From the NCBI GenBank assembly GCA_001247695.2, contig LGRX02027133.1, positions 17,072-81,071 of the forward strand: a DNA stretch of 64,000 bases, read 5' to 3'. The notes beneath the pieces were generated by a model. It was not told the origin of the DNA. It made no database searches and saw only the letters and a list, made by a program, of their open reading frames with translations. The stretch is from Cymbomonas tetramitiformis (Eukaryota; Chlorophyta; Pyramimonadophyceae; Pyramimonadales; Pyramimonadaceae). Below are positions 1 through 64,000 of this stretch, piece after piece (the first letter of the stretch is position 1; each line of letters starts with the position of its first letter). The position numbers and the translations under genes were made by a program.

Positions 1-1
1 T

Positions 2-1342
2 GAGGCACAGGGAGTATGGGCAACACCACAGGAGGGTGACGGAAACATGCCCCTGTCGACGGGGAAGGAAGCAGGGATGCACGAGCAGGAAGAAGACAGG
101 GGGATAGAGGAGGAAGAAACAAGGTTGAACCAAGAGGAGGGAGTGACACTTGTGCGGGGGCCTCCACAGGGAGTTGATGAGCCACTGGATGCCCAACAGC
201 ATGCCGAGCTGCGGGAAACGCGGGGGACAGGGCCACCAGAAACCCGGGACATAAACATGGAGACACAACAGGAGGAAGAAGAAGAGCTGGCTGCAATGGC
301 CCAACAACAAGAGGAGGCACAGGAGGAACTGGTGACAATGCACGAAATGGCACAGCAGCAGGCGGTAGCACAAAGGGAAGCACGACTCGCAGGGGAATGG
401 AGGAGGGCCTCGATGGGAAAGATAAGGGTAGCAGTACAGGAGACGCCGGAGAAATACATGCAACACCTGAAAGGGGACACAGCCATGCATAAACTCTCCA
501 ACGAGTACTGGGAAAAGGGGAACGAATACCTGAATGAACATGATGTGACAGTCCTATTAAGATGTAGAGCGAACAAATTGCCGGCGGGCCCCTATAAAAA
601 GTGGAGAAGAGGGATGCGGACACAAAAGTGTAAATGTTGCGGGATGCCTGGGCAGGTGAATGCAGGGGGTTTCATACGCACGGCCCATGTACTAGGGGGA
701 TGTACGGAAAGGGAAATAAGGAACATGGTAATAAGCAGGTCGGACGAGACCACCAAAATGATAGCAATGGGTATGAATAAAGGCAGAAAAGGGGGATGCA
801 TAATAAGGACCCATGCGGGGAGGAAAGGGTCAGGGATGAATGCAGGCAGACCAATAGAAGACTTCCTACTCACAAGAGGGCAATGCAGAATGGATGGGAG
901 GAACCACCCGGCACCGGAACATAGAAAGGACACCATACCGCACTTTGTGGACATAGTAATGCTAGAAGGAACCGAGAAAGGGAATAAGCAGCCGGGGTAC
1001 ACACACCAACAAGCAATGGCGGATGCCGGGCATATACACCTAATTGAGGTAACCTATACGGATGAAATGAGCTGGGAAGAGGCACTAAAAACGAAGTATA
1101 CGAAGTATGCACCATTGGTAAAGCTACTAGAATTGTACGGGTACAAGGTGACGCTACATGTGATGGTATTCGGGAACACGGGTACGATATATGAACACAC
1201 GGAGAAGATTCTGACCAAACACCTAGGATTCGACAAACAGGAAGCACTACACCTGCTCAGAAAGATACATGACCTTGCTACGGGATATGCAGTTAGCCTT
1301 AACAGACTATATAGGAAAAAGGTGGACACCGAACCGGATTAA
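2..1342 (+). CDS. LINE-type ORF, C-terminal part: CCHC finger plus restriction-like endonuclease (5' end outside window)
   Basis: The frame is open back to base 2, so the ATG at 47 need not be the start and a reverse transcriptase may lie upstream of the window. About 120 residues rich in Glu and Gln come first. Then, near 629-705, there is a CX2C pair followed by HX4C, the finger typical of LINE C-termini. At about 938-1,170 comes a PD-(D/E)XK-like core: an Asp in a hydrophobic strand, then an IEVTYT strand and a Lys/Tyr-rich helix. This finger-plus-nuclease order is known from R2/CRE/Dualen-type non-LTR elements, where the nuclease nicks target DNA. Codon use is strongly purine-rich and unlike the AT-rich genes just downstream. 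Alternatively it is a free-standing nuclease gene of a viral element. The family call rests on motif order, not on a search. Confidence 0.62.
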   Translation, partial: EAQGVWATPQEGDGNMPLSTGKEAGMHEQEEDRGIEEEETRLNQEEGVTLVRGPPQGVDEPLDAQQHAELRETRGTGPPETRDINMETQQEEEEELAAMAQQQEEAQEELVTMHEMAQQQAVAQREARLAGEWRRASMGKIRVAVQETPEKYMQHLKGDTAMHKLSNEYWEKGNEYLNEHDVTVLLRCRANKLPAGPYKKWRRGMRTQKCKCCGMPGQVNAGGFIRTAHVLGGCTEREIRNMVISRSDETTKMIAMGMNKGRKGGCIIRTHAGRKGSGMNAGRPIEDFLLTRGQCRMDGRNHPAPEHRKDTIPHFVDIVMLEGTEKGNKQPGYTHQQAMADAGHIHLIEVTYTDEMSWEEALKTKYTKYAPLVKLLELYGYKVTLHVMVFGNTGTIYEHTEKILTKHLGFDKQEALHLLRKIHDLATGYAVSLNRLYRKKVDTEPD

Positions 1343-1448
1343 GAGAAAGGATGGGAGAAGAGTCATGGGGACTCACAAAGCCCCACACCCCGAAAAAGGG
1401 TGTCTCTTTTTCTTTTTCTTTTTCTTTCTGGATTGGTTGGTTACAATA
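1343..1448 (+). other. 3' flank of the LINE-type ORF: hairpin and CT-rich tract
   Basis: After the TAA come a short hairpin (ACACCC / GGGTGT around a seven-base loop, about 1,384-1,402) and a T-rich tract with repeated CTTTTT. Base composition then changes sharply from purine-rich to AT-rich, so the junction between the retroelement and the virus-like segment probably lies here. Confidence 0.35.
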
Positions 1449-2092
1449 TGATGAAAGACGTAGGTCCCAATGTGGACAGACAAATTCACACTGCGACGAT
1501 GTTTCAAATGTCAGGTTTTAGACCGGTTATGATGCAACAGCTACCATGTAAAACAATCAATGACATCACATATCCACCATTTAGGATAAGCAACGTTCAT
1601 CCTCTGGCTGGATACAAATCTTATACTTTAGGACATGGTGAAAAGCTTTCTCAAAAGATGGAAATGTTCCATTTCCCGATGAATTTCGGAAATGAATTGA
1701 ATGCCAAAACATTAACATACACGAACACCACATTCCGAACAGTAATCAGAGATGGAACACTGATACAATTAACAAAGGATGACGCACAAAATCAGATTAT
1801 CTTAGGTGCTGGTAACACAATTGTTCGGTTGCCGGAATGTGTACCTGCTATCAAGGGTAAAATGTTTACAATTTATAACGGGACGGCTGCTTCCGGTCAA
1901 GGGGTTATTGTTCAGAAGTTTGCGGGTGACAGAATACATGGATATTCAGACACAACTAACGGCGATATCCTTTTAGAAAATGGTACACCAAACGGTAATA
2001 CTATAACAAGCGTTACGCTGATTGCATCAGGCGAAAGGACGTATCAACCAGGTTCAACTACCATTGTTGACATTCCAGGAATTTCAAATTGA
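1449..2092 (+). CDS. Virus-type fibre/appendage protein
   Basis: The first ATG is at 1,449 (two in a row); the frame upstream of it is a low-complexity run of T-rich codons, so I take 1,449. It gives about 214 residues with no signal peptide or membrane helix. The second half is beta-rich and holds the pattern 'LP..V.A.KGK.FTIYNGT' followed by 'AGDRIHGYSD' and 'VTLIASGERTY'. This order (LP, GK-F-TI-N, G-D-I-G, VTL...G) recurs in receptor-binding or fibre proteins of phages and of large and polinton-like algal viruses. The next gene, 58 bp downstream on the same strand, is also fibre-like, so the two form a structural-gene pair. Both are AT-richer than the rest of the window, which suggests an integrated virus. 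The exact family is not known to me. Confidence 0.5.
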
Positions 2093-2114
2093 TATGTGAT
2101 TTCAACATCTTATC

Positions 2115-2150
2115 GGAATACGGCATAAAATATAAAAAGTATAATATACA
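2115..2150 (+). promoter_or_regulatory. AT-rich promoter-like stretch before the fibre gene
   Basis: An almost pure A/T run with several TATA-like steps ends at the ATG at 2,151. Short AT-rich promoters directly before the start codon are usual for large DNA viruses and virophages of protists. This is inferred from composition and position only. Confidence 0.35.
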
Positions 2151-3791
2151 ATGTCAGCTTTCGGTTCAAATCTAATAGTGAAAGAAATTAACAGTAGACC
2201 ATTTGTAAATGGCACGGGTCCAGCCGATACTCTAACGTGCGATACCGTTGTGTGTCAAACTACAGGCAGCGTAGACTCGCCGTTAGAGACGATGCATATC
2301 GGCTCGGACATACGCTACCAGAACGATATCAAATTCATAGATACTCAAGACCCATTGAATGAACGAGAACAAATGTCCTTGTTGACAGATGGGTCGCTAA
2401 AAGTACACACATCAATCAAATTCAACGACTTCGTGTTGAACAACCCGGTTTCCAGATCACGATTGTCAGCAGGTCTCGATGACCTCGATGCTTCTTTCGA
2501 GATTAAAAGCTTAGACCCTGTTGAAGAAACACGAGTCTCATTTGGGGAAACCGGTATTAATGAAATTACATGTATGCAAACGACAATCAATATAGAGCCA
2601 CTCGGCAGTGGCCTATTAATCAACGACGGTCCACTCGTGCTCAACAGCGGTGACATTACATGGACTGCAGGCAAATGCCGCGGGGACGGAAGTCTGTTGA
2701 CCAACCTCCCTTCAGGTGCAAATCGGAATCTACAATCAATGACTGACAAAGGAAGCACTACCACAAACAGTATTACTGCATCAGCATTTGTTGGTAATGG
2801 TTCTCAATTGGCGGGGGTACCCCTTCAGCCTGATACTTCCACACTTCAGGATGTAACAAACAGAGGAGCCATTAGCGATGTTACTGATATTTCATATAGC
2901 GGTACGGGTACGATGAATGTATCTCAAGAGACATAAACCGGAAATAATCTTAGAATTGAAAGTGGCTCTGGTGGTTTCGGTAAAATATCAATTGGAGAAC
3001 AAACTCAAGGATTTGTTAATTGCGACCACATTGGAGACCGTTCTATAGCAATCGGCCGCAATGCATTATCTATTAACAATACAACAAGTAATGATACGAT
3101 TGCGATTGGTTCCGGTTCGTGTAATAGTAATTGTGGTGACTATGTCGTGTCTATTGGCGACGACTGTGGTCAGGTTAACTGCAAAGATGCAGCAGTGAAC
3201 ATCGGAAAATATGCAGGTGAATATACAGCCGGTGAAAGTTCCATAAACATAGGTGCTTTGGCTGCACGGAGCTCTACTCAAAGTGCTGTAAACACCGATA
3301 ATACAATCGTTTTGAACGCGAGCGGGGTTAAATTGAACGCCGGTGTCGCAAGTAGTTGCTATATCAGACCTATCAGGGCCAGTCCTGATGTGGGTTCAGA
3401 AAGTCTACAATTGTATTACGATTCAGCATCAAACGAAGTTAGAAGTGGAGCAATACTTCAAGGCTCCGTAGGTACGCTCGCGCAAGTGGTCGCAAATGGC
3501 GATACAGCTTCAAATATCAATCTTAATGGGGACTTAGATGCAGCTGGCATCATTCTATCCAATTCATTAAATTACGCTTATCCAAGTTCAACCGGCTCAC
3601 TCACACTAACGGGTGTTCCTTTGACGCTCATCACGAAAGCGTATGCTCATACCACGCTAAGGGAAAAACCTCGGGAAAAAGTTCAAGGCCTCCTGGCACA
3701 AGTGCAATATTCCTGGTTGCCCGAAACCGGCGTCGGTATTCAAGGTGGTTGGTGGGTCGACTGGAGTGCTTTTCATTCACTTAAAGGGTGA
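2151..3791 (+). pseudogene. Virus-type trimeric fibre protein, split by an in-frame TAA
   Basis: The first part (2,151-2,936, 261 codons) holds 'GDGSLLTNLPSGA' and 'VGNGSQLAGVP', a repeat common in phage and algal-virus tail fibres. A TAA at 2,934-2,936 stops it, yet the same frame stays open to 3,791 and carries a ladder of 'SIAIGRNAL', 'TIAIGSGS', 'VVSIGDDC', 'AAVNIGKYA' and 'SSINIGALA' units. Those match the left-handed head repeats of YadA-like trimeric adhesins. So one protein of about 500 residues has been cut by one stop codon, or the stop is read through. The last 40-50 codons (from about 3,640) no longer look fibre-like, so the viral segment probably ends there. Being broken and alone in host DNA points to an old insertion. 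Confidence 0.6.
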
Positions 3792-4202
3792 CCACCCTGG
3801 CATTGCCCAGGAGTTGCGGCTCGCCTCGAGCAGTAGGAAACTGATGAGCATGGGACTGGATGGCTCGTTGGTCGATATATTCACGTTCGCTGAATCCCTC
3901 GAACACCATATCCGATATGTGGTGTGGCTTGTGACCGACCTTGACCATTTTCATAAGTCTATTACCCACAAGTTTGGTTAAGCCATTTAAGTCGGGTTAC
4001 CACAACTTAGTGGCCGCACGATTTCTGCGTGATTGCCAGAACAGATGCTATATCTCATTAGCTCAAAATGACGGCAAAAATGTCCTCTTTCGCACACGTA
4101 TATGCATGACAGGGCAAGCCCAATTTATCGGTTGGAAAATTGGTGGAGTATGCGAGGGGGTGCAAAAATGTGTGGGATTTTCAAGGAATTTTCGGTTGTG
4201 GC

Positions 4203-4372
4203 ATACCTATGCTACTTCAACGCATCTTTTGAGGGTCAAGATGACCTCGGATCGAATTTTTGACAAGACCTTAGCAAAAGAGCAGCTCGATCACTTCCTG
4301 ACACAGGTCTCCAAAATTTCATAGGAGCTTCGAGGAAGCCGCCATGTGCTTTTAAAGCTACGTTGGGTTAAC
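4203..4372 (+). repeat. Direct repeat, copy 1
   Basis: The block begins 'CATACCTATGCTACTTCAAC' and runs through 'GAGGGTCAAGATGACCTCGG', a 'TTGACAAGAC' segment and a 'GGTCTCCAAA' segment to a 'GCTTCGA' core. The same order returns at 4,428-4,602 with many single-base differences. Both copies end near a short 'TTAAAG-CTA-GTTGGGTTA' motif, so this is an old tandem duplication of unknown origin. Confidence 0.65.
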
Positions 4373-4427
4373 CCATCTGATGCTTTTAAAGCTAAGTTGG
4401 GTTAGCCCAACTTAGTAAAAATGACAA

Positions 4428-4602
4428 ATACCCATGCTACTTCAACGCATATTTTGAGGGTCAAGATGACCTCGGATCATTTTTTTGACAAGACATCAGC
4501 GAAAGATCAACTCGAGAAATTGCACACTTGGGTCTCCAAATTTTCATGGAAGCTTCGAGAAAGCCTCCATGTTCTCTTAAAGATAAGTCGGGTTTACACA
4601 AC
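4428..4602 (+). repeat. Direct repeat, copy 2
   Basis: Second copy of the block at 4,203-4,372, in the same orientation and diverged by point changes and small indels. About 55 bp containing two more copies of the 'AAAGCTA-GTTGGGTTA' motif separate the copies. Confidence 0.65.
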
Positions 4603-4812
4603 TTAGGTGCGGGTAATAGACATCCATATTTGTCTGACGGTTGCGTATCACTCCGGCAAGACTGTTGTCCACCTGCGATGCGTGCCATGAATGAGTCAAC
4701 TTCATTGTGAGCAATAGTGAAAACAAACAGGTAATCATCATGGCATACATCGGTAAGACAAAAACGGGTGGCATGATGGGAGCTGCATCAACGATATCAA
4801 TCAAGGACAACT

Positions 4813-5679
4813 TTAATTTGGCACACACCAGTTTGCATAAATACGGATTTCACGCAGGTGTGCGTGGCGGCATGCTGCTGTGACTGAAATCATAAATCGG
4901 ACCTCGAGGGAAGCTGGATAACGACAGTTGTCGTATCGCTTGGAGATGGACGATGACACCAGAGTTGGCATCATCATGCCAAAAGGATTCAAGTCCGAAT
5001 CTTCGAAAGTTAGTATCTCTTCAAGTTGGATTAGCATTTCGGAGACCAGTGTCTTGGGCTTGGACGGCATGCCGTCATTATTATTTGCAAACGTATATGA
5101 GAACCTTAATCCACCTCTTCTTTGGGCCACCTGTCCGATCCAAGTAGAGAACGCAAATAAATGGGTCCCATATGGAAGGGCACAAGCAGAAAGCGAGCAA
5201 GATTCATGGCCCACATTGCTCAAATCGTGATCGAAAGAACAAGGGTGTGCTACCTGCTCCAGCAATTTGTTTGTCCTCAAGATGTGATCAAATCTGAGCG
5301 ATGCGTAAGCTTGTGTTGATGTCTGAATCTCCGACATTTTGCCAACCAGCTGCCTCAATTTCATCTTAGACAGGCGTTTCTCTGCGGTGAATGATAGCGG
5401 ACCGGAACCTTCACTCGGATCGGAAGCTTCACGCGGAAACCGCGTCTCCACGATGAGCGCTGCCGTATCGGCCAATTCAAAGCGCGTGCCAACATCCTGG
5501 TGATCGTGCCAACAGACCCCACAATACGCACCGCTCTTCATTCTTTGGAAGGGGCGCAACACTTTGCCCCAACTCACTTGAAGCAACATCGTGAATGGGG
5601 GGTCTTGTTGGGCCCTTGAATGGGGGTTCTTGTTTGGCCGTTGAATGGGGGGTCTTGTTGGGCCCTTGAGAGCTAGCAA
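4813..5679 (-). CDS. Unrecognised ORF
   Basis: An open frame of 288 codons whose first codon is TTG; the first ATG is about 30 codons in, after a segment that only encodes the 27-bp tandem repeat at 5,588-5,665, so the real start is probably that ATG or an upstream exon. It has Cys, His and hydrophobic residues in normal proportions and no obvious membrane helix, signal peptide or zinc motif. I do not recognise it. It is clearly longer than chance frames nearby and sits on the same strand as the polycystin gene to its right, but nothing ties the two together. It may be a host gene fragment or a chance frame. Confidence 0.3.
   Translation of the reverse strand: MLALKGPTRPPIQRPNKNPHSRAQQDPPFTMLLQVSWGKVLRPFQRMKSGAYCGVCWHDHQDVGTRFELADTAALIVETRFPREASDPSEGSGPLSFTAEKRLSKMKLRQLVGKMSEIQTSTQAYASLRFDHILRTNKLLEQVAHPCSFDHDLSNVGHESCSLSACALPYGTHLFAFSTWIGQVAQRRGGLRFSYTFANNNDGMPSKPKTLVSEMLIQLEEILTFEDSDLNPFGMMMPTLVSSSISKRYDNCRYPASLEVRFMISVTAACRHAHLREIRIYANWCVPN
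5588..5665 (+). repeat. Short tandem repeat, about 27-bp unit, three copies
   Basis: Three successive copies of 'GAATGGGGGGTCTTGTTGGG' plus 'CCCTT' with minor changes, at the 5' edge of the unrecognised minus-strand ORF. Confidence 0.7.
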
Positions 5680-5699
5680 AGTCGAGCGAGCAATACTAT

Positions 5700-7441
5700 G
5701 TCATGCATAAAGTTGAGGGCATACCTCAAGCTCCACCACTGTCGGCGATCTATGGTGAGACACCGATGATGAGATACCTCCCGTCTTCCTTTTTGGCACC
5801 TCTCTAACCTCCTGCGATCCTAGCCCCACCACCACGCAACATCGCTACGAAATCTGCATTTCTGTGGCGCGTCATCGACGTAATTCAACGAGACATGGCA
5901 CGGTCTCCACACCCCCAAATACGGCCACCGATGCTCCTGCGGACGCAAGGGAGGCAAGATTGGCTACCCGCGCGACGCCCGGAATGGAGGGTCATACAGC
6001 ACAATGCGTGGGTGCAAACACAGCACGCACATCGCACATGCTCCGCCGGGCTGCGCCACGCACCTTGGAGGCGGCAATGAGGTCTCTCCTGGCTTCACTC
6101 GTGGCTCGTCGTCTGGCATGGCGAAGTCCCGCACACACAGCGAGTGAGTCACGCGAGGTCGGAGCTAGCAAGGCCAGCAACCCCAAAAAGGCAGTCGTAC
6201 CTCATGCGTGCTTTCTTACTGGTGCAGCCAGGGCAAACCCTACCTTCAACCCTAAGGAAAGAAGCCACGCTCTGGTGCCATGTCTGCCCAGGTGTCTGGC
6301 GCGGACACTGGCCAAGGACTGGCTGATGCAGCCGGTGCTGGGCAGCCGCGTGTGGCACTGCCCAGCGAGGCACGCACAAAGGATGTAGCGTGCCCAGGGG
6401 TAGATGACGCTGGAGGGTGGGGATGTGGGGGCGGGGTTGGTGAGACTGGAGGGTGGGGGTGGTGCTAGAGAAGGTGTGCGAAATCGGTGGGCGGTCACAG
6501 CCTTCCCCGGCTGTACAGGCTTACGTCGGCCGTGCGGCAGCAACAGATCATGCAAGTACAGACCAAGCTATCACGAGTGGCTGGGCGTGGCAGGGGACCC
6601 CGGGTCGCCCTTGTCAAAGCATGGCAGGGCACCCTGGGGTCGCGCTTGCCGAGGCGTGGCAAGGCACCCGGGGTCGCGCTTGCCGAGGCGTGGCAGGGGA
6701 CTTGGGGTTGCGCTTGCCGAGGCGTGGCAGGGGACCCGTAGTTGCGCTTGCCGAGGCGTGGCAGGGGACCCCGGGGTCGCGCTTGCCGAGGCGTGGCAGG
6801 GGACCCGGAGTCGCGCTTGCCGAGGCGTGGCAGGGGACCCCGGGGTCGCGCTTGCCGAGGCGTGGCAGGGGACCCTGGGGTTGCGCTTGCCGGCGAGGCG
6901 TGGCAAGGGAGGAAATGTTTCGATTGGAGCATGCGGAATACTCGCAATTTCAGAAGTGGGCACTGTCCGAGCTGACCCCGAGGCACAGACTGCGACCAGT
7001 GCCGGTTCGAACCCGCCATCCGAGAGAGCTGCAAGCCTGACACGTGTACAAGTAAGAGACATAGAACTCCACTCTGCTCTTTTGCGTGAAGCCTTGATGT
7101 ATGCTCCGACATGCCGGGACGCGCGTCGTGATTATCACGGTCTGATTTAGTTATTGGATACCTCGGTCGCTTGGTACAAATCGCACAATGCGTGGTGGTA
7201 AGCCAGAGTGAATACTAATATCCTCTGTGCTCTTTTGCACTTCGGCGAAACCTCATCATCCGACCCAGCCTCTCCGTGACGTCCCAATGAGCATGGAACA
7301 TTGGATTGCCCGAAGCGCATGTGAGGTAACCGCGCTTCATTTAAGGAAGGCTACGTCGTGTGCATTATGCATACGTGCGCGTGGAAGATTCGTCATGAGA
7401 AATCGAACGCTTGTGCGGCGGCTCTTGTCGCGCATGCATCC
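5700..7441. other. Gene-free stretch between the unrecognised ORF and the channel gene
   Basis: Short frames occur on both strands but none has recognisable protein features. It contains the 35-bp minisatellite at 6,586-6,910. It lies downstream of the polycystin stop codon and is probably intergenic. Confidence 0.45.
6586..6910 (+). repeat. Minisatellite, 35-bp GC-rich unit, about nine copies
   Basis: The unit is 'GAGGCGTGGCAGGGGACCCC' followed by 'GGGGTCGCGCTTGCC', repeated head to tail. Copies differ by single bases or small indels; the first two and the last are the most diverged. A 35-bp period opens several frames on both strands, which are artefacts of the repeat. Confidence 0.85.
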
Positions 7442-7796
7442 CTATGCCGGTGTGCCCGGCGGCACGAGCCCCCAACACCCAGATGAGCCCGAGCGACGGG
7501 TGACGACGGCGATGGCGCGCCTCATACTCTGTTTACGCTGCCTGTAAACAGCGGACGCCGTGAGCAAATCCTCGAGATCCTTCTCGGAATAAGCTTGGCC
7601 TCCCCTATCCACATACAGCCGCTCCTTTTTCCGTGGTCTCAGGTCCCCCTGTGACACGGAACTTAGAAGACTCCTCATACTCCACGTCTGGTACAGTATT
7701 CCATCGCGCGCTTGGATTGTTGACAACCGCTTCAAGTTCTTCTTCCTCCGCTCGTGTCTCTCCTCCCCGTGCTTGAGGAGTACCACAACGCTCTCC
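7442..7796 (-). CDS. Polycystin-like channel gene, last exon (cytosolic tail)
   Basis: This exon follows an AG acceptor at about 7,797 and ends at a TAG at 7,442-7,444. It encodes a strongly charged tail with 'KHGEERHERRKKNLKRL' and then 'YVDRGGQAYSEKDLEDLL', a mix of basic helix and a short acidic helix typical of the cytosolic end of TRPP-type channels. It has no membrane helix. It lies next in order after the TM6 exon at 8,317-8,491, whose CAG|GTGCCC donor fits. I infer that it is the 3' end of the large minus-strand gene. The link depends on splicing that I cannot test. Confidence 0.5.
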
Positions 7797-8316
7797 ATCG
7801 CCGGCCATTCTCTTAAAATCTTGCGCTTAACACGATTCCTGAGGACAATGCGAACGTCCTACACGAATGCGCCCCCCTCCCCTGCACTCAACGTCTGCCC
7901 TCACAGCCCTGCTTGGGGGGGAAGCCACGGGGGCCCACGTTGTCACTGCACGCTCCTTCACCTGCTACGCATACTTCCGATCATAGAGAACTGATAAGCT
8001 CGAACCAGATATTCATTCAGGCATTGCGTCAGAGCCACTCAATCCGTCATTGGGAAGGGAGCGCCCCTCTTCAACACGCCGAAGCGGCCGCGCCCTAAAC
8101 GACTGGGATCACTCAGCGCCCAATTGCCACTCGCTCCGAGAGGTGGATAAGGCGGGGTGGAGCTCGGGGCAGGTTGGCGAGTCCTGTCAATCGCAGTCGC
8201 CGTGCTTTTTTTGCGCAATCATCAACCGCAGGCTGACCCCCCGAGCCCACAACCCACGTCCAAGGTGGCCGCATTTAACGCAGCCAGGAGCGGGCTCGGG
8301 GGGTCCCGGGGCACCT

Positions 8317-8491
8317 GAGCGATAGTGTTGGAGCTGCGAGCGTCCTTCAGGTGATCCATCAGCACGTCGCTGAGCTGCGCGAAGAGGAAGTTCGCAATGC
8401 AGATGGGGAACAGGAACACGAAAAGCGTCTGGTAAAGTCGGAGGAGTCCGCCAACGAGCGGGCCCAATTCCCAGCCCGGGACGGCCAAAAG
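8317..8491 (-). CDS. Polycystin-like channel gene, exon with TM6
   Basis: The exon is bounded by an acceptor at 8,492-8,493 and a donor CAG|GTGCCC at its 3' end. It encodes a hydrophobic helix, 'LFVFLFPICIANFLFAQL', followed by a short polar segment. In polycystin (PKD2/TRPP) channels the sixth helix lines the pore and ends in a similar 'N.L.AQ' pattern before the cytosolic tail. It comes directly after the pore exon at 8,714-8,870. Function as part of a cation channel is inferred from the family. Confidence 0.55.
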
Positions 8492-8713
8492 CTGCGGGCA
8501 GTCGGGTGACGCAGACGTGTCATGTTCCGCGCGAAGACCACCTTGTCACACCGAGCAAAACGCTTACTTGCAGAGGGCATTGTGCGAGCCTGCGCCCATG
8601 AAGGGCATGGGGGAATGCGCAGGGGGCGCGCCGTGCGCTGAGGACTGCCGCGCGTTTGCACAGCGGGTCGAAGGAGAGCGGCGACGCCGCGGGGAGGGAG
8701 GGGTGCACACCAC

Positions 8714-8870
8714 ATGTTCGCCGAGCAGAGCCATTTCGAAGAGGGTGCTCGTGCCCTTTTGAAGGGTGCTCACGTGATGCACAAACGATCCGATGGTTAT
8801 CTGGTAGAGCACCGCGAAGCTCGCCACCACGATGATGGAAGGCAGCGCGAGATTCATGACCGTCACAATG
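8714..8870 (-). CDS. Polycystin-like channel gene, exon with TM5 and pore helix
   Basis: The exon encodes 'LPSIIVVASFAVLYQITIGS', a hydrophobic helix, followed by 'VSTLQKGTSTLFEMALLGE'. An S5 helix followed by an F..(T/S)..TLFEM-LG pattern is what the pore loop of PKD2-type channels looks like: a Phe/Leu/Glu-Met helix leading to the selectivity filter. The acceptor (AG before the 'CATTGTGACG' start) and a GTGGTG donor can be seen. It lies between the TM3-TM4 exon (9,650-10,034) and the TM6 exon, in the right order and strand. Confidence 0.55.
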
Positions 8871-9649
8871 CTATCTCTGCGTGCATCCGCGGTGGGGCAG
8901 TGTCAGAGCCGGGCCCTCGCTGCCACGACGTCCCCAAAAGCCCCACTTGCAACAGATCCGCACCGTCCACTACAAGGGATTAAACAATAACGCGGTTCAA
9001 GCAGACGGTGGTTGGCCCCCCGTGTGGTCCTCGGAAAGGTGCGTGCGCCTTCCGTCTTGCTCTTGCTCAGATCGAGGTTGCCAGGCGGGCCTGATACCAG
9101 CAGCTGAATTACTAATCTGACCCTTCTACCTTTTCGTATACATTAGCCCCGAGCAAGCGCTGGGAGGGGAAATCGCTCGAGACCCATCATGTGTGTGCTT
9201 ATCCTTGGACCGACTAGCTTGGCACACCGTAGCCGCAAACGATCAGCTGCACTATGTACCCTCACCAGGGATCAAAGGATTCAGCACACACTTCGGAACA
9301 CTTATCTGGATTCTCCGGAGCTCACTAGTGACGGATGTGGACCCCTAAGCCTTACTGGGCCACCTGAGCCCATTTGCAACTGCATTGCCGGCGCGCTGCT
9401 GCTGGGTCGTGTGTGCGCGCGCGCGTGGGCACGATTTGTAGTGCGTTGCGCTTTGCCGTGGTGCGCTGGGCTGCGGCATGCTGAGCAGTGTGGGTGGGGA
9501 GCAGGCATGTGTGAAGCTCCTTGGTCGCTCCATAGGGTGCTTCGCTCTCTCATGGTATTCACCGGAACGATTAGTCCGGCACCGGAAGGCTCTGATGTGG
9601 TATCTGAATACGTGTGGGCATGGGCGTGCCTGGAGCTCCTCATCACCAC

Positions 9650-10034
9650 CGCGAGCCGTTTCTGACCATACGTGATGACGCCCAGCTGTACTATTCTTGT
9701 CAAGAGCTGCGCGCCATACAGGTAGAAGAGGTATCGCAGAAGCTGCTGCAGGAGCTCCACCGAGGCCACGTCCTGCAGGTACTGGTTGAACCCGTCATTG
9801 TGTTCGGGGCGCGCCCACGCGGGGATGGCACTTGGGCTTCCGACGTCCGCTGTCAGGGCGCCTTCCACCGGCCCGCGCGATGGCAGAAAATAGTTTGCGC
9901 CGGCGTAGAGGTCGTGGTACACCTCATACGGGGGTTGCATTTGCACGAGCTTGGTCATGTACCACAGCGTCATCGCGAAGTAGGCGACGGTGAACATCTG
10001 GACGAAAGCTGCAAAGAGATTCGCAAGCACGCTC
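9650..10034 (-). CDS. Polycystin-like channel gene, exon with TM3-TM4 region
   Basis: The exon starts with a long hydrophobic stretch, 'FAAFVQMFTVAYFAMTLWYM', then a polar loop, then 'FNQYLQDVASVELLQQLLRYLFYLYGAQLL', which fits a pre-S4/S4-S5 segment in this family (aromatic and Leu-rich with a basic end). The frame remains open past the likely donor, but the sequence after it turns into His/Arg/Pro-rich low complexity, which I take as intron. It follows the exon at 10,302-10,694 in transcript order. Confidence 0.5.
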
Positions 10035-10301
10035 GGACGGCATAGATACGTCTGGAGATGGGCCAGCCTAGTGCCGGACGTCGCCGATCTGCCATCACCC
10101 TCCCACGAAAAGGTTCAGATTCGGCGCTCGTCCGCCAGGTATCCTCGCACTTTCGAAATCTCAGCCTCGTGCGAAGTGCGATGTTGTGCGCAACATGTCA
10201 CAGGAGGCTGCGCGCCGTGTGAGGCTGGGCCCCACGCTGGCTGATGGCGACATTGCGACTGGAGCCCTCAGAGGCGATTGCGCAAGGGCCACAGGGCGTA
10301 C

Positions 10302-10694
10302 CGCTTCTTGGCGACGTGCATGACCAGGCTCGTGACCTGGTATCCCAACTCCAGGGCCCCGCCCAGGATCCATGATAGGTGGATCAATAAATTGTACACG
10401 CTCGCAAACGTATATTCCACGGCGTTGGCGAGTTGCTCGGTGCAGACGGACGAGACATGGTACTCGGTCTCAAACTGGCCCGTGGAGCCGTCCCACGTCA
10501 AATCCACGAGAGTCCAGGTCTGGATCTCGGAGTTCCACAGCACGAACTTCACCCCGATGCGCTGCACGAAGCTGTCCACCGCCTGGCCGTCCTCCATAAA
10601 CTTGAATAGCTGCGCTCGCACAACCGCATTCCCGCAACCGTCATCAGCAACATCCCGCCCGCGCTGGTTTAAGTTGTAGATCTCCTCCGGTGAC
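10302..10694 (-). CDS. Polycystin-like channel gene, exon with polycystin (TOP) domain and TM2
   Basis: It encodes 'AVDSFVQRIGVKFVLWNSEI', then 'WTLVDLTWDGSTGQFETEYHV' and then a membrane segment starting 'YNLLIHLSWILGGALELGYQ'. The extracellular TOP domain between the first two helices of polycystins has the same order: a helix, a 'G..F......W.' hairpin, a strand ending in Tyr, then TM2. A good donor (AAGCG|GTACGCC) ends the exon. This exon and its neighbours at 10,762-10,935 make up most of the ectodomain proper to the channel. Confidence 0.55.
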
Positions 10695-10761
10695 ACGATC
10701 TCAGATCGCGTAGCACCCTAGTCCTACAAACGCACGTGGAGGAATCCCGACGAATCACGCA

Positions 10762-10935
10762 CCTGCTTTGCACGATACCCGCTGAGACCGGCGTCTACAA
10801 AGAAAGGGTACACGTCTGCGGGGAGGCTCTGCAGGGAACGGGGCCTGAAGGGCAGCGGTCGCCGTCTCGAGGTCTTCCTTTGTACGCTCATCATGTCCGA
10901 CCCTATGCTGGTGTTGTAGAAGGCGCCCATGTCAT
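10762..10935 (-). CDS. Polycystin-like channel gene, exon with start of TOP domain
   Basis: The exon lies between a CAG acceptor (CTGCAG|GATGACATG) and a CAG|GTGCGT donor. It encodes 'DDMGAFYNTSIGSD', a run of Arg and Ser, and 'YPFFVDAGLSGYRAKQVRD'. In algal polycystins the region after TM1 contains an 'A..V..YL.DG' helix, which the last part resembles. Strand and order agree with the following exons. Confidence 0.42.
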
Positions 10936-11019
10936 CCTGCAGCTCGGGCCTATCATCGCCACATCACCGCATGCCACATCCCAACAGGGCCCAACATCCC
11001 AACATCCGATTTTGTGGAA

Positions 11020-11150
11020 TGAGCCGGGCAGAGCTGATGATGGAAATGGAGTAGATCAAGACCGTCGATGACAGCGCCGCATGCACAATCATGCCTGCCT
11101 GCATCAGAGGGCCAGGCGTGAGATAGCCCCTGGCATTCACGCAAGACGCA
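11020..11150 (-). CDS. Polycystin-like channel gene, probable TM1 exon
   Basis: A frame here encodes 'GPLMQAGMIVHAALSSTVLI' running into 'YSISIISSAR', a good membrane helix ending in a basic residue. It lies just upstream, in transcript order, of the TOP-domain exons, where the first helix of a polycystin should be. The splice limits are unclear to me. Confidence 0.4.
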
Positions 11151-11160
11151 CGACGCACCT

Positions 11161-12339
11161 AGAGTAAGATTCTCGCCTGGACGTGAGGAGGGCATTTTGG
11201 AAGGTTGCGGCTCATCTTCGGAGGCCAAGAGTGCGAAGCGATCTTAGAATAAGAATGCGAGCTTGCTTGCAGAGGGAAGAATAATCAGAATAATAATAGT
11301 AACGCACATTCATGTTTCGATTTGTGAGGTCATCTCTGCCCGGCGGTGAGGGAGGGCTAAGTGTTCGAGGCAAAGGACACGAGATCATATTTGAGGACGG
11401 AGGATTGGAGGTCGTCTTCGAAAAACCGCGCGGTCTCCTTTGAAAGGGAACCTTCATGAGGCCGTCTTGACGAGCGGCGAGGGCCGGGAGCCACAGAGCG
11501 GTCCTCTTCAGAGGCGGCAGTCGCGAGGTTGCCCGCGAAGGAGGATGCACGACTCTCCGCGAGCGAAGCGAAGGATGCGAGGTGGTCGCTTAAAGTGAGG
11601 CCACGTCATTTGTAAGCGACGCCATGGGAGCGGGCAGGGCGCGAGGGTCTGTCATTCACCTGTACAACCGGCTAGACGGCCGGAAGACGGGGTCGGTCCC
11701 ATATGGCTGCCGGGCGGCGCCAAGCATGCACGGAGCCTCCAACTGCTGGAAGCGGGAGGTACACTCACCCTCCGCACCGCGTGTGACATGGAACAACATG
11801 CCTGTGGTATCCCCTCCCAAAAGTAGGAAAAAGCGTAAACTCGCGAAGACAGAATTTTTGTGTGGTGTCTGCTGCCGACAGAAAAAATCGGCCATATTGA
11901 AGGAAGTGGGCGCTCTCAGGCTCTGCAATGGGCTGCTCAGCTCCAAGCTGCTTGACACTCACGGCTCAGAGCATGCCTTGGCGGTTGAGTCCAATGAGTA
12001 GTAGCGCGTGTGCCCAAAGACCTTGCGTGGAGATCAGCGCGCCAGGCCCGCAGGTGCGAAGGAGGGGAAAGTGATCAGGCAGTTATACCGCCCATCAGAA
12101 GCTGACGCCGGCCGCCGCCCAGGTATCGCAGTGGTGCAGAAGAAGGCTCCTGCAGCACCGTCGGATCGTCGGCTGGAGGCAGCTCGGCGCTGCTGTGCTT
12201 TTGCCAGTGACGGGTGGAGGCGCCCAACCCGCTCTGATGCCCTTCCCACTTATCGCTGGACTCGGAGGTCCTCGAGGATGCCACCTGGCAGCGTGTAAGG
12301 CAACCAACGCTAACTCAGCTCAGAGAGTTGTACATCAGA
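11161..12339. other. Intron sequence up to the CACTA insertion
   Basis: I see no exon that I can defend. Small frames occur on both strands. If the large gene model is right, this is intron 5' of the TM1 exon, and it continues on the other side of the transposon from 23,551. Confidence 0.4.
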
Positions 12340-12377
12340 CCCTACAAAATAGGGATTATTCCAAAGGCTTGGACGGC
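12340..12377 (+). repeat. Left terminal inverted repeat of the CACTA element
   Basis: It begins CCCTACAAAATAGGGATTAT and continues to GGCTTGGAC. Compared with the reverse complement of 23,510-23,547 there are only a few mismatches in the first 35 bases. Confidence 0.9.
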
Positions 12378-13430
12378 ACCATTCCGGGCGCCCGGAACCG
12401 TCCTGAAAATATTTGGTAAAATTCCAAGCCTTTGGAAACCGCCGGGAATTACAAGGTGAAGCTTTGGGTTTTTCCCTAGGAGTCCTATGGGGTTCCAAGC
12501 CGACGATCCTACGGGGTTCCAAGGGGCTGGACCGAAATTTGTTAGTCCAATGGGTCCTGGTCGATTCCAAGCCGTTGGACCTATGTCCTCGGATTACGTA
12601 TGACCGAAGTCGTCGGTCCAAGGCGGTTCCAACGGTTTGGAATTCATTTTAGACAATTCCAAGCCTTTGGAACTTTCCAGTCTGAGGTCGGCAGTCTGAA
12701 ATCGGAGGTTCAACGGCTTGGAACCCCATTGGACCGGTCTCCGCGCAGCACGGGCGTGGTTTCAAAAGATTCCAAGCCTTTGGAACTTGCTAGTACGAGT
12801 AATGAAGCTCGAACCCGGAGGCTCAACGGCTTGGAACCCCATTGGACCGGTCTCAGCGCAGCACGTGCGAGGGTTTCAAAAGATTCCAAGCCCTTGGACC
12901 TTGTTAGTACGAGGAATGAAGCTCAAACCCGGAGGCTCAACGGCTTGGAACCCCATAGGATCGGTCTCTGCGCAGCACGGGCGTGGGTTTCAAAAGATTC
13001 CAAGCCCTTGGACCTTGTTAGTACGAGGAATGAAGCTCGAGCCCGGAGGCTCCACGGCTTGGAACCCCATAGGACCGGTCTCTGCGCAGCACGAGCGTGG
13101 GTTTCAAAAGATTCCAAGCCCTTGGAACCCCATAGGCCCAGTCTCTGGGCAACACGGGAGCGTGTTCCGAAATTCCAAGCCCTTGGAACTTCCCGATCTG
13201 AGAGCGGAACGCTATGAGCAAGTGCTTGACATATAGACTGATAATTCTCTGGACCGATCATTCTTGCTACGTGCAGTTCAAGACCGTCCAAGCCTTTGGA
13301 ACGATTATGGAAGTGATATCTTATGGGGTCCAGGCTTAGTCCAATGGTTTGGAACCGCTTCGGAACTTGCGTTTGACGGATTCCAAGGCGCATCCAAGCC
13401 TTCGGAACCCCTTTGGAACTCCAGGTAAGT
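12376..13430 (+). repeat. Left subterminal array of palindromic sites, including a 114-bp tandem repeat
   Basis: Copies of a short palindrome such as TTCCAAGCCTTTGGAA, TTCCGGGCGCCCGGAA or GTCCAAGCCGTTGGAC are densely packed here. Between about 12,711 and 13,160 they are carried on four head-to-tail units of about 114 bp, each starting 'CAACGGCTTGGAACCCCAT'. CACTA elements are known to carry subterminal repeats that bind their TnpA protein; these arrays occupy the same place. Confidence 0.8.
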
Positions 13431-13555
13431 TAGTATTATCTGTACAATGCATGTTATATATTACAGTATATTTACAACTGGTAGGTTCTGACTTGGCAGC
13501 ACGTGGAGCTCAACGAGACCGATACACTACCGCCTCGAGCGAGGCAATAAGTTAA

Positions 13556-16500
13556 CTAATCTTCGTCATCAGAACTACTATCGCCGATGTCGCCGACAAA
13601 ATCGACGTGGCGGTCAAGCACGACGGCAAGCACGTCTGTCCGATGTCGAATATTTAATGGAACCTTGTTACCGGTATACCGCGCAAGCCGCAAAGGCTTC
13701 CATGGGATGGGCGCCACGACCACTTGATTGTTGATGTCCTTCGCTTCGATGAATGCATCTTTGGTTTCCCATGGCATATCGGTGCGCAGGTAGATGTTTT
13801 GCGTGACCGCATCGGAAAGAGCAGCTTCGAGGGGAAACCATCTACACTTCACAAGAATATATGTGTCAGTGTGCACGACAAGCTTGACGACCTTCAGAAT
13901 TTCGCCATACCTGCCATCAGAAGTGAAAGAATCATGAACACCTGCAAATCGAGATCTACAAGGACGCTTTGGTCCGGGCGTCCGGAACCGTGTGGCAGCA
14001 TGGTTCCGGACGCCCGGAACGTCTCGAACTTTTGAATATTTAAACAGATTTAATGAAACGTAGCTTGACCATGGTCCAAACGGCCGGAACCTACACTCCA
14101 CTCTTATACAGACGTCTGGAACATGTATAGTTGGCATGTCTCACCTGTCCTGGTCGTCTTCTTGCTGCTTCTGTACATTCCAGACTTTAAAGACAGACTT
14201 GAAATATCGATGACAAGTAGCCTTGTTCATGTCCCTTTCCAGCGATCTGTAATTAAAATTGCGAACTTTGACGTAAGCATACTCTGTCCACATTCTCGGT
14301 GGTGCCAAGGCGTAACTCATTTCCATCTCCGTAAACGGAATGACTTCCCCTGTGACGGGGCTCTTGCGCCAGGTTTCAGGTTGATGAAGTATCGGCCTCG
14401 TCAAGTTTTGACCTGGGCCACTGCCCCTGCCGCGACGAGCCGCCAAGCGACGTCGGTTTTGTCTAATGTTCCTGCATGGTCCAAATGCCCGGAGGCCACG
14501 TTCCGGGCGCTTGGACGTTAGTTCCGGGCGAGGGGAACACCAATAAACTGCGTACGTGAATGATTAGTCAAAAAAAGCTTCGGTCAAGCAAACATGCATA
14601 CCTCGTGTAATGGTCTTCAGCACGATTAAATTCTCTGACAATGTTCCCGTACCACTCCACGTTTGTAGCCAGCCAAGCTTGTATCTCCTTCTTATCATCT
14701 ACGCACCGCAAAACGGAAATTTGTTAAACAATGCGTGCTTTTGACGATCTAATTCCAAACGCCCGGAACCAAACCGGAACCTGGGTCCCGGGCGCCCGGA
14801 AGGGTGTGGATGGAACGAGCCCTATTGGCTTGGGCTTTGTCTAATGAAAGGTCCAAGCATATTCCAACCGGTTGGACCCTGCTCAATGATACGTTTCCAA
14901 ACCCCTGGACCGAAATTGGACGATATGCACTTAAGTCTGGACAGTACCTGGTGTCGAGTAGACAAGTTTGCCCTTCCTCTCGTTGCCGGTCGCCAACATC
15001 AGGGACACGGTGTTCTCGCTACGTGGTTGGCTAATGGTTGGTGGCGAACCATTCGCCTGTAGCAACTGGTATAAGCCGCGTACCAGACTTACCATGCGTT
15101 TCAACTCCACCCCTTTCATCATGCTGGCGACAGGGTGCGAGCGAGTCCTGATGATCCGTCTCAGCTCGCCGAAGAAGCTCTCTGGAGCGAACATCCAAAG
15201 ATCGGGAACTGGTCCTTCGTCACGCATCTGATCCGGAATATGAACGAGCTGGTGCGTTGCAATGACGAAAAGCTCAGGCGAGAGCTCAGCTTCCATGATG
15301 TCACGGACTTCCAATACCCTTGTCTTCAAGGCGTCCATGCCAGTTTTATGATGCTGAACCGCACGCCCAAAACGGAATAAATCAGTATAGCCTGAATGAA
15401 TAGGTTCCGTGCTACCGGAACATTGATCCAATGTTGGTCCGGCCGCCCGGAATTGTGGTTCCAATCCGAAGCATATGAACATGAGCAACAACCATGAAGC
15501 AGGTCCGAACGTCCGGACTATGGCCTCCAAACGGTTCCAAGCGCCCGGAACATGGGGTAAGCAGTGTTTATACTCACATCGATATCAATGGTTCTGCTCA
15601 CAATCTCGCGGACCACCGTCGTATATTTCCCAACGTAGGAAGCGAATTCCGGTTGTAGCACATGGCCATCACTGTTCATCCACGCGCTGACAATCGACAT
15701 GAGTCCACTTGTGATAGCAACTACGCCATGATGTGCTTTCAACTTGCGTGGCGTAGTTTGCGTTCCCGCCTTGATTTGCAGAAACTTCCTCCCAATCGGC
15801 CCCGAATCTCGGGTAAACTTGAGCCCTCTTACCCATGGGATAATCTCCTTCAAGGCCTCCTTAGAAGGGGACCACGGAGAGGGTTTCACTACAAGAGATC
15901 GATCCCACACACACGCACACAACCTATCCTGGTTCAATACGAAACCTATACAATCTTAATTCATTCATGAAGAAACGTTCCGGGCGTTCGGAACCCACCC
16001 TCCAACGTGTGACAGGGGTGTGGATTATCTACATTCGTTCAGAAAATAGCATTCCGGGCGTTTGGAACCCGTTATCCAACGTGTGACAGGGGTGTGGACC
16101 ATCTACATTCATTCAGGAAATAGCATTCCGGGCGTTTGGAACCCTTACACCACCGTCTATCAGGGGTTTGGACCATCATAATATTGGACAGGTGGTGTAC
16201 TCACATCTCAGCCGTTCTGCTGGGCTCCGGTTGTCATTTTCATTCCTCCTTGGTATAGGAATAAGCCACGGCCTGTGCATCTGATAGGCCCTCGCAAAGT
16301 TTCGGCACTTTAAATTCCAGTCATCACCGAGAATCGCTGACATAATCCGGCAGGAGTTGTTGGACAAGATGTGCATGACGTCGAAAAGCAAGTCGCGTGG
16401 CAAATTAAACTTCACAATCTTGGTAAAAGCACTCGATCCTTTGATCCCACTCCGTGCCATTTTGTCCTTAATGACTTCCGGATGCATACCCGCTTCGATC

Positions 16501-18989
16501 ATCCCGTCGTGCAGGTGCTGCAACTCCCTCACTTCTTTGTCCGTTCTCATCGCTGGCTCTTCACCTGCAAACATCATAAAAAACACGATACAGTTGAAAG
16601 AATATTGTGTAAAACCACGAGTACACAGGTCCGGCCGTGGGGTGCATGGGTTCCGGGCGTGTGGAATTACTAGCTTTGATCTCTCCATATTTTCCCTATA
16701 ATGGTCCAACCGGCCGGAACCGGGGCTCCCGACGCCTGGAAGTACAGTCAGAAATATTTTGAAATCTGTCCAACCGTCCGAATACATACTAGGAAGAATG
16801 CAGCAGGGATCAGACTTACTTGGATTTTGTTGTAGCATCTGCGCGTAAATCGTCTTCTGCATGCAAGACTCTGCCTTTGTTGTCCCGACAATCCAACATT
16901 TGGAACATCCCATCCTCGCGTTTGTTCCATACACGTTCCCCGCTTCGGTCAATCCGACATAATCCTCGAGCACCTTGTACAACTTGACTCGAACGGTGAA
17001 AGGCTTGTTTTCGATAACGTCCCACACCCGGCAACCGTTCTTTTCGATGTCAATAATCTTGTCCACGAACTTGTGGTAGAAGAGTTGGGCATCTTTGGGT
17101 TTGCCATCAATAATGCCCCAAAGCACAATGAACTCGCTTTTGCCTCGAAGATGTGCAGGGTAATTCACCACTTGGCAGGTTATAGGTGTCACAGATCCCA
17201 GTTTATCTTTGAATTTCTCGATGCCGTCCGCGCATAACACCACAGAGAGGTTGCGCTTGTCCTTGAAGAACTCCGGGTCCTCGAGCATGGTCCTCTGCCA
17301 GCTTCGTGAATCTACACCCGCACTAACATGTCTTAGTCCAACCGGTCGGATTAGGTATTCCACACGCTCGGACTATGCTAAGACAACAAAACAGGTTGTT
17401 GTAACATATCCATTACGACCAGACACGTATTCCACACGGATGGAACGCCATTCCGGGCGCCCGGAACGTGCCATCCATGCAGATTTACTCGCAATTATCT
17501 TTGTTAATCTACATCCGCAAAATTCCAAACGGCCGGAACGTTTGGTCCACACGTTTGGACTATACCAAGACAACCAAAATGGGTGTAGTGACATATCCAA
17601 ACGGCCGGACGCATGTTCCATCCGGGTGGAGGCATGGATCCGGGCGCCCGGAATAGGCAATCCATGCAGTCTAATTGACAGTGTTTACTCACCTAATATT
17701 CCAGTGCTTCTGACGATCGGCTCATCCAAGTCAACTTTCTCCCATGAACGTGCCATCTGTGCCTGCACCGGATCCATGAAAAGGGCCTCCAGTATCCTTG
17801 TCCACGGCCACCAGCGGAAAACGCACTTGGCCCTTCCGGGTTCCCACTTGCCATCGACCATTGATGGCTCCTTGAACCGGCCGTGGTTGCATTTCGGACA
17901 CGTCGGTGCCTCTTCGGGAAGCAGATCTTTGAAAAGAAAATTGCACTTCTGGCACACATCCATCTCGTTGTACTTCATGAGGAAATCCTTGAAAAACCGC
18001 ACGCACGCTTGGTAGGTATGAGGTAGTGCTACCTCGTCATCGGTCGAGATTGATTCATCGTCGACCTCCAAGCCGCATACTCGACGTCGCAGAATTTCCA
18101 GGATTGTGTCAAAGTACGCCTGGGTCGAGTTATGGTTGGAGTGGGCCTCAAGTAGATCCAGTATGAAGCGGTTTGCAAGGGTAGTCGATTTGTCATGCAC
18201 ATTTTCTCCCTCCTGCAATTTAGTCACACAGCATCTGATTGATTTTGGTCCAGAGGGGTTCCACACGTAAGGACGCACCGTTCCAATGACTTGGAATAGT
18301 GATATAGTGCAGTTTTCGGAAGGCATTCAATCTGTGCGTATTGAACTTACCATGATGAATTCCGGGTCCCTTGTTCGGTCGTTTTCACGTTGCTCGCGCG
18401 CATCACTTTCCTCCTCCTAGAATACGGCGGGCATCCACTCCCATCAACCCAGCAATCCTGAACTAATAAGATGCGATGTAAGAATCTGGCTTACAGTGAT
18501 GGCTCTAAAGGTGTTCCAAAGGCTTGGACGATGCTTGGACTCTTCTTCGTGGGGGAATCCAAGGTTGTTCCAAAGGCTTGGACGGGGCTTGGATATTGTT
18601 AAACAATGGTTCCAACGGCTTGGACGGGATTTAGAACTCACCGAGTCGGACGATGCATACTCAATCGGGCTGAAGAAGTTTTCACGGATCTTTCGGAGCA
18701 TCCGTTCGGCATGGTCATGAAGATATGTGTCATCCTCGTGTTCTTCCTCTTCGTCCGTCTCTGATGGTGGATCCGTCTCACCGTCATCATTCACACTTTC
18801 GGCACCGTCAAGAGAGTCGTTTTCTTCATGATCTCGGTCATTGGAGAGGCGTGCGACGGGCGGATGTAGGACCAAATGCCGCTTAATCTGTCTTTTGGAG
18901 TAGCAAAATCGGAGTCTGCATTGATCGCATGGGCATGGAGTGCCTTCCGCGTTCTCGTTTCGAGCTAGTCCACGCCTTTGCCTAGCCAT
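13556..18989 (-). CDS. tnp2-like: Tnp2-type CACTA transposase (spliced, about eight exons)
   Basis: Exons, 5' to 3': 18,642-18,989 (start ATG, CPCDQC...H..H zinc motif, acidic stretch); 18,352-18,417; 17,695-18,214 (CX2C..CPKCN zinc ribbon, 'FRWWPWTRILEALF'); 16,824-17,337 (catalytic core: 'LCADGIEKFKDK', 'VVNYPAHLRGKSEFIVLWG', 'CSKCW'); 16,208-16,566; 15,578-15,930; about 14,945-15,400 (DUF4218-type 'DLWMFAPESFFGELRRII'); 14,141-14,440; and 13,556-13,930 (DUF4216-type 'YGEIL....VKCRWF', acidic end, TAG). Several donors are GTGAGT or GTAAGT. Zinc motif, Tnp2 core, DUF4218 and DUF4216 in this order are diagnostic of CACTA transposases, which cut the element ends. I see no stop inside the exons, so it may be functional. 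The introns are full of palindromes. Confidence 0.82.
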
Positions 18990-20070
18990 TATTCCTGCGA
19001 ATCCATGTAAGAAGTGTGAGTTGTCTGACCGGACTTGTAAGGTTTTCAGATGCATTCCGGGCGCCCGGACCCATGGTCCGGCGCGTGGGAACGTAGTTCC
19101 GGGCGGTCGGAATTAAATACCTTCAACATTCGGCAAAAGTCCGGTTTGTCACCTTTACATCAGGGTTTCTACGTTTTTAGGCACAATCCGGGCGCCCGGA
19201 CAGGCCAGGGATTACGGTGTCCATCGGTTTGGAAAAGCCATCTTAAAAATCGACTAGGTCCACTTCTGGGGATTAATCCAGAGGCTTGGAAGTCCATTGG
19301 AATGGGACATTTGCTCCCACTTGAAAAATTCCATGCCTCTGGAATTCCAAAGTGAAGCATTGGAATCGCACAAAGTTATTTAGAACGTTTTGAGGATTGC
19401 AAAAATCACCTAAGGACCAATATTCCAACGGGTTGGCCCACTTAAACCAATGGCATGGAACTTTTTTGGTAAAAATCGACTAGGTCCACTTCTGGGGGTT
19501 TATCCAAGCCCTTGGAAGTCCATTGGAATGGGACATTTGCTCCCACTTGAGAAATTCCATGCCCCTGGAATTCCAAAGTGAAGCCTCTTATTTCAAAGCT
19601 TAACACTTGGCTGTTTTTTGTGTAAAAAGCCCAAAAAACAAAATTTCGGAAAATTTTCTGTTTTTTTGAAAAGTGGACATATGTTTGGCCCCGATGTTTT
19701 TGATATGCAGCGACGTGAAAAATGCAGAAAATTTGTTTTCTACCGTCAATTATGCACATCTTACGGGAAATTTCTAAAAATAGAGCTGCGACGAATTCTG
19801 TAGAAGGATTTGCTCCAAAAAAGGAACAGTCCCGTGAACGTCGGCGTTTTTTTGCTATCGACCCGATCCCAGGGTGTGGAATTAACGAAGACCGTCAGAT
19901 TTTTCTGGTAGTCAAAATGAAACATCTAAGGGTTCCTATAGTGCACATGCACAAGTAATCGGCTGGTAAATTAACGAAGACCGTTCGATTTTTCCAGAAA
20001 TCGAAACTCAAAATGGCTAAAGGTGATACAGTGAACAGGAGGGATGTGCGCACATCCCAGCTGTCCACCG
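18990..20070. other. Spacer between the two divergent CACTA genes, with a duplicated block
   Basis: It probably contains the promoters of both genes. A block of about 115 bp that includes 'AAAATCGACTAGGTCCACTT' and 'GTCCATTGGAATGGGACATT' occurs at about 19,243-19,357 and again at about 19,472-19,586. Two later copies of 'TTAACGAAGACCGT' lie at about 19,883 and 19,971. No coding sequence is seen. Confidence 0.6.
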
Positions 20071-20078
20071 TAAACCTT

Positions 20079-20149
20079 TAATGGGATTCGAACCCATGAC
20101 CGCGAGCTCTGAAGAGCGACGGCTTACCATCTGGACTATCGATAAGTCA
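20079..20149 (-). ncRNA. tRNA-like relic or SINE head (A and B boxes)
   Basis: Read on the minus strand, it has an A-box-like TAGTCCAGATGG and, about 40 bases later, a perfect B box GGTTCGAATCC inside a five-pair T-stem (ATGGG/CCCAT). A tRNA-length segment joins them, but the anticodon arm folds only with four pairs and a four-base loop, and the acceptor ends do not pair. So it is a tRNA pseudogene, a Pol III promoter or a SINE fragment rather than a working tRNA. Confidence 0.5.
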
Positions 20150-20416
20150 AGATGGAAAACACGGCAGCGATTGCAATGTCATACCCGTCGACGGAGGACA
20201 GAGGTGACAGCAGTCGCAGGTCCGCTCGAAATTCAAAATTTCGTAAAAGAGCGCGATAACGCGATCCAGTCGCTCGGACCAATGCACCAAGCCGCCGGAC
20301 CTGCCTTGGAACAGATTTGCGGCCGTTGCGGCCGTTGTGCGTTAAAAGAGAGTCAAACTCTTTGCAGCACACCACCGTATTCAAGCCGTACCGCAGAAAA
20401 CCCACACCGTAGAAAA

Positions 20417-22184
20417 ATGACACGACTACTAAGGAGAAGCGATAGGAAGACCCCACCGCCAAAACAAACTGTAAAGAAAAAGCTGCTGGACAGGTCGCCG
20501 CGGCAATCTGCTTTGACCGATACGAAAGACTCCACCACCCGCGCTCTAATGGCAAGAATCGCGGAGATGGAGCAACGTCTCTCCTCTCATCCGCAGTCTT
20601 CAAATCCCCCCGCCGCAGTAGTAATGCAGACAGCTGGCGGGGTTGCTGGCCCCACGCAAGACGACATCAACGACATGCGTTCGCATGGCCGGGACATTAT
20701 CGAGAAGAGAATGGAGAAAGGCGACATACCGGTGGGAGCCACCTCCTCGCGATTAAAAAGCTCCTTAGTCCGCGATGTTATCGAGGAGATTCACGCGGTC
20801 ACGCCGTCTGTCCCGAAACGCCAAGTGAGCATGTACCTGACCAGCCGCTTAGCGTATTTGAAAATACCAAGGCCACAGAAGGACGCTGGAAACAGAAGTT
20901 CACCAAACAATTTCCGGACGGGTACTTCGCGCGCTACGAAGGCCCCGCAAGGGGCTTCCGATTATTTGGAAGAGCCGAGTCCTTGATCACCGCTGCTGAG
21001 ACCGAGGCGATCCTCAACTTCCAGGAGGCTGGGCGTCCGAAGTCGGGGCCGCTCTATGATGCCGTAAAATCTATCAATGGATGGACAAAGGAGTCCATCC
21101 CAGACGATGGACAAGGCGAAGAAGAAGAGAAGAAAGTCAAGGTGGAGGAGCCCCCTCCGCAAAAGCAAAAGGTGTGTACTGCCGCTGGAACCGTGGTTCC
21201 AAACAACTGGAACTGTGAGTCCACGGGTTTCTTTAAGTAACTTTATTTCACGCACGAGCACGGGCCTATTCCCAGCGTTTGGAACTATTTTGGAACCCCT
21301 TTGGAACTCCTTTGGAACCGTTTTTTAAATATCGTCCAAGCCTTTGGAACCACCGTTCCACCCGTGACTGACATATTGTTGTGTCTTTCGTTTCGAATAT
21401 ACAGGAACCGTTGACCGAGAGCGAAGAAGATGGTAAGCTCACCAGCGGTCGCTTCGTCGAAATATTCCACGGTGCCCAGAAGGGGCACAAGTCGCGGCCG
21501 CCAGCGGACACGGATTCCTTCACGAACATCTCAAAGTTTTGCATCGCGCGCGGTTTGTTAGACGTGGTGGGGGAGGGCCCAACGGGCATGGCAAGTCTTA
21601 AGGGACTTGTCGTGCCCAAGGACTGCGTGGAGGTAACCCTCTACGCAATAAAGGACGAAGAAGACTACATCTTCCGCATGCTCTCCCACCATGCGGAGGG
21701 CATCAAACTTTTAAAAAAGAAAATGGGCAAGGAGGCAAAGATCAAGGGCGAGGACCTCGCCCACGACGACTCCTCTATTGTCCCCGCCGTAAAAAACAAG
21801 CCCACTGTCTGGTTAGTCCCTACCCATTGTTTTACTATTTTCTTTTTACTTACGCGTATGTGTTGTTTTACGCAAACCACACCGTCCCAGGTTTGGACGG
21901 GCCGTTCCAAGCCCTTGGACTGACCGTTCCCGCCGTCTGTACTCCGCAGGATCCCCACAAAATATGTAAGAAACAGCACGGTGCAAACCGATAAGAACGT
22001 CGACTTCGGCAAGAAAAGGAAAGCTGCTGCTCCTGAAGGAAGCAGCAAGCAGCAAAAGAAAGAGGAGGAAGAGAAAAAGGGTGAGGAGGTCGTCGACGAA
22101 AAGGAGGGTGATGAGAAAGATGATGACGAGGATGAGGATGATGAAAAAGGGGATGAGGATGATGAGGAGGATGCGGCAGCATGA
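20417..22184 (+). CDS. Second CACTA gene, candidate TnpA-like site-binding protein (spliced)
   Basis: Three exon blocks: 20,417-21,171, 21,405-21,811 and 21,950-22,184, with clear donors (AAG|GTGTGT, TG|GTTAGT) and acceptors (ATACAG|GA, CGCAG|GA) that join in frame. The protein starts with a Lys/Arg-rich region and a predicted helix ('RALMARIAEMEQRLSS'), continues with 'WKQKFTKQFPDGYFARYEG', a middle part without known motif, a basic 'GKKRKAAAPEG' nuclear-signal-like stretch and a strongly acidic tail. Between exon halves the frame changes near 20,855 (a one-base indel or a tiny intron). Size, charge and position opposite the transposase fit the second protein of CACTA elements, which binds subterminal repeats. 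I find no sequence homology to known TnpA by eye, so the role is inference. Confidence 0.6.
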
Positions 22185-22329
22185 CTGCTATTTTTGTCAG
22201 AATATAGAGCTTGTTAGATCCCAGACAATAGAGCAATAGAGAACCTTTACGATTCTTTGTGTAAATATTTCAAACAGCAATACATATCAATAGCACCTTT
22301 GTATTGCATATGCATAATAGCAAGCTCGT

Positions 22330-23509
22330 GGACCAATGGTTCCAAGCCCTTGATACCTGTTTGTATGTATATAGAACAAAAACAGATTGGGACCATAGTT
22401 CCAAGCGGATGGACCTATACCGGTCCTTACGGTTGGAACCGTAGTTCCGGGTGGCTGGAACATTTTTGTAAATAACCACTATAAAAGGTCCCATTGAGTT
22501 CCAAGCCGACGTCCAAACGGTTCCTAATGCAGTCCAAACGGTTGGAACCCGTTTGGAATGTCGTCATTATATGGTCCAAGCCGCGTCCAGGCCGCCGGAA
22601 CCCCTTTGGAATCATTAATCATAATATGTCCTACCGGGTTCCAAGCCGATGGTCCAAACGGGTCCTAACGCGTTCCAAGTTATGACCAAGCCGCTGGAAC
22701 CCGTTTGGATTGTCGTTATTATATGGTCCAAGCCGCGTCCAGGCCGCCGGAACCCCTTTGGAATCATCAATCATAACAGGTCCTACGGGGTTCCAAGCCG
22801 ACGGTCCAAACGGGTCCTAATGCGTTCCAAGCTGTTGCCGAGCCGCTGGAACCCGTTTGGAATGTCGTTATTATTTGGTCCAAGCCGCGTCCAGGCCGCC
22901 GGAACCCCATTGGAATCATCAATCATAACAGGTCCTACCGGGTTCCAAGCCGACGGTCCAAACGGGTCCTAATGCGTTCCAAGCTGTTGCCGAGCCGCTG
23001 GAACCCGTTTGGAATGTCGTTATTATTTGGTCCAAGCCGCGTCCAGGCCGCCGGAACCCCTTTGGAATCATCAATCATAACAGGTCCTACGGGGTTCCAA
23101 GCCGACGGTCCAGACGGGTCCTAATGCGTTCCAAGCTGTTGCCGAGCCGCTGGAACCCGTTTGGAATGTCGTTATTATTTGGTCCAAGCCGCGTCCAGGC
23201 CGCCGGAACCCCATTGGAATCATCAATCATAACAGGTCCTACGGGGTTCCAAGCCGACGGTCCAGACGGGTCCTACGGTATTCCAAACCGACGGTCCAAC
23301 GGCTTGGAAACCGATTGGAATTTTATGTAAATTCCAAGGGGGTTCCAAGGGCTTGGATAGCAAATGTCCAGGTCCAAGCCCTTGGACCGCGGCTTGGACG
23401 GGGCTTGGACCTGGACATTTGCTGTCCAAGCCCTTGGAATTCCCAGTGTTAACGCCAACGCCTCTCAAACACATACCTGTCCTACCGGGTCCTATGGGGT
23501 TCCAAGCCG
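22330..23509 (+). repeat. Right subterminal array of palindromic sites, including a 152-bp tandem repeat
   Basis: From about 22,572 to 23,330 there are about five head-to-tail units of about 152 bp, each starting 'GGTCCAAGCCGCGTCCAGGC' and containing several palindromic sites such as GTCCAAACGG...GGAACCCGTTTGGA. Beyond them lie more sites, among them an extended palindrome of GTCCAAGCCCTTGGAC type near 23,365-23,440. The unit differs in length and sequence from the 114-bp unit at the left end, but the short palindrome is shared. Confidence 0.82.
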
Positions 23510-23547
23510 ACGGTCCAAGCCCTTGGAATAATCCTTATTTTGTAGGG
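23510..23547 (-). repeat. Right terminal inverted repeat of the CACTA element
   Basis: Its reverse complement begins CCCTACAAAATAAGGATTAT and continues to GGGCTTGGACC, matching the left end at 12,340. AGA follows it directly. Confidence 0.9.
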
Positions 23548-23827
23548 AGACAGCACACTCATGATGATCCTGGTGTAGGCTTTGAATATGGAGGCGGAAA
23601 AGCACACGCACGCTTCCCCACCCGGCATCTAATGGTTGAGCAACATATGGGGCGGCCGTGTCAAGCTCTGCAAGCAGGGAGCCGCGTCCTGGGAGACTCC
23701 ATGCTGAGCGGCTGAGCGGCTGAGCGGGGTGAATGAGCGGAAGCTCGGTTGAGCCAAACAATGCGCTCCTTGCACGCATACACTGCCGCAGAACGCTGCA
23801 TAGAAACAGGGTGGACTGTGGTATACT

Positions 23828-23945
23828 TGGGTTAGAGCAAATGCAAGCAGGTGCAGTATAATTGTGATATGATTGGGGTAGAGCACATGCAAGCAGGTGC
23901 AGTATAATTGCGATATAATTAAGGAAGGATACATGCAAGCAGGTG
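23828..23945 (+). repeat. Tandem repeat, about 51-bp unit, two to three copies
   Basis: The segment 'ATGCAAGCAGGTGCAGTATA' followed by 'ATTG(T/C)GATAT' occurs twice, and a third partial copy starts near 23,932 with 'ACATGCAAGCAGGTGCAG'. Confidence 0.7.
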
Positions 23946-24667
23946 CAGGTCTCATGGCATCAGAGGCTCGCACCCGTCCATCTTCTCAGGGCAGCTTACC
24001 CGGAGGAGCTCTCGCCGGCGCTCAGTGCTACCAAAGCTGCCGAGAGAAAAATGGATTTCGTAGCTATGGCCAGCGCACGTTGAGTCTGATTTATTCTTTC
24101 CGGCGAGATACTCCACTCGCCTGATGTCATTGCCATTCTTATCTTTTACGATGTCCGCATGATCCTGCGGACAGAAGACACCAGTCAATGCTGGCAGTGG
24201 GCAATGGCATGGGCCTGACAGGTGCGGGGCATGTCGCTGGCATTAGCAGCATGAAGGGGCCCCTCGATGGATTGGAGTTGGGTAGCGTCTCTAAAGGTGA
24301 GGGTTGCCAAACACCAGGGACCTGCTGACTCCACCGGGATGTGGCACCACGCCGCCGCATATCGGCGACTCTGGTCCTCCGTTGGCGGACGTTGGCAATT
24401 CGGTTCTTGAACCATTTCATCGGATTTTGTGTGATAGTGTCAGATTGTGCGGCACCGATTGGTGGACGCATGAGTGGTGATGAAAAAAGGGCGCCAGGCC
24501 CGACATCCAAAGGCAGCCTCGCCATTGGCCCAAAGGAGGAAGCAGCATGCAGGAACCGGGCGGAGGATCGGCACAGAATTGTGGGCAGCAGCAGCCGAGA
24601 GTTGTGCGCGTGCTCGATGCGCCTTGAGAAGGACCCGTCATCATCGCAGTGGGGAAGCTGGCGTAAC

Positions 24668-24830
24668 AAAATGCATCACAGGCTGCGGCGAGCACGCGGC
24701 GGTCATCCTCATCGAGTGGTATATGCATCACAGGCAAAGGCAAGCACGTGGTAGTCATCATCATCGAGTGGCACATGCATCACAGGCTAAGGCGAGCATG
24801 CGACAGTCATCATCATCATCGATGGGCGCA
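24668..24830 (+). repeat. Tandem repeat, about 53-bp unit, three copies
   Basis: Each copy starts 'ATGCATCACAGGC' and runs through 'GCGAGCA(C/T)GCG' to a CATCATCAT-type stretch with 'CGAGTGG'. The last copy has an expanded CAT run. Confidence 0.7.
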
Positions 24831-25928
24831 AACACATGGGTACTGTGCACCCATGGTGGGGACCGGCGCGCTGCACATGCACCCTGGCGGACGAAACCGG
24901 GTGCGAGCAAAGACTATAAAAAAGAGCTCTATCTCGAGAGGGCCCCGCATCGAGTCCCAGGCCGTGAGGCACGGCCAGATACCTGCAGGGCCTCCGTCAG
25001 ATCTTGCCTCTCGGCCAGCTTTATCCCCTGCGCAGCCTCGCCCCACCTGCCTGACCTTAAGGGAATGCCCTCCGACGTAATGCCACGAGTGTAAGAAACG
25101 AGCGCGGCGTGGAATGTCGTCTCGGCCGTACGGAGCGTCACGACTCAAGGGCGTTTGACCGAGCCCGCCATGGAAGGCAAAGCACTTGCACAGGAAAATC
25201 GGCCCTGCCAATCAAAGGGCCGTATGCGCTGTGCGTCTAGCACGGTTACCATACATATGCAAACGAGACTCTTGCAATTTCCCAATCTACGGCCTTGGCA
25301 CTCAGGACACTCCCGTATCCCTGCCCACGTGTGACTACATGCGCCGCCACAGCGGATATCCCACGGCTGCGAGTGGGTCACAGCAGATCACTCGCCTTCA
25401 GGGTATTGTATGACCCTAAAGGGGGTATTGGTCCCCTACTGCACAGTTGGATATGGGGCTATGATCACGGAAAATGTTGCCAAAAGCCGGATTTTGCCCG
25501 AACTTGATCTCAAAGACTTTTAGGGCTACACTACACATGCGTGCAACCCTAATAATTGACATCGCAGGGCTTGGTAACAGATCCCCATCAAACACACTGA
25601 CCAAAAGCCGTCCGCAGATTTACTCCAGAAATGACGTGCCGCTGCAGGAGTTGGGAACTCCCATGGACACCGTTTATTCACGGAAGGAGGCAGACCACGT
25701 GCTAGCGAGATCACGCAGCGATCGGGTCACCACTCTGCAGTCACCGGGCGGCGGCCTTCGACCCTATGGCCGTACGTTTCTCGCATGATTGAGATTCTGT
25801 CTCTGCGTTACTGCCCGCCGGATATCAGCACGTTTGGAAGTTTTGTCCGCGTGCCGGATGCAGGCCACGTTCACAAGATGGAACCTAGGCCCGAGGAGCA
25901 GGTGCATGGCCGAGTTGCTAGAGCAGAC

Positions 25929-26234
25929 CTGCATCGTTTGCGCTACCAGCAACCGGGTGTCCTCCGGTATGACTTCGTAAGTTGCGATCAGACGGTCGTA
26001 CTTCTCCGCGAGGTCTTCGAGGGCGGCCATCAGCGCATCTGCGTTTTCCTGCTCCTCTTGCTGCAGCCCGTCAAACAGCGTCAACAGCCGTTCCTTCCAC
26101 TCCCCCGGGCTCCCATCTGCGACTTTCAGCGACTCCAACGTGCTCTGGATGTCATCGCTCAAGCCAGCGTATTCTTCCCCAAGCTCTGTCACCTCTTGCC
26201 TCAAGCTTGCCCGCAGCGCCGCCGCCTCATCCAC
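25929..26234 (-). CDS. Large polycystin gene, coiled-coil exon
   Basis: An exon of 102 codons between a good acceptor (GCGCAG|GTGGATGAG) and donor (ATGCAG|GTCTGC). It encodes a near-continuous amphipathic helix, 'VDEAAALRASLRQEVTELGE' to 'ALMAALEDLAEKYDRLIATYE', rich in Glu, Leu and Ala with heptad spacing. Such long helices occur in the juxtamembrane region of algal polycystin-type proteins. It sits between the ectodomain exons (30,003 and higher) and the channel exons (11,150 and lower), on the same strand, so I infer it is part of the same gene. It could instead be a separate gene. Confidence 0.45.
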
Positions 26235-26472
26235 CTGCGCACTCACCACACGTCCGCCCCTCCCCCGTGGGTCTTGTGGGCCAACATGCGATACCCACCA
26301 TTTACGGTGCACATGATGGGTGGGTTGGTGTGCGCAAAGTGCGCTTAGACCCGAACACCATCCCTGCGTCATGAGCGCCATTGTGCAGAATGACCTCATC
26401 CCGCTGAATATGAAACATATGTTCAGTATGATACCCTTTATGAGAGCCCCTTACCCCCAACACCCCCCCTAC

Positions 26473-26882
26473 TGTTGAAATCTGCAGTGTCTGCTGATCA
26501 GTTTGATGTAAAGCATGACTGTCTAGGCCTTGCACAGCAGTCAGGATGCTCAAACCCTGAAGGAACCCTGAAGAAACCCTATGAAACCCTTAGATCTAGA
26601 TCTAGATCTGCTGAACTAATCGTGGCCGTTGGATCATATGATGACCATCGGCAAGACACAGTGTGTAATAGTTCATCGGCCCATCGCAGACGTGTCACTG
26701 CAGTCGTTATGAACTCGACAGTGGCACGTCAGACTCTATTTAGTGAACTTTCACTTAGACTGCCCAATCAGTAATGATTGGGTGCTAAAGTTCGTGGCGT
26801 TTCAAGCTGCGAACTGCTATATCTTTTGAGAATGAAAGTTTTCGCTCGCTTTTTGCAAATAACCCTGTACTGAATTCCAAAA
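26473..26882 (+). repeat. Left (5') LTR
   Basis: It starts TGTTGAAATC and ends GAATTCCAAAA, with an AGATCT-rich stretch inside. It matches 29,374-29,785 almost throughout. Confidence 0.9.
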
Positions 26883-26896
26883 GGTTATGGGCCCAC
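26883..26896 (+). other. Primer-binding site matching the anticodon arm of initiator tRNA-Met
   Basis: GGTTATGGGCCCAC follows the LTR directly. Its reverse complement, GTGGGCCCATAACC, equals the anticodon stem-loop of plant-type initiator tRNA-Met (anticodon CAT inside). Copia of Drosophila is known to use a half tRNA-iMet cut in this region as primer. The match is internal to the tRNA and not at its 3' CCA end. Confidence 0.72.
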
Positions 26897-26965
26897 TTAC
26901 ATTGTAAGTGAGGATCCATTTTTGTTTATCACGCAAATTTTCCGCTGCGTGTAAGAGAATTCACT

Positions 26966-29170
26966 ATGGTCAAAGGGAGTAAGAGCTATAGCCAAGCTGC
27001 GACACCGCCACCTCCTGGTGGCGCGCCAGAATGTGAAGTGTCATATTCTGGCGAGTCGTCTTCGCGAGATGTTGCGCTGAGTAGTCAGCAGGAGCAAATC
27101 TCGGCGCTTACGGAAATGGTGAAAGGTTTGAGTGCTTAGCTCTACGATATGCGCAGCCTTAATCACCCAGGTCTCAGCGCCACTCCTGTCCCTGAGGACA
27201 AACATCTCACTTCGTCGCCCGCTGGTGGGCGACGTCCTTTACCAGGTCTTTCTCATATGACCAAGGGGCTTTCCGCGGACTCGTACTTTTCTGGCAAGGA
27301 AACTGACCAGGAAGGAATTTGGGACGAGTTTTGTGCGAGAATTAAGCCTTCTTTGCGCCACCCTTCTCTTGCGCTACTGCTTTTGGAATCTACTCCGCTC
27401 CATATGGTGAGGGGGGATGAACTCTATCTTGAGGAAGCAAATCAACTGTTTTATGACTTCATCTGCCGTGTTACCACTGGCACTGCGAACGCTGTCGTTC
27501 GCAGCTACGAACAACATTCTGACGGTCACGGAGCTTGGCTTGAGCTATCCAAATTGCGACGCAACACCAGCGTCGTCTACTTCATCACCCAAGTGAATAA
27601 GCTGCTGTCGCTACCGAAACAACTCTCGAGACTTGCCCCTCCTCTCCCAACGTTTTTGGAGTCGAAGGAGACTCTTCGGCGTATACGCGAGTACTCCGCG
27701 AACGCGCGCGTTACTCCTTCTGGCAAGCCTCTGTGTATGGAGACGGTTGAGACCATATTTTCTGCCATGGCTATTGTGCGACTGCACCCCGAGTATATGC
27801 TCCTCAAGGCCAAATTCATGTCTGAGACCCTGCCGACCGCGAGTGTGCTGTCGGACCAAGTCACATCTCACTACGACACCATACTCGCCCCGCGTGCTGC
27901 CGTGACGCGCGCTGCCCTCGCAGTGAACCACACCGGCGACAATTCTGAATCTGAGGCTGCTGGCAAGGTCCCTTGCTCTATCTGTCACAGACGTGGCCAC
28001 CCTTCTACAGATTGCTTCATCAAGAACGTCGAGAAGCGGGAGGCGTTCTTCGAGAAGGCTTCCCCCTCTACCAAGGCGGCAATTCTTAAGAAGGTTGCGC
28101 ACTACGAGAGGCATGGTAAATTACCGAAGCCTGGTGAGCACCTTGGTGCTGCAGCTAGGCAATCTGAACTTCATCCTGGACTGGAAGAGGCTGGTGAGGT
28201 CCTTTTAGCCATTCGGGAGGCTGGTCCATCTGACTTACACCCTGGTCTGAGCGAGACCGGTGAAGATATATATGCCAGTTATTTCGGCTCTGGGCTATTG
28301 GAATCTGGTAATTCTAGCATCTCTGGCTCGCTGACCCTTTGCCCGGCCTCGGGCCAGCTATCGACGTATCAGGACTCCGAACTGGTGGAGTCATCATTAA
28401 TGGACGGTGCACAATCTGCCCTGAGCTCAGGGTCAGCTGGGGCTGGTAATCTCAACATCTCTGGGTCGCTGCCTTCCAGTTCGACCCCGTGCGAGCCCTG
28501 GATATCTGGTCGGGGCTCTGTACCTGTGGAGTCCCAGTCCTCTGTGTTCCCGGTACTCAATTACTACTCTGTCCTGACGGAGGTGGGCGAGCCTGAGGTT
28601 GTTATATCCCACACTGCTGGCGAGGAGGAGAAGCACTCTGATACTGGTGAGACTTTATTTGCTCTCCGTGAGAGTGGGCAATCTGACTTATACCCTGGCC
28701 TGGAGGACACCGGTAAGGCTTTATTTGCTCTCGGTGAGGGAGGGCAATCTGGTAAATCTGCCTTTGTGGACCCTCCATCCTCTAGACTCGCCCTCTCCGA
28801 CAATTATTCAGTGCTGGACAGAGTGTTGGCGGTGCCTACTGATGCTACTGCTCGCTGTGCTAAGGTGGCCGGGGGGGTGGTGGATCCTGACCTGCAAGTT
28901 GCGCCCCGCTCCACTATGGACAAGAGCGCTGTTCTGGATTGTGGCGCCACCAAGCACATCTTCGACTCTATGAAGGTGTTCACCGAGGATGATGATGGTG
29001 ATCACTTTGGTGACAACTTTGATGACTCCATCCCCGATCTGGACTCGGGCTCCGACTCGCATGAGGATGATGATCCCGAGGCTTGTCAGGTTGGACTATC
29101 TGGACATCCTGAGCTTTATCCTGGACTACGAGTGGATATCTTGACAAGCTACCCCGTGATGATCAAATGA
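26966..29170 (+). pseudogene. gag: Copia gag with C-terminal protease motif, one in-frame TAG
   Basis: The first ATG is at 26,966. A TAG at 27,137-27,139 interrupts the frame, which then runs 673 codons from 27,149. A capsid-like helical part is followed by a CX2CX4HX4C knuckle ('CSICHRRGHPSTDC') at about 27,970-28,015. Then come four or more copies of an acidic unit of the type 'DLHPGL.E.GE.L.A..E.G', and finally 'VLDCGATKHIF' at about 28,930, the retropepsin active-site motif of Copia (usually DSGAT) with Cys for Ser. The frame ends about 75 codons later in an Asp-rich tail, with nothing of integrase or RT. The protein could serve in particle formation, with enzymes supplied by a relative. 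Confidence 0.8.
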
Positions 29171-29340
29171 AGATTGAAGGGGCACCATCCCCACAAACTG
29201 GAGCTGAAGGGGCACCATCCCCATATCACTGGAACTGAAGACTGAAGGGGGCACCATCCCCATAAACTGGAGCTGGAGGGGCGCCATCCCAAGAACTGGG
29301 CATTGCTGACTGAAGGGGCACCATTCCCAAGAACTGGCAG
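29169..29340 (+). repeat. Five short repeats with GGGGCACCATCCCC hairpin cores
   Basis: A unit of 25-45 bp with the self-complementary core GGGGCACCATCCCC and a tail ACTGGAGCTGAA is repeated with changes between the gag stop and the purine tract. It may be part of the RNA packaging or 3' region, or a decayed extension of the gag repeats. Confidence 0.65.
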
Positions 29341-29373
29341 TAGGACAACTAGGCAGTCACCCTTTAGAAGGGG

Positions 29374-29785
29374 TATTGGAATCTGCAGTGTCTGCTGATC
29401 AGTTTGATGTAAAGCATGACTGTCTAGGCCATGCACAGTAGTCAGGATGCTCAAACCCTGAAGGAACCCTGAAGAAACCCTATGAAACCCTTAGATCTAG
29501 ATCTGTAGATCTGCTGAACTAATCGTGGCCGTTGGATCATATGATGACCATCGGCAAGACACAGTGTGTAATAGTTCATCGGCCCATCGCAGACGTGTCA
29601 CTGCAGTCGTTACGAACTCGACAGTGGCACGTCAGACTCTATTTAGTGAACTTTCACTTAGACTGCCCAATCAGTAATGATTGGGCGCTAAAGTTCGTGG
29701 CGTTTCAAGCTGCGAACTGCTATATCTTTTGAGAATGAAAGTTTACGCTCGCTTTTTGCAAATAACCCTGTACTGAATTCCAAAA
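29374..29785 (+). repeat. Right (3') LTR
   Basis: It starts TATTGGAATC right after the purine tract AGAAGGGG (29,366-29,373) and ends GAATTCCAAAA, followed by the CCTAC duplication. The first bases TA instead of TG show a point change at the terminal dinucleotide. Confidence 0.9.
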
Positions 29786-30002
29786 CCTACCGCGAAGCCC
29801 GTGAGCTCGATGCTGACCGCTCTGCGGGGAGGCTTGGAGCTGGGCTCGTGCGCCTTGGATCCGCCGTGCGCCTGTTGTTGCCGTGCGCCGTCCTCGCGCC
29901 ATTGTTTCGGTGTGGGCACGTCCACGTGTGCAGCCTTGGAGAGATGCCATATTCGGTCGTGGAATTGCTGGCGCATGGCGCGACGTGATCCAGGCGCCCA
30001 CC

Positions 30003-30495
30003 TCCGATGTCTGCCGCGAGGTGGTGGCCTCTTCGGAGGCTTCGGCGATCTCCGTGGTGATGTTGACGCCGTTGGCTGCCGCGGCTTGCGCTAGGGCCGT
30101 GGTCATGCTGTCGCCCTCCGTTGAGGCCACTAGCGCGGCGGCAACGGCCTGCGCGTGCTGCATCAGGGCGTCGTCAGACTCCACCGCCTGGGTGTCCAGG
30201 AGTCGCCGCGCGCCTGCACTGCTTGTTGACGTCGCTGCCACTCTCGTAGTCAGACTCATCTGGATATCCAGGAAGAGCGCTCCCCGCTGCTCAAGCGCCA
30301 TGCCCGTGCCGCCACTCGAGGATGGCGCCGCCGCCGTCATTCCCGCCGCATCCCTCACCGTCACCGATATGACAGTGACATCCTCCGGCAGCAGCTCCTC
30401 GCCACCAGTTGTGAGGCTGACGTTTCCCAGCAGAGTCGCAATTCCCTGTTTCCCACAACCGGCGACCGAAGCGCACTCCCGCTCAGACACACACT
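30003..30495 (-). CDS. Large polycystin gene, ectodomain exon
   Basis: An exon of about 164 codons between an acceptor (GGTTCAG|TGTGTGTC) and a donor (TCGGAG|GTGGGC). It encodes a beta-rich start with three Cys ('CVSERECASVAGCGKQG'), a 'LLPEDVTVISVTVRDA' strand pair, a 'GARRLLDTQ' segment and an Ala-rich helix ending in 'GVNITTEIAEASEEA'. The 'RRLL' step after a strand pair is frequent in extracellular parts of green algal channel proteins. No known domain is recognised. Order and strand agree with the large gene model. Confidence 0.48.
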
Positions 30496-31436
30496 GAACC
30501 GCACGAGGCACGCTGACGCATGGGCTGCCAGGTCAGGACAGCCCGCCATCACCCCAGCGGATCAGAGAAGCTGGCAGGAAGGAGGCACGCCCGTGATAGG
30601 ATTCCGCATTATACACAGAGAAAAGCAGCATGGCGGATGGTGTGGCCCACACGCATGAAGCACTGCTCGATACGCAACGTTGTGGATCACCACTCATGTG
30701 CCATGGGACACCGGGTATGACACGGGCACCGGGTGTGACAGGGCGAGAGCGTTTTCGGGTGGCATGCCCCCCAGGGCGCTCACTTAACGCATAGTGAGTT
30801 GCGCCCGCAGATTCGATGCATGGAAGCAGAAACCAACATACCGCACCCTGCCTCACCTTGCTGCAGCGGCAGACTGGTCTGCTCCATTCTTCAAGAGGCA
30901 GTACCCGTGAGAAAGGTACCACGAGGACGGCGCGGCCACACTTTCATGGTCTCACATGCCTCAAGTGGTGAGCTTTGAACGCTTTGAAATGCTGGCCAGA
31001 ATCAAGAAGGATATCATCGAAGCGAGTTTGTGCCGGCACGCATAGGCACACTCAGGAATGGATACCCGCCTCGGCGCACAGAATGTTCGAGTGGCGCTGT
31101 AAACGCCATTCAGTGCCAGCTTGATCCTATATGTGTACAAACAGACACGGTGCACGCAAGGACACGCACAGATTCGGACGAATCGGAGGATCCAACGGCC
31201 CTCTTCCGCCAGCAATATTCTCCGGTGCTCCGTATGAGCACAGAACAATGCATGTGACGATGGTGAAGGTGCACTACTCAGAGTAGCCGCGCAGGAGACA
31301 CATGCCCAGGGCGTGCTGCTATGCAAGGGGCGGGTACCTCGGCTCGACAGCTTCTGAAGAACGCAGAGCTCCGGCGCGCAACGCGGGGAGGACACTCACG
31401 GCAACGTGCGGGGCGGAAGCGGCGGCAGGCTTATAC

Positions 31437-31620
31437 CTCCCGGAAAGCGGCGTTCTCTGTGCTATTACCATCGGCCAGCCTCGCAGCTTCCTCTTCAGCT
31501 GTAAGGACATTCGTGGTGCCTGCGGACATGTTCAGCGTGGTCTGCACGATCGCTTCTTCGGTGACAGCGATGTACTGTCTCGAGTATGCTATATTTTCGC
31601 TGCTATCAATCGCCGTGAGC
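31437..31620 (-). CDS. Large polycystin gene, short ectodomain exon
   Basis: A frame encodes 'LTAIDSSENIAYSRQYIAVTEEAIVQ' and then a stretch of Ala, Glu and Asn up to a donor CGGGAG|GTATAAG. Composition and two possible N-glycosylation sites (NMS, NST) are like the neighbouring ectodomain exons. The acceptor is not certain. Confidence 0.38.
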
Positions 31621-32369
31621 ACGTATCCATATTTGCCTGCTCGCCATTCAGGGCCCCTTTGCTCAGGCCAAGGTCTGGCTCACTCTTATTTCCGCGGCAT
31701 GCTCAGGGAGGGGGGCTACGAAGCGTGGATCAGGGTGAGGTACTCCCAGATCACCCAATGTGGGGGTCGACTGCACTGGATTCCTGCCTGGGCGTTGCAG
31801 AATCTCCAGGGGCGCATGGCGGGCAGGCCAGGCAACTAGACTGCGCTTGTCATCAGGAGCTAGAGGCAGGGCGGCTGCGGTGGTGCCTGTGCCAACGGCT
31901 TCTTCTTGGAGAGCATTTAGGGCCTAACCTAGCCGGTGGGGCTGGAGCCAGCTCGGTACGCCAAGCGGGCCAGAGAGTCTGTCAGGCACTCCCCTGGTCG
32001 CTGCGCAGGGATGGGAGAGCAGGCATCGTGTGGAACGCAGTGCACGTGATTGCTCGGGAGAGTAGTGCAGCCGCAGAAGGCGCACAGGGCGACGCCACCC
32101 TGGCAGCCTGAGGCAGGGCATAGGTGGGGAGCGTGCGAGGTGCACGAGCCTTGCCGCAAAGCATGCTCTAGCCCAGCCGCTTCCCTCGAGCTGCAAACCA
32201 CCCGACAGTCTCGAGAGTCGCTCGCTCAGCCAATGGGAGAGGAACAGGAGAAATACTTTCAGGCTTGCAAAAAGTGGATACGCGGAGTGGACAATTATCG
32301 AGGAGCTCGTGCGGTGCATCTTTTTGCCACCTGGACGACTGCGGCGAACTTACCCGGGAAACAGAGGTG

Positions 32370-32715
32370 GGATTGCTCGGGGCTGCATTTATTTGAGCTG
32401 CAGTCGTCGCAGAGCATATCCTGCCGCAGCACGATGGAGGCCGACACGTCCCCAGAGACGTCGTCGGTGGCCGTCGCCAAGCAAATGTGCGGGGGGCCCA
32501 GATCCGCGTCTGCAGAGGAGTTGCAGCGCCCGAGGCTCGCGGATGTCGTGGCATTTGCATAGATGACCCGCGCCGTGGCGGAGTGCAGCATGGCGATGAC
32601 GGGGGGCGCAGTGTCGGGCGAGGCTTGCTGGGAGAGCAGCGTGGCGCGGGTCTCGCACGGGATGTCCGAGCAAGCGAGGTCATCGCACAGCTCCTCGCCG
32701 CTTGCGCACTGGTCG
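32370..32715 (-). CDS. Large polycystin gene, HYR/DUF5011-like ectodomain exon
   Basis: It encodes 'DTAPPVIAMLHSATARVIYA' and, later, 'CLATATDDVSGDVSASIVL'. The pattern D.APP.I..L......Y......C.A.DD..GD....I is that of HYR/DUF5011 immunoglobulin-like modules, here with extra Cys pairs. Such modules form rod-like extracellular stalks. Splice ends are approximate. Confidence 0.5.
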
Positions 32716-33256
32716 TGGCACCACACCATCCCCCACGAAGCTAAGCCCCATCGATGCTTGAGCCGGAGTGCCGCACTTACTGCCCGGCATGGCTGACATA
32801 GGATGCACAGCTCTGCGCTCTGTACAATGCATCCGGCCTGTCGCCGAGCCTGCCCTGCCGCGCAATCGTTTTTTCCTGAACAACCAGCGCATCGCGCTGA
32901 GATAATTTGAAACCCCATCGGACTGCTCTCGAACAACAAAGCTCGCATCGCTCTCAAATTACACCCGTTGAATTTGAGCCACTCGCCACTCCCTTCCCTG
33001 TTGACCTAACCTTCAGCGCCAACACTAAAATACAATGATTTGTGTCTGGACTTGATCACGGATGGAACGCACCCAGCACACACCAAATGAGCGGGAACAT
33101 CATGGGCCACGGAAGGTCTCCAGTGTCGTGTACATGTTAGGGTATGTATCAGAGTGCCCATGCGCCCGCATAGCGCCAGGTGGCAACGCTTTGGTGCACT
33201 CACCGGTTGGCTGATGGTCACCGTGCGTGACGCGCTTGCATTTTGTGCGGGCGTCA

Positions 33257-33645
33257 CGTGGAGTCGAAGACCAGGAAAACGACCTCGAAGATGGTTCCCA
33301 CCGCCGCGCTTGTGTTGAGACAGCCTTGGAGGCCCTTCGTCTGCCACTCGTGCCCTGCGCACCCGCTGCCCAGACAACTCTCCGGGGGGCATGCCAGCAC
33401 ACGTGCCGTCAGATCGCCGTCTTCCGTGTCATTGGCCGTCGCACCCGGCTCGCACAGCAGCTCCCCGCCAGAGTTCAGCTCTTCGCCCTCCCTGCACTCG
33501 CGGTACTCGCTGTGCTGCTTGACGCTGACGTACGCGGTGGGGACCGCTGCAGTGAATAGTAGGGTGACAGTTGGCAGCGCGTTCACCACTTTCTCCTTGT
33601 CGATGTCCAGACGGGACAAGTCCTCAATGCACGTTCCTTGTACGC
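33257..33645 (-). CDS. Large polycystin gene, HYR/DUF5011-like ectodomain exon
   Basis: It encodes 'LPTVTLLFTAAVPTAYVSVK', then 'GATANDTEDGDLTARVLACP' and 'SAAVGTIFEVVFLVFDS'. The 'A.D.EDGDLT..V......G......F.V.DS' series is the core of an HYR-type module. Extra Cys residues suggest disulphides in the linker. A GTGACG donor follows the 'DST' codons. Confidence 0.5.
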
Positions 33646-33930
33646 TGCACGAGACATCATCTGGAGGAGAGAACATTCGGTCAGCTTCGCAGGTGATGCC
33701 GGCACCTTTGTCTTCATGAAGGGCGTGGCGTCACACCAACTTCCACGAGGAATATGACAATATGCATTTGACGCCGCAGGCGACACAACGGCGCGCGGCA
33801 TCTTTTATGACTGTGTGCTGGATATACCTTTCCCTCTGTCAGCGCCGCAACAGAGATCCCGCTCGGGACGTCATGGTGACTCGGCAACAGGGGTGCCCTA
33901 GCATGGCGGGTGTGGGAGGTCGTAACACCC

Positions 33931-34131
33931 ACCGGCACAAAGGGACTCTCCCATGGGGCAGGCTGCGATGACCGTCAAATTGCGCGTCACGCAGCTATTG
34001 AGCCCCACGCTGTTGGTCACCGTGAACACGATGGCGTGGGTGCCAGGCAAGTTGGTGTCGATGGAGCATCCACTCAGCCCGAGGTTTGCAAAGCGGTTCG
34101 CGACGCCGTCCGGGGAGCATGCGACGACCCT
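33931..34131 (-). CDS. Large polycystin gene, partial HYR-like ectodomain exon
   Basis: It lies between an acceptor (GGCTGCAG|GGTCGTCG) and a donor (GTGCCG|GTGGGTG). It encodes 'LPGTHAIVFTVTNSVGLNSC' and 'TVIAACPMGESLC', the second half of an HYR module (GTH.I.FTVT-(D/N)S-G) plus the Cys-rich linker seen in neighbouring exons. Confidence 0.5.
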
Positions 34132-34179
34132 GCAGCCGCGGCGCTCCAAGAACACTCGGCATCGGTTCATAGGACAAGA

Positions 34180-35249
34180 CCCAGGGTACTTCACTTATCC
34201 TGTCAATCGGTACAGGTATACAGATCGCCTCTGCACCGTCTCGATCATCAGTGAATCCCCGTCCCCTATAATAGCTTGGCGCAGCGCAAACTACTGCAAG
34301 CCATAGTTACGCATCACTTGTCCCCACCAAAATGCAGTGATCTTCTTGGTCACACAGACCTCTTCCATATAGGACAAGAAATCTGTGATTTTATCTTCCA
34401 CACTCGTCTCACCCACGTTTTGGACTCGCTTGACATCATCTTCATGCCACTTTTGATGATGCTACCCCTAGGGTCCATGCAGGGACTGCCATCAGCCACA
34501 GCAGTAGCTCATGGACTGCCAGGAGGTTCCACCCATCGTAGTGAGGATGAGCAGGTTTCCAGGTGCGTCCATAAAGGTCGGTGTGACCACTGTCTCCTGA
34601 CCTTTGTTCGGGACAACTTTGAGCTTTGCTTTCCAGATGCGCGACAACTCGCAGGTACTCATTTGTAAGGTCCTCACCATTCTCCTTGACGGTTCAAAAC
34701 CATGGTTTGGTAAGTTTGGAAGCATGAAGGTAAGGTTTGATAATGGTGAGGACCTTGCAAACGAGCACCTGCGAGTTGTCGCGCATCTGGAAAGCAAAGC
34801 TCAAAGTTGTCCCGAACAAAGGTCAGGAGACAGTGGTCACACCGACCTTTATGGACGCACCTGGAAACCTGCTCATCCTCACTACGATGGGTGGAACCTC
34901 CTGGCAGTGCATGAGCTACTGTTGTGGCTGATGGCAGTCCCTGCATGGACCCTAGGGGTAGCATCATCAAAAGTGGCATGAAGATGATGTCAAGCGAGTC
35001 CAAAACGTGGGTGAGACGAGTGTGGAAGATAAAATCACAGATTTCTTGTCCTATATGGAAGAGGTCTGTGGGACCAAGAAGATCACTGCATTTTGGTGGG
35101 GACAAGTGATGCGTAACTATGGCTTGCAGTAATTTGCGCTTCCCTACGCCAAGCTATTATAGGGGACGGGGATTCACTGATGATCGAGACGGTGCAGAGG
35201 CGATCTGTATACCTGTGCCGATCCACAGGAAAAGTGAAGTACCCAGGGT
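34180..35249. repeat. Foldback element: 0.5-kb inverted repeat with a 59-bp loop
   Basis: 34,180-34,682 and 34,742-35,249 are reverse complements with few mismatches, around the loop 34,683-34,741. The outer ends read CCAGGGTACTTCACTT on both sides. Each arm contains the same coding-like frame (with 'STCELSRIWKAKLKVVPNKG' in one direction), so an older segment may have been duplicated in inverted orientation. It lies in an intron between two HYR exons of the large gene. I do not see a convincing target duplication. Confidence 0.85.
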
Positions 35250-35679
35250 GAAGGACCTTGGGCGTCCCACGACTATGCCGCCGTCGTAGCATAGGGAAGA
35301 ATGGCAGGTGGGAAGCGCACGCGGCACTTCCTCAAACGTGGATAGCGCCGAGCCTGTGACTCGCCCCACCGCTCACTGCTGATATGCACAGCACACGCAA
35401 AATGGCACGTGCGAGGAATCGGAATAGCACTAGATGGGACTTGAGAAGGTCTAATGAGGAACTTAGTTCATCCGTTATAGTGAGATGCAGACGACGCGCG
35501 GCGGGCTTGTCGGGCAGATGTTGAGGCGCTGAAAAGTGTGGAGAGAGACGCTAAGCGAGGACACACCGCCTGGAAACACTCAAAACCACCGGGCTGGCGC
35601 ATTCCAAAGTCGATCACTTAGCACACTTTGTTTTATTCTGAGCGCTCGAAAGAGGATCGGAGATGTAGGTTTGCTTCCT

Positions 35680-36206
35680 ACCGCCCGCATCCTCGCTGGC
35701 ACCTGGGGCCCCCACCTGTCTGTCAGGTCCCCATCCACGTCGTCGGTTGCGGCTGCCCCGCGATCGCAGGTCAGACTGAGAACCGCGTGCTCCACGGGGC
35801 ACGCCGCGTAGGGCTCCCCCTGGGGCACCGAAATCGCGGCGGGCCCGATCAGCTCAATGTTGGGGGTTGTTTCGGGCTCATCCGGCACCTCCTCGTCCTC
35901 AGTGATAAAGCCTGGGCACAGCTGGCCGTCACTTTCGCTGCAGACCGCGCTCCCATTCGCGCTGGAGTGGCACACCCTCTCCCCCATCGATGCGCATGGG
36001 TTGTCCACGTACACACGCCGCTTCACGTCAGCCGCCTTGTTCCCCGCAGAGTCGGTCACGCTGTACGTGATGACATATGGTTGGTCGGTGGGTGTCGCCA
36101 CCGCGGTGTCGACCAGCTTGCCTCCGTAACTCGCGATCGCGTGGCTCAAGTCGACGTCCACGTCGTCGTGGGCACGCACGCCAGGGTCCGCCCACGCATC
36201 GCCCTG
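35680..36206 (-). CDS. Large polycystin gene, exon spanning two HYR/DUF5011-like modules
   Basis: It starts after an acceptor (TAGCAG|GGCGATGCG) inside a module: 'GDAWADPGVRAHDDVDVDLS' then 'YVITYSVTDSAGNKAADVKR'. A Cys-rich linker follows ('GERVCHSSANGSAVC'), then the next module begins: 'TTPNIELIGPAAISVPQGEP' and 'ATDDVDGDLTDRWG'. Modules are thus split across exons at the same place, a sign of duplication of exon units. HYR-like modules are extracellular and often Ca-binding or adhesive in related proteins. Confidence 0.65.
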
Positions 36207-36525
36207 CTAGGTCCCCAACTCATGGCACATTAGCGCGAAACAACGATTTGAGCCGGATGCAATTTTTGATACGTCAAACCTGCATCACGAGTTTATAGTG
36301 CTCAAAGCCTTCTCTGGTCATGCAGCGCCGCGAACCACAAAGCATGCGTCGTGGCCGAGTGGCGAATATCCTATTCCGCGCGCCGGGTGCCTCCGAAAAA
36401 TTCACTGCGGCGCAATCGTTCGCATGAAGCAATGCCCGTGGCAGAGCGCGGGGCCCTCTGCCAGACATCCACTTGACACCTAGGCGCGCGCTGTGGTCTT
36501 GCTCTCTCCGAGCGGTGGCGCACCT

Positions 36526-36969
36526 GCAGCAGGTGGTGCAGCATGACAGCGCACCCGGCAGTGGTGACAGCCCTTTGGCCGTCTCCAAGCAGGGTTAAGG
36601 TGGGCGGGGTGTTGTCTGCCTCCGGCTCAAAGTCGTCCACCACGGAGCTGGGCTGTGCGTTGGAGGCTGCGATGAATGAGGTGTCGAGACACTCGCACAC
36701 CACCTCAGCCGCGGAGTCTCCAGTGCCGTCCACGGCTGCCTGCTCCTCGCAGATCGCACAGGTGTCCCCTGATGCGATGTTGTCGCACAGGTAGGAGGGG
36801 GGCTCGCAAAGGGGCGTCACAGCCACCTCACGTAGCGCTGTGGCACGGTTCCCGGCGGCATCCGTGGCGGTGTAAGTGATGCGGAAGCGGGCCTCTGGAT
36901 CGGTGACGCAACATGTGTCCACGTCACTCACCCCAGCCACCGTCACCTCCACTTCGTAGCCGTCGACCT
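36526..36969 (-). CDS. Large polycystin gene, exon spanning two HYR/DUF5011-like modules
   Basis: It lies between the acceptor ATTCAG|GTCGACGGC and the donor CTGCAG|GTGCGC. The end of one module ('FRITYTATDAAGNRATALRE') leads into a Cys-rich linker ('CEPPSYLCDNIASGDTCAIC') and the start of the next ('DNTPPTLTLLGDGQRAVTTA'). The phase and position of the introns agree with the exon at 35,680-36,206. Confidence 0.65.
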
Positions 36970-37545
36970 GAATGATCGACCAGGACCCCAGGACACCCAG
37001 CCTCAGCATTCCCCCTCGTCCTGCGCTATTCAGCACCATGCCACACACAAAGCGCGCCAGCCGAATGTGTGATACATTGGCGTGGTGCGTGCTTCGAGCT
37101 GGTCGTTGAGGTCGGCAAATGGCGGATGCGGCAGGTCAGATGTTCTCAACAGAGCCTGAATGGCGAGCGGGCCTTTCAGGCACAAATGACGAACCAATGA
37201 GGAGCTCTAAAAAACGCACTGCATGCCAAGGTGGGGGAACCCTGTCAGCTCCCTACCTAATGCGGTAAAGCACCAAACTTAAATCAGGATCGACGGCCAT
37301 ACGTTTCATATCTTAGGAACTACAGAAAGTGCGTGATGTAATCGAGCGCGAACTAAGCGGTGCGAGTGAACAGAGAAACTCGGAGGTGAGGGATCGGATG
37401 ATTGCGGATCGGAGCGATGCATTTGAACTCTGAGTCTGAGGCGTGAGAGAAAAGGGAGAAGCCTTTAGTTGGTATTCGAGCCGGCCGGGCGCATTCGAGC
37501 AGCTCGGGCACTGCGAGATCACAGCACGAGATAGCGAGTCGCACC
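36970..37545. other. Probable intron
   Basis: Nothing recognised. It lies between two HYR-coding exons of the large minus-strand gene. Confidence 0.4.
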
Positions 37546-38245
37546 TCATCGTAAGCCAGCACCCCGGCATCCACGTAGCTGTGGGTCTGGAGGATCTCTG
37601 TGTAGACTTTCCCCTGAAGCGTAATCTCGGGAGGTTCGGTGTCAGGGGGGGGTAAGCGCTCCTCGTACGCATCCTCGTACATCAGTTGAGCCACCACAAT
37701 CACAGGGGGCGGAGGGAGGGGCGGACGCGGGGACGGGGGTGGACGTCGACCAGGGGCGTTGGGAGGCAGCGGTTGAGGAATAGAAGGGGTTGCACTGGAG
37801 ACGGAGGGCAGGGAGAGAGGGGTTGCTGGGGGCTTAAAGGTGGTAGACAAGGCGGAGGGGTGAGCAAGGAGGCGGGGGGGTCTATGTAGACGATCTGGCT
37901 GGTGGAGATGCAGCACGCTGTCAGGGGGCCGTATGTGTCGACGAGGGCGACGAGTATGGCGGAGGGCGAGCGTGCCAGGTCGTCCACAAAGTCCGTGGCA
38001 GTGCCGGTGGCAAATGGAGAGAACTGAGTGGTGGAGGTGACGCCAACGCTGCCAGCCGAGATTGAAGTGATGCTCACGTCCACCGTGGTCACGCCTGCGC
38101 CAGCCGCTACTTGCACCGTGAAGGCCTCTACGAAGGCAGCCCTGAAGGTGTCTTCCTCGAGGGCGGTCGCATCCAGCGATGAGAACGAAATCGTGGCCTC
38201 GACTGCATCCACGAGGATGGTGCCAGGCGCGTGTGGTGGTGGAGG
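37546..38245 (-). CDS. Large polycystin gene, algal surface domain followed by the first HYR-like module
   Basis: It encodes 'LVDAVEATISFSSLDATALE', 'FRAAFVEAFTVQVAAGAGVT' and 'VDVSITSISAGSVGVTSTTQ', a helix-plus-hairpin unit often met in secreted proteins of green algae and diatoms (V.I.SI.AGSV.V....F). After a Pro-rich linker comes 'DTEPPEITLQGKVYTEILQT' and 'YVDAGVLAYDE', the first half of an HYR module, ending at a GAG|GTGCGA donor near 37,545. The two parts are in different frames; the switch lies near a G7 run at 37,881-37,887, so either a small intron or an indel separates them. Confidence 0.5.
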
Positions 38246-38351
38246 GCAAGGCGGAGGAGGCGGAGGGGTCGGTGGTGCTGGAGAAGGTAGTGGGGGGAGG
38301 GGTGGGAGAGGGTGGCGGGGTGGGAGGGGCGGGGGATGGAGGGGGCGGGGG

Positions 38352-38363
38352 GATGGAGGGGGG
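38352..38363. other. G homopolymer at a frame switch
   Basis: A run of about ten G between GATGGA and TGGCGGG lies where the stalk frame and the following Pro-rich/surface-domain frame overlap. The two frames differ by one register, so an indel here, real or a sequencing error, would join them. Confidence 0.5.
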
Positions 38364-38409
38364 GGGGTGGCGGGAGAATCGGTGGTGGACGGGGTGGGCT
38401 GGGCCATGT

Positions 38410-39840
38410 GCTAGTCGGCGAGCTGGTAGGGGGAGCTGTGGGTGAAGAGGTGGTCGGCGTGGCAGTGGGCGATGCTGTGGGAGGAGCTGAGGGTGAACTT
38501 GTGGGGAGTCTGGTTGGTGAGGCAGTTGGTGAGCCAGTGGGCCCGCCGGTGGGCGTCACTGACGGTGTGGCAGTTGGTGTGACTGTCGGAGATGTTGTGG
38601 GCGAAACAGTGGGGCCTAAGGTGGGGCCCATGGTGGGCGACGTGGTAGGTGGCATGGTGGGAGCCATGGTGGGCACCACGGTCGGCGACGCTGTAGGCGG
38701 AACGGTGGGAGCCATGGTGGGCGACACGGTGGGCGACGCGGTAGGCTGCATGGTGGGCGTGGCAGTGGGTGTTGTGGACGGTGATGCAGTAGGCTGTGCC
38801 GTGGGAGACATGGTGGGCGGTACAGAGGGGGCTGCAGTGGGTGTTCCAGTGGGTGGCGTGGTGGGGCTTGGGGTGGGAAAATTCGTGAACGGGGGGGGTG
38901 AAGGAGGAGGCGGAGGACGAGGAGGGGGACTAGGAGGAGGGGGGGGATGGACGGTATTGACAGTTGCGTTGATGTGTGAGATCGGGACACCGCTTGCGGA
39001 TGTGAAGACTGCGACACCTTCAAGCAAAGTGGTGCCTACACTAAACCCGCACATGGTGATCGCACAGCTGGTGGCGTCTGAGCACATGGTGGCGGTGGTC
39101 CAGCTCCAGCTCAGCGACTGTGTGCCAGCTGGTATGCTCAAAGAGCTTAGGGACAAGGTGGACATCGTTGAGGGTAGGCCGGTGACGATGATGCACGTAG
39201 TGCCGGTAGATCCCGTCCAGTACACCAGCATCGCATCGCGGGGGCCGGCATGGGTGAGAGTGATGATTGGCGGGGGTGGGCTTGGAGGAGGCGGGGGAGC
39301 CCTAGTCGGGCTGCGCGATGGCGATGTGGTGGGGGCAGCCGTCGGGGACAAGGTGGTGGGGTGGGTGGTAGAAGGGGCGCTTGTGGGAGGCGTTGTGATG
39401 GGGGAACTGGTAGTTGGGTGCACGGACGAGGGAGCTGCTGTCGAGGGTGAGACGGTCGGCACCGGAGTAGGCGCACCGGTCGCCGGACTTCGAGTTGGGG
39501 TTACGCTTGGACTTGAAGTAGGTTGATGGCTAGGGGTAAGGGTGCTCGGGGTAACAGTGGGCTGGGCCGTCGGAGATACGGTGGTTGGAGACACGGTGGT
39601 TGGAGATACGGTGGTTGGAGACACGGTGGTTGGATACGGTGGTTGGAGACACGGTGGTTGGAGATACGGTGGTTGGAGATGGTTGGTGGTTGGTGCGGTG
39701 GTTGAGACACGGTGGTTGGATGGACACGGTGGTTGGAGACGGTGGTTGGAGACACGGTGGTTGGAGACACGGTGGTTGGAGACACGGTGGTTGGAGACAC
39801 GGTGGTTGGCGACACGGTGGTTGGAGACACTGCGGTGCCG
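38410..39840 (-). CDS. Large polycystin gene, Pro/Ser/Thr-rich stalk with one beta domain (probable N-terminal part)
   Basis: The frame encodes long runs of 'SPTTSPT', 'APTMPPT' type, a repetitive Thr/Pro stalk that would be heavily O-glycosylated, and PPPPSPPPP blocks like those of algal cell-wall glycoproteins. Between the two runs (about 38,950-39,260) lies a beta-rich domain containing 'AMLVYWTGSTGTTCIIVTGL' and 'LSWSWTTATMCSDATSCAIT'. The 5' end dissolves into the 15-bp repeat at 39,580-39,840 and I cannot define a start or signal peptide. Frames on the other strand are products of the repeats. Confidence 0.5.
39580..39840 (-). repeat. 15-bp minisatellite (five-codon unit)
   Basis: The plus strand repeats GGTTGGAGACACGGT and variants about 16 times. 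On the minus strand one register encodes SPTTV, which matches the neighbouring stalk, and another SNHRV. Small indels switch between the registers. Confidence 0.85.
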
Positions 39841-40077
39841 CTCACCCCTCTCCATCTCAATCCCACTATTGGGCAATTGCAGGATGCCTGCGGGGACCTC
39901 CCATCTCGCTCTCTTCCCCAAGGGAGGCGTGATGCGAAAACGAATGAGACGATTGCAAGAGAGCAGGCAGAATCGAGATAGAGAGTAGCCGATAATTATG
40001 CGGGTAGGAATAAGCTGATCTAATATAGGATACACTTATCTTATAAACACAATTGCACTGCTGATAACTCATCACAC

Positions 40078-40355
40078 TGATATCATTCAAACCATAACAA
40101 CGGAATGGCGGCAGCTTTCATATCTGCTGCCTTTATTGTTCTGTGTTCCCGCCAGATATCTACGGGTTGCTACGAGTACATACTCTAGTCACTACAGTCG
40201 ACAGTGACACAGTCGACTGTTCAGTCATAGGATCCATGACCACGGCCGGCAGACTCTGCCGTGCCCGTGGAATGCATTTGTGTGTACTATATCAGTGTTA
40301 GGTTGTAGCACAGTATGACAGATGATAATACAGAATGACAGATGACTACAGGTCA
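40078..40355 (-). repeat. Putative 3' LTR of the decayed Copia
   Basis: Read on the minus strand it starts TGACCTGTAG right after a purine-rich tract (GGAGGAGTAGG) and would end at GATATCA, the usual TG...CA. As no second copy exists in the window, the limits are inferred. Confidence 0.4.
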
Positions 40356-40439
40356 GGTTTTCCTACTCCTCCGTGCTTCGGAAAAAGCGAAGTACAATCT
40401 GACGAAGCACCAGAAACCTGTCAGTCGGCATGGACTTCG

Positions 40440-42648
40440 TGAAGAAGTCAGCCAGATTCTCTGCTGATGGCACCTTCACTATCCAGGAGATACAGCCCAG
40501 CTCAGCCACCTAGCGGTCCCGCACTGCAATGTGCCAAGAAGCACTGTTATTGAGAGCGCTCTCCGCCTGGATGACGGATGCATGGTTGTCCCCGTGCAGC
40601 ACCACCCGGAGCTACACTGAGGCAAACTCTCAAAGCAGATTGACCACGTGCTCGATGTCCCGAGCCGTCTCTGAGAGTGCAACCAGCTCGCCGTCCGCGG
40701 TGCTCACAGCAACGGTCTTCTGCAGCTTGGATGAGTAAATGACGGTGCTGCCGTTGAGCCTCACCAGCGAGCCCGTCACAGACCGGCGCGTAACTTTGTC
40801 CGCTGCATGATCAGCGTCCGAATAGGCCGAGACGACGAGCTCAGCAGTGTGAGACGCCGGTGAGCTGCATTGCCGAGTCAGACAATCGTCACTAGTTCCC
40901 TTCAAATACCGGAGCACTCGCAGAAGATGTTGCAAGTGCGTCGCACCGTGACAATGCGAGAACCGCGCCAGATAGCAAACCGCCGTCAAGATGTCCGGCC
41001 GCGTGCAGCGCCCCAGCCACATAAACTCCGTGGCCAAGTTCGCATAAGGAACGTTAGCCGTAGCATCCTGCGGGTCTGCCAGTGTCAGCGAAAGCTTCGG
41101 TTCCATAGGTGATAAGGCAGGATTGCAGTCCGTCATGCCGAACTTCTCCAGCATACGGCGAATGAGACCATGCTGACTCATACGGCATTCTCTCACCAGG
41201 CCTGCGTCACGGAAGGTCATGCGCATACCCAGAATGTCAGTCAGTACACCTTCGTCCACACTGGGATAGGCGCTGTTGAAGGACGTGAAGAAAGTGTTCT
41301 TCCACGCTTCGCTGGACGTCAACACAAGGAAGTGATCAACATGAATATAGATGAAGACGATGAGCTCGTTCGGTAGGAAGATGTAGAAAAGACACGGGTC
41401 GACGTTCGAGACAGCGAGCATAGTATCATACTGCAGCAGCCACCGTTTCAACGTGAAATACCACACTCTCGGAGCCTACTTGAGCCCATACACGCTCTTC
41501 GCCAGCCTGCCGAAATGTGTCCCGCGCACCATACGGCCGTCCGGTCACCTAACATAAAGAGGAGCTGCGACGTCCATTTCGCTGTACAGAAAGCAGGTCA
41601 CAACGTCCATAATGAACGCCAGCAGACCCAGGATAAGACACAGCTGAATCAGAACACACAGCGTGTTGAGCTGCGTGCACGGGGAATACACCTCCTCATA
41701 GTTCACACCATGTGATTGCTTGTTGCCGAAGACAACCCAGCGAGATTTATGCTTAGTAAGTACATTTGCAGCATCGAACTTCGGCTTGTAGATAGCCTTC
41801 ATTCCAAGTGCTTTCACACCCGCTGGAAGACTCTTGACTGGCACGATTGCCTGCTTCACGTCGATGAGCGCGCACTCCTCCTTCTTGTCTGACGCCCGCC
41901 ACTCCTCCGCGTCCGGCGCATTCACGAGCTGTGGCCAGTTCCTCGGACTCGTTACACCATTAGGCAAGCACTGCTGCTGAACGGCTGCCAAGGCCACGTG
42001 TTGCACCTGGAACCAAATAGAGGTCACGGCGACGTTCACTGATTTCCCCATGCGCCCACAATGCCGCAGCAGACGCACCTGATAGGGCAGCCTGTGCTCC
42101 TCTCGAGCATTGGTGCAAACAAAAGCGCTCTCCCATTCTGCTCCCGACGTCAGCTGCACCTCTGCAAACGCAAATACAGGATAGAAACGATTGACAGTCT
42201 GCTCGCTGAGACACGCCCTGAGTAGCTCGAGGTTGGTAACACTCTGCTCGAGAAAAAAACTCACCGGTGCCCAAAACGTCGCACGCGTGTCGCCCGAGCG
42301 CGACTGAAGTCTCACAACACCTGTGAACTCGTCAGAGTCGGAGGGCGCGTACGCAGCTATATCAAGAACCAGAGTCGGTGAACCAGTGAACTTCTCGACG
42401 TACGGTGCATCCATTTGAACACAGACGAATAACGACTGCAGTGGTACGACCACTGAAGGATCCCAGCTGAGCACCAGCTTCCCTCGATCGTTGACACGCT
42501 CATCGAACCGTGCCATCCCATATCGTAGAACCTTCTTCCTCTCCAGGCAGTAGAGAAGATACGAAGTTGATCGATCGTCGTGGTGTCGCTCGATCAGCCA
42601 GTTTAGTGGGCAGGCTCGCGTCAATAAATCAAATAACCAAATAACCAA
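40440..42648 (-). pseudogene. pol: Copia reverse transcriptase and RNase H, inactivated
   Basis: RT parts: 'LGMKAIYKPKFDAANVLTKH', 'FIMDVVTCFLYSEMD' (motif A), then TGA at about 41,546, 'VYGLK' followed by TAG where Copia has Gln, then 'FIYIHVDHFLVL', where the catalytic YVDD is changed to HVDH, so the second Asp is gone. 'LGMRMTFRD' and 'CTRPDILTAVCYLARFS' follow. RNase H: 'AYSDADHAADKVTRRSVTGS', 'STADGELVALSETARDIEHV' and 'ENLADFFTKSM', with further stops. The start overlaps the integrase in another frame near 42,630-42,650, where AAATAACC is duplicated. This copy cannot encode a working RT. Confidence 0.85.
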
Positions 42649-44011
42649 AGATACGAAGAGTGCTCAAATCCACCTTCTGGTTCAACACGTCCATAGTAGA
42701 CCTCATACCGAGCTCAGCCTTCACCAAACGGTTCAGCAGATACACAGCGTGACGAAACGCCAGTGGCCACATACTTGCAGGGAGACCCGCAGTCATAAGC
42801 ATGGCCCTGGCCTTGGCCTGCAGAAGTCGATTGTACGACTCCACTCGTGCATTGTTCTCTTGGAGATACGGTGCTGTCGTACGCTGAAGGATAACGCGCT
42901 GCTTGCAGTACTCGGCCGTCTGAACCGCAATAATAGTCGAGTCGTTGTCAGACTGCAGTACCAGCAAGTCCAGGTCGTACACGATCTCCTCCACATCCAA
43001 GTCTCCCCCCAGAATTGCTCTGCCAGTAGTTCGTACTACGTCTCGATAGGCCTGCAGAGCTATGAGATACTGCAGCTTGCGGCCCCAGAAATAAATGCAC
43101 CCGAGTCCAGAGTAGTCGTCCACGTGTATCGTGTATCCACGGGAACCACCCAGCGATATCTGGAACGGGCCACCGTGGTCCATGAAAGTGAGCTGCCCAA
43201 GTCGTGTAGATGCCTGTCTCTTCTCCGCCGTCTTCCTCACGGACTTGGGTACACGTCCCCGGTCCATCGCCTGTGAAGGCCTCGTCACCTTGGACACCTG
43301 GCACGACATACATTGCTCAGAGCACTGCGTCACTTCACTAGCATGCAGTTCCTCAGAGCTCACACCGAAGTCCACACCTTGCATATCCATGACGAGAATG
43401 TATCTGTCACAGATGTGTCCAAGTCGTAGGTGAGCAAGCACTTTTGCATCAACACGTCCCACAGTGAACTGGTCAAGGTAGAACACCGTAACTGGCCACG
43501 GCGTGCCCTGCGTCCGGACTCGTCCCGGCTCCGACTCCGTCACCTCGTCCACACGATAGCACTGGTCTTTAGATGCCGAGAAAATAACAGTGCCCTTCGA
43601 GTACGTCTCAAGCTCCTCCAGCTTCTTGGTCAACCCCCACCAGTCAGCATTAGGCCTGTGCGGGAGCACCAGCAGGAACTTGGTGTGCTCTGGGTCCTTC
43701 GGAAAGTCCGTGAAGATTTTCACCAGAAGTCTCGCAATAAAGGTATCCACGTAGGGCATGTTCGCATAAAAGGCTCGACCCGCCAGCGTGTGATCGAAGA
43801 CCGAGTCCTCCACTGAGTAGAACTCCGGTAGGTGCGCATTGTGCTTATCAGCACCCATATCCACAGCGAAAGGACCCTTCTCCGCGTTCCAGCGCTGAAA
43901 GTCGGCGAACTTCCAGTTGACAACGTCACGGAACACCTTCTTCTGCACCGTAGGACACGCCGTCTCAGCAGCAAAGGACTCCGGTAACATGAAGATTTTT
44001 CCGTCCCGCAC
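42629..44011 (-). pseudogene. pol: Copia pre-integrase and integrase region with an unfamiliar insert
   Basis: The first 75 residues are of unknown nature. Then comes a segment, about 43,480-43,760, with 'FLLVLPHRPNADWWGLTKKL' and 'KGTVIFSASKD' that I do not know from Copia. The pre-integrase finger follows ('LAHLRLGHICDRY' and 'CSEQCMSCQ'), then the integrase core: 'YTIHVDDYSGLGCIYFW', 'LVLQSDNDS' and 'LQENNARVESYNRLLQ', giving D, D and the E of the DDE triad (in 'NNARVE'). 'STLRIFGYL' marks the usual end of the integrase C-part, where the frame breaks. Confidence 0.8.
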
Positions 44012-44072
44012 CAGTCGTACTCACCAGTTCACGATCAAGTGGCTGCCCGTACAGTTTATACTTGTCTTCGAG

Positions 44073-45122
44073 TCACACCGCCGACAGAAGATTAAAAGGT
44101 GAGTCCGGCACGTACTGCGTCTCCACACTGAGCATGTCAACCTTGCCAGTTGCATAGTTCCACAAATTGACGAGCACCACACCGGCACCCTTCGACGCCG
44201 TCACTTCCCCGGCCATGACCTTGAAGTTCACGGCCTCCTCAGCACGAACCGTGCCCCCCTCGAAGAAACACAGGTCGTTGATCACGTTCCGTGTGGCCAT
44301 AGAGTCGTAGTGAAGCACTCGTTGCTGCACAACCTCCACGGTGCTGGCAGCCACAGACGCCTGCTGAGCAAGTTCCCGTTGTAGATCAACTAGGTCACCT
44401 TCCGATTGAGCTACTCCGTACACCCACGAGTCTTGCAACACGTCTCCTGTGTACACACCAAGTTGATCACCGCAGTTCTGCACGGCCAGAAAAGCACACG
44501 GTACCTCATCATGCTCCTCCGCCTCCCAGATTTCCTCGTCCGTCATTTTGCCAGCCATCGATGACACTGCTGCCGCAACCTTCTCCACTACCTTGTCATT
44601 CTTCGACTCCAGGTGACGTTTCTTCCGTTTAGCATACCGATCTCTACACAGTGCTTTCTTCGCAGAATTCATCTTGATGAACTCCTCCATCTTCTAGGAA
44701 CACATAAGCCAGCACGACTCTGATGAATGCCCACCGGAGCATACGGCGCATACTAGGTGCTTGCTGTCATTCACCTTCTTCTCCGCTTCCCGTCGTCGAT
44801 CACCGAGCAAACCCTTAGCCACTGCCACTGTGTCGGTATCGTCTGCAGCCGCTACATAGTCTCGCGACGGGTTGCGCTCTTGTATCACGTTGACATAGAA
44901 AAATTCACAGTGTTGTTGTAACAAGTCGAACGTCGGCTTCGCCTCTCGACCTAGGTCAGCAACCACCGTTGCATACTCATTAGGCAGAGCCAAAACGGCA
45001 AACGCCAGCGTCATTACCTCGATTGTTCTCCTATCCAAACGTTCTCCAACATACGGGCAGATAGACAATTGTAGGTCTGCAAAAGCACTGAGCTGCTTAA
45101 CTGGATCTGACGTTGAGTTCAC
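44073..45122 (-). pseudogene. gag: Copia gag and protease region with an in-frame TAG
   Basis: The gag part ends with 'CAVCSGGHSSESC', a CX2CX3HX4C knuckle. A TAG follows five codons later (about 44,694) in the same frame; the frame continues with Lys-rich sequence to 'LHYDSMATRNVIND' (about 44,300), which aligns with the Copia protease motif DSGAT but with Met for Gly, and to 'YVPDSPFNLLSAV', the typical end of the protease region. Another stop precedes the integrase frame. Confidence 0.75.
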
Positions 45123-45203
45123 AGTTAGGCTCGTTAGATGATTCCTTCATTGACGCCGCCAACTGACCAAATAGCTGGGGTTCCGCACATGCACGCGATT
45201 TAC

Positions 45204-45525
45204 GATAGTGAGGATGCGCCGCCTGGGGTCAGGCGCTAACCATTCAGGGCAAGGGTCTCGAGAGGGATCTACTGTGTGCAGACCGCTATCTGAGGTGCCT
45301 CGGCACGACTCCTACCGCGGTCAAGCAGAGAACAGCCCCTCAACCCGCAAGCGGGGAGAAACCCATCTCCTCCCGGGGGGACACTGGCCGACACGTGAGG
45401 ACCACGAGTTACGATGTCCTGCGCTGCTTCACGGCTTGCCTCTTGGAATGGGACCTGACCCGGCTCCTCTTCTTCGGGGGAGCGGCTTCCGGGGGGCAGA
45501 GGCGGGGGCGGAGGCGGGGAAAAAT
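45204..45525 (-). mobile_element. 5'-truncated copy of the 3' end of the giant LINE
   Basis: The segment aligns in the same orientation with 47,277-47,600: 'GTGAGGATGC', 'GCCTGGGGTCAGGCGCTA', 'GGGTCTCGAGAGGGATCTAC', 'CTCCTACCGCGGTCAAGCAG', 'CTCCTCCCGGGGGGACACT' and then 'GGTTCCTCTTCTTCGGGGG'-like sequence up to a short GGAGGCGGGG stretch. Similarity starts abruptly at 45,204, which marks the element's 3' terminus, and stops in the G-rich tract. This is how a 5'-truncated retrotransposition product looks. No poly-A is present. Confidence 0.8.
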
Positions 45526-45735
45526 AACATTTGTTTGCATTCTGGTCTGATGCGATCTTGATCTCATGCATTTTGCTCTACGAATAAATGCAATGCATGC
45601 CCTCACCCGCAAGTACTGAACAAGTCCTGAAGCAACAAGCATGCAAGCGCGCCTGACCGTCAAACCATACCTGACCGTCATAATAGGCTTGACCGCCGTA
45701 GCACAGTACCCCTCACGCAGCCTTGCCCTTAACTA

Positions 45736-46317
45736 TTACGGGCACGTGAGTTGCACTGACAATGCTGTGGTCAAGGCCTCACCTGACGTCGGTGGAGCGG
45801 ATGGTGCAGCGGTCCGTGAATTGAAGTACCAAGCAATCTTGTCATCATTGAATGAGGCGGACAGCACGTCGATGTCCCCGTCGCCATCCACGTCTGCTGC
45901 ATACACTGAATATGCACCATCGGCCAGTGTGCTGATGACCTGCTGGCTGCCGAAGCCCCCGCTCCCATCGTTTGCATACCATGCGATCTTGTCCTCACCC
46001 GCTGAGGCGGACAGCACGTCGATGTCCCCGTCGCCATCCACGTCCGCTGCATACACTGATAGTGGACCATCGGCCAGTGTGCTGATGACCTGCTGGCTGC
46101 CGAAGCCCCCGCTCCCATCGTTTGCATACCATGCAATCTTGTCATCATTGAATGAGGCGGACAGCACGTCGATGTCCCCGTCGCCATCCACGTCCGCCGC
46201 ATACACTGACCTTGCACCATCGGCCAGTGTGCTGATGACCTGCTGGCTGCCGAAGCCCCCGCTCCCATCGTTTGCATACCAGGCGATCTTGTCATCATCC
46301 CTTGACGCGAACAGCAC
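45736..46317 (-). CDS. FG-GAP/VCBS repeat exon (beta-propeller type)
   Basis: Almost four copies of a 50-residue (150-bp) unit: 'DDKIAWYANDGSGGFGSQQV', 'ISTLADG', then 'VYAADVDGDGDIDVLSAS'. The DxDGDGDxD loop is a Ca-binding motif, and such repeats form integrin-type beta-propellers on the cell surface. The copies are nearly identical in DNA, so they arose recently. I see neither start nor signal peptide; the last 30 codons are Ala/Pro-rich. It is on the strand of the large polycystin gene and upstream of its stalk, but two retroelements lie between, so a link is unproven. Confidence 0.72.
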   Translation of the reverse strand: MLFASRDDDKIAWYANDGSGGFGSQQVISTLADGARSVYAADVDGDGDIDVLSASFNDDKIAWYANDGSGGFGSQQVISTLADGPLSVYAADVDGDGDIDVLSASAGEDKIAWYANDGSGGFGSQQVISTLADGAYSVYAADVDGDGDIDVLSASFNDDKIAWYFNSRTAAPSAPPTSGEALTTALSVQLTCP

Positions 46318-47276
46318 GTCCTTTGTCTTTGTCTTTGTATGTTTTAACCGGACACCGTAGTAAACATCGTCGACCCCCTATACCGCTGAAAAGCGGATAG
46401 TGGCGTGAGTGCACATCACGGGGGCAAGCCCAGGTCCAGCAGCCCCAGTCCATCCCCGCACCGCAGGGGGGGCTAGCCCCAGCCGTCGGGGGGTCCTCAG
46501 CGACCCGAAGGAGCGCGATTAGCTCGTTCCCCCGTCATTCAGGCGCTGGTGACGGTACGCTACGGGCCGTTTCGGGACCCCGATACCCTGCTGTGCCACT
46601 TTGAACATCGTCGTGCCACCGCCGGGTCGCGGGGCGCAATGTATGGCACAGCGATCGGCCGCCCCCAGTGGTGCATTGGGTGAGAGCTACCCTCGGGCCA
46701 TGACGCACCCTCGGACCCTGCCCGCACACACCGCTGGAAACATGTCCTTGTTGCAGTGCACAACCTGCGGAGAGGAATGGTGACATGCAGCAGGGGGCGC
46801 GGAGGGAAGGGTGACGCAGAAGGGGACTCGCAGGACAGGGGACAAGACACCCAAGCCAGAGGCGAGCACTGTTATCACCCTATAGCCGAGGCCAGGGCCG
46901 GTCACCCCGGGACGAGGAGGCGCAAAGCACAGGATCAGTCACAGAGAAACACGAACGACCCGCACCTGGCATCCGCGGGGGCCCACTCATCCGTGAACGC
47001 CCCTCCCGGGTAGAGCAGCGCAGGCACGTCAGATACCATCAGCAGACGTCGGCGGTCGCAGCAGCAGCCCGAGGCAGTCGCAGCGACAAGGGAGCGTCAG
47101 CCCCCAAGCAAGCAGCATACACGCAGATCGACACCGGAGGCAGCAACACCGCAGCGCAACCCTAAGAGCGAGTGAGGCAGGGCGTTCAGGGCAGGGAAGG
47201 ACTCACAGCGCCCAGAGCTTGCAATGAGAGATGGATTGAATCGGAAAAGATATACGACTCGGATGTCCATGCGGAT
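46318..47276. other. Gene-free stretch
   Basis: It begins with CTTTGTCTTTGTCTTTG and is GC-rich with short frames only. I see no RNA gene, repeat family or coding signal that I can defend. It separates the FG-GAP exon from the giant LINE. Confidence 0.45.
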
Positions 47277-47559
47277 GTGAGGATGCATCGCCTGGGGTCA
47301 GGCGCTAGCCATACAGGGCAGGGGTCTCGAGAGGGATCTACTGCGTGCAGACCACTGCCTGAGGCGCCTCGGCGCGACTCCTACCGCGGTCAAGCAGAGA
47401 ATAGCCTCTCAACCCGAAGGGGTAGACACATCTCCTCCCGGGGGGACACTCGCCGACTCAAGAGGACCGAGAGCTCAAGAGGTCTTGCTCTTTTTGTGCA
47501 GCCGTCTAGCGCAGTGGGAGCTGCCCCGGTTCCTCTTCTTCGGGGGGGCGGCTGTCGGT

Positions 47560-48062
47560 GGGGGCAGAGGTGGAGGCGGAGGCGGGAGGCGGGGCGGAGG
47601 CGGGGGCGGGGGCGGAGGTGGAGGCGGATGCGCGGGCGGAGGCGGAGGTGGAGGTGGTCGCGGCGGGGGTGGGGGGCGGCCAGCGCGGATGGGGAGGGTG
47701 GCGGCCGGAGGGCGGGGGGGAGGCGGAGTAGGGCTAGGTGGGGGGCGGCAGCAAGCTGGGCGGAGGAGCGGAGCGGAGCGGGGGGCCAAGAGGGGAGGGG
47801 CGGAAAAGCACCGGTGGGCGGGGGCGGAAGCGGAATGGTGCGTAGGGGTGGGTGTGGAGAGAGGGTGAGGCGGGGGGCGAGGCAGGTGAAGGCAGAGGCG
47901 AGGGCGGAGGGTGAGGCAGGCGGAGGCGGGGTCGGAGGCGGGGGTGGAGGTGGGGTGGGGGCGGAGGCAGGGGCGAGGCGGGAGGCGAGGCGGAGGCGGA
48001 GGTGGAGGCGGAGGCGGAGGCGGAGGCGGAGGCGGAGGCGGAGGCGGAGGCGGCCGGGCGGA
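47560..48062 (-). repeat. GGAGGC-type simple repeat at the 3' end of the LINE frame
   Basis: The plus strand is dominated by GGAGGCGGAGGC and variants, densest at 47,990-48,060. All six frames stay open for long stretches because of it, so the true C-terminus of the polyprotein cannot be read from frame length. A short version of the same tract is in the truncated copy (about 45,490-45,520). Confidence 0.85.
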
Positions 48063-51000
48063 GGAGAGTGGGACCACAGGTGGGGGAAGGCGAGGGGGAG
48101 AGGCGGCGTCTCCGTCCTGCCGGCGCCTTCCAGTCCTCGCACATCATCGCATCGAATATGTCGTCGAGGACCGCGGCGTAGGGGTTCTCTTCGGCCGACA
48201 GGGGAGGGGATGATGACACACCCGGGAGCGCAGGCAGCGTTTGGGGCCTGCCACTGGCGCTCGCCGCGCCTTGTGCGTCCTCCACACGGGAGCGCTTTGC
48301 AGCTGGTGGGGGGCGGGTGGAGGTGGGTCGACCAGCCGGGGCAAGAGGACGGGGGGTGGCTTCCAGGGGGGCACAGGGGCGGGGCGGAGGGGGCCGTGAG
48401 GGTGGAGAGGGGGAGGTCGCGGTCGCGGGTCCCTCGGTGCCCGGCATCCGTTCTGGTTCCTCTTCGGCAGTCAGGTCCACCAGCGCGGGAGGAGGCACCG
48501 GACGGTTTCCTGTAAGGCCGGCGCGCTGTCCTCGTTCCACCGGAGGGGGCGCACCAGTCAGCGTCGTGCCCAGGTCCAAGATGGCGCGCGTGATGCGCAT
48601 GCGAGCGGCGGGGACATCATCCTGCGAGTAGTCTAGTGGGAGGTCCTCGGCGATCCTCTCCGCGCCCATGAGCACGAACACTCCGCAGTCCCAGGGCCCG
48701 ATCTGGCGGGGCGCGTCTGTACAGGTAGCCCGAGTCCACTCCCGCGCCTCCACCTCCGCGCCGGACTCCACGAGCATCTGGCGCACCACTGCGCACAGGT
48801 GACCGAGGCACTCGGGGGTCTCGGCTCCGCAGGGCATTGAGTCAAAGTAGGTGGCAATCCCCGACCGAAGGTCAAGCACCGCGAGTGCCCAGTGGTTCGG
48901 AAAGTGGACCGGCATGACGAAGACCTTGCACTTCGCGGCTTCATATCCACGGTCAAACCCACGCCCGCGCGTGGCCACCCGCTGCCGGACAATGGCACAG
49001 TCAACCGCCCCATCGGTCGTGGGGACCACGTGCCGGTGAAAGAGGGCGTCGAAGAAGTGTACCCGGGGGTGAGAGCCTGGAAGGCCAAGTCCACGATGTT
49101 GAAGTACGGCGAGGTAGAGGGAGATCACTTCGTCGTTCAGCCATTCCTGTTCCCGGAGGCACAGCAGTTGGGCTCTGGTGAGGTCGAGGTTGGCTGCCGC
49201 ACAGCGTGCCCTCGCCACTACCTCCGTCGGGTCTCCCGGGCTGTGCAGCGCGCGCCACATCGGCCAATCCACCAGCGGCTGTCCGGGTGTCTCAGGAGCC
49301 CCCGGAGGGTTTGCCCCCGCCTCTGGTGAGGGCGCAAGAGGGTCATTCTGCCCGAGGGCAGCCAGGGGCGTGGGGGGCTCCGGCGTAGGCGTTACTGCAC
49401 TCGTGCCGGTCATGGTGTGCACCGTGCCATGAGCGTTGCTGAGCTCCGGCTTCACCAGCTCCCGGCACCCCTCGTTGAGGCACGCATACCGGAGCGTCCC
49501 GGTCAATCCCACCCACACAAGGAAGTTATTGTTGTTGTGCACTGTCTCCGGCCTTGCGCAGCACACTCGCCCAGCACCGCCTGTGAAGTACACCGACACC
49601 ACACCGCTTGGAAGCACCTTGGCCGCCTCAGGGCCCTTGCACCGTGCGCCAGTATGCCCAGGCAATTCTCGGACGGCCTCCGCGGCAATGTCGCACGCCG
49701 CCTGGAGGGAGGGGTGGGTTTCTCCCGCTTCGTCCGACCGAGAGAAGGGGACCGGTGCAGGAGTAAGGTGCCTTGGCAGTGCGGGCACGGCCACCCGGGG
49801 GGGCGCACCCGGTGGGGCCGCAAGGGCTCCCTCTAGCGACCCAAGGATTTCCGCGCAGGGGTCCACGTTGGTGACCAGCAAGGACACGGTCAATGCGTTC
49901 AGGCCCTCACCCCAGTCGGCTACTGGGTCGAGCCAATTCCTCCGCCCAGGGGCCTTGCAGCAGCGAGCCGCTCTGAACGCCTGGGTCCTGCCGTACACGG
50001 CAGTGTCCAGCCCCACCAGCCTCCTGCTCGGGTTGGCGGACGCCCACCGGGAGAGCCTACGCTGGAACTCCAGCCTGCCTTCAGCGCTGCCCAGCCGGCG
50101 CCTGAGGAGGACGTGGAACGAGCTCTTGGCCGGGGTGCACGCCTGCGTGACTGAGAAGTCGCCCCGGTGGGGCCGAGATATACCGTACTCCTCACCCAAG
50201 AATTCACAGATCGCTTCCATTGCCCTGTCCAGAGCTTCGGCATGGCACCGTTCGAGGCGCCGACTGCTCGCGTCCCATTCCCGGATCTTCACGTCCACAT
50301 CCCAATACGCCCATGAGTCCCCAGTGATGAGTTCGAAGAGGCTGCAAGATTCAGGCGTCGAGCTGCGCACCCTATCGATGAGGTCGGCTGCGGCAGCGAA
50401 GGAGGGGAGGGTTGTGCCTGCCATGGCGTTACCGTCGGTGGCTAGCTGCAGCACGCATGGGAACCCATAGCATTCCATCCGGTGGATGGCCCGTTGCCTC
50501 TGGCTTGTTCCGCGGTACCACCCAACCCCTGCCCAGTCCGGGCCATCATAGGGCGCCACATGAAGCCTGTTAGTGCCCCCAGGTACCTTGGGAGGAGGCA
50601 CCCATTCCGCGACCGGCTCATCATCCCGCGCTTCTCTGACGTTCCCCGCTGGGTCCCCGCCAGTGGCACCCAAAGGCTGGGGGAGGTTCCACGAGCGCCC
50701 GCCAGGGATCGGCAGGGAGGGGGGGCGCGAGGGGAGGGCGGCATGGTCAGGCTCAGAGGTGACCGTCACGACAGGCTCGGGGGGAACGGTCGCGTCACAC
50801 TCGGGGGAGGTGGTTGTGCGGGCAGGCAAGAGGGCAACCGCAACGCTGGGTGCGGTGTTCGGTCGCAGAGCAGGGGCCATGCGGAGCTCAGGGGCGGCGG
50901 GGCGAGCAGGCTCCGCGATGGTGTCGAGGAGAGGTTCAGAGGTGGCGGGGGCAAGTGGCGTGGAGACGGTGGCGAGGATAGGTCCTGGGGTTGAGCGGAG

Positions 51001-54000
51001 GGTGGGCCCCGAGGTGGCAGCGAGGGTGGGCACGGAGGTCGTGGCAGGCGCGGGCGTGGGGGCGGCGGCGGGAGCACGCACGGGGGCGGCACCGAGGGCG
51101 TGAAACGGATCGGCGTGGATGGCACGGGCAGAGTCGGCTACGGTGGCGTCCGTGGAGGCGGCGGCGCAGGCAGGTAGGGCATTGGAGGTAGGGGCGGGCC
51201 CAAGGGAGGTGCCCCCAGCCGCAATCAGGCTTGTGCCAGATGTGGGCACGGGGGGGGCGGGGCCTGCGTGCAAGGAGGCATCTGGACGGCATCGCAAGAA
51301 GATCTGCAGTAGGCCTTGCCTGGGGGCGGTGCTGGCAGGCGCAAGTCCAGAGGTGGCAGAGGCGGCAAGTCCGCTGGCAGAGGTTGTGGTTGCAGGCGCG
51401 AGGGCGGGGGTGGTGTCAAGGCCCGGAGTGGTGGCGAGGGCGGCGGCAATAGGCCCCGGAGTGGAGGTTGCGGCAATGGTCTCGGTGGTGACAGCTGGCG
51501 CGGAGGTGGCGATGTCGGTGACGGGTGCGGGTGCGGTGGTGAGTGGCTCTCCGGAGTGGGTGGTGCCAGCGGCCCCGAGGGGGGCAGGGGCAGCGTGTCC
51601 GGAGATTATGGTGTTCGTCAGCGAAGGGGTGGCGGGGGAGGGCATTGAAGCGGGGCGCAGGTCTCCGCCTGCGCCGCTCTCCCCCCCGTGATCTGGCTGG
51701 ACCGCCGGGACGACGGGGTAGGGTTCCACCTCAGGCGGCCTCTCCTCGGTAGCGCTTGATCGAGAGGACAGCTCCAGGGCTGCCGCCATGTGCAGAGCAA
51801 GGCATCTTGGGCACAACCAGCTGCCATCGAGCTGGCCAGGTCGCGGGTGGTCGGGTTGTAGCCCCCGGCACGCCCCTCGAGCCGTCCCAGCATGGACCCC
51901 CTTGTGGCACCCAGCACACCGCACCAAGTCCTTCGGGTCGGCGGGGCGCCACTCGTAAGTCCACCACGGTCTGCCCCCCGGGAGGTTGGGCATGGGTATC
52001 GCGTCGCGCATTTCTGGCGGGAGGCGTTGTTGAGCCTTCGCGTGCCTGATCCAGAAGTCGTCCACCTCCTTTGCCGCTGCCAACTCTGTTTGCCTGTGTG
52101 GTAGATCGGCGTTTTTGTTATTCTTGGGGCCAGTTCTGACCAGCGGTATCCAATCCCCGCTTCCTTGTCCGCGCTTCGCTTTCCTGTGGACTCCACGATA
52201 GACAGAGTCCAGGAGCCCTTTCCGGACGGGAGGGGCGCGCACAAAGCCGTCTGGCGTCGTGAAGTTGATGCCATCTCCCTCGAGGCCGCGTAGCCGGACA
52301 TACTCGTCGTACTTCTTCGCAGCCTGCCACGCCTCCGTGAAGGACCCCTCGTGGCACTTCTGCTTCTTGTGGAGGGCGTAGAATCTCTCACAGTTCTTCT
52401 CGTCTGCCGCACGGCGCGTGACCCCAATGAAGGGGTGCCACTCCGGCGGCGGGCGGCCGCACACAGCTCCGCCACCATTCCTGATGATCGAGTCCACCTT
52501 CCGGGTGCTCCCTTCCCCTAGCGTGCTGCCGTCTAGCTCGATGTTGGGCTGCAGCTTCAAGAGGTTGCCTGCCTGGTGCTCCCGTCTCAGTGCACGGTCC
52601 CACGCCTCAGCCGCTTCTCGTTCAATGGCAAAGCACCCAATGTGACGCCCACGGAGCGTGGCGACCCACCTCCCATCAGCAGTCCTGCGAACGCCGTAGA
52701 AAGTCGAGCTCGCTCCAGGTGCGCACTTATCAGGGAGGGGCATAGCCTCCGTCCCCAGGTCGCCTCCACACAGAGCGCACTCGTGTAGGGGTTCACCAAG
52801 CGAGGGCGCTAGGCCACCACAGGCATCGCAAAGAGAGGCGCACGCCGGGGAGTGGCCAACGGCGAAGCACCCGCACTGTACGATGCTGTCGAGCGGCTGG
52901 GGGCGCATGATGGCGCCGTCGCCCCGGAGAAAGGTGATGCCGCTGAGTTTAAGAGCTTGGGAGACATCGCACGGGCGGAGGGAGGGCATGTCATCGCGCG
53001 CTCCCCGGAGCTCCACCAGCGCATCCGCCAGCGTGGGAGAGTTAACGCACCATTTAGCCCACGCGCTGTCAAGGGACCGGTCGGAGAGGGCAGCAAAGGA
53101 AGCTTGGAAGCCGGGGCTCTTCCGGGGCGGCCGTGGGACATCCTGATTAGGGGGGGAGGGCAGCACCACCGTGGCTGCGGATCTCGCCTGCCCGCTCAGC
53201 ACGCGGTGCCCTGCCGACGGAGCTCTACCGCTAGCATGGACGACCGAGAGCCGCGTATTGCTGGAAAGAGCAAGAGGCGCCTCAACGTCGTCGTTGTCCC
53301 CAGAGAGAGGGGTCCTCGTGGCCGGCGCACAGTCGCTCGCCGTCCCCGTAGTTTCCTCTTTTATTGGAGGCGCCTGGGGAGTGAGCCTCGTCGAGTCTCT
53401 TTTCTGGGCCCTGCGCTCACGCCGGGTGCAGGTCGCATGCGTTGCTGCATCTGGGCCGCCCTGTGGAGTAGCAGCCTCAGCAAGGGCCTCAGAGATGAGG
53501 GCGTCCGCGAGTGTCCCAGAGACCAAGGCTCTGCACTGAGCAGTGTGGGCGTCCACCATGCCCGCGGCGGTTACCAGGATGCCCATTGTGAGCTCAGACG
53601 CCAGCCGGTCCCCCGCCGCACGGGGCACCTTGGCCAAGGATGCTGCCCCCATAGGGTCCATGGTGGCATGGATGATGGCGGCGGGAACTAGGCCCCGGTA
53701 CCCCAGGTCAAAGGCCCCCTCTCGACCTCCCGGTTCTCCGGGGAGGGCGCTGCTCAGGAGATGCTCAGAGGGAGTGGGGACCAGCCACCCGAGGGCGGAG
53801 AGCACTGGGAATTCTTCGGATCTGCAGGGTCCAGAGGCCGCTAACCTCAGGGGGTGCGCGCAGTGGCGGGGGTGGCAGGGGTTGCCAGCGAGCTCCAGCC
53901 AAATTGCAGTGCCCCTAGCATGCCCATGGCGAAGAGCGCGGACAAGGAAGCACTCTGCGAATTCCCACTGCTTGTGCCTGAGGCCGGCCACCTTCGGGTC

Positions 54001-57000
54001 CGTGCAGTGCATGCAGATGTGGCGGAGCGTGGCCTTACCCCCGCCGCACAGCGGGCATTCTGCAAGCTGGGCTCGGGTGGCTACGGGCGCTCCACGCTCC
54101 TCGTCTGCTACGTCCATCACCTGGGCCCCGCCCTCCTCTGCTTGGTCGCTCCCCAGCACGTCGCAATCGACTGTTCGCGGTCTCCTTCCCTGCAAGAGGA
54201 GCCCTGCAGCGCGTTTGACCTCCGGGTCAGTGTCCACCAAGGAGGCCCACGTCGGTTCAGTGCATCCCCAGATGCGGAACACCCGCGCCTCGAAGCGAGG
54301 AGACCCAACAGGGAGGCCGCCAGGCACATCCAGGCCTGGGGGGGCTTGGGCTCCTTTCAAGAGCGAGGGGTCGAGAGTATTAAACCACAGGTCTCCGATC
54401 GCAGCTGCAGCGGCGCCCTGGATGTGGAGCCTTGTCCACGCGCGAGTGGCACCCTCTGCCAGGGCTCTGCGGATATACTTGCCAGGGTCCTCCATGACAA
54501 GGCGTCCTTCATGCACCAGGCAGAAGCGTTCAGTGCAGATGGGGTAGAAGACGGTGTCCCCGTGCTGTGCGATGACGGACTCGGCCAAACGTGTGCCATC
54601 CTCAGCCGCAGAGTCGGCCTCCTGGTTGGCGCTGGCGAGCAGCCAGTTCGGCAGGACCCCAGGCTTCATGCGCTGGTGCGACTTGATCCACAGGAGGGAG
54701 AGGGGGCCGACAGCGTCAGGCCACGCTTCCGTGAAGCCCGGGGCGTTGAAGTGTTCGGGGTGTCGGTGGATGATCTCTCTCCAGGAGGCAGGCGGTGGTG
54801 GTGGCGCTTGTGTTACTTGCGGACCCGGCAGTGGTGGCGGGGAAGATGGGGCCGAAGCCGACGGTCGAGGAGTGATGGTGGCGTCAGGGCGGTTGGAGGA
54901 TGGCGAGGCAAAGGGCCCCGTTGTGCGCAGCCCCGCCCGCACACGGAAGTCCTCAGCTAGGCGCGCGAGTCGATCTCTCGCGTAGATCAGGTCCGACCGC
55001 AGCCTGGGCCGTGCAGGTAACGCCGTCGAGTCTTCTCGTAGAAAGCCGAGGACCCCCAGGTTGTCCAAGGCCAGGATCCCCGGGCACCCAGGCGCGCACG
55101 CAAGGCAGACGAGGGCCCCCCACAGCTCAGCCTCATGGTTGGACACGGGTCTAGCGCCGTACCATCGGGGGAGAGGCAAGCTCAAGCGCAGGGTCACTGA
55201 GGGCACGCGGTCAAGGTCTGTCTGAGGGGGTGTGTGTGGCGACCCACGTGGACGGAGCACTTGGGGTCTGCAAAACACGACACCAGCCCCTGCCCGGCCT
55301 GCCTGTCTGTGGAAGGAGCCATCCGTGGCGGCACAGATTTCACCGCCGGGGGCACCTCCTGCAGAAGAGGGGGCCCATCCGTCTCCGAGCCTTCGTCGGC
55401 TCATAGCCGTCTCGAGGACACGCATGGCCGGTGGGATCGGGGCGTCACTCGGCTGGTCGATGGCATCATCTCCACACTGTCCCCCATCCCAATCTTCGAA
55501 GGACTGAATCGGGACCGGCGACCCTTCCACAAGGAACGGCGGCATCTCCACCCCCGCCATGGCACACTCCCACGCCCAGTCAGAGTTTGCGCGCTCCTGT
55601 GCGTCCTTGATCGCCCTCACCACCCTCTTGGGGGCGCCAATCACCGATAGCGCCGGGAGGAACCTCCTCCACCTCTCCAGCGAGTGCCACTCCGCAGGGG
55701 GGATCTCCTTCAGGCCTTGGGAGATGGCCACAGCCAAGGGCCCGAGCCGAGAGAACTGCTTTGCCATGCCGAAGCGGCGAGTGTCCAGGCTGCCCATTGC
55801 TGCTGCCCCGAAGCAGGTACGGGGGGCAGCTCCGCCTGGAGATCGACTCAGTGCTCTGGCGCGCTCCAGTTGTTGCCATTGTCGTTGCAGTTCGTCCATC
55901 ACCCTCGAGGCAAACCTGTGTGAGGAGTCGGTGATGTAGAATCCGTACCCAGCCAGAGTATCCACTGCAAAGCGCACCACGGTATTCGCCTCGGGGTGGT
56001 CGAGGGCGCGGCGCCATCCTTCCCGGATGAGTCTCCCGCAGGCCTCGTCCTTTTCGGTGAGGAGGACGAGAAGCTCCCGGGCGTACGCAACGAGCATTTC
56101 TGCGACAGGGGACCGGAAGGCAAGCCCGGTACTGGCGAAGATGCACGCCTGGGAGGCGTTGGATGGCATTCCTAGCGATCTGAAGATGGGGGTGCACAGA
56201 GATTGGCACCACCTGTGCAGCGTGGGAGCGTCCACCTGGGATCCCAATGGGTTGAAGGTGATGGTGTTCACAGCCCAGTCCCTGATCACCACTCGAATCT
56301 CGTCCCACTCATAGCGGTGGTGAAGAAGCTTGGCGACCACCAGACCAATGAGTCTCCCGTATCTAGGCGCCTGCACGTTCTGCTTGCCGTCTGGGCGCAC
56401 CAGGGTGCCCAGGAACTCGATCGGCTTGTCGGGGGAGACAAAGGGGACATGGAAGGAGGAGGGCTCGCCGAGCTCGTGGTCGAAGTGGTGAAGGACAACT
56501 GGAGGGGGAGGCAGACCTCCGACCTTGGCATTGAGCAGGATGGCGTGTGCTTTGGGAATGGCCAGCTCCACTCCAGTAGGGGGGAGGGTGTTCCGGGAGG
56601 TCTGCTCGAGCTCGTGGGTTGCCTCAGGAGTGCCGTTGGTGACGCTAAGGTCATCGTCACTGTACGCAACCCCATTGGTTTGGGTGCCGTACTCCGTGAT
56701 GTAGCCGTGTGTGCGGCCCGCAGAGGCAACGAGCGGCGCATCCTGCCCGTAAATGGAGCCCAGGGGTGCAAAGACCGTGCCCTGCCCAAACCCCAAGGTG
56801 CCGTCCCGGGCAAACTCGGGGGAGATCCCATACGGAGTGCTGACGCAGGTGACCATACCAGACAGGGTTTCGGCGATGAGGTTCACCACCGACGGGGGGA
56901 TCCCTTTGGCCAACATCGACGCATAGGCGATCTCACGCTGCATCTTGTCGAACCAGGAGCGCAGGTCGCGGATGACGATGCAGGCCTGGCGCTTGCACAC

Positions 57001-60000
57001 ACGCGAGCTCTCCAGAACCATCAGGAAGGTGGCGTGGCAAATGGAGGTCCCCCTGTTGGCTTGGTACGCCACGTTGTGGGAGGGCAGGAGGGTGCCGCGG
57101 GGAAGCTTGGCGCGGATGCCTTCCAGCCGGGAGGTGAAGATGACTTCCACCGCCTTGAAGAGGTCCTCCATCAGAGACAGCGGCCGGAATCCCGGCTTCG
57201 GGGCCTTGGAGATGCACACGATCATGGATCGTTTCAGGTAGGCAGGGACGAGTCGGAGGGCCGTCATGGTGTCGATGAGGGCCACAAAGAGGGAGGTGAC
57301 AATACTGGGGAAGTACTCCAAGTACGCCATTTTGAAGTTGCTCATGCCGGGTGTCTTGCGGCCTCCTTTGAGAATCAAGGCCTTCTCCTCGGGGGACATC
57401 GGGCAGAAGAAATCGCTGAACAGGGCTGCTGCCACCTCCGGGTCGATGGAGCCCGTCTTAAGGAGGCCCAACAGCATGCGCTCCCCAGCGGCGACTTCTT
57501 CAGGTTGAAGGGCAATCTGGTCCTCTCGGATCTCCACACCGCGGGTACCAGCCCCGTCCACCACAGGCACAATCCAGCTCGGGAGGGGTAGGCGGGGGTG
57601 CTTGGTAAAAACTCGCCGAAAATGGTCGGAAGCCGCGGCGAGGATCTCTTCGGTAGTGGTGGGCTTCACTGTGATCGTCTCTCCCCCCACCTCCCGTACG
57701 TGCTCGGTGGGGACAAATCCGGACGGCGCCTTAGGCTTCAGCCCCAACCCGTCAATGAGTCCTTTGACGTCGTGTGTGTTGACCATCTCTCGGCGTGCGG
57801 CAGCTGTATTGGTAGTTTCCGATGCGGCGCATCGGGCCAAGGCGCGGCCGGTGAGCGTCTTCAGGTCCGCCACCTCCGCGATGATTTTGGAGTGCCACTC
57901 GCGGGCCTCACGGCTTCGCAGCTCCCCTGTGCGGAGTCGAGGGAGGGAAAGGCGAGGGAAGGAGCCAGTCGTGTCGCTCTTGCCGGAGGCTCTCACAGCC
58001 GAGGTGTACCTTGTCTCAAGGATGCCTACCAGCCCATGGTTCTCGACGTACGCCCAGCACTTGCGAGCCGCAAGCTCACCAGGGGAGGCCCCCCACTCCT
58101 TGAGGACTCTAAGCAGTTGTTTGGCACCCCATCTCACCATCGTCCAGTGGGAGAATTCACTGTGGGGGGCTGCCCGAGAGACGGAGGTAATGGGGGCAAC
58201 ACCCCCCCCTCCGATGGACTTGATCACCCTCATGACCTCATCGGAGGCGGCCTGCACAATGTTCCCAATTGCATCTCGCGCAGCAGTGGTGCGCTCACCC
58301 GATGCGCGGAGTTGGCTCAACGTCCCTATCCACCGGTCCCACTCTTCCTCAAGTACTGAGGGGGGCCCGTGGGGGTCCTCAGCGGGAGGTCCGGGGGGAA
58401 GGCCTTCGCAGCGTGCGTCGCGGTGCACGTCCCCAGAGCCTCCAATGTCGTCTCTCTTCGGGGCAAAGAGCTCATCCCGAACACTCTGCCGGAATCCTGC
58501 GAGAGCCTTCTTGGAGGCGCGTGCAGCCTCGCCGAGGCTGAGGAAGTTGCGCCACCTGACGAAGCTGCAGTGTCGGTCCGGTTGCTCGAGCTCGACTTGC
58601 GCTCCCAGGAGGTCCAGGAGGGGAGAGTCGTGGTCGGAGAGGAGCGGCTCCGACTTGTGGAAGGCAGAGGCGATGGGGAGGATGCGGCGGTCCTCACCGA
58701 CCAGGATGTAGTCCAGGCGGGCGCGTCCTCCCGTCTTGCCGGTGCGGGTGAAGAGCACCTCCATGGGGCGGTGCAGGCGGTGGAAGTCGAGAAGGCCGTC
58801 CGCAAGGACAGCGGAGAGAAGGGAGCGCTCTCGGCGGCGGTATTTGTCCCCGACTGCGTCTATAGCGGGGTCCTCCACACAGTTGAAGTCCCCACCGATC
58901 GCAATCAGGCTGCCGGAGAGCCGAGCCTCTTCCAGCTGGAGGAGGGTGCACCGGACAAGATCCGCTTCCAGATCCCGGTTCACCGCGCCCAGTTCCTGCG
59001 TGCTGCCGCCCGTGATGCCGTAGATGGCCCCCACTCGGATCGTCCGTTTCTCCGCCTTCAAGTCACCCGTCTCATCCACGAAGGTCCACGCAGATTGCAG
59101 GGTGACGAAGCACAGCCGGCCAGACTTGTGGCGGTACACGTCAGTTGCTTCGTTGCCGTCCTGGAAGATGATCATGGTGCTTGAGCCAGTGTCGGGGTTG
59201 AGGGCGGCCACTGCACGGCGATTAAACTGCCGCAATCCATCCTGAAAGTTCCCCAGCTGTGCCTCCTTCATCTTCCCGACCTCGCTGCAGAGTGCCACGT
59301 CCACCCCAAGGTCGTGAACATACTTGCCGAGGATACACCCTCGGCCTTGAGGGGAGTCCAGTCCGGAGGTCGCTTGGGACGCCAGGTTTATTGCGGCGAT
59401 CCGGGTGGCCCCACCGACTTTGTGCGAGAAGTCGTGCCCCCGGAAGGTGCCTTCCACTTTAAGGTCAATGCGAGGAAGAGGGGGAAGGTGGAGGGCCGGG
59501 AGGGCAGAGCAGTGCGCGGCCTCAATGAACTGTCGACGGATGTCGTCATCGTTATACGCATCAGTGACGAGGTGTGAAGATGCGGCGCCTCCGGGAAATT
59601 GGTGTCCTTTTGCCGGGGAGCCTCCGCGAAGTCGTGCGGACATGTGAACGACAGAGTCGTGCCCAACGTTCAGCTGGGCCAGAGACACGCCATCCTGCAT
59701 CAACCGCGCATGCATCGAGAGGCTTTGCAGGTGGGGAGGCACCCCGGTGCGCTCAAAGATGGCGACGCGGAGTTTGTCCACAAGCCAGCGAGGGCGAACA
59801 GTGACGGGAAAGGTGCTCCCATCCAAGTGGCGGACGAGGATTTGCACGAGGGGGAGGCTGAGAGTAGCCATTTGGCGGCCCGCGATGTCCACGGGGTGGA
59901 GCCACCTCAGAGCGTGGAGAGTGCCGAGAGCTGCCTCCAGGTCACCAACCACGGGTTCCGCAAGGAGGCCGGAGCAGAACGTGATGTCAAGGGACTCCAG

Positions 60001-62256
60001 CCTTGGAAGAGCAGCGAGCCTGGCAACCCCACGTGGCGTGAGGGATGGGATCGACCTGATGGCGAGGGAGGAGAGGGTGGTCAAGGAGACTAGCGCAGCA
60101 AGGCTGTCATCCGAGATGTTGGGGTTGCCGTCGAGGACGAGGGAGGACAGTCGTGAGTGTCGAGCCAATCCAGAGAGCACCCCATCAGAGACACCCGAAG
60201 AGCCACCTCCATGCAGGTGCACCAGGGAGGGGAAAGCCGCAAGGGGCGCCAAGGCGTCGTCAGGCTCCCGCCTGCCCCGGGAGATGTCGAGCACTTCGAG
60301 GGTCGGGAGGCGAGCAAAGAAACAAACTCCTGGTGCCCGAATCCTGAAGCAGCCTTCCACGTTGAGGCGCACCAGGGACCGCATCCCGGAGATAGCCAAG
60401 GCGCCCTCGTCGGTCACTTCCTCGCACATCCCGATGTCGAGGGAGCAGATGCCTCTGAGCCTCGTGACCTCCACAATGCAGGCGTCTCGGAGGAGGGGGC
60501 AATCTCGCAGGGACAACGTGGAGAGGGCAGGGGGCCACACTCCGTCCAGAAGGCCACCGCCGGTCAGCCGCGGGCAGCTGCTCAGGTCCAAGGAGACAAG
60601 GCGCGGATGGCCCCGGAGAATGGCGTTGGCGCAAGCATCTGCTACGTCCGTTTGGCCAAGGTCCAAAGCAAGGAGGGAGGAGGCTGAGGTCCATCCTATT
60701 GGAGGGGTGGCAGCGTGGAGGTTCTGCCCTCGGAGTCCAAGGAAGGCGAGGTGTTGGAAGAGCGCGAGGGCAGGGAGTCCTCCACCAACAAGGTCTGAGC
60801 ACCCCAGAATGTCCAGGTGGGTGAGGTGCCGAAGTCCGGACAGTTCCATCATGTCCAACTCCGCGAGGTCGCAGGAACAGAGTTCCAGGGAGGTGGTGGA
60901 CGGAAAGGAGAGCGCCCTGCCTGGGTCAGTGGATTCTATGGAGCAGAGGGAGCGGATGAGGGGGGTGGCCACTTGGCGCAGGGCGGGGTGCACAGCTCTG
61001 AGGGTGGCCAGGGAGCCGCCTTCAAGAGGGAGCAAGCCCAGGAACAGGAGGTGCACGAGCCCCTCCAAGAGCATGCGCTTCCTATTCGTGTGCTCCCTCT
61101 CCGCAGTTTCAAGGGCTGTGATGTCCGCCAAATCTTCAGCCCAAGTGCGCTCGGTTTCTTCCAACCATTCGAGAACCGCCGGGTCTTCCTCTGCAAGCTC
61201 GAAGTGGAGATACGGCGAGGAAGCAACAGACTCAGGAGCGGAGGGGGAGGTGGCGGCCGTCGCAGATGATCCAGAGGCGGCGGTGGCATAGTGCGGAGTG
61301 GTGGGCGGAGGGTGGCGGTTGATGGGCTGCCAGAAGTGGGTGGTGTTACGTGGTTGGATGAGGGGCAGTGGTGGTGGGTGTCTGAAGGTGGACGGTGGAT
61401 GTTGGATGTTAAGCGGAGGGTGGGGGGTGGGGGGTAGCACGTGGTGGGTGGCGAGTGGAAGTGGGAGTGGGGCGGAGAAGGATTGTGGTGTTATGCTCGA
61501 TGGGGATGGGCGAGGTGGAAATGGAGGAGGCGGAGGGTGCTTTGGTGGAGAGTGGGGCGGAACCTGGAGCAAGGGGCGGGCAGCGGGTGGGGAAGGTGGT
61601 GCGGCGTCGTTGGAAAAGGAGTGGAAGGATGAAGCTGCCCATGAGACGGCGGAGTTGGGAGGGTGGGCATGGGAGTCGGTGGGCAATGGGTGGAGGAGAG
61701 TAGTGATAGGAAGATGGGTGGGGCCGAGTGGGGTCGGAGGGGGGAGGGGAAGTGAAGGCGAGGGAGGCGAAACGAGCGGTGGAGCGAAAGATGTTTCAGT
61801 GGAGACGGATGCGGTTGCAGTGGGGGCGGGAGGTGGGTGGGGCGGTGGCGGAGGATGTGGGAGAAACGGTTCACGTCGCACAGCTCCATCTCGTCCACCA
61901 AGTTCAAGATCTAGTACTAGTTCTCCAGAGGGTACTGGAAGGCCACCTAGGGGCAGCCCAGGTTGCGCGGAGGAAGGATCCTCCACTCGGCAGTCAACGG
62001 AGCCGTCGCCGTATAACGAATTCAACATAGTGAAATTCGGTTGTGTCACGGGGCAACAATCATCCCTGGGGCGTATGACGTGACCTATCCCCATGGCATC
62101 GTTTGAGGTTGATGAGACCGTCGAGCTACAGTGCCACTGACACGCGTTGTCGACCACGGCCTGTCGTGAGACGCATAGATTGCGGGAGGGTGCGTCCCGG
62201 ACGATCCAGGCTCCGTCCTTCAAGACCCGCAGAAACGTCCAAATAGCATCGGGCAC
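47734..62256 (-). CDS. Giant LINE polyprotein: LRR, ubiquitin-like, AP endonuclease, RT, RNase H, AP2, PHD-like, PrimPol, Ulp1 protease
   Basis: 4,840 codons without a stop. Residue numbers count from the GTG at 62,256; the first ATG is codon 55 (62,092-62,094). Order: Pro-rich start; LRRs 456-776; ubiquitin-like 796-879 ending RLRGG; endonuclease 936-1219; RT 1619-1960, YSDD at 1865; RNase H 2305-2560; CCHC 2731-2755; AP2-type modules 3182-3413; PHD-like finger 3441-3491; Ala/Thr/Pro linker; PrimPol 3895-4273; Ulp1 4366-4566; repetitive C-terminus. Endonuclease and RT would carry out target-primed reverse transcription, and RNase H would remove the RNA. The protease may process the chain and the primase may start second-strand synthesis; both are inference. 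All catalytic motifs that I can check are intact. The real start and C-terminus (inside a GGAGGC tract) are uncertain, and an undetected intron is possible. Confidence 0.88.
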   Translation of the reverse strand: MPDAIWTFLRVLKDGAWIVRDAPSRNLCVSRQAVVDNACQWHCSSTVSSTSNDAMGIGHVIRPRDDCCPVTQPNFTMLNSLYGDGSVDCRVEDPSSAQPGLPLGGLPVPSGELVLDLELGGRDGAVRREPFLPHPPPPPHPPPAPTATASVSTETSFAPPLVSPPSPSLPLPPPTPLGPTHLPITTLLHPLPTDSHAHPPNSAVSWAASSFHSFSNDAAPPSPPAARPLLQVPPHSPPKHPPPPPFPPRPSPSSITPQSFSAPLPLPLATHHVLPPTPHPPLNIQHPPSTFRHPPPLPLIQPRNTTHFWQPINRHPPPTTPHYATAASGSSATAATSPSAPESVASSPYLHFELAEEDPAVLEWLEETERTWAEDLADITALETAEREHTNRKRMLLEGLVHLLFLGLLPLEGGSLATLRAVHPALRQVATPLIRSLCSIESTDPGRALSFPSTTSLELCSCDLAELDMMELSGLRHLTHLDILGCSDLVGGGLPALALFQHLAFLGLRGQNLHAATPPIGWTSASSLLALDLGQTDVADACANAILRGHPRLVSLDLSSCPRLTGGGLLDGVWPPALSTLSLRDCPLLRDACIVEVTRLRGICSLDIGMCEEVTDEGALAISGMRSLVRLNVEGCFRIRAPGVCFFARLPTLEVLDISRGRREPDDALAPLAAFPSLVHLHGGGSSGVSDGVLSGLARHSRLSSLVLDGNPNISDDSLAALVSLTTLSSLAIRSIPSLTPRGVARLAALPRLESLDITFCSGLLAEPVVGDLEAALGTLHALRWLHPVDIAGRQMATLSLPLVQILVRHLDGSTFPVTVRPRWLVDKLRVAIFERTGVPPHLQSLSMHARLMQDGVSLAQLNVGHDSVVHMSARLRGGSPAKGHQFPGGAASSHLVTDAYNDDDIRRQFIEAAHCSALPALHLPPLPRIDLKVEGTFRGHDFSHKVGGATRIAAINLASQATSGLDSPQGRGCILGKYVHDLGVDVALCSEVGKMKEAQLGNFQDGLRQFNRRAVAALNPDTGSSTMIIFQDGNEATDVYRHKSGRLCFVTLQSAWTFVDETGDLKAEKRTIRVGAIYGITGGSTQELGAVNRDLEADLVRCTLLQLEEARLSGSLIAIGGDFNCVEDPAIDAVGDKYRRRERSLLSAVLADGLLDFHRLHRPMEVLFTRTGKTGGRARLDYILVGEDRRILPIASAFHKSEPLLSDHDSPLLDLLGAQVELEQPDRHCSFVRWRNFLSLGEAARASKKALAGFRQSVRDELFAPKRDDIGGSGDVHRDARCEGLPPGPPAEDPHGPPSVLEEEWDRWIGTLSQLRASGERTTAARDAIGNIVQAASDEVMRVIKSIGGGGVAPITSVSRAAPHSEFSHWTMVRWGAKQLLRVLKEWGASPGELAARKCWAYVENHGLVGILETRYTSAVRASGKSDTTGSFPRLSLPRLRTGELRSREAREWHSKIIAEVADLKTLTGRALARCAASETTNTAAARREMVNTHDVKGLIDGLGLKPKAPSGFVPTEHVREVGGETITVKPTTTEEILAAASDHFRRVFTKHPRLPLPSWIVPVVDGAGTRGVEIREDQIALQPEEVAAGERMLLGLLKTGSIDPEVAAALFSDFFCPMSPEEKALILKGGRKTPGMSNFKMAYLEYFPSIVTSLFVALIDTMTALRLVPAYLKRSMIVCISKAPKPGFRPLSLMEDLFKAVEVIFTSRLEGIRAKLPRGTLLPSHNVAYQANRGTSICHATFLMVLESSRVCKRQACIVIRDLRSWFDKMQREIAYASMLAKGIPPSVVNLIAETLSGMVTCVSTPYGISPEFARDGTLGFGQGTVFAPLGSIYGQDAPLVASAGRTHGYITEYGTQTNGVAYSDDDLSVTNGTPEATHELEQTSRNTLPPTGVELAIPKAHAILLNAKVGGLPPPPVVLHHFDHELGEPSSFHVPFVSPDKPIEFLGTLVRPDGKQNVQAPRYGRLIGLVVAKLLHHRYEWDEIRVVIRDWAVNTITFNPLGSQVDAPTLHRWCQSLCTPIFRSLGMPSNASQACIFASTGLAFRSPVAEMLVAYARELLVLLTEKDEACGRLIREGWRRALDHPEANTVVRFAVDTLAGYGFYITDSSHRFASRVMDELQRQWQQLERARALSRSPGGAAPRTCFGAAAMGSLDTRRFGMAKQFSRLGPLAVAISQGLKEIPPAEWHSLERWRRFLPALSVIGAPKRVVRAIKDAQERANSDWAWECAMAGVEMPPFLVEGSPVPIQSFEDWDGGQCGDDAIDQPSDAPIPPAMRVLETAMSRRRLGDGWAPSSAGGAPGGEICAATDGSFHRQAGRAGAGVVFCRPQVLRPRGSPHTPPQTDLDRVPSVTLRLSLPLPRWYGARPVSNHEAELWGALVCLACAPGCPGILALDNLGVLGFLREDSTALPARPRLRSDLIYARDRLARLAEDFRVRAGLRTTGPFASPSSNRPDATITPRPSASAPSSPPPLPGPQVTQAPPPPPASWREIIHRHPEHFNAPGFTEAWPDAVGPLSLLWIKSHQRMKPGVLPNWLLASANQEADSAAEDGTRLAESVIAQHGDTVFYPICTERFCLVHEGRLVMEDPGKYIRRALAEGATRAWTRLHIQGAAAAAIGDLWFNTLDPSLLKGAQAPPGLDVPGGLPVGSPRFEARVFRIWGCTEPTWASLVDTDPEVKRAAGLLLQGRRPRTVDCDVLGSDQAEEGGAQVMDVADEERGAPVATRAQLAECPLCGGGKATLRHICMHCTDPKVAGLRHKQWEFAECFLVRALRHGHARGTAIWLELAGNPCHPRHCAHPLRLAASGPCRSEEFPVLSALGWLVPTPSEHLLSSALPGEPGGREGAFDLGYRGLVPAAIIHATMDPMGAASLAKVPRAAGDRLASELTMGILVTAAGMVDAHTAQCRALVSGTLADALISEALAEAATPQGGPDAATHATCTRRERRAQKRDSTRLTPQAPPIKEETTGTASDCAPATRTPLSGDNDDVEAPLALSSNTRLSVVHASGRAPSAGHRVLSGQARSAATVVLPSPPNQDVPRPPRKSPGFQASFAALSDRSLDSAWAKWCVNSPTLADALVELRGARDDMPSLRPCDVSQALKLSGITFLRGDGAIMRPQPLDSIVQCGCFAVGHSPACASLCDACGGLAPSLGEPLHECALCGGDLGTEAMPLPDKCAPGASSTFYGVRRTADGRWVATLRGRHIGCFAIEREAAEAWDRALRREHQAGNLLKLQPNIELDGSTLGEGSTRKVDSIIRNGGGAVCGRPPPEWHPFIGVTRRAADEKNCERFYALHKKQKCHEGSFTEAWQAAKKYDEYVRLRGLEGDGINFTTPDGFVRAPPVRKGLLDSVYRGVHRKAKRGQGSGDWIPLVRTGPKNNKNADLPHRQTELAAAKEVDDFWIRHAKAQQRLPPEMRDAIPMPNLPGGRPWWTYEWRPADPKDLVRCAGCHKGVHAGTARGACRGLQPDHPRPGQLDGSWLCPRCLALHMAAALELSSRSSATEERPPEVEPYPVVPAVQPDHGGESGAGGDLRPASMPSPATPSLTNTIISGHAAPAPLGAAGTTHSGEPLTTAPAPVTDIATSAPAVTTETIAATSTPGPIAAALATTPGLDTTPALAPATTTSASGLAASATSGLAPASTAPRQGLLQIFLRCRPDASLHAGPAPPVPTSGTSLIAAGGTSLGPAPTSNALPACAAASTDATVADSARAIHADPFHALGAAPVRAPAAAPTPAPATTSVPTLAATSGPTLRSTPGPILATVSTPLAPATSEPLLDTIAEPARPAAPELRMAPALRPNTAPSVAVALLPARTTTSPECDATVPPEPVVTVTSEPDHAALPSRPPSLPIPGGRSWNLPQPLGATGGDPAGNVREARDDEPVAEWVPPPKVPGGTNRLHVAPYDGPDWAGVGWYRGTSQRQRAIHRMECYGFPCVLQLATDGNAMAGTTLPSFAAAADLIDRVRSSTPESCSLFELITGDSWAYWDVDVKIREWDASSRRLERCHAEALDRAMEAICEFLGEEYGISRPHRGDFSVTQACTPAKSSFHVLLRRRLGSAEGRLEFQRRLSRWASANPSRRLVGLDTAVYGRTQAFRAARCCKAPGRRNWLDPVADWGEGLNALTVSLLVTNVDPCAEILGSLEGALAAPPGAPPRVAVPALPRHLTPAPVPFSRSDEAGETHPSLQAACDIAAEAVRELPGHTGARCKGPEAAKVLPSGVVSVYFTGGAGRVCCARPETVHNNNNFLVWVGLTGTLRYACLNEGCRELVKPELSNAHGTVHTMTGTSAVTPTPEPPTPLAALGQNDPLAPSPEAGANPPGAPETPGQPLVDWPMWRALHSPGDPTEVVARARCAAANLDLTRAQLLCLREQEWLNDEVISLYLAVLQHRGLGLPGSHPRVHFFDALFHRHVVPTTDGAVDCAIVRQRVATRGRGFDRGYEAAKCKVFVMPVHFPNHWALAVLDLRSGIATYFDSMPCGAETPECLGHLCAVVRQMLVESGAEVEAREWTRATCTDAPRQIGPWDCGVFVLMGAERIAEDLPLDYSQDDVPAARMRITRAILDLGTTLTGAPPPVERGQRAGLTGNRPVPPPALVDLTAEEEPERMPGTEGPATATSPSPPSRPPPPRPCAPLEATPRPLAPAGRPTSTRPPPAAKRSRVEDAQGAASASGRPQTLPALPGVSSSPPLSAEENPYAAVLDDIFDAMMCEDWKAPAGRRRRLSPSPSPTCGPTLLRPAASASASASASASASASTSASASPPASPLPPPPPHLHPRLRPRLRLPHPPPSPLPSPASPPASPSLHTHPYAPFRFRPRPPVLFRPSPLGPPLRSAPPPSLLPPPT
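48560..49160 (-). other. Domain: Ulp1-type (C48) cysteine protease in the LINE polyprotein
   Basis: It starts with 'WLNDEVISLYLAVLQ', the substrate-groove helix typical of Ulp1/SENP. The catalytic set is visible: His4455 in 'NHWALAVLD', Asp4472 in 'YFDSM', the oxyanion Gln in 'PRQIG' and Cys4524 in 'PWDCGVFV'. Spacings of 17 (His-Asp) and about 69 (His-Cys) agree with the family. Known members cleave after Gly-Gly of SUMO or related modifiers. Confidence 0.88.
49440..50575 (-). other. Domain: archaeo-eukaryotic primase (PrimPol) in the LINE polyprotein
   Basis: Motif I is 'AYWDVDVK' (Asp3986 and Asp3988 at 50,293-50,301), motif II 'AKSSFHVLLRR' (S.H), motif III 'GLDTAVYGRTQAFRAA' (a conserved Asp, then Q.FR). 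A zinc-type end follows: 'CARPETVHNNNNFLVW' and 'RYACLNEGC'. This is the order in PrimPol-type and herpesvirus/large-virus primases, which make primers on DNA. Confidence 0.8.
51785..51935 (-). other. Domain: PHD-like zinc finger in the LINE polyprotein
   Basis: The pattern is 'VRCAGCHKGVHAG', another Cys, and 'GSWLCPRCLALH'. The W-x-C-P-x-C end and the C..C...H start are those of PHD fingers, which read histone tails, but one Cys pair is missing, so it may be a shortened version. Confidence 0.6.
52020..52712 (-). other. Domain: three AP2-type DNA-binding modules in the LINE polyprotein
   Basis: The first (52,560-52,712) is a clear AP2: 'FYGVRRTADGRWVATLRGRH' then 'GCFAIEREAAEAWDRA'. The second (52,265-52,440) starts 'HPFIGVTRRAADEKNCERF' and has 'EAWQAAKKYDEYVRLRG'. 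The third (52,020-52,205) starts 'YRGVHRKAKRGQGSGDWIP' and has 'LAAAKEVDDFWIRHAK'. The last two are diverged. AP2 domains bind GC-rich DNA sites in plant transcription factors and mobile nucleases. Confidence 0.72.
53995..54065 (-). other. Domain: CCHC finger after RNase H in the LINE polyprotein
   Basis: 'CPLCGGGKATLRHICMHC' gives CX2CX8HX4C, the C-terminal finger of many LINEs, which contacts RNA or target DNA. No restriction-like endonuclease follows it here. Confidence 0.75.
54580..55345 (-). other. Domain: RNase H in the LINE polyprotein
   Basis: The acidic residues are in 'CAATDGSFH', 'SNHEAELWGALV', 'ILALDNLGVL' and 'ANQEADSAAEDG'. 'LLWIKSHQ' supplies the usual strand before the last Asp. 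A Pro-rich insert of about 90 residues lies between the third and fourth motif. Confidence 0.85.
56380..57400 (-). other. Domain: reverse transcriptase in the LINE polyprotein
   Basis: Motifs in order: 'GRKTPGMSNFKMAYLEYF', 'KPGFRPLSLMEDLFK', motif A 'DLRSWFDKMQ', motif B 'GFGQGTVFAPLGS', motif C 'YSDDDLSV' (56,653-56,664) and 'EFLGTLVRPDG'. Both catalytic Asp are present; Ser replaces the common Ala in the (F/Y)ADD box. Confidence 0.92.
58600..59450 (-). other. Domain: AP-type endonuclease in the LINE polyprotein
   Basis: Motifs of the exonuclease-endonuclease-phosphatase fold: 'IAAINLAS' (Asn), 'LCSEVGK' (Glu), 'GAIYGITGG' (Tyr), 'GGDFNCVED', 'ARLDYILVG' and 'LLSDHDSPLLD' (Asp-His). All are complete. 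It would nick the target site to start reverse transcription. Confidence 0.9.
59620..59871 (-). other. Domain: ubiquitin-like domain ending in RLRGG in the LINE polyprotein
   Basis: About 84 residues with the pattern of ubiquitin: 'VQILVRHLDGSTFPVTVRP', 'VDKLRVAIFERTGVPPHLQS', 'LMQDGVSLAQLNVGHDSVVH' and 'ARLRGG', the last two Gly being residues 878-879 (59,620-59,625). The order beta-beta-helix and the conserved LRGG tail can be seen. Four to five Gly/Pro/Lys-rich residues follow at once. Confidence 0.8.
59930..60890 (-). other. Domain: leucine-rich repeats in the LINE polyprotein
   Basis: About eleven or twelve units of 24-27 residues with L..L.(L/I)..C..(L/V)....: examples are 'HLTHLDILGCSDLVGGG', 'LVSLDLSSCPRLTGGG' and 'LESLDITFCSGLL'. 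The Cys at the asparagine-ladder position makes them the Cys-containing type found in F-box/AMN1 proteins. Confidence 0.82.
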
Positions 62257-62754
62257 ACTCCTGTCTCCCCTATCCCGTGCGGGGGGGGGGCACAGCGTGT
62301 GTGTTGCCGCCTTCAGCTACGTTCTCAGGGGCAGAAATAATCTCTGCCCCGTCGCTCAGATGATATTTGAACCTTCCTGGCGCGCCACTTGCAAAGAGTG
62401 AGTGGAGGCCAGGAAGTAAACACTGGCGGCCGTAGTTCACCGCCAGAGAGTGGGAGGGGCCCGTGGGTTCGAAAGGGGGAATGTTGGGGGCTCGTGGGGG
62501 GTAAGAAGGGGGCTTGAGGGGTGGAAGTGGGAGGTGATGTGGGGGGGACAGCTCAAGGGGAGGAAGAGTGGTGCGGAGGGGTGGCGGCGGGAAGAAGGGG
62601 AGGGAGGGTGGTGAATGGCGGATAGGGGTGCCCCATAACCAGGGGTGCGGCCGCCGAGGCAGTGTGGGGGCGCAGCTGCAGCTGTGGCGCGGCAAGGTTG
62701 ACACGGCAGCGTGAGAGCCAAGGGAGCGTGGCCGCCAGGGACAAATGGTAGACG
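62257..62754. other. Upstream region of the giant LINE
   Basis: It holds a ten-base G run at 62,281-62,290 and purine-rich sequence (plus strand) at 62,440-62,640. It would be the 5' untranslated region or contain upstream coding sequence in a different frame. No gene recognised. Confidence 0.4.
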
Positions 62755-63800
62755 AATCAGAAAATGGCGGCAGCCAAGGGAGGACTTCCACGACGTGGCA
62801 GGGCTTCCACTGCGTCCTCCAGCCGGGCTCCCCACGTGTGTGACACAAACACCGTCGCACGCCCCACCTCGCTCGCCATCTCCGGCAGCTCCACGTACCG
62901 GCACCGGTGGAACCCCCCCGTGGCGGGCTTCACCACCAGCCCCACCACCTCCCATGTCGCCAGCCCTTTATGGTGAAATGCGCCGTAAAGGCCTTCAAGC
63001 CACCCGACCCGCACCCCACACCCCACCTGCTGCGCCTCCCGCTCTGCCCCCGGGGAGTTTCGCGCTCGCCCTCTGAAGTTTTCTACGCGCCCCACGTATC
63101 CCCCAATGGCAGCCCAATGTGCAGGCGTCCAGCCATCCTTGTCGCTGAGGTTCGAGCCCGCCCTCTGAAGTTCTCAAAGCGCCTCCACGTATCCCCCAAT
63201 GGCAGCCCAATGTGCAGGTGTCTGGCGGTCCTTGCCAGCATGGCAGAGGTTCGTGCCCGCCCCCTGAAGCATCCGCAGCACCTCCACTTTCCACCTCTGG
63301 CAGCCTAAGGTGTAGACGTCAGGCTGCACTGGGCAGCAAGGCTGAGGCCCGCGCCCGCCCCCTTGAAAGCATCCACACGACCCGCGAAGGCAGCCTCGTG
63401 TGCGGGTGTTCGTCCGTCCTTGTCAGCAAAATAAAGGTACTCTCCCGCCCCCCAAAGCATGCTCACCGCATCCACCCGTCCCCCGTTGGCAGCTTCGTGC
63501 GCAAGCGTCCGGCCGTCCCTATCAGCAAGTAGAAGTGCATGACCGCCATCTGAATCATCTAAAGCGCATCCACGTGCTCCCATCCGGCAGCCTTGTGTGC
63601 AGGCCTCCGGCCGTCCTTGTCGGCATGGCTGAGGTCCACGCCCGCCTCCTGAAGTTCCCTAAGCGCCTCCACGTGTCCCCAATGGCAGCCTCGAGCGGTG
63701 CTTTATGTGGATGGTGATCCGGAGTAGCAGGCACCGACTGAGTCATCATTTGGCGCAATGGCATGGAACTGAAGAGCGTCTGGCATTGTGGAAGCTCATG
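62755..63800 (-). pseudogene. Ankyrin-repeat gene with a C-terminal 'SHTWG' domain, broken
   Basis: In transcript order: 'DRDGRTLAHEAANGGRVDAV', 'ADKDGRTPAHEAAFAGRVDA', then after a frame change 'GKDRQTPAHWAAIGGYVEAL' followed by TGA, 'DKDGWTPAHWAAIGGYV' and another break. These are ankyrin repeats with stops and shifts. The last part, 'RYVELPEMASEVGRATVFVSHTWGARLEDAVEAL', matches a domain common in microalgal ankyrin proteins, where the F(V/I)SH step is reminiscent of TIR-like folds (quoted as two adjoining pieces, 62,800-62,905). It is cut short at about 62,770, near the presumed 5' end of the LINE, so the insertion may have broken the gene. Confidence 0.55.
63702..63729 (+). repeat. Direct repeat shared with the window edge
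   Basis: TATGTGGATGGTGATCCGGA is found here and again at about 63,975-63,997, some 270 bp on, preceded by similar bases. It may be the unit of a longer tandem repeat that leaves the window. Confidence 0.6.
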
Positions 63801-63839
63801 TGTCAGCCGTGTCAAGATGGTCATCATCATATTGGGCAC

Positions 63840-64000
63840 TACGCATAGGCGTTGGCGTCACTGAGCTTGGGCTAACAACCCCCAGGTCCATTAACGGAGT
63901 CCCATCTTCGTGAATGACTTAGTTGGGATCCGTAGCCGGCTGGCTCGACAGCCAAGTGCAGCCAGGTGCGGTGCTATATGTGGATGGTGATCCGGAGTGG
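63840..64000. other. Window edge, nothing recognised
   Basis: No coding signal; it contains the second copy of the 20-base direct repeat. Confidence 0.4.

What the first reader, a model, noticed from the sequence alone, without database searches (positions are those of the whole stretch)
47734..62256. A LINE polyprotein of about 4,840 codons with PrimPol, Ulp1, AP2, PHD-like, LRR and ubiquitin-like domains
Typical LINEs encode endonuclease and RT, sometimes RNase H. Here a single open frame adds at least six domain types, and all catalytic motifs that I can inspect are intact (endonuclease GDFN/SDH, RT YSDD, RNase H D-E-D-D, primase DVD/SFH, Ulp1 H-D-Q-C). I know of large algal LINEs with accessory proteases (Dualen/RandI), but of no described family with this set. 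The intact frame implies selection or very recent activity.
Basis: partly seen in the sequence, partly recalled or inferred. Interest (0 to 1): 0.97.

Follow-up and report, generated by a model that had tools for sequence, protein, structure and literature searches.

The report
Primase-carrying LINE aimed at protein-repeat genes
A eukaryotic, probably algal, genome carries very large LINE retrotransposons in which one reading frame joins the usual endonuclease and reverse transcriptase to a predicted DNA primase and a predicted ubiquitin/SUMO-type protease, and in two families most of the 3' ends examined lie at one fixed position in DNA that encodes tandem protein repeats; the primase would likely start the second DNA strand, a step that is poorly understood for LINEs.

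Summary
A 4,840-codon frame (62256-47734, minus strand) reads LRR, ubiquitin (ending RLRGG), AP endonuclease, RT, RNase H-like, zinc finger, three AP2-like repeats, PHD-like, PrimPol and Ulp1. It is not an assembly join: the same 851.7-Mb genome holds 14 RT places at 98-100% identity (window included) and two further families at about 40%, and PrimPol lies 4.9-6.6 kb downstream of the RT on the same strand at 37 of 59 RT places. Catalytic residues are invariant between families; 12 of 12 copy comparisons give dN/dS 0.14-0.40. Two corrections: the conserved start is an ATG at 62028, and the conserved basic C-terminus is out of frame here but in frame in a sister copy. The new finding is target choice: 27 of 42 genomic 3' tails of this family abut one position of VCBS (FG-GAP) protein repeats; in a second family 17 of 20 sampled tails (of 112) continue in ankyrin repeats. 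The PrimPol resembles poxvirus D5, human PrimPol and a virus-like primase-helicase gene in the same genome. No relative of the RT was found in the searches run. Second-strand self-priming and ubiquitin/Ulp1 self-processing are inferred. A new variant of a known kind, of high interest.

The parts
47734..62256 (-). open frame of 4,840 codons; conserved start is probably the ATG at 62028 (residue 77)
   Evidence: N-terminal match to family C
59848..61008 (-). leucine-rich repeats (residues about 417-803)
   Evidence: Pfam LRR families; also in family C
59620..59847 (-). ubiquitin domain (residues 804-879) ending RLRGG, followed by SPAKG
   Evidence: Pfam E 5.4e-11; PDB ubiquitin matches; family C has one too, E 5.5e-12, ending RIRGG
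58612..59451 (-). AP-type endonuclease (residues 936-1215; N, E, GDFN, D, SDH motifs)
56257..57456 (-). reverse transcriptase (residues 1601-2000; YSDD)
   Evidence: Pfam RVT_1; PDB profile best R2, E 1.8e-7
54577..55359 (-). RNase H-like domain (D-E-D-D invariant in three families)
   Evidence: no RNase H structure hit
54004..54057 (-). CCHC-type zinc finger after RNase H
   Evidence: sequence by eye
51937..52719 (-). three AP2-like repeats
   Evidence: profile against plant AP2/ERF proteins; alignment A3; Pfam AP2 in family C only, E 0.018-0.019
51802..51939 (-). PHD-like zinc finger (residues 3440-3485)
   Evidence: Pfam PHD E 0.0053-0.02, below cut-off
49465..50529 (-). PrimPol-type primase with DxD, FH, D and a UL52-like zinc motif (residues 3910-4264)
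   Evidence: the name UL52-like is recalled
48589..49146 (-). Ulp1-family cysteine protease (residues 4371-4556)
   Evidence: Pfam E 1.9e-18; SENP1/SENP2 in PDB
47475..47540 (-). conserved basic C-terminal tail, out of frame with the 4,840-codon frame in this copy
46321..47474 (-). 3' untranslated region ending in (ACAAAG)3 at 46338-46321
45827..46320 (-). target: VCBS/FG-GAP protein-repeat array, insertion at GDI|DVLSAS
   Evidence: the repeat's name is recalled, no profile was run on it
45208..45518 (-). 5'-truncated piece of another copy (3' region, 82% identical to 47586-47277)
62740..64000 (-). 5' flank: decayed ankyrin-like gene fragment ending in a VSHTWGA segment; the element's exact 5' end is not resolved
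   Evidence: ankyrin by eye

Best explanation
This is a copy of a multi-family LINE whose frame encodes endonuclease, reverse transcriptase, RNase H-like, AP2-like, PHD-like, PrimPol and Ulp1 domains and of whose genomic 3' tails 27 of 42 abut one fixed position in protein-repeat DNA; it is predicted to insert there by target-primed reverse transcription and likely primes its second strand with its own primase. Shown: the frame, the domains, their conservation in three families, low dN/dS between copies, the (ACAAAG)n tail, and the VCBS and ankyrin 3' junctions. Inferred: the AP endonuclease, guided by the AP2/PHD part, nicks the repeat; the RT copies the RNA from the nick; RNase H clears the RNA; PrimPol starts the second strand on the cDNA; host deubiquitinases or the element's own Ulp1 cut after RLRGG to free the LRR leader from the enzyme part. 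Targeting a long tandem array would limit harm to the host and offer many equivalent sites.
For: Frame and domains. Copies and families: 64 scored RT matches of 1,542 candidates, 114 scored PrimPol matches of 169 candidates. Linkage: of 59 RT places, 37 have PrimPol 4.9-6.6 kb downstream on the same strand, 12 lie under 3.7 kb from the contig end, 6 have room and no match listed, 4 could not be judged. Selection: dN/dS 0.14-0.40 in 12 of 12 comparisons. Targets: 27 of 42 family-A tails abut the VCBS site, with 19 distinct flanks; the site word (up to 1 mismatch) occurs 356 times in 851.7 Mb, control 0; 17 of 20 sampled family-B tails, of 112, continue in ankyrin-like DNA. Two 5'-truncated copies with different ends. 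Catalytic residues of endonuclease, RNase H-like domain and PrimPol invariant across the three families aligned.
Against: No activity, transcript or cleavage was tested. RNase H has no profile hit; AP2 and PHD are absent or sub-threshold in Pfam for this copy. The PrimPol model has mean pLDDT 52. 15 of 42 tails lie outside VCBS repeats and 3 of 20 sampled B tails outside ankyrins. By domain, dN/dS is not low everywhere and the counts are tiny: AP2-PHD 0.64 and 0.32, endonuclease 0.34 and 0.68, LRR 0.76, ubiquitin 0 synonymous and 2 non-synonymous in one comparison. Family B shows no ubiquitin or LRR in its frame, so the processing idea does not hold for all families; family B's protease aligns with Ulp1 only at E 0.22. 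The 5' flank of the window copy is ankyrin-like while its 3' flank is VCBS, and at C95, the one copy where both junctions were compared, no exact target-site duplication was seen.
Confidence: 0.72

Rival explanations
1. The primase, AP2 and protease domains are passengers: an ordinary LINE captured host or viral gene pieces that confer no step of the cycle, or serve regulation (chromatin, host evasion) rather than second-strand synthesis.
For: No function shown; the order of Ulp1 and PrimPol differs between family A and families B and C; 6 RT places with room have no PrimPol listed; dN/dS over AP2-PHD is 0.64 and 0.32 on few changes.
Against: PrimPol, AP2 and PHD are kept in three families at about 29-44% identity with PrimPol catalytic residues invariant. 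dN/dS over PrimPol is 0.17 and over Ulp1 0.03 in the two long comparisons (6 and 9 changes; 11 and 11 changes, probably shared ones).
Confidence: 0.2
2. The frame is a chimera of a LINE and unrelated neighbouring genes, by assembly join or fusion at this one locus.
For: The most complete sister, C1565, shares the window's 5' flank (98.5% over 17.6 kb) and so may be an allele or duplicate rather than an independent insertion; its 3' flank differs.
Against: RT-PrimPol spacing is near constant at 37 of 59 places on many contigs and the same module occurs in two other families.
Confidence: 0.02
3. The VCBS and ankyrin junctions come from duplication of a few old insertions, or the repeats are part of the element, so that site-specificity is only apparent.
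For: Some tails share flanks (27 VCBS junctions reduce to 19 distinct flanks); ankyrin-like DNA lies upstream of two A, one B and one C copy.
Against: 19 distinct VCBS flanks; two family-B tails sit in clearly diverged ankyrin-like DNA at the matching position by eye; VCBS lies on both sides of the 5'-truncated C95 copy; 15 of 42 tails end in other DNA.
Confidence: 0.1

Closest known systems
Target-specific AP-endonuclease LINEs (Tx1 and R1 clades; PMC4640811, passages read)
   Same: AP-type endonuclease and insertion at a fixed site in a multicopy sequence
   Different: Targets listed in the passage are rRNA, spliced-leader exons, tRNA, transposons, microsatellites and telomeric repeats (and U2); here the target encodes protein repeats. 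No PrimPol, ubiquitin or AP2 is mentioned in the passages read
RandI/Dualen LINEs of green algae (PMC4640811, PMC8226300, PMC3747384; passages read)
   Same: Algal LINEs with simple non-A 3' repeats (RandI: (ATT)n, (CTATTT)n)
   Different: Dualen encodes both AP-type and restriction-like endonucleases; no restriction-like motif was seen here by eye. Clade membership not tested by a tree
NeSL/Utopia LINEs with Ulp1-like protease (PMC4640811, passages read)
   Same: Ulp1-like cysteine protease in a target-specific LINE
   Different: N-terminal protease and restriction-like endonuclease; no primase mentioned in the passages read
Poxvirus D5/E5 primase and human PrimPol (NCLDV-herpesvirus primase clade named in PMC5862659, passages read)
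   Same: AEP fold with DxD, H, D residues and a zinc motif
   Different: Here fused to a LINE; no D5-type helicase seen

Membership tests
LINE (non-LTR retrotransposon) | RT of the LINE type | tested here: met
   RVT_1 hits in three families; R2 best in PDB, E 1.8e-7
LINE (non-LTR retrotransposon) | Endonuclease for target priming | tested here: met
   AP-endonuclease motifs invariant in three families; profile to ExoIII 0.0047; nicking itself not tested
LINE (non-LTR retrotransposon) | No LTRs; 5'-truncated copies sharing a 3' end with a simple tail | tested here: met
   No direct repeat pair flanks the frame in the window's self-comparison; C95 and C1515 truncations; common tail
RandI/Dualen | Both AP-type and restriction-like endonuclease | tested here: inconclusive
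   No PD-D/ExK motif seen by eye after the RT; no profile was run
RandI/Dualen | RT branches with the Dualen group | not tested
   No reference RT set was used; no tree was built
Target-specific LINE | Insertion at a fixed site | tested here: met
   27 of 42 and 17 of 20 sampled of 112
PrimPol/AEP primase | DxD, H and D catalytic residues in an AEP fold | tested here: met
   Invariant in four proteins; PDB profile 2.7e-4; Foldseek 3.3e-5 to E5, 2.9e-4 to human PrimPol on a model of pLDDT 52
PrimPol/AEP primase | Primase or polymerase activity | not testable with these tools
   Needs a bench assay
Peptidase C48 (Ulp1) | Catalytic H, D and C in a C48 domain | tested here: met
   Pfam E 1.9e-18; H, D and C motifs
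RNase H | D-E-D-D residues in an RNase H fold | tested here: inconclusive
   Residues invariant, but no RNase H structure in the profile search

The most novel reading that the evidence does not exclude
A new clade of LINEs that carries its own virus-derived primase to start second-strand DNA, cuts its polyprotein with its own ubiquitin/Ulp1 pair, and homes to a fixed codon position inside tandem-repeat protein genes (VCBS beta-propellers in one family, ankyrins in another).
Probability: 0.4. Interest if true: 0.95.

Novelty: new variant of a known kind. Interest (0 to 1): 0.87.

Why it matters
How LINEs make their second DNA strand is not settled (recalled). A LINE with a conserved PrimPol gives a direct, testable answer for at least one lineage. 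Fixed-site insertion into DNA that encodes protein repeats would add a new class of LINE target, and the endonucleases of families A and B offer a natural comparison for how a LINE reads a VCBS or an ankyrin site. The ubiquitin-Ulp1 pair suggests a processing scheme that none of the papers listed describes in title or abstract start.

Tried and rejected
Protein database: three searches with RT regions or the RT alignment, none with E <= 0.001. One search used the whole-protein length limits (1,270 candidates scored) and was a poor choice; searches scored the 8,000 candidates sharing most words, so absence is weak evidence. Viral contigs: the RT, the PrimPol alignment (133) and the L087 gene (135) found no confirmed relatives; genome contigs with the RT alignment none (89); phages with PrimPol none (130).

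NCBIfam and PHROGs gave nothing useful on the pieces given. The RNase H profile hit only unrelated chains. No RT tree was built. An assembly chimera was considered and dropped. The 5' end of the element could not be fixed: ankyrin-like DNA lies upstream of several copies. The script flagged 21 VCBS junctions because its pattern missed the GCTCTCC variant; one search recounted 27 of 42 with a wider pattern. In one search the ankyrin flag is a loose residue pattern checked by eye: 17 of 20, of which 13 carry the stricter CAGG word. One search stopped with an error after four copies (orientation of some loci); reran it by domain for two copies and in total for ten.

The script printed 13 places under 7 kb from the contig end and 5 with room; I moved C20841:31436 (6,689 bases left, enough at family C's spacing) to those with room, giving 12 and 6.

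Full report
What was checked. The frame is real: minus strand 62256-47734, 4,840 codons, closed upstream by a TAG at 62317-62319. Over residues 301-3600 positional GC is uneven in the way of coding DNA (third position 0.70-0.80, second 0.45-0.58); the first 300 residues do not show this (third 0.57, second 0.60).

Other copies and families. The RT piece has 64 scored matches in the 851.7-Mb genome: 14 places at 98-100% identity, the window included, and two families at about 43% and 40%. Family B (C20841) has a 4,029-codon frame with endonuclease, RT, RNase H-like, zinc fingers, AP2-like x3, PHD-like, a Ulp1-like part and PrimPol. Family C (C22978) has LRR, ubiquitin ending RIRGG, endonuclease, RT, RNase H-like, AP2-like x3, PHD-like, a Ulp1-like part and, after a frame break, PrimPol. 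Several of these labels in B and C are by eye and alignment, not by Pfam. In A the Ulp1 follows PrimPol; in B and C it precedes it, and A's Ulp1 shows no blastp match to theirs at 1e-4. The protease was therefore moved or gained more than once (inference).

Linkage. Of 59 RT places (64 rows less 5 fragments), 37 have a PrimPol match on the same strand 4.9-6.6 kb downstream, 12 lie under 3.7 kb from the contig end, 6 have room and no match listed, and 4 could not be judged for want of the contig length. Of the 11 family-A places, 10 have a gap of 4,947-4,960 bases; family C shows 5,151-5,154 where the RT match is whole. This makes a chance join at this locus very unlikely.

Selection and age. 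Against the window copy, 12 of 12 other copies give dN/dS 0.14-0.40 by simple site counting (C1565 and C95, ten others). All share one reference, so they are not independent. In the two long comparisons PrimPol gives 0.17 and 0.17 and Ulp1 0.03 and 0.03; AP2-PHD gives 0.64 and 0.32, the endonuclease 0.34 and 0.68, and other parts have too few changes to judge.

Ends of the protein. Family C shares the N-terminus around an ATG equal to window 62028, with a stop four codons upstream, so the GTG is unlikely. The tail PKKRNRGSSHCARRLHKKSKTS is in the +1 frame here, but closes a 4,934-codon frame in C1565; C1515 copy 1 has a related tail in frame over at least 361 codons. The region between is proline-rich and full of simple repeats, and there the window copy falls to 81-87% identity with four others. 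C1565 shares the window's 5' flank but not its exact 3' flank, so it is an allele or a duplicate.

Target. Family A ends in ...GGTTAAAACATACAAAGACAAAG. All 42 genomic places of this tail (up to 2 mismatches, control 0) were read downstream: 27 of 42 abut the word GACGTGCTGTCCGCCTCA or a near variant, that is GDI|DVLSAS of a VCBS repeat, with 19 distinct flanks; 15 abut other DNA. The site word (up to 1 mismatch) occurs 356 times in the genome. Family B ends in copies of TGACAT; its tail occurs 112 times, control 0. I read every fifth of the 100 listed, 20 in all: 17 continue in ankyrin-like coding DNA, 3 do not; two of the 17 are clearly diverged. The 5' flank of C95 is an open frame of VCBS repeats and its 3' flank continues in VCBS DNA. 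VCBS and ankyrin are named by eye. At C95 no exact target-site duplication was seen. Family C's 3' end was not reached.

Origin of the primase. Five further PrimPol matches lie in a frame of 682 codons. The one read (L087) is an AEP joined to a weak Herpes_ori_bp match (E 0.0018, under the cut-off), 28% identical to the LINE PrimPol (E 1e-28); DxD, FH, D and two zinc-motif cysteines are shared by all four proteins aligned. Capture from a DNA virus is plausible; the direction is inferred, and viral contigs gave no relative.

Host. Unnamed. Size and repeat load resemble the long-read assembly of the green alga Cymbomonas tetramitiformis (914.3 Mb, 35,945 scaffolds, GC 51.4%; PMC10675990, passages read), against 851.7 Mb and 25,745 contigs here. 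This is a guess, not an identification.

Literature. Searches for a LINE or retrotransposon with primase, PrimPol and Ulp1, ubiquitin and Ulp1, or ankyrin/VCBS targets listed no paper whose title or abstract start describes such an element; some searches found 253, 643 and 13 papers and listed 15, 10 and 10. The library holds open-access papers only. LINE targets named in PMC4640811 (passages) are rRNA, spliced-leader exons, tRNA, transposons, microsatellites, telomeric repeats and U2.

Limits. No expression or activity data; clade not placed; 5' end unresolved; genome counts are lower bounds as the tool says.

Noticed in passing
window 26475-29785: LTR element with 98%-identical LTRs (26475-26882 / 29376-29785) and a 673-codon gag-like frame with a zinc knuckle (by eye); no pol frame over 250 codons was listed between the LTRs.
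   Followed up: partly
window 40630-44011 (-): Pol-type frames (integrase and RT-like by eye) of a Copia-like element, in three frames, near the truncated LINE piece at 45208.
   Followed up: no
L087 (C2646:10019-11968) and four other places (C16106 x2, C22663, C4): 649-residue primase-helicase gene that looks viral, a relative of the LINE PrimPol; only the C2646 copy was read.
   Followed up: partly
window 45208-46320 and C1565 upstream: A VCBS array plus truncated LINE piece, 98.4% identical over 1,114 bases, lies 3' of the element in the window and 5' of it in C1565: tandem duplication or repeated insertion in one array.
   Followed up: partly
window 2151-2936 (+): 261-codon frame that by eye resembles a viral tail-fibre-like protein.
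   Followed up: no
C1515:1-34000: Two family-A copies in a row with VCBS site words before, between and after them.
   Followed up: partly
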